DNA of 51,064 nt from a virus, in IMG/VR virus record IMGVR_UViG_3300007734_000719, positions 1-51,064 of that record; one strand, 5' to 3'. Position numbers and translations under genes: made by a program. The notes below the pieces were generated by a model. The model made no database searches. It saw only the letters and a list, made by a program, of their open reading frames with translations, and was not told where the DNA came from. The stretch's first letter is position 1; each line of letters opens with the position of its first letter. Shown piece after piece: positions 1 to 51,064 of the stretch.

Positions 1-1
1 G

Positions 2-1150
2 TTTGGACATACCAACGCTGCAACGGTTCAATTCAACTTCGGCCAACGCCCCTTCGCCTACACCGCCCCCAGCGGCTTCAAGGCACTGTGCGATACCAAC
101 CTGCCCGCCCCAGTAGTCGCCAAGCCTTCGACGGTGATGGACGTGAAGCTCTACACCGGCAATGGCAGCACGCAGACGATCAGCGGGTTGGGGTTTAGCC
201 CGGATTTAGTGTGGATGAAAGTACGCAGCACTTCGTATAATCACACGTTGATTGATTCGGTTAGAGGCGCAACCAAAACACTTAGCTCCAGCATGACTGT
301 GCAGGAGTACACAGAACCTACAGGACCAACAGCGTTTACATCAGATGGCTGGTCGATGTCTGGTGATGTGACCTACGTTGGTTCCGTCAACGCTAATGCA
401 CAAACCTATGCCGCCTGGTGCTGGGACGCCGGAACCTCAACAGTTACCAACACACAAGGCTCCATCACTAGTCAGGTGAGGGCTAATCCGAGTGCGGGGT
501 TCTCGATTGTTACCGCATCGGTATCCGCATCGGCCTCAGGACCAACAATCGGTCACGGGTTAGGGGTCACTCCGGCACTTGTTATAGGCAAGAATCGCAG
601 TGCAGCTATTCCTTGGTATGTGTGGAACGCCTCGCTGCCTGCAAACAACAAACTAGAGCTTCAATCGACGGCAGCAGCCACCACCAGTACGACAACTTGG
701 GGTGCAATGACATCATCGACGCTGCAAATGGGTGCAACTGGAACAGCGGTCAACGTTAGCTGGGTCGTTAGTGGCACTCAAGATTTCGTCTTCTACTGCT
801 TCGCCCCAGTAGCCGGGTACTCTTCTTTTGGCAGCTACACCGGCAATGGCAGCGCAGATGGGCCGTTTGTTTATACCGGGTTTAGGCCAAGATGGGTGAT
901 GGTAAAAGCAAGCGGCGCAGCAACTTACGGTTCATGGCGCATTTTTGACGCCGCCCGCAACACCTACAACGTTATGGCTTCCCAGCTCTTTCCAAATCTA
1001 GCTAGTGCTGAAGACTCCGGCACAAACTCCATAGACTTCTTGTCCAATGGTTTCAAAATTAGAGAGGGTTCGTTTATTAATGAATCTAATATCGGCTTTA
1101 TTTACGCCGCCTTTGCAGAGTCGCCCCTGCAGTACTCAAGAGCCCGCTAG
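2..1150 (+). CDS. Phage tail/adhesin-type protein, 5'-truncated by window edge
   Basis: The reading frame is open from base 2, so the gene starts outside the window. The internal GTG/ATG at 134/137 is not the start, because the 44 codons before it read like protein (NFGQRPFAYTAPSGFKALC). That segment resembles the end of a SPRY-like domain of phage tail proteins. Then follow two copies of a module beginning YTGNGS, with GF.P..VW.K, near residues 51 and 280. This module recurs in marine phage tail or adhesin proteins. Ser/Thr/Gly-rich, beta-type composition suggests a surface fibre. GC content is higher than in the next AT-rich genes. Exact role (receptor binding or baseplate decoration) is inferred. 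Confidence 0.75.
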   Translation, partial: FGHTNAATVQFNFGQRPFAYTAPSGFKALCDTNLPAPVVAKPSTVMDVKLYTGNGSTQTISGLGFSPDLVWMKVRSTSYNHTLIDSVRGATKTLSSSMTVQEYTEPTGPTAFTSDGWSMSGDVTYVGSVNANAQTYAAWCWDAGTSTVTNTQGSITSQVRANPSAGFSIVTASVSASASGPTIGHGLGVTPALVIGKNRSAAIPWYVWNASLPANNKLELQSTAAATTSTTTWGAMTSSTLQMGATGTAVNVSWVVSGTQDFVFYCFAPVAGYSSFGSYTGNGSADGPFVYTGFRPRWVMVKASGAATYGSWRIFDAARNTYNVMASQLFPNLASAEDSGTNSIDFLSNGFKIREGSFINESNIGFIYAAFAESPLQYSRAR

Positions 1151-1152
1151 TA

Positions 1153-1692
1153 GTGAGCGGTAAAATAATTGTTACTACTGCGCCTTCTGCCTTGCCTGCA
1201 GCAACTGACCTGCCGTCTACTGAAGAGCTTCACGAGCTTTTTGAGTATCGGGATGGAGCCTTGTACTGGAAGACAACAAAAAGCGGAATGGCCAAGGCTG
1301 GTTCAAAAGCTGGTTGCGTCAACGGGCGTGGCTACCTAGTTGTCGGCATCAACTTCAAAAAGTACCTAGTCCATCGCATCATCTGGGCTATGCACGGGAA
1401 CGATCCGGCGGTGATGCTAGACCACATCAACGGTGACACGGCAGACAACCGTATCGAAAATCTTCGTGCGGCTACCTACGAATCGAACAACTGCAACGCT
1501 CGGTTGTCCAAGCGGAATACCTCCGGCTACAAAGGTGTTTCCTGGAACAGCACCACTAAGAAGTGGTTTGGCACCGTCCAGCATCAGCACAAGATCTATA
1601 AGACCCCCGCTTTTGACTGCAAACACAAGTGTGCAGAAGCGGTGAAAACGCTACGTTGTGAGCTACACGGGGACTTCACCCGACATGCTTAA
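1153..1692 (+). CDS. HNH homing-type endonuclease with AP2-like DNA-binding domain
   Basis: A 179-aa protein with a GTG start two bases after the preceding stop. Residues about 30-60 form a strand-rich segment (YRDGALYWK...GYLVVGI). Next comes an HNH core: HRIIWAMHG, then LDHINGD and NRIENLRAAT near residues 77-106. The C-terminal part, SGYKGVSWNSTTKKWFGTV, is an AP2/ERF-like DNA-binding domain. This architecture is typical of free-standing phage HNH endonucleases, which nick DNA and promote their own spread. Placement right after a tail gene fits a mobile insertion between structural genes. Confidence 0.88.
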   Translation: MSGKIIVTTAPSALPAATDLPSTEELHELFEYRDGALYWKTTKSGMAKAGSKAGCVNGRGYLVVGINFKKYLVHRIIWAMHGNDPAVMLDHINGDTADNRIENLRAATYESNNCNARLSKRNTSGYKGVSWNSTTKKWFGTVQHQHKIYKTPAFDCKHKCAEAVKTLRCELHGDFTRHA

Positions 1693-1725
1693 TCAACTCG
1701 CCCCATTAGTGAACACGTCTAGGAG

Positions 1726-1791
1726 GCTGGGGTGCAGCTAGGTTAACTGCATTAAACGTTTCTCGCCCGAAAGTTTGAGAACGCCCCTAAA
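1726..1791 (+). repeat. 66-bp direct repeat, copy 1 (three-way-junction RNA fold)
   Basis: Identical to 2067-2132. It can fold as a closed three-way junction. GGGG (1729-1732) pairs with CCCC (1784-1787). TGCAG (1733-1737) pairs with CTGCA (1747-1751). CGTT-t-CTC (1757-1764) pairs with GAGAACG (1777-1783). The copy ends 23 bp before the GTG of the 78-aa gene at 1815. Function unknown; a cis-acting leader RNA is one possibility. Confidence 0.85.
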
Positions 1792-1814
1792 GCCTGGTCT
1801 TCATTTCTAACCCT

Positions 1815-2051
1815 GTGGACACGTCTTCTCCATCGCTTGCACACGGCTTCACCCAGTGGTATGGTGTCCTTGGAACCACCGAGAAATCCTCGGTAGTTCA
1901 GACGTACTTACACTATTTCTATTCTGACATGCCTGGAGATTCCGCTTTTGCCGTTGGGAGCTTGCTGCTTGCTGCACTTATTTTATTAAGTTTATTCACT
2001 GGCAGTCATGAGCACTCTGCGGCTATTTACACAATTCCGATGCCACAGTAA
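1815..2051 (+). CDS. Small single-span membrane protein
   Basis: A 78-aa protein with a GTG start (V-DTSSPSLAHG). A soluble stretch of about 42 residues precedes one clear transmembrane segment (FAVGSLLLAALILLSLF, about residues 45-62), then a short polar tail. It is flanked on both sides by copies of the 66-bp repeat. I do not recognise the family. A holin-like role cannot be excluded, but the endolysin lies 10 kb away. The gene may be translated under control of the repeat leader (inference). Confidence 0.5.
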   Translation: MDTSSPSLAHGFTQWYGVLGTTEKSSVVQTYLHYFYSDMPGDSAFAVGSLLLAALILLSLFTGSHEHSAAIYTIPMPQ

Positions 2052-2066
2052 CTGAACCCCTACGAT

Positions 2067-2132
2067 GCTGGGGTGCAGCTAGGTTAACTGCATTAAACGT
2101 TTCTCGCCCGAAAGTTTGAGAACGCCCCTAAA
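2067..2132 (+). repeat. 66-bp direct repeat, copy 2 (three-way-junction RNA fold)
   Basis: Perfect second copy of the 1726-1791 element, 341 bp downstream, with all three stems preserved. It ends 15 bp before the GTG of the small gene at 2148. A shorter degenerate third copy lies at 2346-2379. Confidence 0.85.
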
Positions 2133-2147
2133 AGCCCGACCCGGACA

Positions 2148-2342
2148 GTGATACGTTTTTTCTCTGACCTTACCAAAAGCATCAGCCAAAAACGCCGCGA
2201 ACAAATTGAACGTCGCAAAGCCGAGCTTCGGCAACGATTTTTTTCCGAAACCATCCATCGCCTTGCCGATAACAAACTTTACAAACTCACAGTCGATGGC
2301 TGGGTTGAGGTCCAGCCCAGACTTGATTCAGACAGGGCTTGA
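2148..2342 (+). CDS. Small basic helical protein, unknown
   Basis: A 64-aa protein with a GTG start just after repeat copy 2. The middle (QKRREQIERRKAELRQRFF) is strongly charged and predicted to be a single amphipathic helix. The C-terminal part (LYKLTVDGWVEVQ) is strand-like. No family recognised. The shared layout 'repeat then small gene' with the gene at 1815 supports that it is real. Confidence 0.45.
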   Translation: MIRFFSDLTKSISQKRREQIERRKAELRQRFFSETIHRLADNKLYKLTVDGWVEVQPRLDSDRA

Positions 2343-2345
2343 TAC

Positions 2346-2379
2346 AAAAGTTTAGAGCGCCCCACTTCTAACCCCGTGG
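2346..2379 (+). repeat. Degenerate third copy of the 66-bp repeat 3' half
   Basis: AAAGTTTAGAGCGCCCC followed by CTTCTAACCCCGTGG matches the 3' half and flank of repeat copy 1 (AAAGTTTGAGAACGCCCC ... TTCTAACCCTGTGG) with small changes. The 5' hairpin is lost. It lies about 100 bp before the glf start. Confidence 0.55.
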
Positions 2380-2475
2380 AAAGCGACGGGTTTGCTGTTT
2401 GCAAATAGCGAACAGGTCAGGAAGTGCTGTACAGTTCATGTCGTAAGATGTTCAAGCTATTTAAATGCACTACTC

Positions 2476-3588
2476 ATGAGCCTCGATTTTTTAGTAGTAG
2501 GTTCTGGTTTATTTGGCGCAACGTTTGCTCGTTTAGCAACAGATGAAGGTTACAGATGTCTAGTAATAGATAAAAATTCCCACATAGCAGGCAATTGTTT
2601 TACAAGAAAACACGGAGTTATAGATGTACATGAGTACGGACCTCATATTTTTCACACAAGTAACAAAGAAATTTGGGATTTTGTAAATAAATACGCTACA
2701 TTTAATTCTTTTGTAAATAGACCTAAAGCTTTATTTTCAAATAAGTTATATTCTTTGCCTTTCTGTTTACAAACGTTTTATGAGTTATGGGGGACTAAAA
2801 CAGAAGAAGAAGCAAAAAAAATAATTAACAGTCAACGTTACACAGGCGAAATACGTAATTTAGAGGACCAAGCTTTAGCCCTCGTGGGAAGGGATATATA
2901 CGAAACTCTTATTAAGGGTTACACAGAGAAACAATGGGGAAGACCAGCTAAGGAGTTACCCGCTTTTATAATAAAAAGATTACCTTTACGCTTTACGTTT
3001 GAGACCAACTATTTTAACGACAAGTATCAGGGTATACCAAACCAAGGCTATACAGAGTTGTTTTTAAATTTACTTAAAGATATTCCAGTTAAATTAAATG
3101 TTAATTATTTACATAATCGGAGTTTTTGGAAAGAACAAGCTCCAACTATTGTTTATACAGGAGGAATAGACGAGTATTTTGATTATTGCTACGGTAATTT
3201 AGAATATAGATCTTTACGATTTGAACATCGGGTACTAGAAACTACATCAAACTATCAAGGCAACGCTATTGTAAACTATACTAATAAAGAAGTTCCCTTT
3301 ACCAGGTGTATTGAGCACAAATTTTTCTCGTCTGCTCAGTGCAAGGAGACTGTAATTACCAGAGAATACCCTTTAAACCACACCAAAGATAAAGTTCCTT
3401 ATTATCCAGTGAATACGGAAGACAATCAAGCATTATATAAAAAATATTCTGCCTTAGCCAGTAATGAATCGAATGTTTATTTTGGGGGTCGGCTGGCGGA
3501 GTATAAGTACATGGACATGCACGTGGTAATAGAAAGTGCTTTAAATAAGTGGAAAAAATTAAAAAAAGTAAAACAGGTTCTTTTTTAG
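2476..3588 (+). CDS. glf: UDP-galactopyranose mutase
   Basis: A 370-aa flavoenzyme that interconverts UDP-galactopyranose and UDP-galactofuranose, the donor for galactofuranose in surface glycans. ATG 2476 was chosen because the FAD-binding Rossmann motif follows at once (VVGSGLFGATFA, residues 7-18). This gives the usual Glf length; an upstream in-frame extension has no family counterpart. Further family signatures are GPHIFHT near residue 60, a KGYTEKQWGR segment near 160, VYTGGIDEYFDY near 235 and FGGRLAEYKYMDMH near the end. The gene and its downstream neighbour are AT-rich compared with the first 2 kb, suggesting separate acquisition. It probably acts in phage-directed glycan modification. 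Confidence 0.93.
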   Translation: MSLDFLVVGSGLFGATFARLATDEGYRCLVIDKNSHIAGNCFTRKHGVIDVHEYGPHIFHTSNKEIWDFVNKYATFNSFVNRPKALFSNKLYSLPFCLQTFYELWGTKTEEEAKKIINSQRYTGEIRNLEDQALALVGRDIYETLIKGYTEKQWGRPAKELPAFIIKRLPLRFTFETNYFNDKYQGIPNQGYTELFLNLLKDIPVKLNVNYLHNRSFWKEQAPTIVYTGGIDEYFDYCYGNLEYRSLRFEHRVLETTSNYQGNAIVNYTNKEVPFTRCIEHKFFSSAQCKETVITREYPLNHTKDKVPYYPVNTEDNQALYKKYSALASNESNVYFGGRLAEYKYMDMHVVIESALNKWKKLKKVKQVLF

Positions 3589-3627
3589 CTTAAAAAGAGT
3601 AACCTTAGTCGTCCATTCGGTTTTTAC

Positions 3628-4206
3628 ATGGAAAAGCAACTTGTTTTGGCTAGGTACGAGGAGAGTCTTGACTGGGTAATCGAGAATGATTTATTACATA
3701 AAACAAAAATATATAACAAAGGAAGTGATTTACCTTCTAAATTTATTAATGTAACTAAGTTATCTAATGTTGGAAGAGAGGCACATACGTATTTACACCA
3801 TATAATTTTTAACTATGACAAATTAGCAGATTTTACATATTTTTGTCAAGGTAACCCTTTTGATCACTCTTTGAAATTTGTAGAAAAATTTAATAATTTA
3901 GATATAAATAACTTTACTTATTTAGGAGACTTTTCTCATAAAATCTATAAAAATTATTTACATGACGAGAGTGTGTACGATAAAAGCTTACCTCTCGTAG
4001 CCTCTACGCTAAACCTTACTTCTTTTTTACCAAATGTGTATGAATTTAAAAGCGGGGCTATCTTTGCTGTTCCTAAAAAAAATATATTAGATCGACCTTT
4101 AGCTTACTATGAGGAAGCAATTAGTTTTGTTGATTCAGATATCTCACCTCCTGCTGCTCATGCTTTTGAACGCCTGTGGGAGTTTATATTTTCTTTTAGA
4201 GCATAA
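3628..4206 (+). CDS. DUF3431-like protein, putative glycan-related
   Basis: A 192-aa protein matching the DUF3431 pattern. It starts with VLARYEESLDWV, then KTKIYNKG, the hallmark NVGREAHTYLHHI (about residues 48-60), YDKLADFTYFCQGNPFDH (about 65-83), and a C-terminal FERLWEFIF. The biochemical activity of the family is unknown; it is often found near glycosyltransferases. It lies 39 bp after glf in the same AT-rich block, so a joint role in galactofuranose-containing glycan is a reasonable inference. Confidence 0.75.
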   Translation: MEKQLVLARYEESLDWVIENDLLHKTKIYNKGSDLPSKFINVTKLSNVGREAHTYLHHIIFNYDKLADFTYFCQGNPFDHSLKFVEKFNNLDINNFTYLGDFSHKIYKNYLHDESVYDKSLPLVASTLNLTSFLPNVYEFKSGAIFAVPKKNILDRPLAYYEEAISFVDSDISPPAAHAFERLWEFIFSFRA

Positions 4207-4261
4207 AAGAGACAGACAAAGTTAAAAACAGACTAAATTAGTAGTCCCGCACACTAATCAA

Positions 4262-4477
4262 ATGACTAACCTTTCCCCTGCCGCCCAGTTAGTTTGGGAT
4301 GCTTTTTGTGGGGCGCCTATATGTGCAGAAGTTAAGCTTGCCGCTGCCCTTCGTGCTGCTGCCGATCACGTGGTAGCGGAGGATGCTCTCTACGCCCGAT
4401 CGTGTTGCGAGTTTGTAGGGAGTGATTGTCGGTCCCAACTCCTTGCTATCGCTGATGAGCTGGGGCTAAATGGCTGA
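4262..4477 (+). CDS. Small cyanophage module protein (SPAAQ...AALRAAADHV)
   Basis: A 71-aa protein of a family I recognise from Synechococcus phages: SPAAQLVWDAF, then AALRAAADHV, then SQLLAIADEL near the C-terminus. A paralogue is encoded at 31231-31482 (-), a related one at 31687-32010 (-). The start context CACTAATCAAATGACTAAC is nearly the same as at 4722. The end overlaps the next gene by the 8 bp ATGGCTGA. Function unknown; short helical protein. Confidence 0.7.
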   Translation: MTNLSPAAQLVWDAFCGAPICAEVKLAAALRAAADHVVAEDALYARSCCEFVGSDCRSQLLAIADELGLNG

Positions 4478-4673
4478 AGACATACAAATGCCCAACGGGG
4501 ATTTTTTAAAAAATTACCCTGAAGTAACTCGCGTAGAAGTTATTACTCACAACGGGCGAGAATTTGTTCAGTACGAATGCTCCAACGTTCACATCAGTCT
4601 GCAAGACGACGGGCGAACAATCAAACTTTTTGTCATTAACGGATTGATGCTTTGTGATCCACAAGATTGCTAG
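4470..4673 (+). CDS. Small hypothetical protein
   Basis: A 67-aa protein that starts inside the end of the previous gene (ATGGCTGA overlap). Sequence MAEDIQMPNGDFLKNYPEVTR followed by beta-type residues (EFVQYECSNVHISL). The same overlap and MAE start recur at 31238 and 31694 before unrelated bodies, so these are interchangeable downstream modules. Family not recognised. Confidence 0.6.
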   Translation: MAEDIQMPNGDFLKNYPEVTRVEVITHNGREFVQYECSNVHISLQDDGRTIKLFVINGLMLCDPQDC

Positions 4674-4721
4674 GTGCTAATCCGTGATCCACAAAAATCA
4701 CTAGTCAAGAACACTAATCAC

Positions 4722-4927
4722 ATGACTAACCAACACTCGAGCACCCCACCGCCTGAGCTGGTGCAGTGCTGATCAGGCTGGTTCCATGAAACATTGGCAC
4801 GTTGATCAGATCCGCACCATTGCCTACGAACTGGAGGCACAATGAAGAAATAACTCGCCATCGCCGACGAACTAAAGGCACTATGACTGAACAACTCGCC
4901 ATTCACGACGAGCTTGAAGCCCAATAG
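4722..4927 (+). pseudogene. Decayed copies of small cyanophage modules
   Basis: Several broken reading frames in a row. TPPPELVQC then stop matches the start of the gene at 34081-34431. GSMKHWHVDQIRTIAYELEAQ then stop matches GSMKHWHIDQIRSIAAELEA inside the gene at 31687-32010. A stop-interrupted LAIADELKAL matches the mini-frame at 32003-32056. MTEQLAIHDELEAQ then stop ends at the tag at 4925. These are relics of tandemly joined modules. Confidence 0.75.
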
Positions 4928-4931
4928 TCTG

Positions 4932-5019
4932 AACCTCTTTTATTCCCCCCCTGTGGAGTTTGACGGTTAACTTCTATTAAAATTTTAAGTCTATAATTAA
5001 AAAAAAGGGATTATTTCAA
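4932..5019 (+). promoter_or_regulatory. Conserved leader of MAVQPN gene with TATAAT element
   Basis: TATAAT at 4992-4997 lies 22 nt before the TTG start. The block starting CTGAACCTCTT, the sequence GTCTATAATTA and the end TTCAATTGGCTGTTCAACC are also found in inverted orientation upstream of the paralogue at 32106-32900. No TTGACA-type -35 lies at normal spacing, so this may be a phage late-type promoter (inference). Confidence 0.5.
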
Positions 5020-6144
5020 TTGGCTGTTCAACCTAATGATTTTTTAAGAGGGTATCTAGATCCAATTCAAAAATCAGAGGAAAATTCGTTTAGTTATAAT
5101 CCCAGCGTACAAGAATACGGGGATATTGCGGGTTTAGGTATTTTTAAACAACTTTTTGACAAGGCCCGCCGTGGTTATGGGCAAGTAGATAAAAATGTTT
5201 TTGGTGGTTTATTACCTGGTGGAGCAGCTACGCCATTGGGTGCTAAGTTTCAAGAAATTCAAGAACAAACAGGTGCACCTCCGTCTCTTCACCATTTTGG
5301 AGGACCTGTAACTTATTCTAAAACAGCAGCTCTACTGGATACTATTGCTACTCGTTTAGCAGGAACCCAACCTATCGTTCAAGATATTGTTAAAAATTCT
5401 CCTGATGTTGTACAACAAACACTGGCCAATAAACTTAATAGTTTACCTTTTAGTGCTAATTTATTTAGTAGATATTACACTGGAATTGGTAATAAGAATT
5501 TACAAGTTCCAAATAAACTTATTGATACAGTTTCTAACCAAGTTTCAAGAGATCAGAATTCAACAAGCTCTTTTAACTCATTATTTAACTCACTCAAAGC
5601 ACGTAAGTCAATTGAAGAATTTAACGCAGAACGTGCGCAAAAACTTCTTAATAAAATTGATTCTGGGGGTATTAACGACGAAACTGGTCTATGGAGACGT
5701 AGAGCTAATGATACTTTAGCAGAATCTCGTAGTAATCTTGCAAAACTCAATAGCGGACAAATTCGGTATGTTCCTTATAATAATATAACCGATAAAGGAA
5801 ACTCTCTAGATTCTCCAGTCACATCTTTTGGCAGCATGTGGCTTAGACCCACACCTACAGGTTTTCAAGCAACTGAACGCTATGATTTTAACCAATATGC
5901 TAATGCCGATCGTTTACCCAATAAGAATCAAAATACGGTGACTCCATCTCAAGAACGAATTTTAACACTTGTGGACGAATTACAAAAAAGAAGTCCTTTT
6001 AATACGTCTTCTGAAAAACCATCAGGTAACGATTATTTTTCACTAGCTAATCATGATCCTCTTACAGTTTTTGGTCAAGCACTTGTCATGAAAATGCAAG
6101 GTAAACCTTTTGATTACAAAATAGATTTTCCTATTACAAAATAA
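5020..6144 (+). CDS. MAVQPN-family protein, putative virion-associated
   Basis: A 374-aa protein with a TTG start. The paralogue on the - strand (32106-32900) uses the same TTG and has the same beginning: MAVQPN.FL..YLD.IQ.SEE.SF.YNP..(Q/E)EY.DIA. After residue about 40 the two diverge. The body is polar and helix-rich (LLNKIDSGGINDETGLWRRR...ESRSNLAKL). The conserved N-terminus may be a packaging or processing tag, as seen in proteins loaded into phage heads; this is inference. A 24-bp segment after the stop repeats the 3' end of the next gene, so the 3' end may have been rearranged. Confidence 0.6.
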   Translation: MAVQPNDFLRGYLDPIQKSEENSFSYNPSVQEYGDIAGLGIFKQLFDKARRGYGQVDKNVFGGLLPGGAATPLGAKFQEIQEQTGAPPSLHHFGGPVTYSKTAALLDTIATRLAGTQPIVQDIVKNSPDVVQQTLANKLNSLPFSANLFSRYYTGIGNKNLQVPNKLIDTVSNQVSRDQNSTSSFNSLFNSLKARKSIEEFNAERAQKLLNKIDSGGINDETGLWRRRANDTLAESRSNLAKLNSGQIRYVPYNNITDKGNSLDSPVTSFGSMWLRPTPTGFQATERYDFNQYANADRLPNKNQNTVTPSQERILTLVDELQKRSPFNTSSEKPSGNDYFSLANHDPLTVFGQALVMKMQGKPFDYKIDFPITK

Positions 6145-6168
6145 ATTTGGACGTTAATCCATTAAACT
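6145..6168 (+). repeat. 24-bp direct repeat (copy 1)
   Basis: Identical to 7837-7860. In copy 2 it covers the last codons and stop of the 524-aa gene (FGR-stop); here it sits just after the stop of the 374-aa gene, as if left over from a replaced or shortened 3' end. Confidence 0.8.
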
Positions 6169-6274
6169 GAACCTCTAATTTTGTGGCTAACATTAAAATA
6201 TTTTTACATTCAGTACTTATTTAATAAATAAGTTTTTGATTGCTTGCTAAGATAAAGAGTAACTAATTTTAAAA

Positions 6275-7849
6275 ATGTCTGATATTTTTAATACACCAAT
6301 AAAGTTTGTTAACGATTATATTGAGAGGTTGAGAGACGCAGAACCATTAAATACTCTTAGTTCTAATCCAATAATGCAGGCCGATGATCGCTATATTGGC
6401 GACATACAAAATTCTTTTAAAAATTTAAAAGCTGACTATGATAAATCTGTTTCTGCTGCCTTAAACAAGGATAAAAGACAAGAACTTTCTGATTTGTTTT
6501 TAGAAAGACAAAAATATTTAAAAGATTTAGGCGGAGAAGAAATACAAACTTTTGCTGATCGGTTGAATAATTGGGAGAGAGAAACGGGTTTAAGTTTTAA
6601 CAATATAAACGTTAAAGATTTTGGAGGGGTTCAACATGAAACTATTAGTCATCACTTACCTTGGTTAACTGGATTTTCGCCTGATGTACAAGATAAGAAT
6701 ATAGAGCAAGTTAAAATTGAAGCTAGTCCAGCGAGTCCGTTAAATGAGGCTTTTGCTTCCACGGTTGATGATGTTCTCCGTTACGACACAAAAATAGATT
6801 TAAAAAAAGTTTTTACAGGAGACAAAGAGCGTTTAAAAGATTTTTATATTGCACAAGGTAACTATGCCAAAACAAAGGCAGTACTTAATGATCCTAAAAC
6901 ATTTTTAGATGCATCTATTTTGTCTAATCCTTTTAGAGAAGTGGGTAGCTTAAATCCCAAAAGTATAACTTCTCCTTTTGACGCTGAACTTGCTCTTCGT
7001 TTAAATACAGCAAATAAAATTTTAGATCAAAAATTTACGCAACCTTTAAAGCAAAGATACGAAAATTTAGGAAAAGTTCAAGCTCCTTTTGAAATTTCTA
7101 GAGACTTTATACCTTCATGGAGTGCAGACGAATCCCTTCTTTCTGGCTCAGGCGGTGAAGAGTGGCGAAAATTAAGAAATTTATCTGTTAAAGAAACAAA
7201 TTACAACAGATTATTAAATTTAGCTGAAAGTTTAAAACGATATTCTACATTGAAAAATGGAGGCCTGGGCGAATTATTTTTTCACTCGGATCCAGTAACA
7301 GCCGCTGTTAAAGGTATTCCTGAAGCTGCGCGAGCAATTAAGCGTACCCCAGCTTCTTTGTTACCAGGAGCTGCTGATTTAATACCTAGCCCTGAAGCTA
7401 TTCGTACCGGATATGCTAAAGGTCCGATAGAAATGGGTAAACAAATGGCATCAGAGTTTGTTCAAAGCTTACCTGCCGCAGCAGCTTCTGCTGGAATTTT
7501 ATCCACACCAATTGCCGCTCCATTTGCTCCGGGGATTGGTGCAGGGCTGGTTGGGGCTGCTGCTGCTCGAGCTGCAAACGAAATTGTCCGTAAAGAAACT
7601 GGCGAAGGAATTATTCCTAAAGTTCGTCAGTTTCTCGGCACCGCCCCCAGAACCGGTGTAGCCGCCAGACCTACTTCTGTCAATCAACCGTTAACCGCCG
7701 AAATTCGTCCTTTGTCCTCTAAAGAAAAAACAAACATGATAAACCGGGAAAATCGTAATGAAGTGCAACGTCGCATCGATTTGGCCGGAGAAAGGTTCAA
7801 CCCACGCCGAGGAGAGTTTGGGTTATCTGAATTATTATTTGGACGTTAA
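6275..7849 (+). CDS. Large helical protein, putative internal virion protein
   Basis: A 524-aa protein. The first 45 residues (FVNDYIERLRDAEPLNTLSSNPIMQ...YIGDIQ) loosely follow the pattern of the MAVQPN family (F-x3-Y, NP, Y-x-DI). The body is rich in Lys/Glu/Asn and helical. Residues about 395-435 are Ala/Gly/Pro-rich and hydrophobic (LPAAAASAGILSTPIAAPF...GAGLVGAAAARAA), which could insert in a membrane. This profile resembles phage ejection proteins, but no family is recognised. The start ATG follows an AT-rich leader; the CTGAACCTCT motif at 6167 is shared with the leader of the preceding gene. Confidence 0.55.
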   Translation: MSDIFNTPIKFVNDYIERLRDAEPLNTLSSNPIMQADDRYIGDIQNSFKNLKADYDKSVSAALNKDKRQELSDLFLERQKYLKDLGGEEIQTFADRLNNWERETGLSFNNINVKDFGGVQHETISHHLPWLTGFSPDVQDKNIEQVKIEASPASPLNEAFASTVDDVLRYDTKIDLKKVFTGDKERLKDFYIAQGNYAKTKAVLNDPKTFLDASILSNPFREVGSLNPKSITSPFDAELALRLNTANKILDQKFTQPLKQRYENLGKVQAPFEISRDFIPSWSADESLLSGSGGEEWRKLRNLSVKETNYNRLLNLAESLKRYSTLKNGGLGELFFHSDPVTAAVKGIPEAARAIKRTPASLLPGAADLIPSPEAIRTGYAKGPIEMGKQMASEFVQSLPAAAASAGILSTPIAAPFAPGIGAGLVGAAAARAANEIVRKETGEGIIPKVRQFLGTAPRTGVAARPTSVNQPLTAEIRPLSSKEKTNMINRENRNEVQRRIDLAGERFNPRRGEFGLSELLFGR

Positions 7850-7860
7850 TCCATTAAACT
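7837..7860 (+). repeat. 24-bp direct repeat (copy 2)
   Basis: Same sequence as 6145-6168, here overlapping the stop codon of the 524-aa gene. Confidence 0.8.
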
Positions 7861-7886
7861 TTATATTATGAGTTGTTTTTATAACC

Positions 7887-8159
7887 ATGGCAGATCACGC
7901 TAAAGCCAAGCGGTTGGCAAAAGAGCACATGAAGTGCAACCAGCCTCAACGGGCTCCCTCAGGCGACACCCATAAATGGGTAGTTAAATCTTGCCACGGC
8001 GGAGAAGAAAAAATTGTACGTTATGGTCGCCGTGGTTATGAAGACTACACCCAACATCATGATAAAGATCGTCGCGCAAACTTCAGATCTAGGATGAGTT
8101 GCGATGAGCCTATGGATAAAAACTCCGCACGATACTGGAGCTGTTCCAGACTCTGGTAG
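7887..8159 (+). CDS. Small basic Cys/His protein of an aquatic phage family
   Basis: A 90-aa protein. The order KRLAKEHMKCNQPQRAPSG, KWVVKSCHGGEEKIVRYGRRGYEDY, then RRANFRSRMSCDEPMDKNSARYWS fits a short family common in cyanophages, where versions read KACEGGKEKIIRFG...KSFKARH...MSAAYWA. Role unknown. Very basic, so nucleic-acid binding is possible. TATTAT at 7864-7869 lies 17 nt before the start. Confidence 0.7.
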   Translation: MADHAKAKRLAKEHMKCNQPQRAPSGDTHKWVVKSCHGGEEKIVRYGRRGYEDYTQHHDKDRRANFRSRMSCDEPMDKNSARYWSCSRLW

Positions 8160-8168
8160 TTACATAAC

Positions 8169-8366
8169 GTGTGGAATCTCTGGAGTAAAGCTTTAGGGGA
8201 AAAAGCATCGGTGCACAACCGAGAAGCCGATCTCATTGCTTTAATTCGTACTTTTATATTTGTTAGCTACTTTTTAACTAATTTGTTTATTGTTGCCGGT
8301 GTGGTAAGACACTGGAATGACGGACCAAAACAAGTTTTTTCCTCCGGGAATAACCGTTATAATTAG
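8169..8366 (+). CDS. Small single-span membrane protein
   Basis: A 65-aa protein with a GTG start 9 bp after the previous stop. One hydrophobic segment (LIRTFIFVSYFLTNLFIVAGV, about residues 24-45) with a basic/polar tail. Family not recognised; could be a virion assembly or holin-type membrane peptide. Confidence 0.5.
   Translation: MWNLWSKALGEKASVHNREADLIALIRTFIFVSYFLTNLFIVAGVVRHWNDGPKQVFSSGNNRYN
8358..8363 (+). promoter_or_regulatory. TATAATTAG element before the 201-aa gene
   Basis: TATAAT lies 24 nt before the GTG start at 8388, the same spacing class as at 4992, 28756 and 32924 (-). No matching -35 seen. Confidence 0.4.
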
Positions 8367-8387
8367 GGTACGTAAAAATCTTCAGCC

Positions 8388-8993
8388 GTGTTTGTTTTAA
8401 ACGGAAATCCCTTACCTTTGGACGTTCCTTTTGAAGCAGGGGATACCCTTTACCCAGCAAACTGGCTCCGATTATCTTCGCCTGAAGAACGGGCTGCTAT
8501 TGGAATCACAGAAGTCCCCGACTCACCTACTCCCTATTACGATCAGAGGTTCTACTGGGGATATACGGCTAGCGGTACTTTAATCCCCAAAGACCACGGA
8601 GTTCTAGTTTCTGGTTGGATTGATCAGACTCGTACGACCGCAAATACTCTGTTAAGTCCTACAGATTGGGCAATTGTTCGTGAAGTCGATAACGGAACCC
8701 CAGTATCCAGCGGCGTTAAAACTTGGCGTCAAGACATTAGGTATTCTTGCAACGATAAAGTACTGTATATCGGCACTACTAACAACACCGACGAGCTGGC
8801 AGCTTATATAACTGGATCTGGCTATCCAATGTGGCCCCAGTTAAATCCTCCCGTGGTCGAAACACCCAGTGAAGTTAATTCAGATGTTGTCTTCTCAACT
8901 AACTCCACATCAAGTGCCTTCGGCTCCAATGTTGTGTTTTCGTCTAGCTCCACCTCAAGCTCTTTCAGCTCTGATGTAAGCACTATTTTTTAA
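8388..8993 (+). CDS. Tail fibre-type protein with SPEER N-terminal module
   Basis: A 201-aa protein with a GTG start. Residues about 14-50 (FEAGDTLYPANWLRLSSPEERAAIGITEVPDSP) match the N-terminus of the 626-aa protein at 22958-24838 (FSAGNTLFPDNWLAKSTPEERQNIGITETPD). This module recurs in phage tail proteins. A middle domain (TLLSPTDWAIVREVDNGTPV...WRQDIR) is typical of tail-associated proteins with a C-terminal DWYVIR-like box. The end is Ser/Thr-rich with the near-repeat SDVVFSTNSTSSAFGSN. Virion role inferred. Confidence 0.65.
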   Translation: MFVLNGNPLPLDVPFEAGDTLYPANWLRLSSPEERAAIGITEVPDSPTPYYDQRFYWGYTASGTLIPKDHGVLVSGWIDQTRTTANTLLSPTDWAIVREVDNGTPVSSGVKTWRQDIRYSCNDKVLYIGTTNNTDELAAYITGSGYPMWPQLNPPVVETPSEVNSDVVFSTNSTSSAFGSNVVFSSSSTSSSFSSDVSTIF

Positions 8994-9091
8994 TCACAAC
9001 ACGGGCGTCTTTAAGTAATGTGAGCATGATGTTGAAGTGAAAGGATTAGTCTACTTGACTAAGAGGTGGTTGCTACAGCAAATTTTGATTT

Positions 9092-9991
9092 TTAACACGC
9101 CTCCATTAGGCCCGATTGAATGCCTGTCCGTCGAAGCTTTCGTAATGATCGCTGGACCACCTGACGGCAGTATTCGCGGCTACAGCTCAGCTGTCTAGCT
9201 ACCTCAGCTAGGGTTCGCCATTCGTTGCTGCCGTCGAGACCAAAACGCAACATGATCACTATGCGTTCCTTGGGCGTCAGATTGGCTTGATCTAGTAGGG
9301 TCCAGACGGCTGCGCTGCGTTCATCCAGCTCAGCTCGTTCCATTGGAGGCAGCTCTTCGCTGGGTAGCACATCGATCAATTCTGAAGGATCTGATTTTGA
9401 TTTCACTACTCCTTGCAGACTGACCGTGGTGCTACGTAATTCACAACCCAACAGCTCCTCCACTTCAGCCTGAGATAAATCCATGCATTCCGCTAATTCA
9501 GCAGCAGATGCTGAGCGACTTGAATCTTGAAGCAACCGAGCTTTAGCAGCTCTAAGTTTAGTTAATTTTTCATTAATATTTACGGGTATGCGGATTGTAC
9601 GGCTTTGGGTTGAAAGAGCACGGTTCAAGCCTTGGCGAATCCACCAATAAGCGTATGTGCTGAAGCGATTTCCCCGCGTGGGATCATATTTCTCCACGGC
9701 TCTGGTTAATCCAATTGTGCCTTCTTGGATTAAGTCCAATAAATCTAATCCTTTACCTTGATAACGCTTAGCTAAATTGACAACCAATCTTAAATTGGAT
9801 GTAATCATTAAATTCTTTGCTTTTTCACCTAGACGGACTGTTTTTTTCTCATCACTACTTAGGTGTTCACTCGGTTTCTGCGACAAAAGCGCCATGGCTT
9901 GTACTTTTCGACCCAAAGTAAGCTCTTCTTCAGGCGTAAGCAACTTGTGACGACCAATTTCGCCCAGAAACGCACTAAGTGAGCTGGTCAT
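9092..9991 (-). CDS. RpoD-like (cyanobacterial group 2 type) sigma factor
   Basis: A 299-aa sigma-70 family factor that directs RNA polymerase to promoters. Region 1.2 is at residues 5-35 (FLGEIGRHKLLTPEEELTLGRKV). Region 2 spans about 60-130, with the strongly conserved LLDLIQEGTIGL, FSTYAYWWIRQGL and RTIRIPVN. Region 3 spans about 140-215. Region 4 spans about 225-290, with LTPKERIVIMLRFGLDG and a -35-binding helix-turn-helix near 260-287. In the recognition helix SREYCRQVV replaces the usual SRERVRQIE, so -35 preference may differ. Length and sequence fit cyanobacterial non-essential group 2 factors, not T4 gp55. It stands alone on the - strand among + genes. Probably acquired from a host. 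Confidence 0.95.
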   Translation of the reverse strand: MTSSLSAFLGEIGRHKLLTPEEELTLGRKVQAMALLSQKPSEHLSSDEKKTVRLGEKAKNLMITSNLRLVVNLAKRYQGKGLDLLDLIQEGTIGLTRAVEKYDPTRGNRFSTYAYWWIRQGLNRALSTQSRTIRIPVNINEKLTKLRAAKARLLQDSSRSASAAELAECMDLSQAEVEELLGCELRSTTVSLQGVVKSKSDPSELIDVLPSEELPPMERAELDERSAAVWTLLDQANLTPKERIVIMLRFGLDGSNEWRTLAEVARQLSCSREYCRQVVQRSLRKLRRTGIQSGLMEAC

Positions 9992-10095
9992 GGCACAGGG
10001 TTCTGAATTTTAATAAGAGCTGGAGATTTTGGCCTCCGCAATGTAGTCTACCACTCTAATTTCTTGCTGCGCATATGGGATATGGAATTATTTTG

Positions 10096-10110
10096 AACAT
10101 TTTAAATGTT
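10096..10110. promoter_or_regulatory. 15-bp inverted repeat in divergent intergenic region
   Basis: AACATTTTAAATGTT, 7-bp arms around one base, between the divergent sigma factor and HNH genes. Could be an operator; no further support. Confidence 0.35.
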
Positions 10111-10172
10111 TAATTAAGAACTTATTTAGGTACTTTTACGGCTAGATTGTATGTAGCTGCGACTGCCGGATT

Positions 10173-10598
10173 TTGAGCGCCGCCGAGGAGAACGAGCTTT
10201 TATTTGATCTCAACTGCCTCCAAAGACGCACAGCCCGCAAACGGTTCAGGAAAGATATATTAGAAGCTTGGGACAATAAATGTGCATATTGTGATAGTGA
10301 CAGGGCACACACTTTAGATCATATTGTACCGCGAGCTAAAGGCGGATCAACAAAGCGTGGGAACCTGCTTGCTTGTTGCCCTACATGTAATTTGGCTAAA
10401 TCTGATATAGATATGCTGCTTTGGTATAGATCACAGACTTTTTGGACAGCAGAACGAGAAACAGCTATTTTTGATTGGCTTAGTTATAATCATGAACAAA
10501 GCATTGCTGCTAGAGAGTACGAACGAATCTGCAGAAAGCCCATTTCGCTTCCAAGTTCTGCCTCCGTGGATGAAAAAGAATCTGATCAGTCTGAATGA
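10173..10598 (+). CDS. HNH endonuclease with zinc-binding CxxC pairs
   Basis: A 141-aa protein, TTG start proposed. The core is compact HNH: AYCDSDRAHTLDHIVPRAKGG (C..C pair, then the DHI histidine), RGNLLACCPTCNLAKSD (second Cys pair and the final Asn/Lys). This matches the McrA-like HNH family common in cyanobacteria and their phages. It cleaves DNA; as a free-standing gene it is likely a homing or genome-exclusion nuclease. Confidence 0.88.
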   Translation: MSAAEENELLFDLNCLQRRTARKRFRKDILEAWDNKCAYCDSDRAHTLDHIVPRAKGGSTKRGNLLACCPTCNLAKSDIDMLLWYRSQTFWTAERETAIFDWLSYNHEQSIAAREYERICRKPISLPSSASVDEKESDQSE

Positions 10599-10601
10599 GA
10601 G

Positions 10602-10607
10602 TATAGT
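10602..10607 (+). promoter_or_regulatory. TATAGT element before the C1q-like gene
   Basis: TATAGTATAAG lies 22 nt before ATG 10630, the same spacing as the other TATAAT-type elements. Confidence 0.35.
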
Positions 10608-10629
10608 ATAAGTATCTAGTTTTAGCCGC

Positions 10630-11328
10630 ATGCCTCGTAAGAATCTTAGTAAAGCACTTGATTTTAGTCGTTCTGTATTACCTTTAAATGATCTCGTAAG
10701 TACTGTTAATGCCACTGAAGAAGATGTATTTTTAGTTTTAGATACTAACGAAATTCAAGCACTAGCTCAACCTAAACAAATTTCACTGAGCGGAGTATCT
10801 AACTCACTTGCTCAGTTACCCGCTTTTCAACAGAGTGTAAGTGGTATCGTTCAACAGTCTTTTCGTCAGCTTAACTTTGCTTATGGAAGTTTCTACGATA
10901 CATCACGTCAAGTAAGTTCTGGGACTACAAGCAAGAACTACATGCGTTGCAATACTGTTTCGCTGTCTTCTGATGGTATTACTGTTGCTTCTGGAACCTG
11001 TTTTATTGTTCCTGTTTCAGGTATTTATAATATTCAATTTTCAGCTCAGTTTGAAAAAACTGATGCCTCTAATGATGACGTAGATGTTTGGTTTGTTAAA
11101 AATAATACAGATTTACCTTGGTCAAATACACGATTTACTCTAACCGGCAATAACGGACATGCTGTTGCCGCGTGGAATTATTTTTTAACTGGCGCTCCAG
11201 GAGATAACTTTCAAATTGCTTGGTCCTCTCCTGCCGCCTCTGTAGTTGTCGCAGCCTATAGCGGGTTGACAAGTCCAACCCGCCCTAGTATTCCTTCTGT
11301 TATTGTTACTTTTAATCAGATTGCTTAA
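10630..11328 (+). CDS. C1q/TNF-like jelly-roll virion protein
   Basis: A 232-aa protein. Residues 1-85 are helical/linker-like (LSKALDFSRSVLPLNDLVSTVNATEEDVF). Residues about 95-232 have the pattern of a C1q-like beta-jelly-roll: SSDGITVASGTCFIVPVSGIYNIQFSAQF, then DVDVWFVKNN, AWNYFLTGAPGDNFQIAWSS and a final VIVTFNQI. Such domains decorate phage capsids or tails and bind glycans. Stop abuts the stop of the converging - gene. Confidence 0.65.
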   Translation: MPRKNLSKALDFSRSVLPLNDLVSTVNATEEDVFLVLDTNEIQALAQPKQISLSGVSNSLAQLPAFQQSVSGIVQQSFRQLNFAYGSFYDTSRQVSSGTTSKNYMRCNTVSLSSDGITVASGTCFIVPVSGIYNIQFSAQFEKTDASNDDVDVWFVKNNTDLPWSNTRFTLTGNNGHAVAAWNYFLTGAPGDNFQIAWSSPAASVVVAAYSGLTSPTRPSIPSVIVTFNQIA

Positions 11329-11517
11329 TCAACGTTTTGCCAATTTAGTAACAATACCTGCTACAACTTCAATTATTTTATAAAGTTTACCGTAAATTTT
11401 ATTATCGTTAGGTGTTGGAGTTAAGTTTACAATAATCAAAGCGGCGGCATGAAAAGCAGTACCTAGAGCAACTAACTCAGCACCGTGGAGGCCAAGGTAA
11501 GCGATTAAAGCTGACAT
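11329..11517 (-). CDS. Small membrane protein, holin candidate
   Basis: A 62-aa protein: hydrophobic helix LGLHGAELVALGTAFHAAALIIVNLTP (about residues 8-34), then polar and a second amphipathic segment IIEVVAGIVTKLAKR with a basic end. Size and position one gene from the endolysin fit a holin or lysis-associated peptide (inference), although the strand is opposite. Confidence 0.5.
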   Translation of the reverse strand: MSALIAYLGLHGAELVALGTAFHAAALIIVNLTPTPNDNKIYGKLYKIIEVVAGIVTKLAKR

Positions 11518-11543
11518 GATGAATATGAATGTTCAGCTCTATA

Positions 11544-11792
11544 TTAGCGAGAGAGTATCAGAGTGTCTATTTTGTCATTAATCGAACGCAGCCATGTCCT
11601 AATCTCATCTAAATCATTATTTAAATCTTTCTTAAGCACATAATCAATAGGTAATTTTTCAATCTTTTCTTCAACTGAATTTAATCGAGTCTTGATGTTT
11701 TCAAACCTTTTATCGGTTACTCGTTGCCTTTGTTCGTAGGTCCATCCAAAGAGTCCGATAGCGGCGGCAATTCCAGTCACTAAAGCCTCCAT
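11544..11792 (-). CDS. Small membrane-anchored coiled-coil protein
   Basis: An 82-aa protein starting at ATG 11792 (MEALVTGIAAAIGLFGWTYEQR); earlier starts at 11810 or 11819 are possible. An N-terminal transmembrane helix is followed by a heptad-rich helix (RFENIKTRLNSVEEKIEKL, then DLDEIRTWLRSINDKIDTLI). This resembles phage hemolysin-type or spanin-like small lysis proteins. It pairs with the membrane gene at 11329 and lies near the endolysin. Confidence 0.5.
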   Translation of the reverse strand: MEALVTGIAAAIGLFGWTYEQRQRVTDKRFENIKTRLNSVEEKIEKLPIDYVLKKDLNNDLDEIRTWLRSINDKIDTLILSR

Positions 11793-11878
11793 TGCCGCGC
11801 CCCCAAACATACAAATCAATTCTAACCACCCATAAGATTTTTTGTAGGCTAAACTAGGGGCATCGCATATTGAGTCGG

Positions 11879-12319
11879 ATGTCTGAATTTTCTAAAAATT
11901 TGTCGCTTGATGTTGTACTTGCCAGCGGTACCTCCACAGGTGGTTTGCAACGTACGACATCAACTCACTTCGATCAACGTCGGCAAGTTAGCGGCAGCGG
12001 CGTGGTTGTAGACGCGACTAATTCTAAGAAATACACAGTTGACGGATACTTTGGTCTCTCTGATTACTATCCCTTAACTGTTAACGGAACTGGTATTCTT
12101 CAAGTTAATGTCCGGGATCAATACAACGTTCGTGATGTAGTTATCTTAAATAGTGCTGGCGCTCCCGTTGTGTATGCTAAGCCTTCTAAGTTAAGCAGCC
12201 GCAATAATTCCACAACCCAGACCAGGATTTCCGCATCTGGGTCACATTATATGTACATCGAGTTGAACGGTCGCAGTGGGTGCGAGTATCGTATTGGGGT
12301 AGACGTTTATAACCAGTGA
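11879..12319 (+). CDS. Beta-rich protein, possible PPC-like domain
   Basis: A 146-aa protein (TTG at 11870 would add 3 residues). SDYYPLTVNGTGILQVNVRD and the end GSHYMYIELNGRSGCEYRIGV resemble bacterial pre-peptidase C-terminal domains, which are beta sandwiches for surface binding. No peptidase is attached. The stop overlaps ATG of the endolysin, so the two are translationally coupled and the protein may be virion- or lysis-associated. Confidence 0.5.
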   Translation: MSEFSKNLSLDVVLASGTSTGGLQRTTSTHFDQRRQVSGSGVVVDATNSKKYTVDGYFGLSDYYPLTVNGTGILQVNVRDQYNVRDVVILNSAGAPVVYAKPSKLSSRNNSTTQTRISASGSHYMYIELNGRSGCEYRIGVDVYNQ

Positions 12320-13560
12320 TGCGGACCTCTGCAGCCGGTGTTGAGCTTATAAAAAAATTTGAAGGATGCGAGCTAACGGCTTATCGTGACGCCGTGGGCG
12401 TTTTAACTATAGGTTACGGTCATACAGGTCCAGATGTAAAAGAAAATCAAGTTATAACTGAAAGTCGTGCTGAAGAACTTCTGCGTCAAAATCTTGAATA
12501 TTTTGAACGCGAAGTAAGTTCTGCTTTAACTGTTCCCGTAAATCAAAATCAGTTTGATGCTCTAGTTAGCTTTGCATACAACGTAGGTATTGGAGCTTTA
12601 AGATCTTCTACTTTGTTGCGTCTTCTTAACGAAAAGACCGACAAAAAAATTGTTGTTTCTGAATTTTTAAAGTGGACAAAAGCAGGAAGTCAAACATTGC
12701 CTGGGTTGGTTACCAGACGAAAAGCCGAACAAGAGTTATTCTTAAAGGGCGCGAAAAACGACATTTTGGCCCACACCATTATTGCTCAGCGTGATACGTG
12801 GCTCAAGCGTAAGCCTTTACAAGCTTCTGAGCTAGACGCCGTTGAAAAACTTTTTGTGCCCAAAGGCGCTGCACATGAGTGGAGTCAGATAAATATTTTA
12901 CCTGGCGAGACGCACTATAAAATTTCTTTATCTGCACAACCGGAAGCAACCTGGTGGTTTTTCCCCACGCACTGGAAAATAATTAACGATCCTAAAGTTG
13001 TTGAACAAAACCCCGTAGTAACTCACCCAAGTAAATTAGTACTAGATGTTCCTTACTATTCGCAGCGCGATAACGCCGTAGATCCGGAACGCACTTGTTT
13101 CAGCAGCTCCTGTGCAATGCTGCTCAAATATTTAAAACCTGGTAGTATTTCAGGTGATGACGAATATATTAATACAGTTTTTACTTTTGGAGATACAACG
13201 AGTGCTCCTGTTCAATTAGATGCTCTAGCGCATTACGGCGTGAATGCCGAGTTTAAACAAACTGGCGGTTGGACTGATATTGATTCTCAATTAGTACTGG
13301 GTATTCCAGTTCCGATCGGTATCTTGCACCATGGGCCTGCAAGTAACCCAACGGGTGGCGGCCATTGGATCATAGTTATTGGACGTAACGAGACCAACAC
13401 GGCTTATGTAGTTAACGATCCTAACGGTGAACTAGATTTAGTCAATGGTGGATACGTAAACTCCAACGGAAAGCATCTGGTATACTCAAAAAAGAATCTG
13501 TCTTCCCGTTGGCTTGTTGAAGGCCCCGGGTCTGGCTGGTTTATCAAAGCTAAAAAATAA
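12319..13560 (+). CDS. Two-domain endolysin: GH24 lysozyme plus C39-like peptidase
   Basis: A 413-aa protein. Residues 7-150 are a T4/lambdoid-type GH24 lysozyme: catalytic E15 (KKFEGCE), D24 (YRDAVG) and T30 (LTIGYGHT) keep the E-8-D-5-T spacing, followed by NQNQFDALVSFAYNVG. Residues about 235-400 form a papain-like C39 peptidase domain: LDVPYYSQRDNA, ERTCFSSSCAMLLKY with the candidate Cys near 260, GGHWIIVIG with His near 349, and NDPNGE near 366. One domain would cut glycan, the other peptide bonds of peptidoglycan. The start overlaps the preceding stop. Confidence 0.9.
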   Translation: MRTSAAGVELIKKFEGCELTAYRDAVGVLTIGYGHTGPDVKENQVITESRAEELLRQNLEYFEREVSSALTVPVNQNQFDALVSFAYNVGIGALRSSTLLRLLNEKTDKKIVVSEFLKWTKAGSQTLPGLVTRRKAEQELFLKGAKNDILAHTIIAQRDTWLKRKPLQASELDAVEKLFVPKGAAHEWSQINILPGETHYKISLSAQPEATWWFFPTHWKIINDPKVVEQNPVVTHPSKLVLDVPYYSQRDNAVDPERTCFSSSCAMLLKYLKPGSISGDDEYINTVFTFGDTTSAPVQLDALAHYGVNAEFKQTGGWTDIDSQLVLGIPVPIGILHHGPASNPTGGGHWIIVIGRNETNTAYVVNDPNGELDLVNGGYVNSNGKHLVYSKKNLSSRWLVEGPGSGWFIKAKK

Positions 13561-13569
13561 GGTCACACT

Positions 13570-13719
13570 ATGTCATCACGCAAAAAATTGGTTAAAGAAG
13601 CACTTCGTAATTTCTGGCTTTATACAACCGGAGAGATTGCTTATTTTCAGCTGTGGCTTAAGGAACGTAAGATCCGGAAACAAGCCAAAAAAGATCAAGA
13701 ACAATTTAAAAACCTGTAA
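13570..13719 (+). CDS. 49-aa conserved cyanophage peptide
   Basis: Reads MSSRKKLVKEALRNFW, LYTTGEIAYFQLWLKERKIR, then a Lys/Gln-rich tail. The pattern RKKLVKEAL...LYT..E.AYFQ.WL.ERK matches a short family I recall from cyanophages. Very basic, helical; function unknown. The end forms the 5' arm of the terminator hairpin. Confidence 0.65.
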   Translation: MSSRKKLVKEALRNFWLYTTGEIAYFQLWLKERKIRKQAKKDQEQFKNL

Positions 13720-13741
13720 GTAAGTCTTACAGGTTGTCTTT
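13711..13741 (+). terminator. Intrinsic terminator-like hairpin after endolysin operon
   Basis: AACCTGTAAG (13711-13720) pairs perfectly with CTTACAGGTT (13726-13735) around TAAGT, followed by GTCTTTATTTG. The 5' arm includes the stop of the 49-aa gene. Confidence 0.75.
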
Positions 13742-13792
13742 ATTTGCTTGCTGCGGAACGATGCTAGGATCTCTAGACAAGCAGGATCCACC

Positions 13793-14002
13793 GTGGACAC
13801 TGAAGGTTTTTTGATTGACTGGGATACGCAAGCAGAACAGCGAAAAGCTGATTTTATGGAGTGGTTGTACGAACTATACAATCCCGAAGATCATACATAC
13901 ACAGGACTTTGGGAGAAATATAAAGAAGACATTGCAAGTTATTTTAGGGATACGGTTATGCAAGAAGTTAAAGAAGCTAAAGAAGTTGCTATTACGGGAT
14001 AA
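13793..14002 (+). CDS. Small conserved cyanophage protein (DWDTQAEQRKADFMEWLYELY)
   Basis: A 69-aa protein, GTG start (V-DTEGFLIDWD). The acidic-aromatic helix TQAEQRKADFMEWLYELY and TYTGLWEKY resemble a short hypothetical family in cyanophages. The stop overlaps the next ATG (TAATG). Upstream TGCTAGGAT (13763-13771) may be an extended -10 element. Confidence 0.6.
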   Translation: MDTEGFLIDWDTQAEQRKADFMEWLYELYNPEDHTYTGLWEKYKEDIASYFRDTVMQEVKEAKEVAITG

Positions 14003-14316
14003 TGATTTCTGCTTTTTCAGTAGAAGGTCGTCCCGACCAAGAATTTTACGACTTGATCGGATGGTGTCTTATGAAGCTTGGAACTGCTAAAGATCAACCA
14101 GAGTGGGTTTGTCATTCGTGTGGGGTAACACACGGATTTTTATATCATCCCGAAATGGTATCTTATCGGACAGAAAATACAGAATACTCTACGTATCATA
14201 TGGGTACTTGTGGGGTGTGTGAAGCAAATGAATCAGTAACTGACCCCAGAGATTACGGTTATTTACTACCATCTTGGGAGATTGGGAAGTTAATTTGTAC
14301 CATTGCTAAGTACTAA
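14002..14316 (+). CDS. Small zinc-ribbon-like phage protein
   Basis: A 104-aa protein with two Cys pairs: WVCHSCG (about residues 35-41) and GTCGVCE (about 70-76), then VTDPRDYG. This is a treble-clef or zinc-ribbon layout of a family seen in cyanophages. One-base stop/start overlaps on both sides place it in a four-gene string. Role unknown. Confidence 0.65.
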   Translation: MISAFSVEGRPDQEFYDLIGWCLMKLGTAKDQPEWVCHSCGVTHGFLYHPEMVSYRTENTEYSTYHMGTCGVCEANESVTDPRDYGYLLPSWEIGKLICTIAKY

Positions 14317-14465
14317 TGGAAGATCACTTGCTTGAAAAGTGGCAGAAAATTAAAATTGCACTTGAACAAGCGAATAAAACTGATTGTTTTTTCTATAAAC
14401 AAGCTTGTAAAGCTTGTCGAGGGGAGCCTCTTAGTGAGCCTTTACAGAGGTTAAACTGTACATAG
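14316..14465 (+). CDS. 49-aa Cys-containing peptide
   Basis: Starts at ATG overlapping the previous TAA. MEDHLLEKWQKIKIALEQAN is helical; the end has C..ACKAC. Supported by coupled spacing in the operon. Function unknown. Confidence 0.5.
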   Translation: MEDHLLEKWQKIKIALEQANKTDCFFYKQACKACRGEPLSEPLQRLNCT

Positions 14466-14477
14466 ATGCCTTAGATT

Positions 14478-14708
14478 ATGACTGAGCGTAATCGAAATTA
14501 TAAAAAAGAGTATGAAGATTTTCATGCTACTGAAGCTCAGAAGAAACGCCGTGCGGCTCGTAATAAAGCTCGTCGAAGGTTAGAACGTGAAGGTCGAGTA
14601 CATAAAGGAGACGGTAAAGATATAGATCATAAAGATCACAACCCGGCAAATAACAGCGATGCTAACATTAGGGTGGTATCTCGTAGCACCAATAGGTCTC
14701 GGCAGTAA
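14478..14708 (+). CDS. Small HNH-like phage protein
   Basis: A 76-aa protein: NYKKEYEDFHATEAQKKRR, ARNKARRRLEREGRVHKGDG, then KDIDHKDHNPANNSDANIR and VVSRSTNRS. This is a widespread phage family with a degenerate HNH core (DHKDHNP...N.R). Often near packaging or structural genes. Likely DNA-binding; catalytic activity uncertain. Confidence 0.75.
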   Translation: MTERNRNYKKEYEDFHATEAQKKRRAARNKARRRLEREGRVHKGDGKDIDHKDHNPANNSDANIRVVSRSTNRSRQ

Positions 14709-15226
14709 TGGCAATTTTACCCAAGCCTGGTGAGAACAAGCTTCCCGCCGAAATGAAACCGATCGGTGGCCTTCAGGTGCTGCCTGCCAGCGTCATGGGG
14801 ACCAATACTCCGGGGGACATTGGTGTTCGTCGAGGCATGACTTTGGACGACTCAGGGCGGATCACAGCCCAACTTCAGCACGATCGTGGTGTTTATCCCA
14901 GGCCGCCCATCGGTCCTGTTGAGTATGGCGAAGGCAATATCAAGAAAAGTACCGAGCTGACCGGCGTGGCTGGGTATAACCAACGGCAGATACCTTTAAA
15001 GGACAGTGCTGATGATATGAGTCAGCTTCAGTACATGGCTTCCGTTGCTGCTAATACTCCTAAGCACCGGGAACTTCTGCGAGGTCTTACCTTAGGGCAA
15101 GGTCAGTACTTTTTAAATACTCAACAAATTTCGGATAATAAGATTGTTACAACCCATAATTCACCTACTAATTTGATGGCTCTGGCTAAAGTTAAAGCAC
15201 AGAAGCAAATTGCCAGCAATGGGTGA
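14708..15226 (+). CDS. Hypothetical 172-aa protein
   Basis: Starts at ATG overlapping the preceding TAA. Gly/Pro-rich N-terminal half (IGGLQVLPASVMGTNTPGDIG, with PRPPIGPVEYGEG), then a helical part (DSADDMSQLQYMASVAANTP). GC content is higher than the preceding genes. Structural or scaffolding role possible; family not recognised. Confidence 0.55.
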   Translation: MAILPKPGENKLPAEMKPIGGLQVLPASVMGTNTPGDIGVRRGMTLDDSGRITAQLQHDRGVYPRPPIGPVEYGEGNIKKSTELTGVAGYNQRQIPLKDSADDMSQLQYMASVAANTPKHRELLRGLTLGQGQYFLNTQQISDNKIVTTHNSPTNLMALAKVKAQKQIASNG

Positions 15227-15350
15227 AAATGATTTTCCTGTCCGGATGGCAGGTGCTCGCCTTGGCATAGATGCTGCGCGTATGGCTAGCACCACGCCGA
15301 GCGAGGTGACCCGTCGTCTGCGTTATCAAGAAGCATTTCCTCGCACCTAA
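15219..15350 (+). CDS. 43-aa peptide, last gene of + block
   Basis: ATG inside the end of the previous gene (8-bp overlap ATGGGTGA). Sequence MGENDFPVRMAGARLGIDAA, then RMASTTPSEVTRRLRYQEAF. Ends at the convergent terminator. Real by spacing and composition; function unknown. Confidence 0.55.
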   Translation: MGENDFPVRMAGARLGIDAARMASTTPSEVTRRLRYQEAFPRT

Positions 15351-15445
15351 AAAGCCCGCGTGGGTGGCTTAGTATTTGACGCCAACTAAGCGAAAGGCGG
15401 GCTTGTATTAGGCCCGCCCAGAAGTTCGCCTAGCTTCCGCGTTTT
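15351..15445. terminator. Convergent bidirectional terminator with alternative stems
   Basis: AAGCCCGC (15353-15360) pairs with GCGGGCTT (15396-15403). Nested inside is GCTTAGT/ACTAAGC. GGCGGGC can instead pair with GCCCGCC (about 15412-15418). Read on the - strand the outer stem ends GCGGGCTTTTT, a U-run terminator for the - operon. Read on + the last T-run is CGCGTTTTTT at about 15439-15446. Confidence 0.7.
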
Positions 15446-15449
15446 TTAA

Positions 15450-16058
15450 TCATAACATGCTATTCCAAGGGTCAATCCTTTTTTCATCATTCTTATCATT
15501 ACTTAATGGTTGGAGAGGCATCAAACCCGTGGGCATTGGGGAGCTAGCTTGGTTCCTCGCTTGATGTGCTGCTAATAGAGTCAATCGCTGCTGTAGCGCA
15601 CCGATCTGGCCCATCAAAGATTCAGTCTGTGCAGCAGCCCAGTTCTGAGCATTTGCCGTCAGTTCGGACAGAGCGTTTTTTGGATGAGGAAATGAATAAA
15701 TAAGAGTGTCGTTAGCGGTTATCCGTTGTCCCTTTTGTTCTGTTGCTAGATTATCTAGAAATTCTAAGATTCTGTCTAGAGGCACTCCGGTGTGTACTGA
15801 CAGTTGTTGAGGAGAGATGATACCTTTGTTGGACTCATAAAGCTGACTAAAGGAAGCAGTAACTTGAGTGGCCTCAAGAGCTTCTTGTTCTTTAGAGCGT
15901 TTTTGTTCTCCAAGCAGCGACATTCCCGCCAAAGCTCCACCCGATGCCGCCAAGACTGACGAAAACACCTGTGGGGCAAAGGCAGCTGAAGACAGGCTTG
16001 CAACGACTGCGGTAGCCAAAGCACCGCTGAAAAACAATTTAGTTGGATGTTCCGTCAT
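15450..16058 (-). CDS. Membrane protein with cytoplasmic helical/winged-helix-like part
   Basis: A 202-aa protein from ATG 16058. Two hydrophobic N-terminal helices (FFSGALATAVVASLSSAAF, about residues 8-27, and SSVLAASGGALAGMSLL). A domain follows with GIISPQQLSVHTGVPLDRILEFLDNL, like a winged-helix or MarR-type motif, then a Gln/Ala coiled coil. It overlaps the 3' end of the primase gene by 20 bp and is the last gene of the replication operon. Possibly tethers replication to the membrane (inference). Confidence 0.6.
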   Translation of the reverse strand: MTEHPTKLFFSGALATAVVASLSSAAFAPQVFSSVLAASGGALAGMSLLGEQKRSKEQEALEATQVTASFSQLYESNKGIISPQQLSVHTGVPLDRILEFLDNLATEQKGQRITANDTLIYSFPHPKNALSELTANAQNWAAAQTESLMGQIGALQQRLTLLAAHQARNQASSPMPTGLMPLQPLSNDKNDEKRIDPWNSML

Positions 16059-18771
16059 GGGTTTCAAAAGCAGTTTTCCAGTTATCGAGGGTGGGGTTTG
16101 ATGCCCATTCTATCGGGGATGGCAGGCGTGAATCACCATAGGTCGCTCGATCCGTCGTAACGTCGAACGCCTTCAATCTTAGTCCAGTTACGACTGCTTT
16201 ACCCCCAATCAATCGGGGTTCCACCCCACGAATTTTGAGGACATTCTGGACGGTTTCTTTGAGGCGATCTACAAATCTTTGCTTAGCAGCATGCTTGTAT
16301 CCATTTGATTTACAGAAGTTTACATAACTTGCGTATAGTTCTATGTATGCATTCTTTACATACAAGCCACGTTCACTTTCATCGGTTGATGGGCGGAATG
16401 CACCACCACCAATCGAAGTCATTGAATTCGGCGCGAATAGGCAACAATCGGAGAGCCACGCGCAGATCGGATTGTTGAACACCAAAGCTTCGATGTCCGT
16501 GGCGTTCAAGGTTGGGCAGTGTTTTACCGGGTTGCTGAGAACGTCCCGCATATCGTCAAAGCTCATCGATAGAGCCCAGCTAACAATACCCGATAGTTCT
16601 GGTGCCAGTTCCCCTTCGACTCGATCCTCATACACATTTATAAGATTCTTGCGCTGAGAAGGCGGAACAACCTTATCCATGACAATGGTCAGTCTTCGGC
16701 GCTCTAGTCCGCTACTGATGTCGGATGAAGATATATGCTCGTTTGATGCAATACAAACCATCAACTCTGGTTTGAAGTTTATTGTCTGGGTGCCGTACTT
16801 CCGTTCAGCTCGTAGGGTATCGGAGGATGAAGTAAGTTTTTTAAGAGTATCCAGTCGCTTTGAGAATGAAGCTTCGTCAGTTAGGAGAAGCAATCTCTTA
16901 CCGATAAGATTGTGTGTTTCAAATCTATTTGTTTCGATGGTTTCCAGATCACTTGTGTGAGTCCCTCCGTAACCTGCCAAGGCAATCAGGATTTGCTGCA
17001 GCGTGGACTTACCCGTACCGCCAGGACCAATCAAGTGCAAGAATTTTTCGCCTGTAACGTAACCAGTTACGAGTGCTCGGAGGAACGCTTGGAGGATAAC
17101 TACTTTCTCAGTGCCGACTGCGTGTTCAAGCCATGTCAAAAAGAGTGGGCATTTTGCTGCCGGATCGTAATCGTAACCAAGCTTAGTCCTTAGATACAAG
17201 TCTTTATGATTACCAGCACTGAACTGCTGTTTATCTGGATCTAAGATACCGTTCTTAAATGCAATGAAGCGGCGCCCTTTACTCCATATGGGTGTGCGTC
17301 CGCCGTCAATCGACTTCAGCATCTTTGCTTTAAGTATTTGATATACCGAAGTGACGGTAGCTGATGTGTATCTAGGTAGAATACCCGCCGTAATAAATGT
17401 ATCAAGGGTCTTAACAATCCGACGCTTAATATGTTGATCATCCTGTAGGTACCAAATCCCCTGATCATCGTCATATGTAAAGAACTCATCTAAGATTGAG
17501 TCGAACAAAAACTTGTCGCCGTAGTTGTTAACAATTACATCGGCAATATCGTTCTCAGAGAACTGCCTGTTGTTCGGCTGCAGATTAATCAATTGTGTTG
17601 GCGTAGTCGGCGTGGTAACCATTTCTTCTAAAGGATGTTGTTCTGCAATTTGATCTGATAAAAAAATATCAAAAGCCAAGATGGAATTTGTTGGCTTTGG
17701 TTTTGAACTACTTATGTTGTTTTTAATATCATCTGGGCACTGAGCATCATAGATCTCCTTGTTGCTTATCTTTATTTTTTTCCAAGGAGCTATTTCACCG
17801 TTTTCAGCAGCGATTGAAATCGCAGGTTTTAGTGAAACTGCATCTGTGATGCTGTTGAGGATGCGGGTAAATTTGCCGTCTAGTTCGGGGGCGTAGTCAT
17901 ACAGAGCATAGAACGCACGGTGTGCTATGTCAAGAGGGTTTTCACGAACGGTCAGACCTGCTTCCTTTAGCCAGTTAGTCCACCCAATGATTTCTTTGAG
18001 GGCCATTGCCATGGCAAACGAGCGATCCTCTACCGGATCCCCGTCCAAAATTGATTTGACAGCGTTGCTAACTAACTTAGATAAGTCAACTCCGTCGTAA
18101 GCTTGCGTAATTGTTAAGGCATCTTCTGGACTGCTTTCCGAACTCGCTTCTTTCGGTTCCGCTAAAAACGAGACATATGCTTGATCAATTTTATCTTCTG
18201 GTATGAACTTATCAGTTAAACAGATAACTTCCGAGTTATCTTTTGCACCGTAGAACAAGTTAACTGTTGACGTTGCTCTACGATCTGAACCCGGAATTGC
18301 TGAAGATATCTTACGAGTAAACCACTGAAAAAACTCAGGATCAATTATTACTTTCTCTAACCCAAAAACTAAACGAAACCGAGGCCACTCCGGCGTGGAA
18401 CTAGGCGAGTAGTAAGCGTACGAAAGATACTTCTTGCATACATCTAGTTCTAAAGCCTGCTCAACAGTAAGCTCTTGTTTCTGTACTTTATCTCCTTCTG
18501 TTGTTTTTCCGTCTGCCTGGTTATCAATATCTACGATTATTAGACCCGCCTGAATACATCCCGTAGAGTCTTTAACTCGTTTACCGTTTATTAAGTGCCA
18601 CGCGCAAAGACCTGCGCCTCGATTAACTTGGTCAGCTATAAGATCTATAGATGTGTTAGTGGGAATCCAGTTCTCGTTAAAGGATTTAAAGTTTCCGCCT
18701 ACACTTATCTTTCCAGTTTTGCTGTTGACGTATTTGCGAACCTCTTCATTGATTGAACAAACAAAATTCAT
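16039..18771 (-). CDS. Primase-helicase: AEP-like primase plus D5/SF3 helicase
   Basis: A 910-aa protein. ATG 18771 is chosen for its GGAG at -11; an in-frame ATG 18792 is possible. The N-terminal region carries an AEP-primase-like acidic motif (GLIIVDIDNQ, near residue 75), then SSTPEWPRFRLVFGL. Residues about 400-540 match D5_N-type sequence. The SF3 helicase follows: Walker A GPGGTGKST (near 580), Walker B LLLLTDEA (near 626), motif C VCIASNE (near 671), ERRRLTIVMD (near 690). The enzyme would prime and unwind the phage genome. Downstream helper domains up to 910 may bind DNA. Size fits large phage D5 proteins. Confidence 0.92.
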   Translation of the reverse strand: MNFVCSINEEVRKYVNSKTGKISVGGNFKSFNENWIPTNTSIDLIADQVNRGAGLCAWHLINGKRVKDSTGCIQAGLIIVDIDNQADGKTTEGDKVQKQELTVEQALELDVCKKYLSYAYYSPSSTPEWPRFRLVFGLEKVIIDPEFFQWFTRKISSAIPGSDRRATSTVNLFYGAKDNSEVICLTDKFIPEDKIDQAYVSFLAEPKEASSESSPEDALTITQAYDGVDLSKLVSNAVKSILDGDPVEDRSFAMAMALKEIIGWTNWLKEAGLTVRENPLDIAHRAFYALYDYAPELDGKFTRILNSITDAVSLKPAISIAAENGEIAPWKKIKISNKEIYDAQCPDDIKNNISSSKPKPTNSILAFDIFLSDQIAEQHPLEEMVTTPTTPTQLINLQPNNRQFSENDIADVIVNNYGDKFLFDSILDEFFTYDDDQGIWYLQDDQHIKRRIVKTLDTFITAGILPRYTSATVTSVYQILKAKMLKSIDGGRTPIWSKGRRFIAFKNGILDPDKQQFSAGNHKDLYLRTKLGYDYDPAAKCPLFLTWLEHAVGTEKVVILQAFLRALVTGYVTGEKFLHLIGPGGTGKSTLQQILIALAGYGGTHTSDLETIETNRFETHNLIGKRLLLLTDEASFSKRLDTLKKLTSSSDTLRAERKYGTQTINFKPELMVCIASNEHISSSDISSGLERRRLTIVMDKVVPPSQRKNLINVYEDRVEGELAPELSGIVSWALSMSFDDMRDVLSNPVKHCPTLNATDIEALVFNNPICAWLSDCCLFAPNSMTSIGGGAFRPSTDESERGLYVKNAYIELYASYVNFCKSNGYKHAAKQRFVDRLKETVQNVLKIRGVEPRLIGGKAVVTGLRLKAFDVTTDRATYGDSRLPSPIEWASNPTLDNWKTAFETHDGTSN

Positions 18772-18840
18772 GGACTCACTCCGTTCACTCATTTTGCCAT
18801 GACAAGACAGCCCTCGCCACGGGCAACCCGGCATTGATGG

Positions 18841-19611
18841 TTAAATTTGTTCGTAATACTTGCGTAGCACGGCCATCCACATCTCTTTATCTTTTTCAAC
18901 TTCGCTTGGTCCAAACGTGAATACCTGCACAGAATAGTCCTTAATAGGCGTTGCTACTATAATGCGCGTCTTTTCAATCTTAGTTCCCAGACAGTGCTCA
19001 GCTGCTATAGCGTATGCAGCTAGTTGAAGTTTTGTTTTCTTGAGCTTGAACACACCGCTGACAAGAGCTTTGCGGGTTTTTTCGTCTAGCCCACTATTAG
19101 CTTTTGGAAATTTATAACTATATGGACCTGCCGACGTTTTAAAGTCTCCGAGGATTAGCTCTCCGGTAGCGTCTTTATAAACAATGTCAGGGCAGCCAGC
19201 ATACCCGTAACCAGTTACTTCATCGTAATAATGTATCCGCCCAACACCGTCATCCCCTACGAATTTGGACCACTGTGGTTGGTTGTAGGGCTTTTCTGAC
19301 CACAGAATTTTTCCGCCTTCAAAAAGTTCATCGAGTTTCTCAGGAAGATCTTCCCAGAACGGCATCAATTCTGCGGAAGGTCTAACGGCTAAACCACGGA
19401 TGTAGTTTTCAACTGCATTGTGTATCCAAGTTCCTCGGGCTGCTGCAGCATCTGCAACACCAGGATTCATTATGTTCCAGTGAGCCAGTTTTTGCTGAGT
19501 TTCCGCTGTCTGTGTGGCAGACAATACACTTGTTACGGAAGGTAGTGGTCTAGGAACTCCCTGACAATTGTAATGACGAAGCCCATTTAACGTAAGTCTT
19601 GTCTGGGACAC
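18841..19611 (-). CDS. PD-(D/E)XK nuclease (RecB/Cas4-like exonuclease)
   Basis: A 256-aa protein. Signature residues in order: H64 in RGTWIHNAVENYI, E106 in LWSEKPYN, D142 in GCPDIVYKD, D156-x-K158 in LILGDFKTS, and the QLAAYA motif near 195. This is the full RecB-nuclease set, so it should be active. No Fe-S cysteine cluster like Cas4 is seen. It likely serves recombination or DNA end processing together with the polymerase and primase encoded around it. Confidence 0.9.
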   Translation of the reverse strand: MSQTRLTLNGLRHYNCQGVPRPLPSVTSVLSATQTAETQQKLAHWNIMNPGVADAAAARGTWIHNAVENYIRGLAVRPSAELMPFWEDLPEKLDELFEGGKILWSEKPYNQPQWSKFVGDDGVGRIHYYDEVTGYGYAGCPDIVYKDATGELILGDFKTSAGPYSYKFPKANSGLDEKTRKALVSGVFKLKKTKLQLAAYAIAAEHCLGTKIEKTRIIVATPIKDYSVQVFTFGPSEVEKDKEMWMAVLRKYYEQI

Positions 19612-19650
19612 AACAACGTGTCGAATTAATTAAACTCTAGCGCATCTAGA

Positions 19651-20016
19651 TCAGAATGCATTTACTGGCAATCGAGGCGGATTGAAAATGGTATTGTCCG
19701 GTCCTTCATCGTCCTCGTCTCCTTCATCATCATCTTCTTCGTCATCATCTAAGAAGAACTCGGATTTTTGGTAACGAAAATCTTTCGTATGGGCTTCCAG
19801 TTCTTCGCTCATACACATGCCTGCCATGTAGGATTCCACTACGACTTCTCCACATTCCTCAGCGGACCTAGGAGTACCGTCTGGTCCCACGCATTCCTGA
19901 AGAAGTTGGTTCGACACAGATAACGCACAAAGCTTATCTAGTTTATCGTTTAGTTTAGTCAGATGGTTCAAGACGGACTTCTGAAACGCCTCAAATTTTT
20001 CTGCTCGTGATTTCAT
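19651..20016 (-). CDS. Small coiled-coil protein with acidic tail
   Basis: A 121-aa protein from ATG 20016, with GGAG 8 bases upstream, overlapping the upstream stop (ATGA). Residues 1-35 are a heptad helix (RAEKFEAFQKSVLNHLTKLN). Residues about 85-110 are an Asp/Glu tract (DDDEEDDDEGDEDDE). Acidic tails of this kind mimic DNA or bind replication proteins. Family not recognised. Confidence 0.6.
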   Translation of the reverse strand: MKSRAEKFEAFQKSVLNHLTKLNDKLDKLCALSVSNQLLQECVGPDGTPRSAEECGEVVVESYMAGMCMSEELEAHTKDFRYQKSEFFLDDDEEDDDEGDEDDEGPDNTIFNPPRLPVNAF

Positions 20017-20564
20017 GTCGGCAGCTCCGGTAGGGCTCCAATGTCTTCCCAATTTACAGCATAAGAGATCATCGTACCATCTCTCCACAATTCGGGTTTT
20101 TGGAAGACAAACCAACAAGCTGTTACTGAGTCCTTCGTTGAACCGATGGACCTGAATCGTGGGCGTGGAGACAGGACCACCATATTCGACAATTTATTCT
20201 TTAGAAGGAATGTTCTGCGTCGTGCTACCGGTTCGATAAACGAAAGCCTGTCCAGTACGGCGACTCCATTCGTCGCTATGTTCATACCATATTCCAAAAT
20301 GAATTCGCTTAGAGACTTTAAACCCATTGTTGAACAAATAACCCAATCAAATGCTTGTTCGCGCATCCCGACCCACCAATTTGGGTCCGTTATATTTTCA
20401 ATATCTGTATTTGTCGTTACGGTGTAATTGTGTTGTTTAAGTTCCGTAGATAAAGTTAAATCTGGATCAAAAGGCACAAGCACAGAACCAGTTATAAATG
20501 TGTGTTTTACCAAGGTATGGGTGACACCGGAGGGAATCGTATAAAATTCGCTCATAAAGATCAT
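20013..20564 (-). CDS. Methyltransferase-fold protein with lost catalytic motif
   Basis: About 183 aa (start at 20564 or 20555; an upstream GTG at 20606 is possible). The layout resembles phage adenine methyltransferase-like proteins: VLVPFDPDLTLSTEL where motif I should be, FDWVICSTMGLKSLSEF where motif IV NPP(Y/F) should be, then GVAVLDRLSFIEPVARRRTF and TACWFVFQK. The SAM-binding glycine loop and NPPY are both replaced, so the enzyme is probably inactive in methylation or repurposed. Coupled by ATGA to the acidic protein. Confidence 0.55.
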   Translation of the reverse strand: MIFMSEFYTIPSGVTHTLVKHTFITGSVLVPFDPDLTLSTELKQHNYTVTTNTDIENITDPNWWVGMREQAFDWVICSTMGLKSLSEFILEYGMNIATNGVAVLDRLSFIEPVARRRTFLLKNKLSNMVVLSPRPRFRSIGSTKDSVTACWFVFQKPELWRDGTMISYAVNWEDIGALPELPT

Positions 20565-20644
20565 GCTGGGATCCGAACTGTAATGCAAATCACCTTGTCT
20601 GTCCACAGGGTGTCTGCTATATTTAGGCGGATCACATTAAAAGC

Positions 20645-20890
20645 ATGTCAAGTTTTGAATGGCTTGATACGGAACAAAACTTTATACATCAACAAGTCCT
20701 TATGGACGCCAAAAAACTAGAGAAAGAAGATCTACTTAAATTATTTGATATGGTACACAAACAGTCACTTGTACGGAATAGGCTTTTTAGTTGTTTAGTT
20801 AAACACTGTGTACGGACGGGTGTAACTTTGCCTTCGTTCGATACGTTGCTTGCACCTCAGGAAATCAAACGTAATCTTGTGTCTACCTGA
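20645..20890 (+). CDS. nblA: NblA-like phycobilisome degradation adaptor
   Basis: An 81-aa protein. Residues 5-58 have the NblA pattern: LDTEQNFIHQQVLMDAKKLEKEDLLKLFDMVHKQSLVRNRLFSCLVKH, a helix-turn-helix of about 54 residues with the E-x-L-L and L-x-R-x3-F-x3-L positions. In cyanobacteria NblA docks phycobilisomes to Clp protease. About 22 extra C-terminal residues (VTLPSFDTLLAPQEIKRN) are not usual. It is the only + gene in the 15.4-28.6 kb - strand block, with its own 80-bp leader region shared divergently. Likely frees amino acids during infection or limits light harvesting. Confidence 0.72.
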   Translation: MSSFEWLDTEQNFIHQQVLMDAKKLEKEDLLKLFDMVHKQSLVRNRLFSCLVKHCVRTGVTLPSFDTLLAPQEIKRNLVST

Positions 20891-20891
20891 T

Positions 20892-20917
20892 TGCCATAAA
20901 AAAAAGCACCGTGGGTA
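20892..20917 (-). terminator. Intrinsic terminator of SSB-like operon
   Basis: On the - strand GCACCG pairs with CGGTGC (6 bp, loop of 6), followed by eight T residues (20892-20899). It would stop transcripts from 21-28 kb before they run antisense through nblA. Confidence 0.8.
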
Positions 20918-20951
20918 CGGTGCTCGGATGGCTTCAACAGGGAATTGTAGC

Positions 20952-21764
20952 CTAGAAGTCAATCCCCAGGGCTTTTGCCTGTTCCTCTGTAAGCTCCATC
21001 GCTTTCTTGCGCTTGGGCTGCGGAGGGGCGGTAGGAGCTTCCTCTGTATCCTTTGCGTTAGCGGAAGGCAGCGAAGGTTGGAACCCTGAAGATCCTCCAA
21101 TTTGCGAAGGGTTTTCGGCTGCAAACTGAGCTTTGATCGCCGCGTGGTCTGAACCCAAAGGCAGTTCCACCAAGTTGGCGCCGGGAATGTGCGATTTAAG
21201 GCAATGTGCTGCGGATGAAGCACCTTCGACTGCAAGCCACTCGTTGATATCCTCGACGAGTTTCTTTTCTTCGGCGCTTTCTGCAGGACGATCCTTAAAG
21301 TCCAGAGCGTTGTAGTTGATCTTGGCTCCGTCAGCACCTGTAACAGGATCCCTTTCGTTGAAAGATTTCGTTACAAACTTGCTGCTCGTTACCACGGAGG
21401 CACAGTTAATCCTGTTGTTATACAGGGTCTGGAAGTAAGAGATAAAGTTCTTCTGGCTGGATTTACCAGAAATCATCGCCGTGGTTACACAGCGTGGCGG
21501 GAGCAGCCGATGGTTCGGGGACACACCAATAAAAGCGATGCGTAGAAACTCCTCTTGGTTCCGCATCCCTAAGTTGCCAAAGTAGGGCGTAAAGCCTATG
21601 AGGATGAACTCAATGGGGATCCCGTTGTCGTTCGCATCCACAATCGCAGAGTCTGAGTCTACGTCTGACTTCCAGCGACGAGCTTGAAGATCAATGCGAA
21701 GTGTGTGAGGAGGAACGTTAGCGAGAATCTCGTCTTCAGAAAAGTTGCCAGCGATAAATACCAT
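20952..21764 (-). CDS. Replication-associated protein with acidic/aromatic C-terminal tip
   Basis: A 270-aa protein. N-terminal beta-rich region (LRIDLQARRWKSDVD...PIEFILIGFTPYFG) and middle FLRIAFIGVSPNHRLLPP and TAMISGKSSQKNFISYFQ. The C-terminus is a flexible Pro/Ala/Lys linker ending ALGIDF, like SSB or gp2.5 tips that recruit partners. The neighbour 21780-22424 ends in a similar SIDFSL tip. A ssDNA-binding or accessory role is plausible but unproven. Confidence 0.55.
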   Translation of the reverse strand: MVFIAGNFSEDEILANVPPHTLRIDLQARRWKSDVDSDSAIVDANDNGIPIEFILIGFTPYFGNLGMRNQEEFLRIAFIGVSPNHRLLPPRCVTTAMISGKSSQKNFISYFQTLYNNRINCASVVTSSKFVTKSFNERDPVTGADGAKINYNALDFKDRPAESAEEKKLVEDINEWLAVEGASSAAHCLKSHIPGANLVELPLGSDHAAIKAQFAAENPSQIGGSSGFQPSLPSANAKDTEEAPTAPPQPKRKKAMELTEEQAKALGIDF

Positions 21765-21779
21765 AGTTAGATACCTAGA

Positions 21780-22424
21780 TCAGAGGGAGAAATCAATAGA
21801 ACCAATAGCCGCAGCGGCTACTTTACCTTTTTCAGGATCAGCAGCTTTCTTGGGTGCGGACTTCGTAGATTTGGGAAGGTAGAGGATTTTGTCCAGAGTG
21901 TAGTTTAGGTAGTTTTTGTCGTCTTTTTCGCTTGTAGAAACTTTACCGACGGCGATCGTGGGCGTTCCGGGCGCTAGCTCTGAGAGTTGCTTAGAAAGCT
22001 CGGCCCAAGCTGTCAGCTTTATCCAGTTAGTTTCTGAATTTTCAGACTGCCAAGCAAGAGACCTGTTGGTTACTGTTGTGTCTGACAGTTCAACCTCATC
22101 GGACTTGGGTCCAAGACCACCCGTCGCAATGAATAGGTTGATTGCCAACAGATCATCGAAGTTATCTCTTGTTACAACCAGCATCGGCTGCATCTGAAGA
22201 ACTCCGTCTAGCGTTGGCCGCGTGGGTCCAATTGCTAACACGGTGTCTGATTTTTTAAGATCCTGAAGTAGTTTCCCTACGTAGTGGTTTTTGTCTTGTA
22301 GCAGTTGAACTTTGGTGTGTACACGTTTTTCGTTGGATGGGAGAGAGTCAGCTAGGACGTTGATTACGCCTTCATTTTCTTGAGCTGGATCTGTGATCGT
22401 CAGACCGAGTAGAAAGACATTCAC
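21780..22424 (-). CDS. OB-fold SSB-like protein
   Basis: A 214-aa protein. Residues about 115-185 (VTNRSLAWQSENSETNWIKLTAWAELSKQLSEL...TIAVGKV, then YLNYTLDKILYL) match the strand order and WIKLTAW box of bacterial SSB OB folds. The first 100 residues contain a further beta-rich segment. The C-terminus is a Lys/Ala linker ending SIDFSL. Located between replication genes. Binding single-stranded DNA is the likely role. Confidence 0.65.
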   Translation of the reverse strand: MNVFLLGLTITDPAQENEGVINVLADSLPSNEKRVHTKVQLLQDKNHYVGKLLQDLKKSDTVLAIGPTRPTLDGVLQMQPMLVVTRDNFDDLLAINLFIATGGLGPKSDEVELSDTTVTNRSLAWQSENSETNWIKLTAWAELSKQLSELAPGTPTIAVGKVSTSEKDDKNYLNYTLDKILYLPKSTKSAPKKAADPEKGKVAAAAIGSIDFSL

Positions 22425-22953
22425 GGTTTAGTTTCCGGTAAATAGTTGAACGATGGACTTTTAGTGCCTTGGCAGCCTGGGTCACCCCAGAACCTTGGCC
22501 CAGGAATGCTAACAGCATATTGGTGTCCGCGCCAGTTAATTTTGAGTTTTTTCCGGATTTGTACGAGAAGTGGTACGGGTTAACGCAGGACTTACAGTTG
22601 CAGCTTGGACGAGCTACGACTCCTTCTTGAGGGATGTCTAAATACTTTAATATTAAAACCCTTGTATAATATCTTTGACCCAAAACATATAAACAGGGGA
22701 CATTATTACTAAAATAACCTAGCCAAGGATCGCATGTTTTAAAGTCAAATAAGTTATAAGCTAATTTTTTAAACAAAGTACATAGTTGTGTTTCTTTAAT
22801 TAACTCATAGTGTAATGAGTATGAATCTGCGTTTAGTGATCGGCAGACATCTTCGGCTTGAGCTGAAGCGTGTGTTGTTGTATTTGCTTGAATTTGTAAA
22901 CTACAGAATTTATTGTTCTTTAAAATACTTAACTTATAGAATTTACTTTCCAT
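22372..22953 (-). CDS. DNA-binding protein with Cys/His motif and Fis-like HTH
   Basis: A 193-aa protein. Residues about 118-131 (PSCNCKSCVNPYHFSY) look like the zinc-binding loop of HNH/homing endonucleases. The end has a helix-turn-helix GVTQAAKALKVHRSTIYRKL (about residues 155-175). This mix suggests a regulator or degenerate endonuclease. It overlaps the SSB-like gene by 53 bp, an unusually long overlap. The first 100 residues are AT-rich in coding and of unknown fold. Confidence 0.6.
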   Translation of the reverse strand: MESKFYKLSILKNNKFCSLQIQANTTTHASAQAEDVCRSLNADSYSLHYELIKETQLCTLFKKLAYNLFDFKTCDPWLGYFSNNVPCLYVLGQRYYTRVLILKYLDIPQEGVVARPSCNCKSCVNPYHFSYKSGKNSKLTGADTNMLLAFLGQGSGVTQAAKALKVHRSTIYRKLNRECLSTRSDDHRSSSRK

Positions 22954-22957
22954 TTTT

Positions 22958-24838
22958 TTATTTGTAAAGACTATATAATTGTCCCGCTAACCTAAATTTT
23001 TGTGCTATATCGTCCCCTAAAGGAATATTTTCTTCCTGAACCCATTGTTTAATTTCATCGTCCGTGTAGTTTTTACTTACCGCGTCTTCATAGTCTTTAG
23101 TTCCAAAAATTGTTGGGTCATTACCGTACTCTGTACTCATAGGAGGACGAGGAGTACCAAATCTACTAGAGTCGCTCATTTTTTTCCCCGATGTATTTGG
23201 AGGAGTATATGTAGGGGGAGTATAATTGTATGCTTGAGTAGGTAATTGATATTTTTGCGCAATTTCTGGACCAAGCTTTATATTGTTTGTTTTTATATAA
23301 TTCTCTATCTCGCTGTCTGAGTAACCTAGTTTTACATTTTCGTCATAATCAATTTGACCGAATATGTCTGTAGAACTCCCATATTTTGTTGAAAGGGGGT
23401 CTCGTTGCTTTGCCACAGCAGGAGCAGGAGCAACATAATTATAATTCCTAGTCTGTAAATTAAACTTTGCTCCTATGTCGTCTCCTAATTTAAAAGTATT
23501 CGCTTCTATATAAGCTTTTATTTCGTCGTCTGTATTACCTGCTTTACGTGCTACTTCGTAATCAACTGTTCCAAATATATCTGACGAGTTTCCGTATGCT
23601 GTGGAAAGAAGAGATTTCTTTGTAGGGGCGTAGAATGCTGTACCCTCTTTTTGGAACCCAAGTGCGCCAATATTTTTAGCTTCTTCTGGGTTACTTGTAT
23701 AGAAATGTTGCCCCGTGGCAGCTTGAAGATATCTTTCTACAGCTGTTGAATTTTCAATGGGTGTTGTGTATGCTGCGCCAACCTTTCCTTCTAGGGTATA
23801 CCCCGCACCTACCGCTACATCTTTCTCCTTGGCTGAAGCAGTGTAGAGATGATCACCTGTTGCGGAGTTAACCAATCTGTAAACATCTGAAGTTCCAGAC
23901 ATCTGACCTGCATCTTTAAATAACTGGAACGCTTGACCTTCCGACGAAAGTCCTGCTGAATTTCCTTCGTCAATATTACTGGTGTACAAGTGTTGCCCCG
24001 TAGAAGGGTTTACAAACCTAGACATGGCCAAAAGCTCTGGAGTGTTAGCTGGCTTTTGTTCTGGAGTGCTAGCTGGTTTTTGTTCTGGAGTCGTGTTTTG
24101 CTTCGGAACTGTACCTACTACATCTTTAAACGGTGGCAATATGGCTACAGTAGGGTTATAGTCCGGTTTCGAAGAACCAAAGTCTATATTATTATCTTTT
24201 TGACTATAAGTTGCGGGAGGATTGTAGGTTACTGAACTAGTAGCTCCAGTTGGCGGCGTGGCAGCAGCAGGTTTATTTGAAGCACCCGAAGTTGTCGAAG
24301 CACCCGAAGTTGTCGAAGCACCCGAAGCTGTCGAAGCACCCGAAGCTGTCGAAGCACCCGAAGCTGTCGAAGCACCCGAAGCTGTCGAAGCTGTCGGGGG
24401 TGAAGTAGTTGCATCAGGTGTTTCTACTCGATTCAATCCATAACTTAAGGCTGAGCCATGTGATGGTTTGTTATAACTTAATCCTGTAGTAGAAACGCTG
24501 AAGCGGTTACCAGCGATTTTTTTAGGATCACTACCATCAAAACTTGCTCCTACAGCTGTCAGAAAAGTAGCCCATTCTGCGTCACTACCTGGACCAGATT
24601 CTGGTTTACTAGGTTCCGACGAAATGTCTGTATTATCTGTGCTTGATGTCGGTCCTTTGCCACCCGCTAGTTGAATAGGTTCCTGTGTATCGTTGGCAGC
24701 AGGAGTATCGGGAGTCTCGGTTATACCTATATTTTGTCGTTCTTCTGGTGTAGATTTCGCAAGCCAATTATCAGGAAACAATGTGTTCCCGGCGCTAAAA
24801 GGACCTTTTAATGTTTGTCCAGCTAACTGAAAAGCCAT
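22958..24838 (-). CDS. 626-aa modular repeat protein, putative virion/adhesin
   Basis: N-terminus carries the SPEER module (FSAGNTLFPDNWLAKSTPEERQNIGITETPD), shared with the protein at 8388. Next is a low-complexity Ala/Ser/Thr segment (GASTAS units, about residues 145-190). Residues about 270-415 hold three DUF5648-like units with H(L/F)YT (GQHLYTSN, GDHLYTAS, GQHFYTSN). Residues about 415-626 hold three repeats of about 65 residues: ST.YG...IFG..DY, then D.EI..(Y/W)(I/V), LG.(D/E)I..K(F/Y).L. Likely an extracellular binding protein. Strange location within the replication operon. Confidence 0.7.
   Translation of the reverse strand: MAFQLAGQTLKGPFSAGNTLFPDNWLAKSTPEERQNIGITETPDTPAANDTQEPIQLAGGKGPTSSTDNTDISSEPSKPESGPGSDAEWATFLTAVGASFDGSDPKKIAGNRFSVSTTGLSYNKPSHGSALSYGLNRVETPDATTSPPTASTASGASTASGASTASGASTASGASTTSGASTTSGASNKPAAATPPTGATSSVTYNPPATYSQKDNNIDFGSSKPDYNPTVAILPPFKDVVGTVPKQNTTPEQKPASTPEQKPANTPELLAMSRFVNPSTGQHLYTSNIDEGNSAGLSSEGQAFQLFKDAGQMSGTSDVYRLVNSATGDHLYTASAKEKDVAVGAGYTLEGKVGAAYTTPIENSTAVERYLQAATGQHFYTSNPEEAKNIGALGFQKEGTAFYAPTKKSLLSTAYGNSSDIFGTVDYEVARKAGNTDDEIKAYIEANTFKLGDDIGAKFNLQTRNYNYVAPAPAVAKQRDPLSTKYGSSTDIFGQIDYDENVKLGYSDSEIENYIKTNNIKLGPEIAQKYQLPTQAYNYTPPTYTPPNTSGKKMSDSSRFGTPRPPMSTEYGNDPTIFGTKDYEDAVSKNYTDDEIKQWVQEENIPLGDDIAQKFRLAGQLYSLYK
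24279..24395. repeat. 18-bp minisatellite, 6.5 units
   Basis: Six full units of GAAGCACCCGAAGYTGTC plus a half unit, coding on the - strand for repeating Gly-Ala-Ser-Thr-(Ala/Thr)-Ser. The four units nearest the N-terminal-coding side are identical, so the array is young. Confidence 0.9.
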
Positions 24839-24862
24839 TAACTTGTACTTGGTTTAAAGGAC

Positions 24863-25084
24863 TTAAGCAACAGTGGGCGGAGTTGAGCTTCCCCCTGTGG
24901 TGGGAGAAATCTTATCTTTCGTTTTAAATTTAGGTCTGTATATGTTACGCAAATCTGGAAAATATGAAGTTAGTAGCGTATCCTCTTCACCTCTGTTAGG
25001 AGATTCAGAACGGCTAAAAGTATCTCCAGCGAACCGCATAACCGCAAATAAGATCTGCTCTATCTTAGCAACTAGACGGATCAA
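24863..25084 (-). CDS. Small hypothetical protein
   Basis: A 73-aa frame with TTG start; an ATG at 25039 (MRFAGDTFSRSES) is an alternative. Hydrophobic N-terminus (IEQILFAVMRFAG), polar tail. It overlaps the upstream gene end by 20 bp, in the same direction as all neighbours. Uncertain. Confidence 0.4.
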   Translation of the reverse strand: MIRLVAKIEQILFAVMRFAGDTFSRSESPNRGEEDTLLTSYFPDLRNIYRPKFKTKDKISPTTGGSSTPPTVA

Positions 25085-25583
25085 TGTTTTCGACCATAAA
25101 CCGTTTTAAAACGTGACGTTTAGGGCTGATCATGTCCAGTGTCCTTAACCTGAACAAAGCTTCTTCGTATGTTTTAAATATCTCTGCTTTGGCTCTGTTG
25201 GAAGAGTACTCCGCCACTTTATTATTTTGTAAGTAGCTGTGGACGTACAGTCCATCCTTAGACATGATGGTCCACGTCTCCTTGAACTTCAATTTGGAGT
25301 GGGAAGCCATCTCGGCCTCTGTGTATAAACGAGGGGTCGTAGCAAGTTTAGTCATTTTTTTGGAGGTTTCATTTTTCTTAATATTTACAGACTTAACAAA
25401 TGTTTTTTTGAGAGATCTTGCTTTGTTTGCTGCGCGTAAGGCAGAGTCAAACATCTCTTCGGTCAGGTAAACTTCCGCATCGATACGAAATCCGCCGTGG
25501 TAACCCAGTTGTGTTCGGATAGCAAATACATCTTTTTTAGTTTTATCAGGAATTTTAATAAGTTCGGCTATTTGGCTGCCCAT
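25065..25583 (-). CDS. Hypothetical protein coupled to DNA polymerase
   Basis: A 172-aa, basic protein. The start overlaps the polymerase stop by 16 bp. Segments GYHGGFRIDAEVYLTEEMFDSAL and KLKFKETWTIMSKDGLYVHSYL suggest alpha/beta fold. Family not recognised; coupling suggests a role in replication. Confidence 0.6.
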   Translation of the reverse strand: MGSQIAELIKIPDKTKKDVFAIRTQLGYHGGFRIDAEVYLTEEMFDSALRAANKARSLKKTFVKSVNIKKNETSKKMTKLATTPRLYTEAEMASHSKLKFKETWTIMSKDGLYVHSYLQNNKVAEYSSNRAKAEIFKTYEEALFRLRTLDMISPKRHVLKRFMVENIDPSSC

Positions 25584-27463
25584 GAATCTCCGGTTGATGC
25601 GTCGGCGGATGCTGGTACCGATGATAGTATTTTTTCTGCTGCTTCAACCATAGTTCTCTCCAAGATACTTTTATAATCTTCTGCTAGATCTTCTCTTACT
25701 TCTAGTACTAGTTCATCATGAACACAAGCCACTAGCTTAACGTTGTCATTTAAATGAGTACCTAGCTCTGCTACTGCAATCTTAAGTATGTCAGCTCCAC
25801 TCCCCTGAACCAACGTGTTTGCAGCACACATCATCGTCGCGTCGTCATAACTCAGCAGACGGCGCCTTCCGCAAGCCGTCCGGACATAAGCCCATCCATC
25901 TTGCACTAAAGCTGCCCGTTCGTGATGCCAAGCTCTCAGCCGTGGGTAGGCCAAATGAAATGCTGCGTGAGCTACTTTGGCTTCGGATAAAGTTAACATC
26001 TTACCACTCTGTGCGGCATATGTCTTGTATTTGCGATAACCCATCCCATATAACAAGGCAAAGTTCAGAGTCTTTCCTTCTTGTCGTTGCTCTTTAGTAA
26101 CTTCTGTAATCGCTATCTTATATATTAAACTAGCTGTCAATGTGTGTAAATCTATGTCGTCTATGAATGCCTGCCTCATTTGAGGAATATTAATCAGTTC
26201 TGCTCCAAGTCTCAACTCAATCTGAGCCCAGTCACAGATAACAAGCTTGAAACCCGGAGCTGCAACAAAACATTCTCTGAAGTTTTTCGATCGAGGAACC
26301 TGTTGAATGTTTACGGAGAATACTGACTTTACCTCTTTTACCTTTGTCTTAGGAGCACCGCTGCTAGTAAAGCGTCCAGAGTTGGCGCCTACCTGGTTAT
26401 ATCCAGAATGAATCCTGTGAGTTACAGGATTAATGTTATTAATAAGCTTACTTATGTGCTCTAGCCTTGTTTCTATTTTTGCCCTTTCCCTATACAACGC
26501 CATCGTCGGATCATCGCTGTCAAACTCAGACAAAGCGATTTGACTGAGCGTGGGCTTACCTGAAGTCAAATCCTCAGGCAGTGAAATTCCGCAAGCTGTA
26601 AAAGCTGCAATTACCTGAACTGGACTCCCTGGGTTAAACTCTTTCTTCGGTTTTTTTCCGATCGCAATCAGACCTTCAGCATTCCTAGGAAGTTTATTTT
26701 CGTCAGGCAGCCTTGAATCCAACTCTGTAATAAACTGTTCCGTTTTTAGACGGAGATCTTCCTCTAGGGTTACCCGCAATCCTTTTAGTTTTGTAACATC
26801 AACACCAAATCCGGTGTAGCACATCAAAGCAACCGGACGGATACACCTAGATTCAATACTGTATATAGGAGTCAGAGCTTCTTCGCGGAGTTCTTCTAGC
26901 TGGTCTGCGGCAATCCGTGGGAGAATGTCAACGTCCGTAGCAGCGTATTCGATTTGCTCCAACGTCAGATCTGGTTGGGACCAATCTGTTCGACGCTGTT
27001 CTTTATCGAGTTCTACTTCAAGACGACGTAAGGCTATTGATTTCAAGCTGCAAGATACGTCAGCAAAGTAAGGCTTCTGTGCCACAGGGCTTATGCGCTT
27101 CTCCTTAAAACCAGCACGTAGTATCCGCTCGGCTACATATGTGTCGAAGATCTTACCCTTAAAGTCAATGCCTAAAGAAAATAAGAACTGTAAATCGAAG
27201 TTTAAATTTTGTCCGATTATCATCTCCCGTGACTCGATCAAGTCTTTCAGGGATGAGTCAACGGGTACTTTAAATAAGTCGAATACGTAAACGGTGCGGT
27301 CCTCGACAGCAGGATCTGAGTCACATAGCTGCAGCAGTCGAGGTTTGGCAATGCTGGCCTGGAGCCCCGTGGTCTCAAAGTCAAGACAGAGCTTTGTGTA
27401 TCCGGTTAGAAGTTGAATGGAATCGGTGTAATCAGATGGTGTCGTTATGTACTTGATGTTCAT
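25568..27463 (-). CDS. polA: DNA polymerase I-like (family A) with 3'-5' exonuclease
   Basis: A 631-aa protein from ATG 27463. The 3'-5' exonuclease covers residues about 20-200: exo I LCLDFETTG (D28, E30), exo II IIGQNLNFDLQFL, exo III YAATDVDILPRI. The polymerase domain has motif A ICDWAQIELRLGAEL (near 405), motif B KTLNFALLYGMGYRKY (near 465) and motif C ACVHDELVLEV (near 575). The 5'-3' exonuclease of host Pol I is absent, as usual for phage replicases. It should be the replicative polymerase. A longer in-frame start would cross a structured intergenic segment and a Lys/Arg-rich stretch that is antisense to the next gene's acidic tail. Confidence 0.95.
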   Translation of the reverse strand: MNIKYITTPSDYTDSIQLLTGYTKLCLDFETTGLQASIAKPRLLQLCDSDPAVEDRTVYVFDLFKVPVDSSLKDLIESREMIIGQNLNFDLQFLFSLGIDFKGKIFDTYVAERILRAGFKEKRISPVAQKPYFADVSCSLKSIALRRLEVELDKEQRRTDWSQPDLTLEQIEYAATDVDILPRIAADQLEELREEALTPIYSIESRCIRPVALMCYTGFGVDVTKLKGLRVTLEEDLRLKTEQFITELDSRLPDENKLPRNAEGLIAIGKKPKKEFNPGSPVQVIAAFTACGISLPEDLTSGKPTLSQIALSEFDSDDPTMALYRERAKIETRLEHISKLINNINPVTHRIHSGYNQVGANSGRFTSSGAPKTKVKEVKSVFSVNIQQVPRSKNFRECFVAAPGFKLVICDWAQIELRLGAELINIPQMRQAFIDDIDLHTLTASLIYKIAITEVTKEQRQEGKTLNFALLYGMGYRKYKTYAAQSGKMLTLSEAKVAHAAFHLAYPRLRAWHHERAALVQDGWAYVRTACGRRRLLSYDDATMMCAANTLVQGSGADILKIAVAELGTHLNDNVKLVACVHDELVLEVREDLAEDYKSILERTMVEAAEKILSSVPASADASTGDSWAAK

Positions 27464-27485
27464 TAGAAGTTTGGTTATACATAGT

Positions 27486-27522
27486 GAAGGCGCCCCCGCA
27501 GCCCGAAGGGCGAGGACGCCAC
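27486..27522 (-). other. Intercistronic GC-rich hairpin before polymerase gene
   Basis: GCCC-GAA-GGGC core inside imperfect GGCG/CGCC flanks, between the stop of the 98-aa gene and the polymerase ATG. Could damp transcription or stabilise the polymerase mRNA. Confidence 0.5.
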
Positions 27523-27533
27523 TTACTATAAGG

Positions 27534-27830
27534 TCAATATACGTCGTTCGGGTCGGGTTCTTCCTCTTCCTCCACCTCTTCTTGCTCCTCGTCTTCTTCC
27601 TCCACAAGGCGGTTCAGATTAGGCTCATCTATTTTCCGTAGCAACATACTGTAATTAGTTGCCTCGTCTATATGTTTGTTCACTTCCCTCAATACGGCTA
27701 ACCGCATACACGAGTGCAATTCGTGTGCTGTCAGACCTTCTTTAAATCCCTCTTGCAGCATTTCAGCTATGCCTGAAACGCATTCTTCAGCAGCCGGTGT
27801 CAGCTTGCTTTGTTCAAAGATTGAAGTCAT
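27534..27830 (-). CDS. Small protein with acidic tail
   Basis: A 98-aa protein from ATG 27830, two bases after the upstream stop. Helical N-terminal domain (LTPAAEECVSGIAEMLQEGF, LREVNKHIDEATNYSMLLRKI). The last 25 residues are almost all Glu/Asp (EEEDEEQEEVEEEEEPD). Second acidic-tail protein in the replication cluster. Function unknown. Confidence 0.65.
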   Translation of the reverse strand: MTSIFEQSKLTPAAEECVSGIAEMLQEGFKEGLTAHELHSCMRLAVLREVNKHIDEATNYSMLLRKIDEPNLNRLVEEEDEEQEEVEEEEEPDPNDVY

Positions 27831-27832
27831 GA

Positions 27833-28651
27833 TCAAACGTGACGGGATTTAAAGAACTTAACAATGAAAGATTCCATATCACCCCAGTACTCTTTAACTT
27901 CGTTGCCCTTGTCGGTCAGCTTAAATGTGTAGTACATCCGTTTTAGCTTTTCCGCAATCGGGCCAGCGTCGGCGCGGATGGATCCGACCGAGTAGTTTTG
28001 ACGGACGGACAGCAACCCGTGGCGCTCGCAGTAGATCAGACCCTCGCGGAGGGAGATATAAATCGGGCTGACAGGGTATGTATCCCGGCGTGGGATCTTG
28101 GGTGTGTTATCGACGGGCTCCAGCTTTCCGCCGGATCCTTGAGTAAAACCACGGAAGGCGATCGAGGTCTTCTTTATCTTGTGAGTTGTTAGACAGTCGT
28201 TGACAAACTCACTGGCAATGTCCCGCATTGCTCGGGGATCAGAAGTGTTTGCATAGTGCAACAGCACGGCTGTGCCCACGCTGCGGTAACACGCGGACTT
28301 GTTTAAGTCTGCAATGATCTCAAGGGGCTCCATACCAAGCATTTGACTGGTGGAGCTTGGTACTGGTGCCTTGTCTGTAATAACCACCTTGTGAGTGGCC
28401 TTGGACATCGTGGGGGTATTCGCTGTAGCCAGCTTGAACGCCAGCGATGCCAGGGCAGGGTTCTGCTGATCAACGCTGAGTTTGAACAGCTTGTCGCTGT
28501 CCGCTAATTGGACATCAATGAGCTTACTTAGGTCTATTTCAAAAAGCTGCGTGTCAGATGAAGAAGCTTGAAGCAATGCTGCTGCTTCGGGTTTGTCGAG
28601 GGTCATTCCCCCGTAGTTGAAGTTGAAGTCCATTAAAAAGTCCATTGACAT
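27833..28651 (-). CDS. Hypothetical protein, first gene of replication operon
   Basis: A 272-aa protein. The N-terminal half is Ser/Ala/Leu-rich (KLIDVQLADSDKLFKLSVDQQ). The C-terminal half has a winged-helix-like stretch (SPIYISLREGLIYCERHGLL) followed by KLKRMYYTFKLTDKGNEV, a typical wing with LTDKG. A DNA-binding regulator or structural replication factor is possible. GC content is higher than in flanking intergenic DNA. Confidence 0.55.
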   Translation of the reverse strand: MSMDFLMDFNFNYGGMTLDKPEAAALLQASSSDTQLFEIDLSKLIDVQLADSDKLFKLSVDQQNPALASLAFKLATANTPTMSKATHKVVITDKAPVPSSTSQMLGMEPLEIIADLNKSACYRSVGTAVLLHYANTSDPRAMRDIASEFVNDCLTTHKIKKTSIAFRGFTQGSGGKLEPVDNTPKIPRRDTYPVSPIYISLREGLIYCERHGLLSVRQNYSVGSIRADAGPIAEKLKRMYYTFKLTDKGNEVKEYWGDMESFIVKFFKSRHV

Positions 28652-28755
28652 GAGCAGTGTATAGGAATTGTAGGGACCGCAAGAATGTCTTTAGAATAAT
28701 TTTAGATTTTCAGTACTTAAGATTTGTTAAGAAAACAAATTTTTTATATTAGTGT

Positions 28756-28761
28756 TATAAT
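28756..28761 (+). promoter_or_regulatory. TATAATTG element before 72-aa + gene
   Basis: TATAAT lies 21 nt before GTG 28783 in AT-rich DNA. Same spacing class as the elements at 4992, 8358 and 32924 (-). Confidence 0.4.
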
Positions 28762-28782
28762 TGTTGAAGTTGTTTTAGTTAC

Positions 28783-29001
28783 GTGAACGACGCTGGTTTT
28801 GACTTTTTAACTGCATACTTGTTGGAAAACCCTGAGTTACTTGCTGGTTTAGGTAAAGATATGTTTAAAGATACTTCTATAAAAGGAGGTAAAAGTGTAT
28901 TTAAAGAACCCGTTATGCCTGGGGAACAACGTTTGATTCCTCGTATGCAAGAGCGTAACGCTCCTTTGCTTCCTGGATACACCCGTGACTTAACGGTGTG
29001 A
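28783..29001 (+). CDS. Small + strand protein, possibly virion-associated
   Basis: A 72-aa protein, GTG start. FDFLTAYLLENPELLAGLG at the N-terminus loosely follows the F-L-x2-Y-L pattern of the MAVQPN family; the end is NAPLLPGYTRDLTV. It stands alone on + between two - strand blocks with its own candidate promoter, like the other elements of this class. Confidence 0.5.
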   Translation: MNDAGFDFLTAYLLENPELLAGLGKDMFKDTSIKGGKSVFKEPVMPGEQRLIPRMQERNAPLLPGYTRDLTV

Positions 29002-29089
29002 ACTTTTTAATTAATTTTGCTGTGTCTTGGACAGGAGAAGACGATGTATTTGACGACGTGGTTGATACATGATAACATGTTTTGATCTT

Positions 29090-29896
29090 TCATTTATTTA
29101 AAATAATTTCAAGATTAGCATTAAAGTTTGGATTTAAGTCGTTTGAATTAAATCCGTTATAATATCCGCGAGGATTGCAAACTACTCGACAATCGCCAAT
29201 CTTGTAATCAAAGCTTTCATGTGTGTGACCGTGTGACCAGTATTTAATTTGAGGATGAGACAAAATTAAATCATCAAGGTCACTTACAAATGCACCATTA
29301 GCAATGCCAGAACTTCTATATTTTGGGTGAATTGATTGGTGCGATGGCGCGTGGTGAGTACAAATCCAAACTTTTTGATTCTTAAGTGTCGGTAAGGTAT
29401 CCAGAAGAAACTGCTTAGACTCCCTGTGGAATCCCAAGGTGTCATCAGGGTTTAGTTTGCGATAGTTGGAGCCAATACGAATAACTTTGTAGTCGTTCAT
29501 ACATTGAGAAGCTTCCATCATCTCTAAAGCATTCTCATTGCGAAAATCAGTCCATAAGGTCGCACCAAGAAACGTCCAATCGGAAATTTTTATTACACTA
29601 TTTTCCATCAAGTGAACACCTTCTGGAAGACTTTCTTTAAGAACGTTCCAGGTTCCTTCATAGTTGTATCCATACGCTTCGTGGTTTCCTGTTATATACA
29701 AAACCCAATTAAAGTTGTCGGCGCAATTCCTTAGAAAGTCATTATAGACTTTTTGGAGAGTGCCGCTTTTCTTGAAGTGTCGGACGCAGAGGATGTCTCC
29801 GCCAAGAATGAGAACATCACCTTGGCCGAGGTCAGGAACTCCGTGCCCTTGGCAACACGTTTCTAAGTGTAAATCACTGACTACTTTAATCTTCAT
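29090..29896 (-). CDS. Calcineurin-like metallophosphoesterase
   Basis: A 268-aa protein with all family motifs: D8-x-H10 (VVSDLHLE), GGD near 33, GNHE near 71, the C-terminal THHAP near 180 and GHTH near 222. These bind two metals and hydrolyse phosphomonoesters or diesters, for example cyclic nucleotides or nucleotide tags. Such enzymes are common in cyanophages; the natural substrate here is unknown. The start overlaps the upstream stop by 11 bp. Confidence 0.9.
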   Translation of the reverse strand: MKIKVVSDLHLETCCQGHGVPDLGQGDVLILGGDILCVRHFKKSGTLQKVYNDFLRNCADNFNWVLYITGNHEAYGYNYEGTWNVLKESLPEGVHLMENSVIKISDWTFLGATLWTDFRNENALEMMEASQCMNDYKVIRIGSNYRKLNPDDTLGFHRESKQFLLDTLPTLKNQKVWICTHHAPSHQSIHPKYRSSGIANGAFVSDLDDLILSHPQIKYWSHGHTHESFDYKIGDCRVVCNPRGYYNGFNSNDLNPNFNANLEIILNK

Positions 29897-30209
29897 GGTC
29901 TGCTGGGAGGATGTATTCTACATTGTCTTTTTGTAAGTTGCTGTAATCCTCAATTTTTTTTACAACTTCCATAAAACTATCTTCCCCGTGGTCTCCAGAG
30001 TATAAGTAGTCGCAGGCACGCATAATCTCTGCTGTTTGACGCATCAGACAAAGTTGTTTCCTCAAATACTGGATGGTTTCAGGACCATATTCTCGAACAT
30101 CTCCATACTCATCTGGTTTATTGTTGTTTTGAATTTCTATTTCAAGTTCATCAGCAAACTGTTGAACTCTGTAATAATCGTAACCATTGCCAAAATGACC
30201 TCCTGACAT
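29886..30209 (-). CDS. Conserved phage protein starting MSGGHF
   Basis: A 107-aa protein of a phage family recognised by MSGGHFGNGYDYYRV, YGPETIQYLRKQL, and ACDYLYSGDHGEDSF near residues 66-80. Function unknown. Overlaps both neighbours by a few bases. Confidence 0.7.
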   Translation of the reverse strand: MSGGHFGNGYDYYRVQQFADELEIEIQNNNKPDEYGDVREYGPETIQYLRKQLCLMRQTAEIMRACDYLYSGDHGEDSFMEVVKKIEDYSNLQKDNVEYILPADHED

Positions 30210-30403
30210 TAGTCTTCTCTTCTTGCGTTTTTCATTTCAAATCCACCAATACCAATATCCACAAAGGTAGAATCATCAACATCCTTAAATAGTTGAAATT
30301 CAAAATCACCTTTATAAAAATGATATTTATGACCATCCGTAATCCTTACTTCTTGGTCTTGTGGAAACTTTTTGAGTTTTTCAATCCATTCTGCTACTGT
30401 CAT
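30209..30403 (-). CDS. Small phage protein (MTVAEWIEKLKKFPQD)
   Basis: A 64-aa protein. The first helix TVAEWIEKLKKFPQDQEVRI is typical of short phage proteins that begin with a 'T..E.I..L..LP.D..V' motif; function unknown. The stop overlaps the next ATG by one base. Confidence 0.65.
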   Translation of the reverse strand: MTVAEWIEKLKKFPQDQEVRITDGHKYHFYKGDFEFQLFKDVDDSTFVDIGIGGFEMKNARRED

Positions 30404-30473
30404 CAGGTTTCTGTGCGTATAGGTTTATTGCAAGGTATCACAGAGACATTTGGAGTGTCCCTGTGCCAATTCT

Positions 30474-30806
30474 TCAAGTGTCCTCAAACTCTTTTTTGAG
30501 TTTTTCATATTCCTTCCGTCTGCGTTCTTTTTTTTTGAGTTCTTCTTCTTTTTTCTTTTCCAGTTCTTTCATTCGTTTCGCATACTCTTTGTCGGTTTCA
30601 GGACGATGCTTATAAAGGTAATGAACTTCGTGGTCATCACCATAATCTCTCTCATACTCCATTTCAATACCTTCCCAACCCTCATCTAAATCAGATTGAA
30701 GTGAAGAAATAATACTTTCAAGAGAACCTTCAAAGTCCTTCCAATACCTTTGAGTTTCTTTTACTTGAATTCGGGCAGTCATCTGTTTGGTTGCTCGGGC
30801 AGTCAT
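30474..30806 (-). CDS. Charged coiled-coil protein with duplicated start
   Basis: A 110-aa protein; a tandem 24-bp duplication gives two in-frame starts, ATG 30806 and ATG 30782 (MTARATKQ then MTARIQV). The end is a long Lys/Glu helix (KEYAKRMKELEKKKEEELKKK). Just past the stop another frame reads RTLEELAQG, as in the gene at 30830, so the 3' end appears to be a fusion. Confidence 0.55.
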   Translation of the reverse strand: MTARATKQMTARIQVKETQRYWKDFEGSLESIISSLQSDLDEGWEGIEMEYERDYGDDHEVHYLYKHRPETDKEYAKRMKELEKKKEEELKKKERRRKEYEKLKKEFEDT

Positions 30807-30819
30807 CTGTTTGGTTGCT
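30772..30819. repeat. Tandem 24-bp duplication
   Basis: Two exact copies (30772-30795, 30796-30819), covering the start codon region of the coiled-coil gene. Being 8 codons long it keeps frame. Confidence 0.9.
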
Positions 30820-30829
30820 TATGAGACTA

Positions 30830-30940
30830 TTACAAGGTATCAGGTGGGGGTTTGAGAAGTCCTTGTGCTAATTCTTCAAGTGTTCTTAGATGCCGGCTCC
30901 CTATAGCAGCTTCATTGTAATCCGAAAGTGAATTAGCCAT
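30830..30940 (-). CDS. 36-aa peptide (RTLEELAQGLL)
   Basis: MANSLSDYNEAAIGSRHLR, then TLEELAQGLLKPPPDTL. Starts inside the end of the gene at 30933. The RTLEELAQG tail is repeated in a relic frame at about 30420-30480, so it is a conserved small module. Confidence 0.5.
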   Translation of the reverse strand: MANSLSDYNEAAIGSRHLRTLEELAQGLLKPPPDTL

Positions 30941-31238
30941 AGTAAGACAACCATTTGCGTAATGCGTCACCTGTTGGTGTACCTGATGGCCAACGCAATG
31001 CTTTTAATAGCTCCTTTGAACTACCAAAGGCCTTGGTACCTGGCGCAGGATACAACGTAAACCATACCTTGTCATCATTAAGGCCAGGTAATGAGCTGGC
31101 GTGGATATGTATATTTCCTGCGTGAAATATACGGCTGATGCCAGTGATATTAGGCTCGATGCCGCAAGCGTTTAGGATTTGCGCTTTTAATTTGGATTCG
31201 GGAATAGCCGCTAACTGGCGCCACGATGGTTCAGCCAT
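30933..31238 (-). CDS. HicA-size hypothetical protein coupled to SPAAQ module
   Basis: A 101-aa protein from ATG 31238, which overlaps the upstream stop as ATGGCTGA. Sequence MAEPSWRQLAAIPESKLKAQ, IHIHASSLPGLNDDKVWFTLYP, then SSKELLKALRWPSGTPTGDALRKWL. Helix-strand-helix layout. Family not recognised; a downstream partner swapped behind a constant junction. Confidence 0.6.
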   Translation of the reverse strand: MAEPSWRQLAAIPESKLKAQILNACGIEPNITGISRIFHAGNIHIHASSLPGLNDDKVWFTLYPAPGTKAFGSSKELLKALRWPSGTPTGDALRKWLSYYG

Positions 31239-31482
31239 TAGCACCCTCCAGCTCGGCGGCAATGGCCAGAAGCTCTGAACGGATGCGTTGGCACTCCAGC
31301 AATGCGGGCAGGTAGTTTCGTGGTTCGCTGGAGTCAGACGGCGCCACTTGATCCGCAGCAGCACGCAGGGCGGCGGCGGCACTAGCACCTGCCAGAAAAC
31401 TTACGTTCCAAGGGGCTTCGTCAAGTGCTTTGTTGATAGCATCCAGCACCGCCTGAGCAGCGGGGGAGAGGGGCGCGGTCAT
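31231..31482 (-). CDS. SPAAQ-module protein, paralogue of 4262 gene
   Basis: An 83-aa protein: PLSPAAQAVLDAINKALDEA, AAAALRAAADQV, SELLAIAAELEGANG. Same order of motifs as the gene at 4262-4477, in a family frequent in Synechococcus phages. The end overlaps the next gene by 8 bp. Confidence 0.75.
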   Translation of the reverse strand: MTAPLSPAAQAVLDAINKALDEAPWNVSFLAGASAAAALRAAADQVAPSDSSEPRNYLPALLECQRIRSELLAIAAELEGANG

Positions 31483-31694
31483 TTATTTAGCTCCTTGATG
31501 AGCTTCTTGAGTGCCTTGAACTCACCCCAGGTCAGGCGAATGGTCTGATTACAGCGTGTGCTTAAGTGGGCGTCAAAGCCTTCTCCGTTGTTCCAAAGGC
31601 TGACTTCGATGAAGTCATGGGGCTTGGCAAAGTGATCAAACTCTTGTAGTTCCACGAAAGCTGCATCTAGCTTGTAGGTACTGATCTCAGCCAT
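31479..31694 (-). CDS. Small hypothetical protein
   Basis: A 71-aa protein from ATG 31694 (MAEISTYKLDAAFVEL), again in an ATGGCTGA overlap with the upstream module. Beta-rich centre (DFIEVSLWNNGEGFDAHL), C-terminal helix (TWGEFKALKKLIKEL). Coupled by ATGA to the next gene. Confidence 0.6.
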   Translation of the reverse strand: MAEISTYKLDAAFVELQEFDHFAKPHDFIEVSLWNNGEGFDAHLSTRCNQTIRLTWGEFKALKKLIKELNK

Positions 31695-32010
31695 TAGTCG
31701 TTTCTGTAATTGGTTGATACTGCGGAAGCCATTGGCCCTGTTTGTCGGTGAAGCCCGCCTCGTGTAGAAACTTTTTTGCGGCATTGGAATCTCCGTTTAT
31801 TGCGCATTCCAGCAGGGTTGGAGCCTCCAGCTCGGCGGCAATAGAGCGGATCTGATCTATATGCCAATGTTTCATGGAGCCAGCCTGATCAGCGAGCGCC
31901 CGGAGAGTGCTTATGGCAATGCTGCGTGAGTCATCCTGGGCGATCCAGGCCTTGTAAGCAGCGTCCTCTACTGCATCTGCGGCGGGGCTCAGGGGGGTGA
32001 AGTTAGTCAT
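31687..32010 (-). CDS. Fused module protein (SPAAD + GFTDKQGQWLPQYQPI)
   Basis: A 107-aa protein from ATG 32010. N-terminal SPAADAVEDAAYKAW and STLRALADQAGSMKHWHIDQIRSIAAELEA, then a different module, LLECAINGDSNAAKKFLHEAG with GFTDKQGQWLPQYQPI. The latter also ends the gene at 33256-33522. The first half is present as a relic at 4783-4845. Clear case of module fusion. Confidence 0.7.
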   Translation of the reverse strand: MTNFTPLSPAADAVEDAAYKAWIAQDDSRSIAISTLRALADQAGSMKHWHIDQIRSIAAELEAPTLLECAINGDSNAAKKFLHEAGFTDKQGQWLPQYQPITETTNG

Positions 32011-32056
32011 TGGTGACTCCATTTAGTTCGTCGGCGATGGCGAGTTGTTTCTTCAT
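32003..32056 (-). pseudogene. 17-codon relic module (LAIADELNGVTND)
   Basis: MKKQLAIADELNGVTND then stop. The same DNA, with a stop, occurs at about 4840-4872 (+). It overlaps the next ATG in an ATGACTAA junction. Probably the end of a lost module gene, possibly still translated. Confidence 0.5.
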
Positions 32057-32105
32057 TGTGCCTCCAGCTCGGCGGGGCCAGCTCGGCGCGGTGTCTTATT
32101 TACCC

Positions 32106-32900
32106 CTATTTTTGTGAAAATTCTCTTATTTTCTCCAAAGATTTACGAAAATTTATACTGTTTATTTGATCTTGTTGTTTAGTTTTTTGCCCCGCTGGAG
32201 ATTGTTCCTGCGCTTGTCGTTTGATATATTCGTCGTTTTCTTTTTTAGCTGCTGGCGTTAGTTTAACTCCAAATCGTTCTGGTTCAAACCTAGCCAAAAT
32301 AGGAACAAGGCCACGCGGGCCGTACGTTCTCGTATTCGGACCTATGGAACTATTTTCAAGAATTTTCTGGACGTTAGGATTATTTAAATTACTTTTAGTC
32401 CAATCCATTAAAGCACCATAAATTGGCCTTTGTATTTCATTTTTAATTTCATTAAGAGTTACATTAGATCGAAACAAATTATCTTTCTTTGCTTCTTGCA
32501 TTATTTGGTTAACTAAGCCCATATGTTTGCCAACTGATTCAAGATTAACACCTTTAACTAAACCATCTAATTGACCAACAGCTTGTTCAATCATCTTTGG
32601 GTTTTCAAGTAGTATTTTACCTACTGGACTTTCTAACGTATTGCGGATTGTTCTACGAGTATAATCAGGACTTTTTCCTACCTCGCTTAAATAAGCAAAA
32701 CCTTCTTGAAATGCATCAGGAGTAATGTTTTTGTTTATTGCTTCTTTTGTAAAACGATCAATAATTTGACGTGCTGCTCCACGAGACATTGCAATATCCT
32801 CATATTCCTCCATGCGTGGATTGTAATTAAACGAACCTTCTTCCGACTCTTGAATCGAATCAAGATACTCGTTTAAAAAAGTGTTTGGTTGAACAGCCAA
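32106..32900 (-). CDS. MAVQPN-family protein, inverted paralogue
   Basis: A 264-aa protein, TTG start as in the paralogue at 5020. Residues 1-40 (MAVQPNTFLNEYLDSIQESE, EGSFNYNPRMEEYEDIA) match it; the rest diverges and is helix-rich and Lys/Gln/Asn-rich (LVNQIMQEAKKDNLFRSN). Its TATAAT element is at 32924-32929 (-), 23 nt upstream. It interrupts the small module cluster, so it appears to have been inserted with its own leader. Confidence 0.6.
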   Translation of the reverse strand: MAVQPNTFLNEYLDSIQESEEGSFNYNPRMEEYEDIAMSRGAARQIIDRFTKEAINKNITPDAFQEGFAYLSEVGKSPDYTRRTIRNTLESPVGKILLENPKMIEQAVGQLDGLVKGVNLESVGKHMGLVNQIMQEAKKDNLFRSNVTLNEIKNEIQRPIYGALMDWTKSNLNNPNVQKILENSSIGPNTRTYGPRGLVPILARFEPERFGVKLTPAAKKENDEYIKRQAQEQSPAGQKTKQQDQINSINFRKSLEKIREFSQK

Positions 32901-32923
32901 TTGAACTGAGTCTTTCTTTACTA

Positions 32924-32989
32924 ATTATAGACAAACTGAACCCACGTGAATAGAAGAAGAGGTTCAGACTACTGGGCTTCAAGCTCGTC
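32924..32989 (-). promoter_or_regulatory. Inverted copy of MAVQPN leader with TATAAT
   Basis: Contains the block GACGAGCTTGAAGCCCA, then CTGAACCTCTT, and GTCTATAATTAG ahead of the TTG start, aligned with 4907-5000 on the + strand. Homology shows that leader, preceding module end and gene start moved together. Confidence 0.6.
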
Positions 32990-33036
32990 TCCTCAAATTC
33001 ATCTATTAGGCGTTGGGCGCGAAAGTCGATAGTCAT
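32953..33036 (-). pseudogene. Truncated RAQRLIDE module
   Basis: MTIDFRAQRLIDEFEE matches the start of the neighbouring gene MTSDSRAQRLVDEQDG (33033-33266). It then runs into the MAVQPN leader block. This is the breakpoint where the inverted cassette joins a broken module. Confidence 0.6.
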
Positions 33037-33266
33037 TGGCGGCTCCACTTGGTGAGTACGGCTCGGGCATGATTTACAACATGGCGGTTGAGAATAGTAA
33101 GAAACACGGAAGCGGCCTTGATGTAGTTGAGATCAAAACTCGACAACGCACGTGCTGCGGCAGCTAAATCATCGCGCATCTGCTGTGGCATGAGCTCCAT
33201 GATCTCTTCATCAGTTGGCCCATCCTGCTCGTCAACTAGGCGCTGGGCGCGGGAGTCACTGGTCAT
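33033..33266 (-). CDS. Cyanophage module protein (PTDEEIMELMPQQMRDDL)
   Basis: A 77-aa protein from ATG 33266, overlapping the upstream stop. RAQRLVDEQDG, PTDEEIMELMPQQMRDDLAA, then VNHARAVLTKW. A family common in Synechococcus phages; function unknown. Confidence 0.7.
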   Translation of the reverse strand: MTSDSRAQRLVDEQDGPTDEEIMELMPQQMRDDLAAAARALSSFDLNYIKAASVFLTILNRHVVNHARAVLTKWSRQ

Positions 33267-33522
33267 GGACGGTGGCCTCGGGAATTGGTTGATACTGCGG
33301 CAGCCATTGGCCCTGTTTGTCGGTGAAGCCCGCCTCATGCAAGAATTGCTTAGCGGCGGTGGTATCACCGGCTAAGGCGCGTTTCATCAGGGTGGGCTCC
33401 ACTGGCTGAGCAGCCAAGGCGGCGCGGGCGCGGACCAATACGTCAGGTTGTACGTAGTAGTGGCTGCTGGTGTGTTCAGCCCATTCCAATAGCTCGGTGC
33501 ATAGTTCACGGAAGTCGGTCAT
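33256..33522 (-). CDS. Module protein with GFTDKQGQWLPQYQPI tail
   Basis: An 88-aa protein: FRELCTELLEWAEHTSSHYY, VRARAALAAQP, then ALAGDTTAAKQFLHEAGFTD and KQGQWLPQYQPI. The last third is shared with 31687-32010. Overlaps the next start by 11 bp. Confidence 0.7.
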   Translation of the reverse strand: MTDFRELCTELLEWAEHTSSHYYVQPDVLVRARAALAAQPVEPTLMKRALAGDTTAAKQFLHEAGFTDKQGQWLPQYQPIPEATVHDQ

Positions 33523-33737
33523 AGTGTTAGTTGATCGGTATACTGCGAGGTTAAAGGATAGTTGAATAGTTTATCAATTCGCGCTACTTCGTTTTCATAA
33601 AACTCCATAGCTTCGAATGAATCCATGCCATGTGCGGAGGCAAGGACATGAAGCCTATTTCTCGTCCTTTCAGATTCGTATAGTTGGCGCAAAATAAACA
33701 ACCGAACTTTATTTTTGTGGGATTTTTGCAAAGCCAT
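33519..33737 (-). CDS. Small hypothetical protein
   Basis: A 72-aa basic-helical protein (KNKVRLFILRQLYESERTRN) with acidic second half (FEAMEFYENEVARIDKLF). Stop overlaps the next ATG (ATGA). Unknown family. Confidence 0.55.
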   Translation of the reverse strand: MALQKSHKNKVRLFILRQLYESERTRNRLHVLASAHGMDSFEAMEFYENEVARIDKLFNYPLTSQYTDQLTL

Positions 33738-33749
33738 TAGTGATGTTGA

Positions 33750-34088
33750 TTAAGAGGGCTGTGATTCTAGTGCCTTGCGGATGGTGTCGGTAATCTCTGG
33801 TAGATAGTGGGCATCACGTTCGATGGTGCCCAACATCTGGAGTGCTAACTCGTGCAAACTCGGCGGCTTGGGGCGGCGATGGTTAAATAATACCTGAACA
33901 TCTACGGAATCCCATGCGGCGCGAGATGTGAGGTATTCGCAGCACGCCTCCAGCTCCTGGTCGGCACCCCATTGGGCGGCTTTGGTGGCGATGTACCGCT
34001 CACCGTTACCAATAATTTCTCCAGGATTGCCCCAGTATTCAGTTGTCCATTGCTGCAACATTTCAGGCGGTGGTGGTTGGTTAGTCAT
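33750..34088 (-). CDS. Cyanophage protein (WGADQELEAC...RRPKPPSL)
   Basis: A 112-aa protein: PPPEMLQQWTTEYWGN, AAQWGADQELEACCEYL, HRRPKPPSLHELALQML, ITDTIRKALE. Paralogue of the next gene and of a large Synechococcus phage family of unknown function. Start overlaps the upstream stop by ATGACTAA. Confidence 0.8.
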   Translation of the reverse strand: MTNQPPPPEMLQQWTTEYWGNPGEIIGNGERYIATKAAQWGADQELEACCEYLTSRAAWDSVDVQVLFNHRRPKPPSLHELALQMLGTIERDAHYLPEITDTIRKALESQPS

Positions 34089-34431
34089 TGAGTGTCTCCA
34101 ATGCTTTGCGGATGGTGTTGTACGTGCGCTCCTTGTCCCGAGGATCAGGTTCGCCGTAGATGTAGGTGTCTAATGCGTCACAGGCCTGTTTCTTTAGGCT
34201 CGGCGGCTTGGGGCGGCGATGCTTGCGGAGATTATCAGCGCTCCATGGCGGCAAATCAGGGAGCCACGCGCAGCATTCATCTAGCTCCTGGTCAGCGCCC
34301 CAGCGGGCGGCTAGCTGCGTGATAAACAGCTCATACGCCCACGACGTATCTGAATGCAGCAGTGGGCTTGCACGAACCCACTGCTGCACCAGCTCCGGCG
34401 GTGGGGTGATCGGATGTTGCTGGTTAGTCAT
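34081..34431 (-). CDS. Cyanophage protein, paralogue of 33750 gene
   Basis: A 116-aa protein from ATG 34431 (a start at 34455 adds 8 residues). PPPELVQQWVRASP, AARWGADQELDECCAWL, HRRPKPPSLKKQACDAL, YNTIRKALETL. Same motif order as the neighbour, so a tandem duplication with divergence. Its start context, CACTAAATCACAAATGACTAAC, resembles that at 4722 (context written in part). Confidence 0.8.
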   Translation of the reverse strand: MTNQQHPITPPPELVQQWVRASPLLHSDTSWAYELFITQLAARWGADQELDECCAWLPDLPPWSADNLRKHRRPKPPSLKKQACDALDTYIYGEPDPRDKERTYNTIRKALETLND

Positions 34432-34451
34432 TTGTGATTTAGTGAATTTAG

Positions 34452-34670
34452 TCATTCAATCCTCCTGCTGCGATGCGGTGAACAAGTGCCGCAGCCCCGG
34501 CCCCAGCTGTCGCCGTAGCCGCCGTAGCCGTAGCCGTTGCCGTAGCCCCAGCCGTAGCCGCCGTAGCCATCGCCATCACCATCGCCGTAGCCATCGCCGT
34601 AGCCGTAGCCGATGCCGTAGCCGGTGCCATCGCCGTAGCCGTTGCCAACTGGTCTGAACAGTTTAGTCAT
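34452..34670 (-). CDS. Gly-Tyr-rich low-complexity protein 1
   Basis: A 72-aa protein: FRPVGNGYG, then about 45 residues of Gly-Tyr/Gly-Asp dipeptides, then WGRGCGTCSPHRSRRIE. The paralogue just upstream has the same ends with a shorter repeat. Gly/Tyr repeats suggest a sticky, unfolded protein. Two flanking Cys may crosslink. The other frames of this repeat give Ala-Thr runs and are not considered. Confidence 0.65.
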   Translation of the reverse strand: MTKLFRPVGNGYGDGTGYGIGYGYGDGYGDGDGDGYGGYGWGYGNGYGYGGYGDSWGRGCGTCSPHRSRRIE

Positions 34671-34792
34671 TCAACCCTCCTGTTGCGGTGAGGTGAACAA
34701 GTGCCCCAGCCATAGCCATAGCCGTAGCCGTTGCCGTAGCCGTAGCCGTAGCCAGAACCGTAGCCGTAGCCGTCGCCAACTGGTCTAAACAT
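34667..34792 (-). CDS. Gly-Tyr-rich low-complexity protein 2
   Basis: A 41-aa protein, overlapping the next gene by ATGA. FRPVGDGYGYGSGYGYGYG, then WGTCSPHRNRRVE. Shares ends with protein 1; only the number of Gly-Tyr units differs. The start overlaps the stop of the gene upstream. Confidence 0.65.
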   Translation of the reverse strand: MFRPVGDGYGYGSGYGYGYGNGYGYGYGWGTCSPHRNRRVE

Positions 34793-35106
34793 CACAAACC
34801 CCAGTTTTCGGAAACTGGTACACAGAAAATCTCTGCGCCAGCAGGAATGTCTACATCAGCAATAGGGCGCAGATCAGCATTTGCTGTTTCAACCATCTTG
34901 GCGAAACCAATACTTTCCCACTTGAATACATGCAATGCACGGCTCAGGCGGATGCGGCCATTCTCCCTGGTGACATCACCAGCAAAGATCCAGCCGCGAT
35001 CCACGACTATCACTGCGCGGGTGCCGTTGGGCTGGGTAGCAGGAACAGAATCAGCGCGAACATAGTCAACGCCGTTGATTTGAATGTTAGACACAGAAGT
35101 TTCCAT
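34792..35106 (-). CDS. Conserved phage protein (NGVDYVRADSV)
   Basis: A 104-aa protein: IQINGVDYVRADSVPA, VIVVDRGWIFAGDVTRENG, SRALHVFKWESIGFAKM, then DIPAGAEIFCVPV. A beta-rich family widespread in phages, of unknown role. Confidence 0.75.
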   Translation of the reverse strand: METSVSNIQINGVDYVRADSVPATQPNGTRAVIVVDRGWIFAGDVTRENGRIRLSRALHVFKWESIGFAKMVETANADLRPIADVDIPAGAEIFCVPVSENWGL

Positions 35107-35183
35107 TGTTGTAAAGAAAAAGGATAAAGAACAGGCAGGGTTAACGACTCAGCCTTATCGTCGTGGTTATATTCTTGTAATTT

Positions 35184-35384
35184 TTAAATATGATTATGTT
35201 CTTTCTTGGCTATCCAAGATTCTGCAAACAACTCCCAAAGCTTATCGTTTGCTTCTCTGGTTTCAAATGCGAATGGTCTCCCTTCGCGCTCTGCAAAAGC
35301 ATACTCGATCTCTTCTTGAATGAGAAGACGCATTTGCTTCAGCTGGGTCTTGATGCAGTTGTTTGAGCAGTTAGTCTCAGTCAT
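35184..35384 (-). CDS. Small hypothetical protein
   Basis: A 66-aa protein; helical (IKTQLKQMRLLIQEEIEYAF) and acidic-aromatic (DKLWELFAESWIAKKEH). No family recognised; consistent strand and spacing. Confidence 0.5.
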   Translation of the reverse strand: MTETNCSNNCIKTQLKQMRLLIQEEIEYAFAEREGRPFAFETREANDKLWELFAESWIAKKEHNHI

Positions 35385-35406
35385 TTAAATTTTCCGAATA
35401 AAAGTT

Positions 35407-35865
35407 TTACAGAATAAAGTCAGGAGCATTTTCGGCGACAAAGCAAGCACAGTTCTTACCGTCTAGCTCGTCTGTACTGAACCCCATTGTGCATGAACCG
35501 TCCCAGTGGACACAACCATCTCTGACACATAAAGGTACTTTGGATTTTATTGGTTTTTTAAGTTCTTTCGGTGCAGTAATAGGTTTTTCTTTATTTTTAA
35601 AATGTTTAGGAACATAGTTCAGAGCTTCGCCACCTTCACTAACTAGTATTTCATGCGTGGAGATGCGATGCCCGCACGATACGCACTGCTTACGTCGCTT
35701 AATAAAAGTGGCGTAAGGTAGTGATTCTAAAACTCTTAGCGTAGTGCAACCACATTCGGTACAAGTTTTTAACGGGGATTTATAACCTGCTTGAAAACGA
35801 ACTTTATGTCGTAAGGGGCGCAAGTTTTCGTTAGAGGATGAAGATGTGTCTAAAAGATTAGTCAT
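35407..35865 (-). CDS. NrdR-type zinc-ribbon protein with extra Cys cluster
   Basis: A 152-aa protein. Residues about 34-72 (TCTECGCTTLRVLES, then IKRRKQCVSCGHRISTHE) match the zinc ribbon of NrdR, the repressor of ribonucleotide reductase genes. The ATP-cone that should follow is missing. Instead the end has CVRDGCVHWDGSCTMG and NCACF. It is coupled to dCTP deaminase by ATGA, so a link with nucleotide metabolism or transcription is plausible. Confidence 0.6.
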   Translation of the reverse strand: MTNLLDTSSSSNENLRPLRHKVRFQAGYKSPLKTCTECGCTTLRVLESLPYATFIKRRKQCVSCGHRISTHEILVSEGGEALNYVPKHFKNKEKPITAPKELKKPIKSKVPLCVRDGCVHWDGSCTMGFSTDELDGKNCACFVAENAPDFIL

Positions 35866-36359
35866 CCTTTACTTCCCATTACTTTTAAGTCGTTATTGTA
35901 TCGACCTGTAACAGCGTAACTCTTTAAAGGCGGTTGAGTTAACTTATGGAATATTGCTTGACCAATTTTCATTCCAGGCCAAATAGATACTGAGTGTAAC
36001 TGTCGTATGTTATGTAGCTCCAGTGTAAGCCTGCTCCCGTGCCAGCCTGGGTCCGCAAATCCGGCCAAAGCGTGGCTTAGACCTTCTCTAGCTCGACTTG
36101 ATTTGAGTGCAAAATTTGCACAGATTGAATCAGGTAAGTTAAAGATCTCTAATGTTTCAGCTAAAACAAATTGACCTGGAACAAGTAAGTAAGGTTCTTC
36201 CATCGTGTAAGGCACAAGTTCGGGTGACTGTGCAGCTTCGATAAGCAATCTTGTACCCAACCTCACGTCTAAACTGGCTGGGTTTATTAGTTCTTCATCA
36301 AAAGGATCGACTAAACCTTGTAAACACAGTTCGCGTATGTTTTGATCAGAAAGAATCAT
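35862..36359 (-). CDS. dcd: dCTP deaminase
   Basis: A 165-aa enzyme converting dCTP to dUTP, the precursor of dTMP. Motifs: INPASLDVRLG near residues 25-35, VLAETLEIF, and the signature KSSRAREGLSHALAGFADPG (about 91-110), with the catalytic Glu in LTLELHN. Length agrees with phage Dcd. No thymidylate synthase lies in the window. Confidence 0.93.
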   Translation of the reverse strand: MILSDQNIRELCLQGLVDPFDEELINPASLDVRLGTRLLIEAAQSPELVPYTMEEPYLLVPGQFVLAETLEIFNLPDSICANFALKSSRAREGLSHALAGFADPGWHGSRLTLELHNIRQLHSVSIWPGMKIGQAIFHKLTQPPLKSYAVTGRYNNDLKVMGSKG

Positions 36360-36437
36360 TTACTTGTCCTAGTTGTGATTTTTTAAATTAGTGAAGGCTG
36401 AATTAATGTGTATGTTTATTTTTAACTAAACTTAACT

Positions 36438-36704
36438 TTAGGTGTAAAGAAGCTCGCCGTTGTCTGGCGGCATGCCTAGTCTACCATGAGTGACATTCTC
36501 CCAAGCTTTCCAGTCAAACTCTTCACTATCCCACTCTTCTTCGCATCCATCGTCTGCGTACTGCCACTTGTCCAGTAGGGCATCAGCAAACTGCCCTATC
36601 ATTTCATCCATGAGGGGATCAACGTGCTTAGGGCACGAGGGGTCTTGTAGCGAGTGCCACAGTTCCAATACTTGTTCCATCGAGGGGCGCGGCATGGTAG
36701 TCAC
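36438..36704 (-). CDS. Acidic hypothetical protein after VWA gene
   Basis: An 88-aa acidic protein: SMEQVLELWHSLQDPSCPKH, QFADALLDKWQYADDG, then CEEEWDSEEFDWKAWENV. Start overlaps the VWA stop. Could be a partner or substrate of the MoxR-VWA pair, by position only. Confidence 0.55.
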   Translation of the reverse strand: MTTMPRPSMEQVLELWHSLQDPSCPKHVDPLMDEMIGQFADALLDKWQYADDGCEEEWDSEEFDWKAWENVTHGRLGMPPDNGELLYT

Positions 36705-38251
36705 CTAATGCATTTTTGAATAATGTCTGTAGTGCCTTCTTCGTCATATAAGTTAACAGAGTAGGCATCGTCTGAGAATGAATGCACAATGTCGGGTACA
36801 TCAATCCCCAAACAAATAGTATTCCATTGAGTACCTGTTTGGGTTTTAAACCTGTTCAGGGTACAAATGAATGAATCACAGACAGAGGAATGCCCATCGG
36901 TGATCATTAGGATGTCAGCACGATCGCCAACATCTGTTGTGGATACAGCATGCTGTATAACTGAGTTGAAGCTAGTACCTCCGCCAAGGTGCCAAGTCCC
37001 TACAAAGTCAAGTAACTCCTTGTTGTTCTTTCTGCCGGAAGATAATGTTACGGAATCCAAAACCCTGGTGTCAAATAAATGTATCTGAACTTCTCTATTC
37101 TCTTTTAGAGCATCCTCTGCAATAACAAAGCTGATTGCTTTGCTCCAGATTTCGTACGCTCCGCTCATTGAACCGGATACATCAACGTACATAACAATGG
37201 GACCTTTGCCTAAGTTCTTTTGATGTGCTGTGTAATCTTTAGTCAAAAGAGTCTTTTGGGAATACTTAAGTGCAAATAAAGCACGTCCGTTAGGTGAGCT
37301 AGCTAGTGCCAACTCGACCGGATAAGCACGGGTTATATCATCAGAAAATACTGCACCGTTAATAGATTCGTAGCTTGCTTTTACTTTCTTTGCTCGCTTG
37401 CGTTCACGCCATACTCTCCTAAGTGCTCCTAGCTGTTTAGCTATAGCTTTTAATTTAGCGTTAGTTGCAAGCTTCTTGGCTAAATCTTTTTTTTCCTGCA
37501 AATCAATACCGTGGGATCCTTCGCCTGCAGATATGCCCCACAGGTCTGACAGAGCATTTTCGTTGCTGTCAGAATCTTTATTTGTTTTGTCTACGATATT
37601 GCTGGCTTGTGCTCCAATCTTATCCTTAACCTCAGCCACAGCATCTTCTATCGCTTGGCCTAGTTGCTTTCCCTTCGTACGAGCTTCCTCTGCCGCAGCT
37701 TTGTCACCTTTAGCGGTAGCTTCTTGATACTGTTTGCGAAACTCTTCTAGTTGTTCCCCTGCTTGTATAAGCAGTTCTACATCAAACTGTTGTTGTTCGA
37801 TAAGCTTCTCTATAACCTCAGACAGTTGATTGAGAATATTTACAGCATTGTTACCTGCGTTAAATTGATTACCTACACTCCTTCCCAGGAGCTGGGGCCA
37901 CGCTGCTGCCGCACTGAGGTCATTCATTATGGCCCACCACAACGCATGTTCTGGTTTATATCCGCGTGGAAAACTAACTTGTTCCCCGTTCTGTTTTGCC
38001 CGAAAGTAATCTTCGTAATCATCTGGAGATATCAACCATGTCACCATGTCGCCTTGGTAAAGACGCTCAAAAACTTCCTTGCCAAAGCGACTTAGCTGAA
38101 CCACGTTGTAATGATCCATCAAATACGTAACGCTAGGTCTTGCGTCTCTGATGAAATCTTCCCACAAGAAATCTGTTAAAGCAGAACAAGCAAGAGTTAG
38201 TGGTTCGTTCTTGGATAACCGAATGAATTCTGTGTGTTTGTTTAAGTTCAT
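36701..38251 (-). CDS. ViaA/CoxE-like VWA-domain protein
   Basis: A 516-aa protein. Residues 1-170 are helical. Residues about 165-330 are long charged helices. Residues about 340-500 form a von Willebrand A domain with a complete MIDAS: DVSGSMSG near 355, T in GGGTSF near 420, D in TDGHS near 446. ViaA-type proteins work with MoxR ATPases such as RavA, here encoded 180 bp upstream. The middle region AEVKDKIGAQASN...DLWGISAGEG may bind the ATPase. Start overlaps the stop of a 58-aa gene. Confidence 0.88.
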   Translation of the reverse strand: MNLNKHTEFIRLSKNEPLTLACSALTDFLWEDFIRDARPSVTYLMDHYNVVQLSRFGKEVFERLYQGDMVTWLISPDDYEDYFRAKQNGEQVSFPRGYKPEHALWWAIMNDLSAAAAWPQLLGRSVGNQFNAGNNAVNILNQLSEVIEKLIEQQQFDVELLIQAGEQLEEFRKQYQEATAKGDKAAAEEARTKGKQLGQAIEDAVAEVKDKIGAQASNIVDKTNKDSDSNENALSDLWGISAGEGSHGIDLQEKKDLAKKLATNAKLKAIAKQLGALRRVWRERKRAKKVKASYESINGAVFSDDITRAYPVELALASSPNGRALFALKYSQKTLLTKDYTAHQKNLGKGPIVMYVDVSGSMSGAYEIWSKAISFVIAEDALKENREVQIHLFDTRVLDSVTLSSGRKNNKELLDFVGTWHLGGGTSFNSVIQHAVSTTDVGDRADILMITDGHSSVCDSFICTLNRFKTQTGTQWNTICLGIDVPDIVHSFSDDAYSVNLYDEEGTTDIIQKCIR

Positions 38252-38424
38252 GTTTGTTTTTTAGAACGAGTGATTACTTTATCTAAGTCAATTAGCAAAT
38301 TAACCAGCTGGTCATAAGCACTTGGCGGTTGAATCTCCTCCGCAGCATCTATAAAGTCTGAGAGTCGCTTTCGGATTAAAGCGAGGTCTTCGGGTTTGAC
38401 TGACATGTGATCTTGAAGAGACAT
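38248..38424 (-). CDS. 58-aa linker gene between MoxR and VWA
   Basis: MSLQDHMSVKPEDLALIRKR, LSDFIDAAEEIQPPSAYDQL, VNLLIDLDKVITRSKKQT. Two predicted helices. Stop overlaps the VWA start (ATGA) and the start lies 6 bp after the MoxR stop. The conserved operon spacing argues for a real protein, possibly an adaptor of the complex. Confidence 0.65.
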   Translation of the reverse strand: MSLQDHMSVKPEDLALIRKRLSDFIDAAEEIQPPSAYDQLVNLLIDLDKVITRSKKQT

Positions 38425-38430
38425 CCCAGC

Positions 38431-39618
38431 TTACTTGGAGAAGTCGCTTATGGCGACTGCAAGTGTGTCCGTGTAACTCTGTAGCTGTTGGTGCAGCTTC
38501 ATGCCAACTTGGCGGACGGGTAGTGTCATACGGTAGTTACCACTGTCTAGCATCTCGCTGGTTTTGTCTCGCAGAACTTGAATATCCCTGTGGAATGCAC
38601 GATACTGAACAACCAGTTCATTCAGTTCGGAAAGGGCGCGTGACTGAGCTTTATGTGCGTACGCTTGATACTGAGTCATAACACCTGATGCAGCTCGTTT
38701 TACATCACTAAACATCTTTTCCGCCGTGGGCACAGCTTGCTCTAGGACTTCTTTAATCACATCTTGATCCTCTTGTGTTCTGTACACAATATGAATTAAA
38801 GAATCGTGCATGTGTTCGGGGTACAGCTCTTCGCTTCCTTGAACTAAAGCCCAAGCACGAAGAAACTTAAGTATCTGAACACGACGGCGATCACTGATTG
38901 TGATCCCTCGGGCAGCCAACAAATCCCACAGCTCACCGTATTTACCTAAGAACTCCTCAGACACAGGCAGTGTGGCTGCTTCCTGTTGTAGTTGTTCTAG
39001 TTGTTTAAGGGTTATGTGCTTACCTACTGTTGGTCGCTGTGTAATCCCAAGAGCCCACGAATCAAGGATCCGTTTCGATACTGGTTTTTTAAGAAACTCC
39101 ACCGTGGGTCTGAACAAAAATCGATCAGCGAATGCTTGTAAAGATTCTTCGTCAGGCCAGGAGTTTGTAGCAGCGACAATAGATTGAATCGGAGTGTTGA
39201 TGACCTCTTTGCCATTGTTAAATGTGCGTTCGTTTAACAGAGTAAGAAGCGAGTTGAGGATTGCAGAAGACCCACGGAACAACTCGTCTGTAAATGCAAT
39301 GTGTGCATTAGGAAGATACCCTACAACATCCCGTGTGTACTCATCGTTAAGCAGCTTAGATACAGCAACCGGACCGAAAATCTCGGAAGGATCTGTCGTA
39401 GGAGTTAAAAGGTAACCAAAGTAGTTAGCGTCGGAAATACCACTGCATATGTTGCGCACCAGGTCGGATTTACCTGTGCCTGGCTCTCCGAGGAGAAAAG
39501 CATTCTGTTTGCTGATCAGCGTAGCTAGCAGCCCATCGATAATAGATGTTCTTTCCAGCGTAGCTTCGTTAAGAGATGCTCGAAAAGATTGAAGTGCAGT
39601 AACAAGTTTGTTGTCCAT
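38431..39618 (-). CDS. MoxR/RavA-like AAA+ ATPase
   Basis: A 395-aa protein. Walker A GEPGTGKSD (residues 44-52); Walker B HIAFTDELFRGSSAILNSLL (106-125) followed by LLNERTF; sensor 1 IVAATNSWPD (147-156); arginine finger ADRFLFR (164-170). The rest is helical with a RavA-like lid and long C-terminal helices (residues 290-395). MoxR ATPases act as chaperones that insert metals or remodel targets with a VWA partner. Phage copies are reported, but function is open. Confidence 0.9.
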   Translation of the reverse strand: MDNKLVTALQSFRASLNEATLERTSIIDGLLATLISKQNAFLLGEPGTGKSDLVRNICSGISDANYFGYLLTPTTDPSEIFGPVAVSKLLNDEYTRDVVGYLPNAHIAFTDELFRGSSAILNSLLTLLNERTFNNGKEVINTPIQSIVAATNSWPDEESLQAFADRFLFRPTVEFLKKPVSKRILDSWALGITQRPTVGKHITLKQLEQLQQEAATLPVSEEFLGKYGELWDLLAARGITISDRRRVQILKFLRAWALVQGSEELYPEHMHDSLIHIVYRTQEDQDVIKEVLEQAVPTAEKMFSDVKRAASGVMTQYQAYAHKAQSRALSELNELVVQYRAFHRDIQVLRDKTSEMLDSGNYRMTLPVRQVGMKLHQQLQSYTDTLAVAISDFSK

Positions 39619-39680
39619 GATGTTGATGTAATTGTTTGAGTACTATAGTAAATGGTGCGGAGGTTCGCAGTCCGAAAAGC

Positions 39681-39705
39681 AAAGACTTACAAAATGTAAG
39701 TCTTT
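39681..39705 (-). terminator. Perfect 11-bp hairpin upstream of MoxR
   Basis: AAAGACTTACA pairs with TGTAAGTCTTT around AAA, overlapping the stop of the 218-aa gene. On the - strand it ends in CTTTGCTTTT, a weak U-tract. Could attenuate read-through into the MoxR gene. Confidence 0.6.
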
Positions 39706-40343
39706 AATACTTTGTCCAATGGGGTTAAATTAATTTGATTCTCAGGGATAGAATTGTTAAATATTTTATTATGTTCTTTGTCGTATAACTGTTTGTATTT
39801 ATTTGTCAGTTGTTCACGTTCTTCGCAATAGTTTTGTCTTATTTTTTCAATAGCAGACACATATTTATCATGAAGATCTTCATTGAACTTTTTAAAATTG
39901 TCAATGCAACCTTCACTTTTGGCTTTCCACTCTGTAGAACGGTTTATATGTTTTGAATACTGAATACCGTCCTCGTCGTGTCCTATATCTATTGTTAACT
40001 CTTCTAAACTTTGTGTCCAACAGTATGAATTAATTTTTGTTATGTTAAACTCCAAAGGAAATTTTTTATAATATGTAGTCCATATTATAGACTTATCCTT
40101 TGCTGGTTCTTCTAATTCTTTAATTATTTTGTTAACTACAACAGCTATATCTGAATCTTCCGTTCTAGATACTTCATGCACTATGTCACTCTTAAATTGA
40201 GCCAAAAAACTTTCCACACGAAATACCCCAACGCTACTATTAGAGCCACATAAATAACGTATTTCTATTGTTTTAGGTGTTACTAAATTTGGTATGTTAA
40301 GCGGAATTGTTTGAAAAATTCGATTGATTTTAGTGCGAGCCAT
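39687..40343 (-). CDS. Hypothetical 218-aa protein of the MoxR operon
   Basis: AT-rich gene. N-terminal part (IFQTIPLNIPNLVTPKTIEI, VGVFRVESFLAQF) is beta-like; the last 90 residues form a charged helix (NFKKFNEDLHDKYVSAIEKI, REQLTNKYKQLYDKEHNKIF). Overlaps the gene upstream by 14 bp. Family not recognised. Confidence 0.6.
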   Translation of the reverse strand: MARTKINRIFQTIPLNIPNLVTPKTIEIRYLCGSNSSVGVFRVESFLAQFKSDIVHEVSRTEDSDIAVVVNKIIKELEEPAKDKSIIWTTYYKKFPLEFNITKINSYCWTQSLEELTIDIGHDEDGIQYSKHINRSTEWKAKSEGCIDNFKKFNEDLHDKYVSAIEKIRQNYCEEREQLTNKYKQLYDKEHNKIFNNSIPENQINLTPLDKVLKTYIL

Positions 40344-40551
40344 AAAATTGTTTTGCAGTTTTGCGTGGGAATAAAGTTTTGACGGGAACTACTTTACATT
40401 CATGTGTTAATTGATTTAAACATAAAAATAACCGATGAATCGCAGTATCAAAACAAACAAAAGTTACTGCTTGTTCAATATCGGTTGTGTACTCCTCAAT
40501 GTCTTTAAGATAACCTGCATCAGACTGTATTGCATATAAAGTTATGGTCAT
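40330..40551 (-). CDS. Small hypothetical protein of the MoxR operon
   Basis: A 73-aa protein, MTITLYAIQSDAGYLKDIEE, TFVCFDTAIHRLFLCLNQL. Overlaps the 394-aa gene by one base and the 218-aa gene by 14. Function unknown. Confidence 0.55.
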   Translation of the reverse strand: MTITLYAIQSDAGYLKDIEEYTTDIEQAVTFVCFDTAIHRLFLCLNQLTHECKVVPVKTLFPRKTAKQFYGSH

Positions 40552-41735
40552 TAAAAGTCAACCTCCTTTAGTTGTTCTTCTTCAACATGTGTAAAGGTAC
40601 TATCACCATTAAGAGCGTCAAACAACTCACGTCGCTGAGCAATTATCTTGTTAATATGTTTAGAACGTTGAGTGTAAATATCAAGTTCTATGTTAGCATC
40701 GGCTATTACTTTCTCTAATACACTAACTGTCTCCGCAGTTTTTAACTGTTCGCACAAAGTCTTATAGTTATTTGACAAAGCTAAAGACTTTTGCAAAGTT
40801 TCAAGTCCTTTAGAAGAATCCCGCATAGATACAATTGACTCAAGCTCTAAACGAATATCACTCTGCACTTGCTGAAACATCTGACAACCCTCTTCGCGCA
40901 CTGTTCTGTTTATTGCCTGAATAGACTCACCAGCTTTAAGTAATTTTTCAGCCAATGTTGCCAAATTATCAAAACCTGGCACAGAATCGCTAATCAACTT
41001 TAATCTTTGAGCGGTAATCTGCCACGAACCACGTTTCTTGTCTCCACCAGTTTGTTGACGACCGATCTTTGTCGCAGTCCGCACATCCAAATCATCTAAT
41101 AATTCAGCACTCATAAACAGTGCTTTATCTGCTGCGTTAGCGTGCGCTGCCTCGATAACTTCCTTAGTGTTAATAAGATTTTCGTGAGCAATTAAAGATT
41201 CAATGTCCCCTTCAATCGGTTCTGTAACAGTTTCAAGTGAAACAGGTAATGGACCAACAACGTGAACCCTGATGGGGTTTCGATATTCTTGCCGCGTGGG
41301 AAACACCTTTAAATAAGCTTCGCGGGCCAGAGAATATTCTGTCTCATCAGAAAACAATGGGTGCAAGAAACCTTCGACTGTTTCACACCATTTGCTGTGC
41401 TCTTCCTCCCAGAGTTCAAATAGTTTTGCGTTAGAAACTGTAGCCTGGGCACGAATAAACTTAATGAGGTTGTTGGCTTCCTCAAAATAATTTGAAGTTA
41501 CAAAATGATTGTCGCCAAAGTGCAAACAATAACTGTCGTATAGTTCCCGTTGCATGACACGCAACGCATCAAGTTCAGCCTTAAGAGCATTAGACAGGTT
41601 TGGACGCAAAGAAACAGTGTTGTTCTTCTCCAAAGTGTCTACAACTGATGCAGGCAATTTAAGATCGTTAAATTTGACCTGGATTGATTGCCTAACGTTG
41701 GCAGAGATAGAACAAGAAAGCAAATAAGAATTCAT
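40551..41735 (-). CDS. DUF3150-like protein, partner candidate of MoxR-VWA
   Basis: A 394-aa, almost all-helical protein. The N-terminal part (IQVKFNDLKLPASVVDTL, SLRPNLSNALKAELDALRVM, ELYDSYCLHFGDNHFVTSNY) and a W-rich segment (LFELWEEEHSKWCETVEGFL) resemble DUF3150 proteins, which I recall next to MoxR and VWA genes in phages and plasmids. Residues about 240-385 are coiled coil. First gene of the operon. Assignment is tentative. Confidence 0.5.
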   Translation of the reverse strand: MNSYLLSCSISANVRQSIQVKFNDLKLPASVVDTLEKNNTVSLRPNLSNALKAELDALRVMQRELYDSYCLHFGDNHFVTSNYFEEANNLIKFIRAQATVSNAKLFELWEEEHSKWCETVEGFLHPLFSDETEYSLAREAYLKVFPTRQEYRNPIRVHVVGPLPVSLETVTEPIEGDIESLIAHENLINTKEVIEAAHANAADKALFMSAELLDDLDVRTATKIGRQQTGGDKKRGSWQITAQRLKLISDSVPGFDNLATLAEKLLKAGESIQAINRTVREEGCQMFQQVQSDIRLELESIVSMRDSSKGLETLQKSLALSNNYKTLCEQLKTAETVSVLEKVIADANIELDIYTQRSKHINKIIAQRRELFDALNGDSTFTHVEEEQLKEVDF

Positions 41736-41774
41736 GGTTAGTTAAATGAATTGAACTAGTTAACAAAGAGAAAT

Positions 41775-41796
41775 GGTCGCCCTACGTAAGACGACC
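41775..41796 (-). other. Hairpin GGTCG/CGACC after 46-aa gene
   Basis: 5-bp stem with 12-nt loop between the 46-aa gene and the DUF3150-like gene; may separate the two operons. No U-tract. Confidence 0.4.
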
Positions 41797-41823
41797 ACTG
41801 GATCCCACGGAAGTGTATCACAG

Positions 41824-41964
41824 TCAGCACCCTGGACCATACATCACCGGGTTTCTACAGATTTGGGCTTCTTGATGCATCTGGGGCTTGTGCTTCAAAC
41901 CCGCAGATGTTGCTATAAGGAGAAGTCCAGTCAAGATCAAGAAAAAAGGATACGGGCTTGTCAT
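41824..41964 (-). CDS. 46-aa secreted/membrane peptide
   Basis: MTSPYPFFLILTGLLLIATS, AGLKHKPQMHQEAQICRNP, then VMYGPGC. A signal-anchor-like hydrophobic N-terminus, two Cys in the tail. ATG overlaps the upstream stop (ATGA). Lysis or superinfection roles are possible. Confidence 0.55.
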   Translation of the reverse strand: MTSPYPFFLILTGLLLIATSAGLKHKPQMHQEAQICRNPVMYGPGC

Positions 41965-42386
41965 TTTAAACGGGTGAAAGCAAGGGAAATTTTATCAGTA
42001 ACCATATCTACGTTACCGGTTATTGCTAGTTGTTCGACAAGCTTCTTGCGCTCGACCTTAGCAACTTTAAGTTGCTGCTCAAGCTTAAAGATCTTTTCGT
42101 CAATCTTATCGATCTTGTTGTGCGCCGTGGGGATACGGGTGACCCGTACAATTATGTTCGTTTCAACCTCAGGAAACTTAAAAGCAGAATCCTTGCCGCT
42201 GAACACAGACAGATCAAAGTTGTGTGCGCTAGCCACGGTAATGTCAGTCTGTAGCTTGTCTTTGGTGATCTCAAACGGAGCACCAAAAGCTTCGTTACAG
42301 GCTGTTAGAGCATTGTCGCACTCATTCCAAGCCGTAGCTGCTGCCCGACCTTCCTGAACTAGACGCTGAAAGTTGATTGTTGCCAT
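41961..42386 (-). CDS. Hypothetical coiled-coil protein
   Basis: A 141-aa protein: QEGRAAATAWNECDNALTAC, a beta-like middle (NIIVRVTRIPTAHN) and a final coiled coil (DEKIFKLEQQLKVAKVERKK). Coupled to the 46-aa gene. Unknown family. Confidence 0.55.
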   Translation of the reverse strand: MATINFQRLVQEGRAAATAWNECDNALTACNEAFGAPFEITKDKLQTDITVASAHNFDLSVFSGKDSAFKFPEVETNIIVRVTRIPTAHNKIDKIDEKIFKLEQQLKVAKVERKKLVEQLAITGNVDMVTDKISLAFTRLK

Positions 42387-42411
42387 GTGATTTGATGTTG
42401 AAGGGAACAGA

Positions 42412-42428
42412 TGCCTCCACGGGAGGCA
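42412..42428 (-). terminator. Hairpin 3' of tRNA-like element
   Basis: TGCCTCC pairs with GGAGGCA around a 3-base loop, directly after the tRNA-like 3' end. Could be a processing or termination hairpin; no U-tract follows. Confidence 0.5.
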
Positions 42429-42430
42429 AA

Positions 42431-42493
42431 GACAATGAGGGGAATCGAACCCCTACCCCTAAAGCCAATGGCTTAGGAGCCCCAAGCATTGCC
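42431..42493 (-). ncRNA. tRNA-like element lacking D/anticodon arms
   Basis: Read on the - strand: GGCAATG can pair with the 3' CATTGTC (7 bp, one G-U). Next to it AGGGG-TTCGATT-CCCCT is a perfect T arm with the invariant TTCGA loop. The 32 nt between do not form a normal D arm and anticodon arm; instead CCTAAGCC pairs with GGCTTTAGG. It may be a decayed tRNA, an att-type tRNA 3' half, or a tRNA mimic. Confidence 0.4.
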
Positions 42494-42635
42494 GCTAAAG
42501 GTGCAGCAGAGTTAGACCGCATAACAGCAGAAACAGACTGAGCACAAGACTAGAGGTGAACAGAGCGTACCAACCGAGAATATAGTACGTTAAACCAAGA
42601 GCCCTAGTTATCTTTACAGAAATATACATGGGGCC

Positions 42636-42863
42636 TCAGCGAGCAGGGTAGACAGTTACAGATTCGGGCAACAGGTTGAAGTCCATTAACGCTTTGTGTT
42701 TGGCTTGTTCAGCCGTTGTAGCAGGTATTCGACACTTAAAGCGCCAAGAACCTTTATCTTTGGCAAATACATCAAACTGAGTCGTAGTCTGGGTTTGTTG
42801 TTCTTGAGGCACGGAAATCCGAGGGATCACTGGATAATCATAGCGCAAAGGAGAAAGGCACAC
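42636..42863 (-). CDS. Small hypothetical protein
   Basis: A 75-aa protein. FDVFAKDKGSWRFKCRIPA then TTAEQAKHKALMDFNLLPES reads like a short alpha/beta phage protein. Gln/Thr linker in the middle. Function unknown. Confidence 0.5.
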   Translation of the reverse strand: MCLSPLRYDYPVIPRISVPQEQQTQTTTQFDVFAKDKGSWRFKCRIPATTAEQAKHKALMDFNLLPESVTVYPAR

Positions 42864-43192
42864 AACGCACAGAAGGAGAGGGTTTCCTGGTCGTACTATA
42901 GTTTTAAACCTCTTTTTCTACTAATAAATCCTAGTCCGATTTGCGGATCTTTAGAAAACTATACATGTTTTAGACCCTAAAGTGTATTTAATTGCATTTA
43001 AAGTCGCCGCGTGGCACACCTTACGACTGTGTTAATAGTAATACTAATTTAATTTTTTGTATAAGTTAAATAACCCAATTTGTACGCAATTTGCGACTCA
43101 ATTTGACGTTAACGATACTTTTTAAAAACTAACGCGCCACCGCGTGGGTCCACGGAGTAAGAAGTACCAATGTTTGAATTTTATAAAGCTGA
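42864..43192. other. 329-bp AT-rich gene-free segment
   Basis: No reading frame of note. Contains CGCAA-T-TTGCG (about 43085-43095), and CGTGG-GT-CCACG (43142-43153), where the strand-biased CGTGG motif meets its inverse. AT-rich stretches could hold promoters for the - genes to the left. Confidence 0.5.
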
Positions 43193-43414
43193 TCATTGAT
43201 TTAGGTTTAGGTCACTAGGACCGTGAAGAAGTTTTGTAGAGATGCAATATTTAACTTTACCAGTCACACCGGAAACGGTGATTACTTGGTTTAGCGTTGT
43301 GTCGCAGTTTTTGGACACGTGAATGTTGATCAAATTTTGAAGAATCAGTGTTAATCCAAAACCAAGTAAAGTACCGCAAACAATGGCGGCACTAGCTGAA
43401 GTAGGGTGATTCAT
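43193..43414 (-). CDS. Small membrane protein
   Basis: A 73-aa protein from ATG 43414. SASAAIVCGTLLGFGLTLIL is one transmembrane helix; the rest contains two Cys (KNCDTT, KYCIST). Likely periplasmic tail with a disulfide. Family unknown. Confidence 0.5.
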   Translation of the reverse strand: MNHPTSASAAIVCGTLLGFGLTLILQNLINIHVSKNCDTTLNQVITVSGVTGKVKYCISTKLLHGPSDLNLNQ

Positions 43415-43442
43415 TTGCAAAAAGTGTAGGGATTTGTAATTG

Positions 43443-43781
43443 TTAGTTCTTAGCTTGTTGTAAGCAAGTACTATCATCTTCTATTAAACGCAAAATACTA
43501 TAAACGTCGTTACAATTTGGGTCAAACGAAGCATAATTACGTATTTGACTGACTCGATTTGTGTGATGGTGGCAAATGTCTAACTTAATTTTCTCAGCTT
43601 TAGCGCACGACACAAACAACGGGAAGTCATCATCTTCCTCTAGATAAATAGTCTTACCTCGTTGATAACTGAAATTGCTTATATCTGCAAAATGAATCTT
43701 CATAATTTCTATAGCTTTGTGTCGTTTAATTGCGGCCCAGCTGTGGCCGGGATCCGCATAAACGTTGACTGTGAGTTTCAT
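43443..43781 (-). CDS. Conserved phage protein (DPGHSWAAIKR)
   Basis: A 112-aa protein: LTVNVYADPGHSWAAIKRHK, then SYQRGKTIYLEEDDDFPLFV. Matches a phage family that starts with 'V..DPGHGW' and has a 'YLEED.D' box; function unknown. Confidence 0.65.
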   Translation of the reverse strand: MKLTVNVYADPGHSWAAIKRHKAIEIMKIHFADISNFSYQRGKTIYLEEDDDFPLFVSCAKAEKIKLDICHHHTNRVSQIRNYASFDPNCNDVYSILRLIEDDSTCLQQAKN

Positions 43782-43811
43782 GGTTAGAATTCAGATACTT
43801 GGGTTGATGTT

Positions 43812-44051
43812 GTGAAGGCTGACGATTTACTTAATGGAGTAATATCAGCCATGCTGGCTGGGCAAGGTGACTCTTTTTCGTCACCCGTATTAAATAATAA
43901 ATCTTATCCTAATTTTGATTCTGGCTCGTATTCTGATGTTGACGCTTCCTTAAACTTCCTTGGGCAACATTTACCCGATCAAACAATTAAGTTATTAAAG
44001 AAGTTATCTGATGAGGGTAAAGACCCTTGGAAAGGTTGGATTGTTAATTAA
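43812..44051 (+). CDS. Small + strand protein
   Basis: A 79-aa protein, GTG start. DDLLNGVISAMLAGQGDSF, then Ser/Asn/Asp-rich linker, NFLGQHLPDQTIKLLKKLSD, ending WKGWIVN. Alone on + among - genes, like the genes at 28783 and 20645. Divergent from 43781. Possibly virion-linked. Confidence 0.45.
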   Translation: MKADDLLNGVISAMLAGQGDSFSSPVLNNKSYPNFDSGSYSDVDASLNFLGQHLPDQTIKLLKKLSDEGKDPWKGWIVN

Positions 44052-44232
44052 CTGGTAAAGTTGTGCAGCTTAATACTGCACCGTCGCAACTTAAAGCTAA
44101 TCCATCTGCAAACCCAGCAGCATACCTTTCTAAATCTTTAGTTGTAGGGAAATGTCGAACAATTGTTTTACTAAATTGTTCGCCATCGTTTGACTCAAAG
44201 TCCACGGTTACTACGTACTTAGTTAAAGTCAT
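44044..44232 (-). CDS. Small hypothetical protein
   Basis: A 62-aa protein: TKYVVTVDFESNDGEQFSK, then TTKDLERYAAGFADGLALSC. Beta-helix layout; overlaps the YkgJ-like gene by 14 bp and the + gene stop by 8 bp. Confidence 0.5.
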   Translation of the reverse strand: MTLTKYVVTVDFESNDGEQFSKTIVRHFPTTKDLERYAAGFADGLALSCDGAVLSCTTLPVN

Positions 44233-44581
44233 CAAATTGCTCCATGTTGATCAGGAAGGACTTGTCTAGTTTGTTGAGTTGGATCCAACTGTTACATAAA
44301 GTGGCGTTAAATTTGTAGTAGGTTGGTAAATCAAACCCTCTTAAAGTTGCGACTTTGGTTATGTTACATAGGGTTGGTCGATTTTCATAAACTGAACACT
44401 TGTTATTTACAAGTTTCTCACACACACCCGCGTGGGTTACATACGGAAACTCATCGATCAGTTGTTTAGTTAAGGGGTCTTCTACTTTGTCCTTATTGTC
44501 TAGTATGTCTCCGACCATAGTGCAACATAAGCCGCACGATGTGCAAGGAAACTTAATACTTGAGTCTTGATTTGTAGACAT
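44219..44581 (-). CDS. YkgJ-like Cys-cluster protein
   Basis: A 120-aa protein with FPCTSCGLCC (residues 11-20), CEKLVNNKCSVYENRPTLC (about 54-72) and a later Cys (ATLCNSW). This is the YkgJ family pattern, proposed to bind zinc or iron-sulphur. Such proteins are known in phages and bacteria; function unknown. The start abuts the GP88-like gene stop. Confidence 0.85.
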   Translation of the reverse strand: MSTNQDSSIKFPCTSCGLCCTMVGDILDNKDKVEDPLTKQLIDEFPYVTHAGVCEKLVNNKCSVYENRPTLCNITKVATLRGFDLPTYYKFNATLCNSWIQLNKLDKSFLINMEQFDDFN

Positions 44582-45349
44582 TTAAATTACTGCGAGTGAT
44601 GGTTGCTTAGTCTTGTAAGAGTAGCCAGCATGTTTGCCAGCTTTGCGACGTGCTCTAATAGCGGCCCCGGCAATACTATTAGCTGGCTGTGTTCCATGTA
44701 CTAGGAGAGCGAATGACTTTGAACCAAAGCAGTGGCTATCGTCATGATCAACCTCTAAGTTACGTTCCGCAGCTTCATCTTCAGTGTTTACAACATAAGC
44801 CACCCGTGGGAATAGACTTTCAAGATGTTCATCCCAGCCACCGTGCGAAGCTGTTACAAAGAAGTTATCAGGCAATTGCATCAGGCTGTTGTTAAAGACA
44901 AACAGCTTTAACGACTTTGTGTAAGCGTAAAACTTTATAGTTGGGTAGTGTTCGATTACGTTAAGCCACATTTGTAAGTATGCGACGCTGAAGAAGTCAC
45001 CGCTAGGGTGGATTCTAAACTTATCGATTGATTTAGTTAACTTATTGTCGATGCTTGCCTTTAGTAAATCGCATGCACTATGTACAGTACCAGATTGGAA
45101 TGCGTCTGTTATTGTGTGCAGATTGTGCATCCTAGACTTATGTACGTTAGGGTACATAACCTCGTTAGATGCGGCAAAACATCTAAATATGGTGTGTTCG
45201 CCGTCTTGAATTTTGCCAAATAAATTAACCCAAGCCTTACAGTCTTTAGCACCTGGGCAAGTCCTACCCGCAGGTAGGGAAAATGTCAGCGTGGACTTGC
45301 TAAGTTTGGCGTTGCCAACTCCAATAGACAATAGATTTGAGTTAGTCAT
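44582..45349 (-). CDS. GP88-like phage protein
   Basis: A 255-aa protein with the GP88 signature: FSLPAGRTCPGAKDCKAW (residues 23-40), CFAASNEVMYPNVHKSRMHN (about 57-76), FRIHPSGDFFSVAYLQMW, then FYAYTKSL. Conserved Cys residues suggest metal binding. Widely found in phages with no assigned activity. It forms a pair with the YkgJ-like gene downstream, and both have Cys clusters. Confidence 0.8.
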   Translation of the reverse strand: MTNSNLLSIGVGNAKLSKSTLTFSLPAGRTCPGAKDCKAWVNLFGKIQDGEHTIFRCFAASNEVMYPNVHKSRMHNLHTITDAFQSGTVHSACDLLKASIDNKLTKSIDKFRIHPSGDFFSVAYLQMWLNVIEHYPTIKFYAYTKSLKLFVFNNSLMQLPDNFFVTASHGGWDEHLESLFPRVAYVVNTEDEAAERNLEVDHDDSHCFGSKSFALLVHGTQPANSIAGAAIRARRKAGKHAGYSYKTKQPSLAVI

Positions 45350-45356
45350 TGTGTGT

Positions 45357-45584
45357 TTAGTTTGATGTTAACTTTGAGAAAGGATTTACAGGCTTAACCA
45401 TAATGTCCACAAGTGGAACCCTAGCTAGTGTTTCAACTAGCTCAGGTACTTCATCTGAGTTGTCAGCTTCTATTAGTAATCCTCTGAATTCGTTGTTAAG
45501 TTCCATCTCTAAATTGTGTGCTTGTTGTGCTGTTCGATCTTCATCTGAAGCGTCAAACGCAATAGAAATAATCTCAAAGAACAT
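45357..45584 (-). CDS. Small hypothetical protein
   Basis: A 75-aa acidic protein: ISIAFDASDEDRTAQQAHNL, RGLLIEADNSDEVPELVETL, ending VDIMVKPVNPF. Unknown family; in line with neighbours. Confidence 0.55.
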   Translation of the reverse strand: MFFEIISIAFDASDEDRTAQQAHNLEMELNNEFRGLLIEADNSDEVPELVETLARVPLVDIMVKPVNPFSKLTSN

Positions 45585-45644
45585 GGCGATTGTGTTAGTG
45601 AGTGAGTGCTAGAGTAGTGTGTGATTTGGCCCCGCGAAGCGGAG

Positions 45645-45794
45645 TTAAACAACAGTTACCTGCTGCAATTTAGTCTCTAGATGTTCAATTTGTAGCAGCA
45701 AAGATTCATACTCCAATGTGTTAGTTGTGTTGATAAGTTGTTTGTCCAACTCATTAATATTCTCAATAAGTTGGCGCCATTCAGTGTTGATCAT
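45645..45794 (-). CDS. 49-aa coiled-coil peptide
   Basis: MINTEWRQLIENINELDKQL, then TLEYESLLLQIEHLETKLQQ. Leu/Ile heptads fit a short coiled coil. Overlaps the gene upstream by ATGA. Confidence 0.6.
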   Translation of the reverse strand: MINTEWRQLIENINELDKQLINTTNTLEYESLLLQIEHLETKLQQVTVV

Positions 45795-45958
45795 GAGTTT
45801 AATTCCTCCATGTTGAATGTTAATAGGTTTTCGCCAGTTGGCATATCTATGTTGTCATAGATACAGTCGGGCAGCCACACTAACGGGCTGCTAATGTCCT
45901 TACGCACACTGATAACTAATTCAATTTTGTAAGTCCGCAAGTTGTCATTTTGTGCCAT
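45791..45958 (-). CDS. 55-aa hypothetical protein
   Basis: MAQNDNLRTYKIELVISVRK, then SPLVWLPDCIYDNIDMPTGE and a C-terminal NMEELNS, preceded by GGAGG before the next ATG. Small beta protein, coupled to the coiled-coil gene. Confidence 0.6.
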   Translation of the reverse strand: MAQNDNLRTYKIELVISVRKDISSPLVWLPDCIYDNIDMPTGENLLTFNMEELNS

Positions 45959-45989
45959 CCGTGATAATAGTTAATTTGTGACAGAATTG

Positions 45990-46187
45990 TTACTTAGTTC
46001 CGTACAGTATGTTTGATTCTTCATCTTCTTGTAGTAGTTGAAACTCATCCCATAATCTATATGATTCCACGTATTCATCAGTGCCGTAAGTATGTCTTGC
46101 ATACTTATAGGCTTCGTTAACGTTGCTGAAGCACTGATCAATCCTATTCTCTTTAGGAATCCATACTAAATGAACATACTTAGCCAT
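45990..46187 (-). CDS. 65-aa hypothetical protein
   Basis: From ATG 46187: MAKYVHLVWIPKENRIDQCF, then NEAYKYARHTYGTDEYVESY. Alpha/beta, acidic end. Resembles short cyanophage proteins with a 'YVHLVW' start; function unknown. Confidence 0.55.
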   Translation of the reverse strand: MAKYVHLVWIPKENRIDQCFSNVNEAYKYARHTYGTDEYVESYRLWDEFQLLQEDEESNILYGTK

Positions 46188-46209
46188 GATGATTGTGTGT
46201 AAAAATGAA

Positions 46210-46422
46210 TTAAAAAAACTTTTTGTGCAGCATTGCTGCAATTCTGTCGTTAAAATGTTCATCTATAGCGTCACTAATTGTGGCGCCTTGGCTAACACTT
46301 TCAACAATACGTTCTGCCTGCCTTAAGTAAATACCTAAGGCAAACGGATTGTAATAACGTTTGGCAGATTGTTTGATGTCCCACTGAGTTAGTAGGTGAT
46401 CAAGTTGTGAGTGAAGATCCAT
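46210..46422 (-). CDS. 70-aa helical protein
   Basis: MDLHSQLDHLLTQWDIKQSA, YYNPFALGIYLRQAERIVES, then ISDAIDEHFNDRIAAMLHK. All-helical. No family recognised beyond similarity in style to cyanophage small proteins. Confidence 0.55.
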   Translation of the reverse strand: MDLHSQLDHLLTQWDIKQSAKRYYNPFALGIYLRQAERIVESVSQGATISDAIDEHFNDRIAAMLHKKFF

Positions 46423-46445
46423 TGTTAGTGCGAGTTTAGTGTGGT

Positions 46446-46703
46446 TTAATAATACTTTCTGCGCATGTCACGGGATTTATCCCATGAAGGATTACTTGCT
46501 TCATCGCCTACTTTATCTGGAAAGCATGGCCTTACATCATCCTTGTAAACATAACCGAATCCTTTATAGTTTCCGGTCTCACTTAACAGGTGATCAAGTG
46601 CAGTAATCAACCCATACTTTTCATCATCTGATAAATAATCAAGCACAAGTTTAGAGTTAACGTAATCCCTGAACTCTGACACATTGAAAGTTTTGCGGGT
46701 CAT
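46446..46703 (-). CDS. 85-aa hypothetical protein
   Basis: FNVSEFRDYVNSKLVLDYLS, DDEKYGLITALDHLLSETGN, then GFGYVYKDDVRPCFPDK. Two helices and an aromatic loop; the 'Y.GF.Y' segment recurs in phage proteins. Unknown role. Confidence 0.6.
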   Translation of the reverse strand: MTRKTFNVSEFRDYVNSKLVLDYLSDDEKYGLITALDHLLSETGNYKGFGYVYKDDVRPCFPDKVGDEASNPSWDKSRDMRRKYY

Positions 46704-46733
46704 GATTAATACCTTGGTTTGATTTTGGTGTGG

Positions 46734-46913
46734 TTAGTAATAATAAACAATATCTGTTTGCTTAAAGTACACACGTTTCTTATGAGTTAATAAGCAAAGA
46801 TCCGCAGTTCGATTAGTTGCTTTGATGCACAATCCACCCCCTTTGGGTATAAACTGCTGGCCTACATTGATGGAGGCAAATGTTACCTCCAGAGGATAAA
46901 TGATTCGTTCCAT
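46734..46913 (-). CDS. 59-aa hypothetical protein
   Basis: MERIIYPLEVTFASINVGQQ, FIPKGGGLCIKATNRTADL, then KKRVYFKQTDIVYYY. A small beta fold; 'G..F...G..C.K' is common among short cyanophage proteins. Lies 2 bp after the next gene upstream. Confidence 0.6.
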   Translation of the reverse strand: MERIIYPLEVTFASINVGQQFIPKGGGLCIKATNRTADLCLLTHKKRVYFKQTDIVYYY

Positions 46914-46915
46914 GA

Positions 46916-47095
46916 TTAAATAATCTCCTTGATAAGTTTGCGGGCTTTGTTAGGCGTGGCTGTCCATACAATCTTGTTAGTTAGTGGCGATTGAAAGTAA
47001 AACAAATCACCGCCTAATCTACGTGATGGATCAATGCAATTAACTTGCACACCTTTGTAGATAAAGGTGCCAGCAAATGGTTTCAAGCCAGTCAT
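46916..47095 (-). CDS. 59-aa hypothetical protein
   Basis: From ATG 47095: MTGLKPFAGTFIYKGVQVNC, GGDLFYFQSPLTNKIVWTAT, then NKARKLIKEI. Small alpha/beta protein, similar in size and style to its downstream neighbour. Unknown family. Confidence 0.55.
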   Translation of the reverse strand: MTGLKPFAGTFIYKGVQVNCIDPSRRLGGDLFYFQSPLTNKIVWTATPNKARKLIKEII

Positions 47096-47131
47096 AATGT
47101 TGAAGTGCAAGTGGATAATAAACTTAAAGTA

Positions 47132-47440
47132 TTATTCCCAAAAGTTACCTGAGTGAAACTCATCTAAGAACTCCATTAAGATCTTTTCCGTAACATACTT
47201 ACGCTCTGGAATAGGAAACATTCCAAACCAAGATTGTGTTAGTGAGCCACATACACTGTGGTAATCTTTAGCAGCTGGAATAGTTAGGTTTCTGTAGATA
47301 TAACCAGAGGCACGTTCATAATCAAAACAACCTTTAAGCCAGAATTTACTTAAGGTTTTACCTACACTGTTAAAATGAACCGTCAAATTGTCTGCGTGAA
47401 GCTTTAATTCATGGGCCAAATCGTAATCAAAATCAGTCAT
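47132..47440 (-). CDS. 102-aa hypothetical protein
   Basis: From ATG 47440: MTDFDYDLAHELKLHADNLT, FWLKGCFDYERASGYIYRNL, YHSVCGSLTQSWFGMFPIPE, then LMEFLDEFHSG. Helical. First gene of the small-gene operon. Its 5' leader would contain the AAAA-loop hairpin at 47466-47483. Confidence 0.55.
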   Translation of the reverse strand: MTDFDYDLAHELKLHADNLTVHFNSVGKTLSKFWLKGCFDYERASGYIYRNLTIPAAKDYHSVCGSLTQSWFGMFPIPERKYVTEKILMEFLDEFHSGNFWE

Positions 47441-47465
47441 GAATAACACCTGGATTAAGTGGATA

Positions 47466-48225
47466 GAGAACCAAAAGGTTCTCATCCTATGTAATACACA
47501 GGAGGAGAACGTTTAAGCATGATGATCTAATAAGATCACGAATGATCCTATACTAAACTAAGATCTTAGTTAGTTACAGTAACCATGGCACCCAATAGAT
47601 GCAACCAGATTAATTAACTTATAAACTTAAACAGTGCATAGAGTTAGCTACACGTTACAGAATGAACTGCAAAGGGTAGCTAACTCATACACTTAGATCT
47701 TATGTATTAAGTTTCCACACTGTCAATAAGATAACTTAAAGGTGTGGGCTAGTTACAGTTGCGAACTGTAGGATTCAGCTGTAGTAGTTGTGAGAGTTAA
47801 TATGCTGCCACTATATGTTTACAGTTTGGTCTAGGTGAAGCTCCATTGGTTAATACCAAAGCCCTACTAGATTCGGATACAGTGCCAGATCCAAACTGTT
47901 ACGCTGTAAATATAAATAACTGATTGTCACATTCAGTTAGTTATATTTAGGAAGCTATGTAGATAGGTTCACCCATAGTGTAGGCTATCCGTGCTAGCTA
48001 TCTAGCTACGGGTGAACTAATCAGATTGTCAAGGTTCACAAACCTAGAATCAAATAGATTTAAGCTGCTCACGTATAGTTACACTAAGCCTGTCCTAGGA
48101 TCCGGCACCATCTCATAGGTTTAACTATGGCGATGCGAGGATCCCGCGGCAAGGCAAGGTGAACGGTTCACGGCTTGGCTTGAATCTATTCGATTGTCTA
48201 GGTTCGATCGGTCCCTTGGGATCGA
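47466..48225. other. Gene-free array of consecutive hairpins
   Basis: About 760 bp with no credible gene. Perfect or near-perfect inverted repeats follow one another: 47466-47483, 47485-47503, 47523-47538, palindrome 47556-47571 (AACTAAGATCTTAGTT), 47641-47686 (11-bp stem), 47707-47747 (A-B-A'-B' pseudoknot order), 47754-47770, 47821-47899 (9-bp stem with nested hairpin), 47907-47949 (17-bp stem, one mismatch), 47967-48017, 48032-48045, 48098-48144, 48151-48181. Their sequences differ but the style is constant. It could be a structured RNA, a string of small RNAs or an origin. Confidence 0.7.
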
Positions 48226-48260
48226 TGAGCTAAGCATGCACCGGATCGGATCCGCTGTCA

Positions 48261-48442
48261 ATTAACATTCGGTTAAGGTTTGGTTAAAGTTCGGTTAACC
48301 TTTGAGCAGATGTACTACTTGGCTGGTTTGGTTGGATCATATAACGATCGCGTACGCGCCCGCGTATATCACAGCAAGGTTAAGCTTTGGTTAATTGAAA
48401 TAAATCTTAACGTGCCCCCCGTATTCCACAGCCTGTGGAAAA
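48261..48442. other. Origin-like iterons and DnaA-box pair
   Basis: GGTTAA occurs at 48271, 48282 and 48293 (11-bp steps) and again at 48378 and 48389 (11 bp). At 48424-48442, TTCCACA and TGTGGAAAA form an inverted pair; TTTTCCACA is the cyanobacterial DnaA-box form. A T8 AT-rich run lies at about 48579-48586. This resembles an iteron plus DnaA-box origin. A 61-codon frame crosses it but is unconvincing. Confidence 0.5.
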
Positions 48443-48717
48443 CCCAAAAGCGGGATAGTACATAGGTACTACTCTGTGCCTATTAGATAACTAAGCGCAC
48501 ACTAAGTAACACTTAGCGCGATTGCTATGTATTACTTAGGCTGCCGCAATGTAACAATTAGCTGCCCGCAATCCGGCCTTTTTTTTATATACAGCACTTA
48601 TACGACGGGGCCCGCGAGAACCCTTTTACAATCAGCGGGGTGAAGTGACCCCAAACCTGAGTATAGCACTATATTGACAGGCCCTGGTTAAAAAAATTTA
48701 ATTCTTATTTTTAGCGT
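48443..48717. other. Gene-free flank with hairpin and terminator-like T-run
   Basis: CTAAGT-AAC-ACTTAG hairpin near 48503-48517, two copies of GCTGCC(C)GCAAT near 48540 and 48561, then GGCC followed by TTTTTTTTATAT near 48575-48590. The T-run could end + transcripts. No gene seen. Confidence 0.5.
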
Positions 48718-49617
48718 TTATTCTTTTTTGAGTTGCTCGGTCCGCGTGGCAAAGGTAGAACGCCATTTAAGTTTCCACGAGTCCCAGAAAACACTACATT
48801 TTTTCTGAATTTCGTTCGCACGATCTTCTTGAATTATTTTTTTACAAATTTGCGCTGCTTCCTCCCAAGATGACGCACACACAAAAGGCATATCTTTTTC
48901 GCCTATAAAAATAGAATGCCAGTACGAAGGATGTATTTTTTGATATTCCGTCTGTTTTAGTACCACGGGTATGCTTCCAGCCTCTAAAGCCTCGTAGATT
49001 CGAAAAGAATCTATATTACAACCACCTTGTGGTGCTAAACAAAAAACTGTATCCGACAACAAATCTGCATACTCTTCAGTAGTTAGCCCTTTTGAATCGT
49101 TAAAAAACTCAATTATGTTTAATTGGTAAGGCTTTATATCTTTAAAACAGTCAAATGCGTGTATTCGGTCTGCTTTTAAAGAACCTGCGAAACTCCACGT
49201 ACGTCGTCTTTTTGAGGCTAATACCTTCGGAGTTACGTAGTGTTCAAATTTGTGCCTGTGGCCGAGGCCAAAAGTAAATACTTTATCGTCGCGCCAGTAA
49301 CGCGGACTAAAATAGTTCCGTGCCGCGTATATACAGTTAGGGCTTGACAAGTAAAACATGGGTTCTGTTAAAGTTTCGTCCGATAACAGAATCACCGCAT
49401 ACTTTTTATTAGCTCGATCTAACGCTTCTATGTAGTTGTATGACTCGCTATTGTTTGTGACCACAATGCAATTGTCCAGTAAAACCGCACCTTCTTTGTC
49501 TTTTGGGTAGTGGTACACTAAATCCACATCCTTTAATAGTTCTTCGATCCAACTTCTACCCCACAAGTTTGCGCTTTCGCCAAACCAGATAAGATTAACT
49601 GTTTTATTACTTTCCAT
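48718..49617 (-). CDS. Exostosin-like (GT47-type) glycosyltransferase
   Basis: A 299-aa protein from ATG 49617, which lies 11 bp inside the upstream gene's end. FSPRYWRDDKVFTFGLGHRHKF near residue 103 and KRRRTWSFAGSLKADR near 133 are exostosin-like, followed by CLAPQGGCNIDSFRIYEALEAGSIPVVL near 195-220, the donor-site segment (D-S-x-R-x-Y-E-A-L). Probably transfers a sugar from a nucleotide donor to glycan. With glf it could modify phage or host surface glycans. Confidence 0.8.
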   Translation of the reverse strand: MESNKTVNLIWFGESANLWGRSWIEELLKDVDLVYHYPKDKEGAVLLDNCIVVTNNSESYNYIEALDRANKKYAVILLSDETLTEPMFYLSSPNCIYAARNYFSPRYWRDDKVFTFGLGHRHKFEHYVTPKVLASKRRRTWSFAGSLKADRIHAFDCFKDIKPYQLNIIEFFNDSKGLTTEEYADLLSDTVFCLAPQGGCNIDSFRIYEALEAGSIPVVLKQTEYQKIHPSYWHSIFIGEKDMPFVCASSWEEAAQICKKIIQEDRANEIQKKCSVFWDSWKLKWRSTFATRTEQLKKE

Positions 49618-50233
49618 TGACACACCAGAGCTGCCAACCTGTGTAGAAAGCGTTTTCAATATTTCCAAACAAACTTAGGCAGGAGTCCACGGCTTTTTTG
49701 ACAGATTCTGCTCCATAGTCGTCAAAAATCAAGGCCCCACCTGGCTTTACATGAGGGTAATACAGAGCAATATCTCTACAAACCGACAAACTGTCGTGGG
49801 CACCATCGATATAAAGAATGTCAATCCCTTCCTCGAACTCCGGTTGCAATTTTGAATACAAATCCCAACTGCAACCTTTATAAATATCAACTTTTTCTGG
49901 GTGTTTACTCAAAGATACATTTTTCTTTGTGATTTTTTCAATTTTATCTAAGGTCGGGTGTGCTTCTGGGTTTTCAATGTTCTCTTTTGACCCGGTAAAC
50001 GGATCAATTCCGATTAACCTACTATTTTCGTGCGTTAGGAAGTTATCAATCCACCAAACAGTTGAAGCTCCTTCATACATGCCTATTTCGACAATAAGCC
50101 TTTCGCTTTTAGGATCAAAAACTAATTTTTTTGCTGGTTCATGTTTTTTAATAATTTCATAACCATCGGTAAGATGTTTGTACCAGCCGTGAGTTATTGT
50201 ATATCTTTGATCTAGAGGTGGAGCCTCGGCCAT
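49607..50233 (-). CDS. SAM-dependent methyltransferase (class I, type 24-like)
   Basis: A 208-aa protein. RLIVEIGMYEGASTVWWIDN (about residues 44-63) is the SAM-binding motif I; SRLIGIDPFTG motif II; IDILYIDGAHDSLSV near 138; YPHVKPGGALIFDDYG near 160. This is the Methyltransf_24 pattern found in polysaccharide-modification clusters. Coupled to the glycosyltransferase, so sugar methylation is likely. Confidence 0.85.
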   Translation of the reverse strand: MAEAPPLDQRYTITHGWYKHLTDGYEIIKKHEPAKKLVFDPKSERLIVEIGMYEGASTVWWIDNFLTHENSRLIGIDPFTGSKENIENPEAHPTLDKIEKITKKNVSLSKHPEKVDIYKGCSWDLYSKLQPEFEEGIDILYIDGAHDSLSVCRDIALYYPHVKPGGALIFDDYGAESVKKAVDSCLSLFGNIENAFYTGWQLWCVNGK

Positions 50234-50281
50234 GTGCTGTGTCTCTTTGTTGACATCAGTATACTAGCAGCCCCCTGAGAG

Positions 50282-50309
50282 TTGACAAGGAGTCATAATG
50301 TGCTACCAT
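50282..50309 (+). promoter_or_regulatory. Sigma-70-type promoter with extended -10
   Basis: TTGACA (50282-50287), 16-bp spacer, then TGC-TACCAT (50301-50309). Start would be near 50316, just before ATG 50334. A second TTGACA at about 50260 lacks a good -10. Confidence 0.5.
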
Positions 50310-50333
50310 ACGTATGGTTCACACCTAGCTCAC

Positions 50334-50693
50334 ATGACTAACGACATTAAAATCGATCTCAAAAGCAAAGATCTTCCTATAACTGCTCTAGCGTACCGAT
50401 CCCCTAGTCTCTTGGGACTTCTTCTAAGTTTTACAACTTTTTGGGTTTTACTTCTTTTTGCATCTTTATTTATTTATTCGTTTCTAAAGCAGGTTAGAGA
50501 AGAAGGTCAACGTTCGATTAAATATTCAGAGGTGTATAACCAGGAACTAGATCGGTGTAAGTTAGAAAACCCTTATAACGGCAGGATTATTTTTGATCCT
50601 ATGGGTAACGAAACAAAAAGATACCCGTTTGTTAACTGTTTTGCTTTAGCTCGTTACAACGTCAAAACAAAATACGGATTATCTCCACATTAA
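50334..50693 (+). CDS. Membrane protein with periplasmic domain
   Basis: A 119-aa protein from ATG 50334, whose context TCACATGACTAACG resembles module starts at 4722. Residues about 30-55 (LLGLLLSFTTFWVLLLFASLFIYSF, written in part) form one transmembrane helix. The tail has DRCKLENPYNGRIIFDPMG and FVNCFALARY, two Cys that may pair. Family unknown. Confidence 0.6.
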   Translation: MTNDIKIDLKSKDLPITALAYRSPSLLGLLLSFTTFWVLLLFASLFIYSFLKQVREEGQRSIKYSEVYNQELDRCKLENPYNGRIIFDPMGNETKRYPFVNCFALARYNVKTKYGLSPH

Positions 50694-50718
50694 TTTTACT
50701 TTTCCTAGCTTGCTCTAA

Positions 50719-50759
50719 GGGAGGGATTCGGGTTTAATAACCGAGTCTCTCTTTTTTTT
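50719..50759 (+). terminator. Intrinsic terminator
   Basis: GGAGGGATTCGGGTT pairs with AACCGAGTCTCTC (loop TAAT, small mismatches), followed by eight T. It ends right at the ATG of the next gene, so that gene needs its own promoter or read-through. Confidence 0.85.
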
Positions 50760-50957
50760 ATGAAAATTTTTGTTTTACACGCTGTGTGTCCGACCTGCGG
50801 CGTTTCGTTTTCCTTGAAAGGGTCAAAGCTCAAGGCGTGGTGCGGCAAGAAACAAAAACAACCTGACCGTAAAGGACCTTTTTGTCACTATAAATGTTCT
50901 GCAAAGTACAACGCAAAGAGAGCGTCAGAAAGCAGACTGTTAGAAAAATCTAAATAG
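50760..50957 (+). CDS. Small zinc-ribbon protein
   Basis: A 65-aa protein: VCPTCGVSFSLKGSKLKAWC and FCHYKCSAKYNAKRASES. Two Cys pairs make a zinc ribbon similar to those of phage small proteins with 'FCS.KC...' motifs. Basic; nucleic-acid binding likely. Stop abuts the converging - gene. Confidence 0.6.
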   Translation: MKIFVLHAVCPTCGVSFSLKGSKLKAWCGKKQKQPDRKGPFCHYKCSAKYNAKRASESRLLEKSK

Positions 50958-51064
50958 TTATTTATCCTTAATTGCCGCGATAAACATATTGTTAAACGGT
51001 TTAATTTCACCAATCGAGTAACCAAACTTAACTTGTAAATAGTTAAATAATTCACTTTTGTGTT
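50958..51064 (-). CDS. 3' end of a - strand gene, cut by window edge
   Basis: The last 35 codons read KSELFNYLQVKFGYSIGEIK, PFNNMFIAAIKDK then stop. The 'GEIKPFNNMFIAA' ending is reminiscent of FkbM or similar methyltransferases, and a methyltransferase lies 725 bp away. Too short to decide. Confidence 0.5.
   Translation of the reverse strand, partial: HKSELFNYLQVKFGYSIGEIKPFNNMFIAAIKDK

Follow-up and report, generated by a model that had tools for sequence, protein, structure and literature searches.

MoxR-VWA pairs are widespread and few of their substrates are known; those encoded by viruses have mostly been interpreted as virion-assembly chaperones. Such a pair lies in a 51,064-nucleotide stretch of virus DNA, referred to here as the window (IMG/VR record IMGVR_UViG_3300007734_000719, positions 1 to 51,064), and raises the question of what a phage would do with this machine and with the genes packed around it. 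The first-pass annotation had described seven co-directional, near-overlapping genes, including the MoxR ATPase and VWA genes, as an operon. All seven ORFs were confirmed on the minus strand, no overlap or gap between neighbors exceeding 68 nt, and they are not chance ORFs. Compared with a close relative, the MoxR, VWA, 394-aa (A) and 73-aa (B) genes have dN/dS values of 0.06-0.11. The seven genes do not form a conserved unit, because the 218-aa (C), 58-aa (D) and 88-aa (E) genes are lineage-specific, and a core gene had been overlooked: the gene for a 141-aa protein (41961..42386, minus strand) is conserved and comes first in the phage cassette.

The MoxR protein (395 aa; 38431..39618, minus strand) is a RavA-subfamily AAA+ ATPase. 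It matches the Pfam bpMoxR model PF20030 above cut-off (E 7e-56) and the NCBIfam RavA model NF010054 at E 1e-36, with a score of 126.9 bits that is below the RavA equivalog cut-off of 681. The full motif set ascribed to it at first reading is in place: Walker A GEPGTGKS at residues 44-51 (39466..39489, minus strand, from the translation), Walker B DE at 111-112, sensor 1 at N152, arginines R166/R170, and SDRRR at 242-246. Walker B, sensor 1 and the arginines are conserved in 14 homologues, and within Walker A of the same 14, G44 and P46 through S51 are invariant, only E45 varies, and D52 comes next. The VWA protein (516 aa; 36701..38251, minus strand) combines a ViaA-like C-terminal VWA domain with an N-terminal domain of its own. 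It matches NCBIfam ViaA NF008230 at E 2e-19 over profile positions 152-456, scoring 69.9 bits against an equivalog cut-off of 500, and matches Pfam VWA families at E values near 1e-6. Its MIDAS (D357-x-S359-x-S361, T426 and D452; 36896..37183, minus strand) is complete, as had been claimed, and invariant in 15 homologues. No effector domain was found C-terminal to the VWA domain, with which the protein terminates.

These matches support assigning the MoxR-VWA pair to the RavA-ViaA type. As in the enterobacterial RavA-ViaA system, a RavA-subfamily MoxR gene directly precedes a gene for a VWA co-chaperone with a C-terminal VWA domain and a MIDAS. The two systems differ in that both phage proteins score far below the equivalog cut-offs, and in that the phage pair is preceded by a third gene, A. 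By hhalign, the phage MoxR aligns with Salmonella RavA at 99.8%, but only over residues 8-269 of 395; since Salmonella RavA has 509 residues and the phage protein only about 125 beyond residue 269, there is no room for LARA. The phage VWA protein aligns with ViaA over residues 230-500 only, so that its N-terminal half and the N-terminal region of ViaA are unmatched, and with a plasmid VWA protein over its full length (13-505, E 2e-29). These affinities also bear on whether the pair might insert metal or mature an enzyme in the manner of NorQD or CobST, activating a metalloenzyme of the phage or some other enzyme encoded in the cluster. Characterized pairs such as NorQD couple remodeling with metal insertion (PMC13036017), and a PHROG "porphyrin biosynthesis" family is among the matches, weakly (phrog_249, E 5e-5). 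The closest matches are nevertheless RavA and ViaA rather than CobS/CobT or NorQ/NorD, and the genes beside the cassette include no conserved metalloenzyme candidate; a dCTP deaminase gene adjoins it in some lineages only and changes position. We consider metal insertion improbable.

The third gene, A (394 aa; 40551..41735, minus strand), encodes the third component of the system. We found A in 76 viral loci and anchored the following counts on it, with loci that had enough sequence as denominators. MoxR and VWA genes lie downstream of A in 70/70 such loci, and the 141-aa gene lies upstream in 66/66. Since MoxR and A belong to a set of 14 families shared by all ten sequences compared, conservation among these phages by itself could be conservation within a lineage. 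The same triad also occurs on Acaryochloris and Chroococcidiopsis plasmids. On these plasmid backbones, from two cyanobacterial genera, A precedes MoxR, and VWA follows in intact copies; five of the seven plasmids carrying an A gene were typed as conjugative. Phage A aligns with full-length plasmid homologues at 97-98% probability in hhalign (E 7e-12 to 2e-13), and the comparison is specific, as five plasmid A genes score 82-101 and the next unrelated protein among 178 scores 28. The order A, MoxR, VWA thus recurs on independent elements, and a ternary A-MoxR-VWA unit is well supported. The one exception is contig G015, in which the MoxR-VWA pair is present and the A, B and 141-aa genes are missing upstream, so that A may be dispensable or may have moved. 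Scans of cellular genome contigs with the A and MoxR alignments found no relative, in a search that needs conserved peptide patterns and would therefore miss distant ones. The expectation that the genes would be co-inherited was thus borne out strongly for A, MoxR and VWA, plasmids included, and failed for the seven-gene set as a whole.

What kind of protein is A? It had been called DUF3150-like, a label with some support at the level of predicted fold. The top BFVD entry in a Foldseek search with the A model is a protein from a phage, annotated "DUF3150 domain-containing protein" (probability 1.00, E 4e-6, TM-score 0.39), but the DUF3150 HMM (PF11348) does not match A at E 1, nor at E 10 does it match plasmid or diverged phage homologues of A or seven related records. 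The model itself has a pTM of 0.59, and its TM-scores to DUF3150-type matches are only 0.3-0.4; searches of the PDB returned generic helical matches only. We therefore describe A as DUF3150-like by predicted fold only, and in the open-access literature searched we found no mention of DUF3150. Candidate homologues elsewhere proved different. Mycobacteriophage Lolly9 gp132 was rejected as a homologue of A (hhalign 0.1%), as was the Aphanizomenon phage CL131 gene upstream of MoxR, which carries an LPD29 domain. On Moorella phage MTATph1 and a Brevibacillus marinus plasmid, a related MoxR-VWA pair is preceded, at a distance of a few genes, by a gene for a DUF6744 protein (E 6e-61 in the phage), which has no detectable homology to A. 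The arrangement of MoxR, VWA and a dedicated third protein resembles the ternary systems described by Kaur et al. in 2020 (PMC7159879), and the best match of the phage MoxR domain is the bpMoxR model. Unlike those systems, whose third proteins include VMAP, iSTAND, FtsH and beta-propeller proteins, neither A nor its plasmid homologues contain VMAP, iSTAND, FtsH-type or beta-propeller domains by Pfam, the phage VWA protein lacks a C-terminal effector, the carriers are phages and plasmids, and the phage triad sits within a replication cluster.

That cluster places the triad in context. In the window and nine longer related genomes, the cassette heads a single co-directional replication cluster encoding PolA, a candidate SSB, exonuclease and primase/helicase. 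Across these ten sequences, one of them a contig cut before VWA, the order 141-A-MoxR-VWA-p272-PolA-HTH-SSB-270aa-121aa-exonuclease-primase/helicase is invariant. The PolA-type DNA polymerase (25568..27607, minus strand; phrog_17, E 3e-101) lies downstream of the cassette, 1.0-1.9 kb from VWA in the relatives and 9.1 kb in the window. Farther along are a candidate phage SSB (21780..22424, minus strand), weakly matched by PF00436 at E 0.0016, below cut-off, and a 270-aa replication-module protein (20952..21764, minus strand). The TerL and portal genes lie on the other arm, on the strand opposite to the cassette; TerL was located in the longer relatives with phrog_38, as PF03237 had no match in them. 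This layout bears on the proposal that the pair is a virion-assembly chaperone, which has direct viral precedent: the Acidianus two-tailed virus (ATV) MoxR ATPase p618 is a virion protein, has a strong interaction with the VWA protein p892, and has been assigned a part in tail development (PMC4124505), and virion assembly was also proposed for the MoxR-vWA pairs of group 2.2 jumbo phages (PMC7824862). The archaeal viruses ATV and SMV1 share with our phages a viral MoxR with a VWA partner (PMC4124505), but p618 is larger, has extra C-terminal helices, and is only distantly related to the phage MoxR (about 32% over 39% of the query). The jumbo-phage pair is likewise phage-encoded, but its vWA protein carries a fused metallopeptidase, a domain not found in the VWA protein of the window; the regions of Atu_ph07 inspected for the jumbo-phage pair did not contain it. 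With the phage triad on the replication arm and its counterpart on plasmids, which have no virion, an assembly role seems unlikely here.

The C-terminus of A offers a further clue. Its last two residues, Asp-Phe (codons at 40554..40559, minus strand), are invariant in 75/75 loci and 62/62 distinct proteins, whereas seven different residues occur at the position third from the end. They cap a tail (residues 377-394, pLDDT below 50) that is predicted to be disordered and is variable and mostly acidic. Of the 63 conserved families, just two have an Asp-Phe C-terminus: A and the 270-aa protein. The 270-aa protein, LGIDF at its end in the window, terminates in [DE]F in 10/10 genomes and 74/76 loci, the other two being extended by one Asp, and the SSB candidate ends in SIDFSL in 80/80 loci. 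The tips of SSB and T7 gp2.5 are likewise acidic disordered tails with a terminal Phe; A is modeled as mainly helical, with moderate model confidence, its tip is Asp-Phe, and no SSB HMM matches it. One could read A as a DNA-replication protein, an accessory of SSB, that merely adjoins a functionally unrelated MoxR-VWA pair. This reading would fit the Asp-Phe end that A has in common with the 270-aa protein, the internal Asp-Phe of the SSB tip, and the single contig with MoxR-VWA and no A nearby. The MoxR-VWA pair nevertheless accompanies A in 70/70 phage loci, and A precedes MoxR on plasmids of two cyanobacterial genera, where no SSB gene is annotated near the triads. Coincidental adjacency is accordingly a very unlikely account. 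The plasmid A proteins end in DPxxGF, which retains the terminal Phe but is not Asp-Phe.

The remaining genes of the cassette are less uniform. The 141-aa protein, whose gene has a dN/dS of 0.06 against the close relative, yields a confident AF2 model (pLDDT 94.5) of a long helix, a short beta hairpin and a second helix, with no match in BFVD and no Pfam or PHROG family at a credible score. B (40330..40551, minus strand) is frequent in the cassette and divergent: tblastn finds it in 51/75 loci, some of the others have a recognizable, more diverged ORF in its slot, and its dN/dS is 0.11 against the close relative. C (39687..40343, minus strand) evolves quickly; it is 54% identical to its orthologue, where neighboring genes are 86-100% identical, has a dN/dS of 0.69 against the close relative, and is missing from most relatives. 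E (36438..36704, minus strand), an acidic protein, occurs in the nearest relatives only and has a dN/dS of 0.33 based on few changes. D (38248..38424, minus strand), between MoxR and VWA, had been put forward as an adaptor. It shows 8 synonymous and 0 non-synonymous changes against the close relative, but it is conserved in the nearest relatives only, and in many relatives without it the MoxR stop and VWA start codons are at most a few bases apart. Because D is lineage-specific, the adaptor proposal does not hold in general.

The presence of a defined third protein, the constant position at the head of the replication cluster and the plasmid counterpart together point to either the DNA metabolism of the element or conflict with the host. 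The latter had been offered at first reading as a counter-defense machine: MoxR-VWA with A would dismantle a host complex early in infection, be it a defense system or a transcription or respiratory complex, and plasmids would use the machine during establishment. The cassette lies on the replication, presumably early, arm, and early clusters also carry host-takeover genes, so position in a replication cluster is no proof of a replication role. The triad occurs on phages and conjugative plasmids alike, two kinds of element exposed to the same defenses; the fast-evolving C and the lineage-specific small genes resemble the products of an arms race; and MoxR-VWA pairs are central to predicted conflict systems (PMC7159879). 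Weighing against it, no meaningful PADLOC or effector-domain match was found, the three core proteins are strongly conserved and not diversifying (dN/dS 0.06-0.08 against the close relative), and the placement of the cassette next to PolA is fixed in all longer relatives in which both are present. A NACHT gene beside one plasmid copy of the triad is missing from a near twin and was rejected as a fixed effector. Counter-defense or host takeover is thus a weaker rival to the remodeling of replication complexes, conceivable but doubtful.

We infer a replication role for the triad, and our leading, still tentative proposal, to which we give somewhat less than an even chance, is that it is a ternary MoxR-VWA remodeler of phage or plasmid DNA-replication complexes, with A as its Asp-Phe-tipped adaptor or substrate. 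By analogy with characterized MoxR-VWA pairs, MoxR would form a hexameric ring in which the VWA protein is seated, and the MIDAS metal would grip an acidic residue of a partner. In such pairs the MIDAS takes an acidic sixth ligand and is required for action on the target (PMC9976466, PMC13036017), and it has been described as a binder of extended or unstructured peptides (PMC7159879). A would be the dedicated partner, either an adaptor or the first substrate, and its disordered, Asp-Phe-ended tail may be the docking handle. The tip might bind the MIDAS, or it might bind a pocket of the replication machinery that also takes the C-termini of SSB and the 270-aa protein. The energy of ATP hydrolysis would then be used to dissociate, load or activate a protein complex on the DNA of the element, one that contains SSB, polymerase or primase. 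On this view the machine would work in the replication or processing of the genome and not in virion assembly.

More speculatively, and with a rather low expectation of being right, the Asp-Phe-type tips of A, the 270-aa protein and SSB (IDFSL) could constitute an address code common to the three proteins, recognized by the MIDAS or by one pocket of the replisome that takes them all, with the MoxR-VWA machine as a remodeler dedicated to the phage replisome. We know of no MoxR-VWA machine shown to act on a DNA-replication complex, and such a replisome remodeler, found on phages and plasmids alike, would be the first. The invariant Asp-Phe is a two-residue handle that can be deleted, making the choice between MIDAS ligand and replisome tag directly testable. 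For this family of aquatic phages, the triad would amount to a three-protein, ATP-driven machine, a proposed remodeler with a counterpart on cyanobacterial plasmids.

We found that the seven open reading frames grouped by the first-pass annotation into a MoxR-VWA-DUF3150-like operon (36438-41735) all lie on the minus strand where it had placed them, and neighbors overlap or are spaced by no more than 68 nt. Its call of a MoxR/RavA-like ATPase (395 aa, 38431-39618) is borne out by matches to PF20030 (bpMoxR, E 7e-56) and NCBIfam RavA (1e-36), and the 516-aa VWA protein (36701-38251) has hits to VWA families as well as to NCBIfam ViaA (2e-19). The complete MIDAS and the candidate Walker A, Walker B, sensor and arginine-finger motifs that it had read are kept across 14-15 homologues. 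MoxR aligns with Salmonella RavA over residues 8-269 only, without room for LARA, and alignment of the phage VWA profile with Salmonella ViaA is limited to residues 230-500. Comparison with the close relative L003 shows purifying selection on the main genes, with dN/dS of 0.06 for MoxR, 0.08 for VWA and 0.07 for the gene of the 394-aa protein, here called A (40551-41735). The values are 0.06 for a 141-aa gene upstream of A (41961-42386, minus strand) and 0.11 for the 73-aa gene (40330-40551), while the 58-aa gene (38248-38424) shows zero replacement changes. The outlier among these neighbors is the 218-aa gene, with a dN/dS of 0.69 and 54% amino acid identity to its L003 orthologue; its product may face the host or competitors.

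Searches anchored on MoxR and on A recovered 31 and 76 viral loci, respectively, and a scan of genome_contigs (84,980 species) for A returned none. MoxR and VWA lie downstream of A in 70/70 A-anchored loci with enough sequence, and the 141-aa gene, which falls beyond the originally proposed operon, lies upstream in 66/66. The 73-aa gene is frequent. The seven-gene unit did not survive this comparison, as the 218-, 58- and 88-aa (36438-36704) genes are restricted to near relatives or some lineages. Loci lacking the 58-aa gene often space MoxR and VWA by 3 nt or less. In other lineages, the 218-aa gene (39687-40343) is absent or replaced. One incomplete contig (3300010370_000064) has MoxR-VWA but is missing the A, 73-aa and 141-aa genes upstream; many small genes occupy that slot, several with a common ITPPPEL motif near the start. 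MoxR and A are both among 14 families found in all ten sequences of our genome comparison (nine longer genomes plus the window), so their retention inside this group may, by itself, be lineage conservation.

In the plasmid collection, MoxR has its closest cellular relatives on plasmids of Acaryochloris and Chroococcidiopsis, in which MoxR and VWA come after a 442-469-aa gene; two additional plasmid copies are broken or degraded. The match of the A profile to these 442-469-aa proteins extends along their length, at E 7e-12 and 6e-13 (prob 97.5-97.9). In a control of 178 proteins, five plasmid A genes score 82-101 and a fragment of one scores 30, against 28 for the top unrelated protein. Between the phage VWA profile and plasmid VWA, the alignment spans residues 13-505 (E 2e-29). 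On these profile matches, A-MoxR-VWA is a ternary system common to phages and plasmids. A HigBA-type module (HigA/RelE-type toxin-antitoxin genes) separates MoxR and VWA on three Chroococcidiopsis plasmids; on one (L162) HigA is its sole annotated gene, and on another (L163) the gene at the VWA position has only a hypothetical annotation. This module was seen in Chroococcidiopsis, and a NACHT gene follows one Acaryochloris triad copy but not its twin, so we count neither among the fixed triad parts. Moorella phage MTATph1 and a Brevibacillus marinus plasmid each carry a related MoxR-VWA pair with a DUF6744 gene upstream at a distance of a few genes; this may be a parallel ternary system in Bacillota. 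The plasmid carriers, together with the fast-evolving 218-aa gene, would suit a counter-defence machine, a possible role for which a search of defence families gave no match.

In the phages, the triad lies at the head of a replication cluster. The ten sequences share an invariant co-directional order of 141-aa, A, (73-aa), MoxR, VWA, 272-aa, PolA, HTH and SSB genes, followed by 270-aa, 121-aa, exonuclease and primase/helicase genes; one contig (G014) is truncated before VWA and PolA. Relatives have 1.0-1.9 kb between VWA and PolA. The window has ~9 kb of small genes there (27833-36359), with a dCTP deaminase and a metallophosphoesterase among them. Within this stretch are a member of a small-gene family (33750-34088; 18 members in 8/10 compared genomes, several copies per genome) and a short Gly-Tyr-rich frame (GYGYGDGYGDG..., 34452-34670) that may not be a gene, as the repetitive stretch is readable in several frames. 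TerL (phrog_38) and a portal-like protein are encoded on the opposite arm and strand from the cassette. Virion assembly has been proposed for ATV p618/p892 (PMC4124505) and in jumbo phages (PMC7824862). Here, this gene position and the plasmid occurrence disfavor that role, and we favor one in DNA replication or processing.

Neither TerL nor portal genes were recognized within the 51-kb window, which is therefore probably a fragment from a phage group with longer members of 78-87 kb, although it covers its virus record in full. A cyanobacterial host is plausible, given that the nearest isolate polymerases belong to Pseudanabaena phages (27-28% identity) and that the plasmid triads closest to it come from cyanobacteria. 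UDP-galactopyranose mutase-like (2392-3588) and GT47/RXYLT1-like glycosyltransferase (48718-49668) genes suggest that the phage modifies glycans, and a sigma-70 factor with regions 1.2, 2, 3 and 4 is encoded at 9092-9991.

Protein A matched zero Pfam families. Its AF2 model (pLDDT 77, pTM 0.59) consists mainly of helices and has a disordered end (377-394); it has no significant PDB match, and its top BFVD hit, a phage DUF3150 protein, scores E 4e-6 (prob 1.00, TM 0.39). The DUF3150-like label proposed earlier may thus be apt for the predicted fold but not for family membership, for which the HMM search was negative. Every one of the 62 distinct A proteins has Asp-Phe at its C-terminus, although positions -3 to -18 of the mostly acidic tail each accept 7-14 different residues; plasmid A proteins end in DPVVGF, DPVAGF or DPEAGF. 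Among 63 conserved phage families, a DF end is found only in A and the 270-aa replication-module protein (20952-21764), which ends in [DE]F in 74/76 loci. The adjoining gene encodes a 214-aa SSB candidate (21780-22424; E 0.0016, below cut-off) that ends in SIDFSL in 80/80 loci. Together, A and these two proteins hint at a C-terminal tip code common to members of the replication cluster. A 121-155-aa protein of the module (19651-20118) has a mostly strongly acidic tail of varying length, whose last residue is Phe in each of the ten aligned genomes.

Bacterial SSB tails and T7 gp2.5 tails bind replisome pockets by their tips. The Asp-Phe tip of A may likewise dock in a replisome pocket also used by SSB and the 270-aa protein. 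Alternatively, the disordered acidic tail, tipped by the invariant Asp-Phe, is a good candidate for the MIDAS ligand. In studied pairs (NorQD), the VWA domain is seated in a hexameric MoxR ring and extends a finger into its pore, while the MIDAS metal takes its sixth ligand from an acidic target residue (PMC9976466, PMC13036017); MIDAS motifs are also described binders of extended or unstructured peptides (PMC7159879). In either version, the machine would act on DNA-replication or processing complexes. While this function is one we infer, the identity of A-MoxR-VWA as a real, conserved ternary MoxR-VWA variant borne by phages and plasmids is well supported, and its third protein has apparently not been described before.
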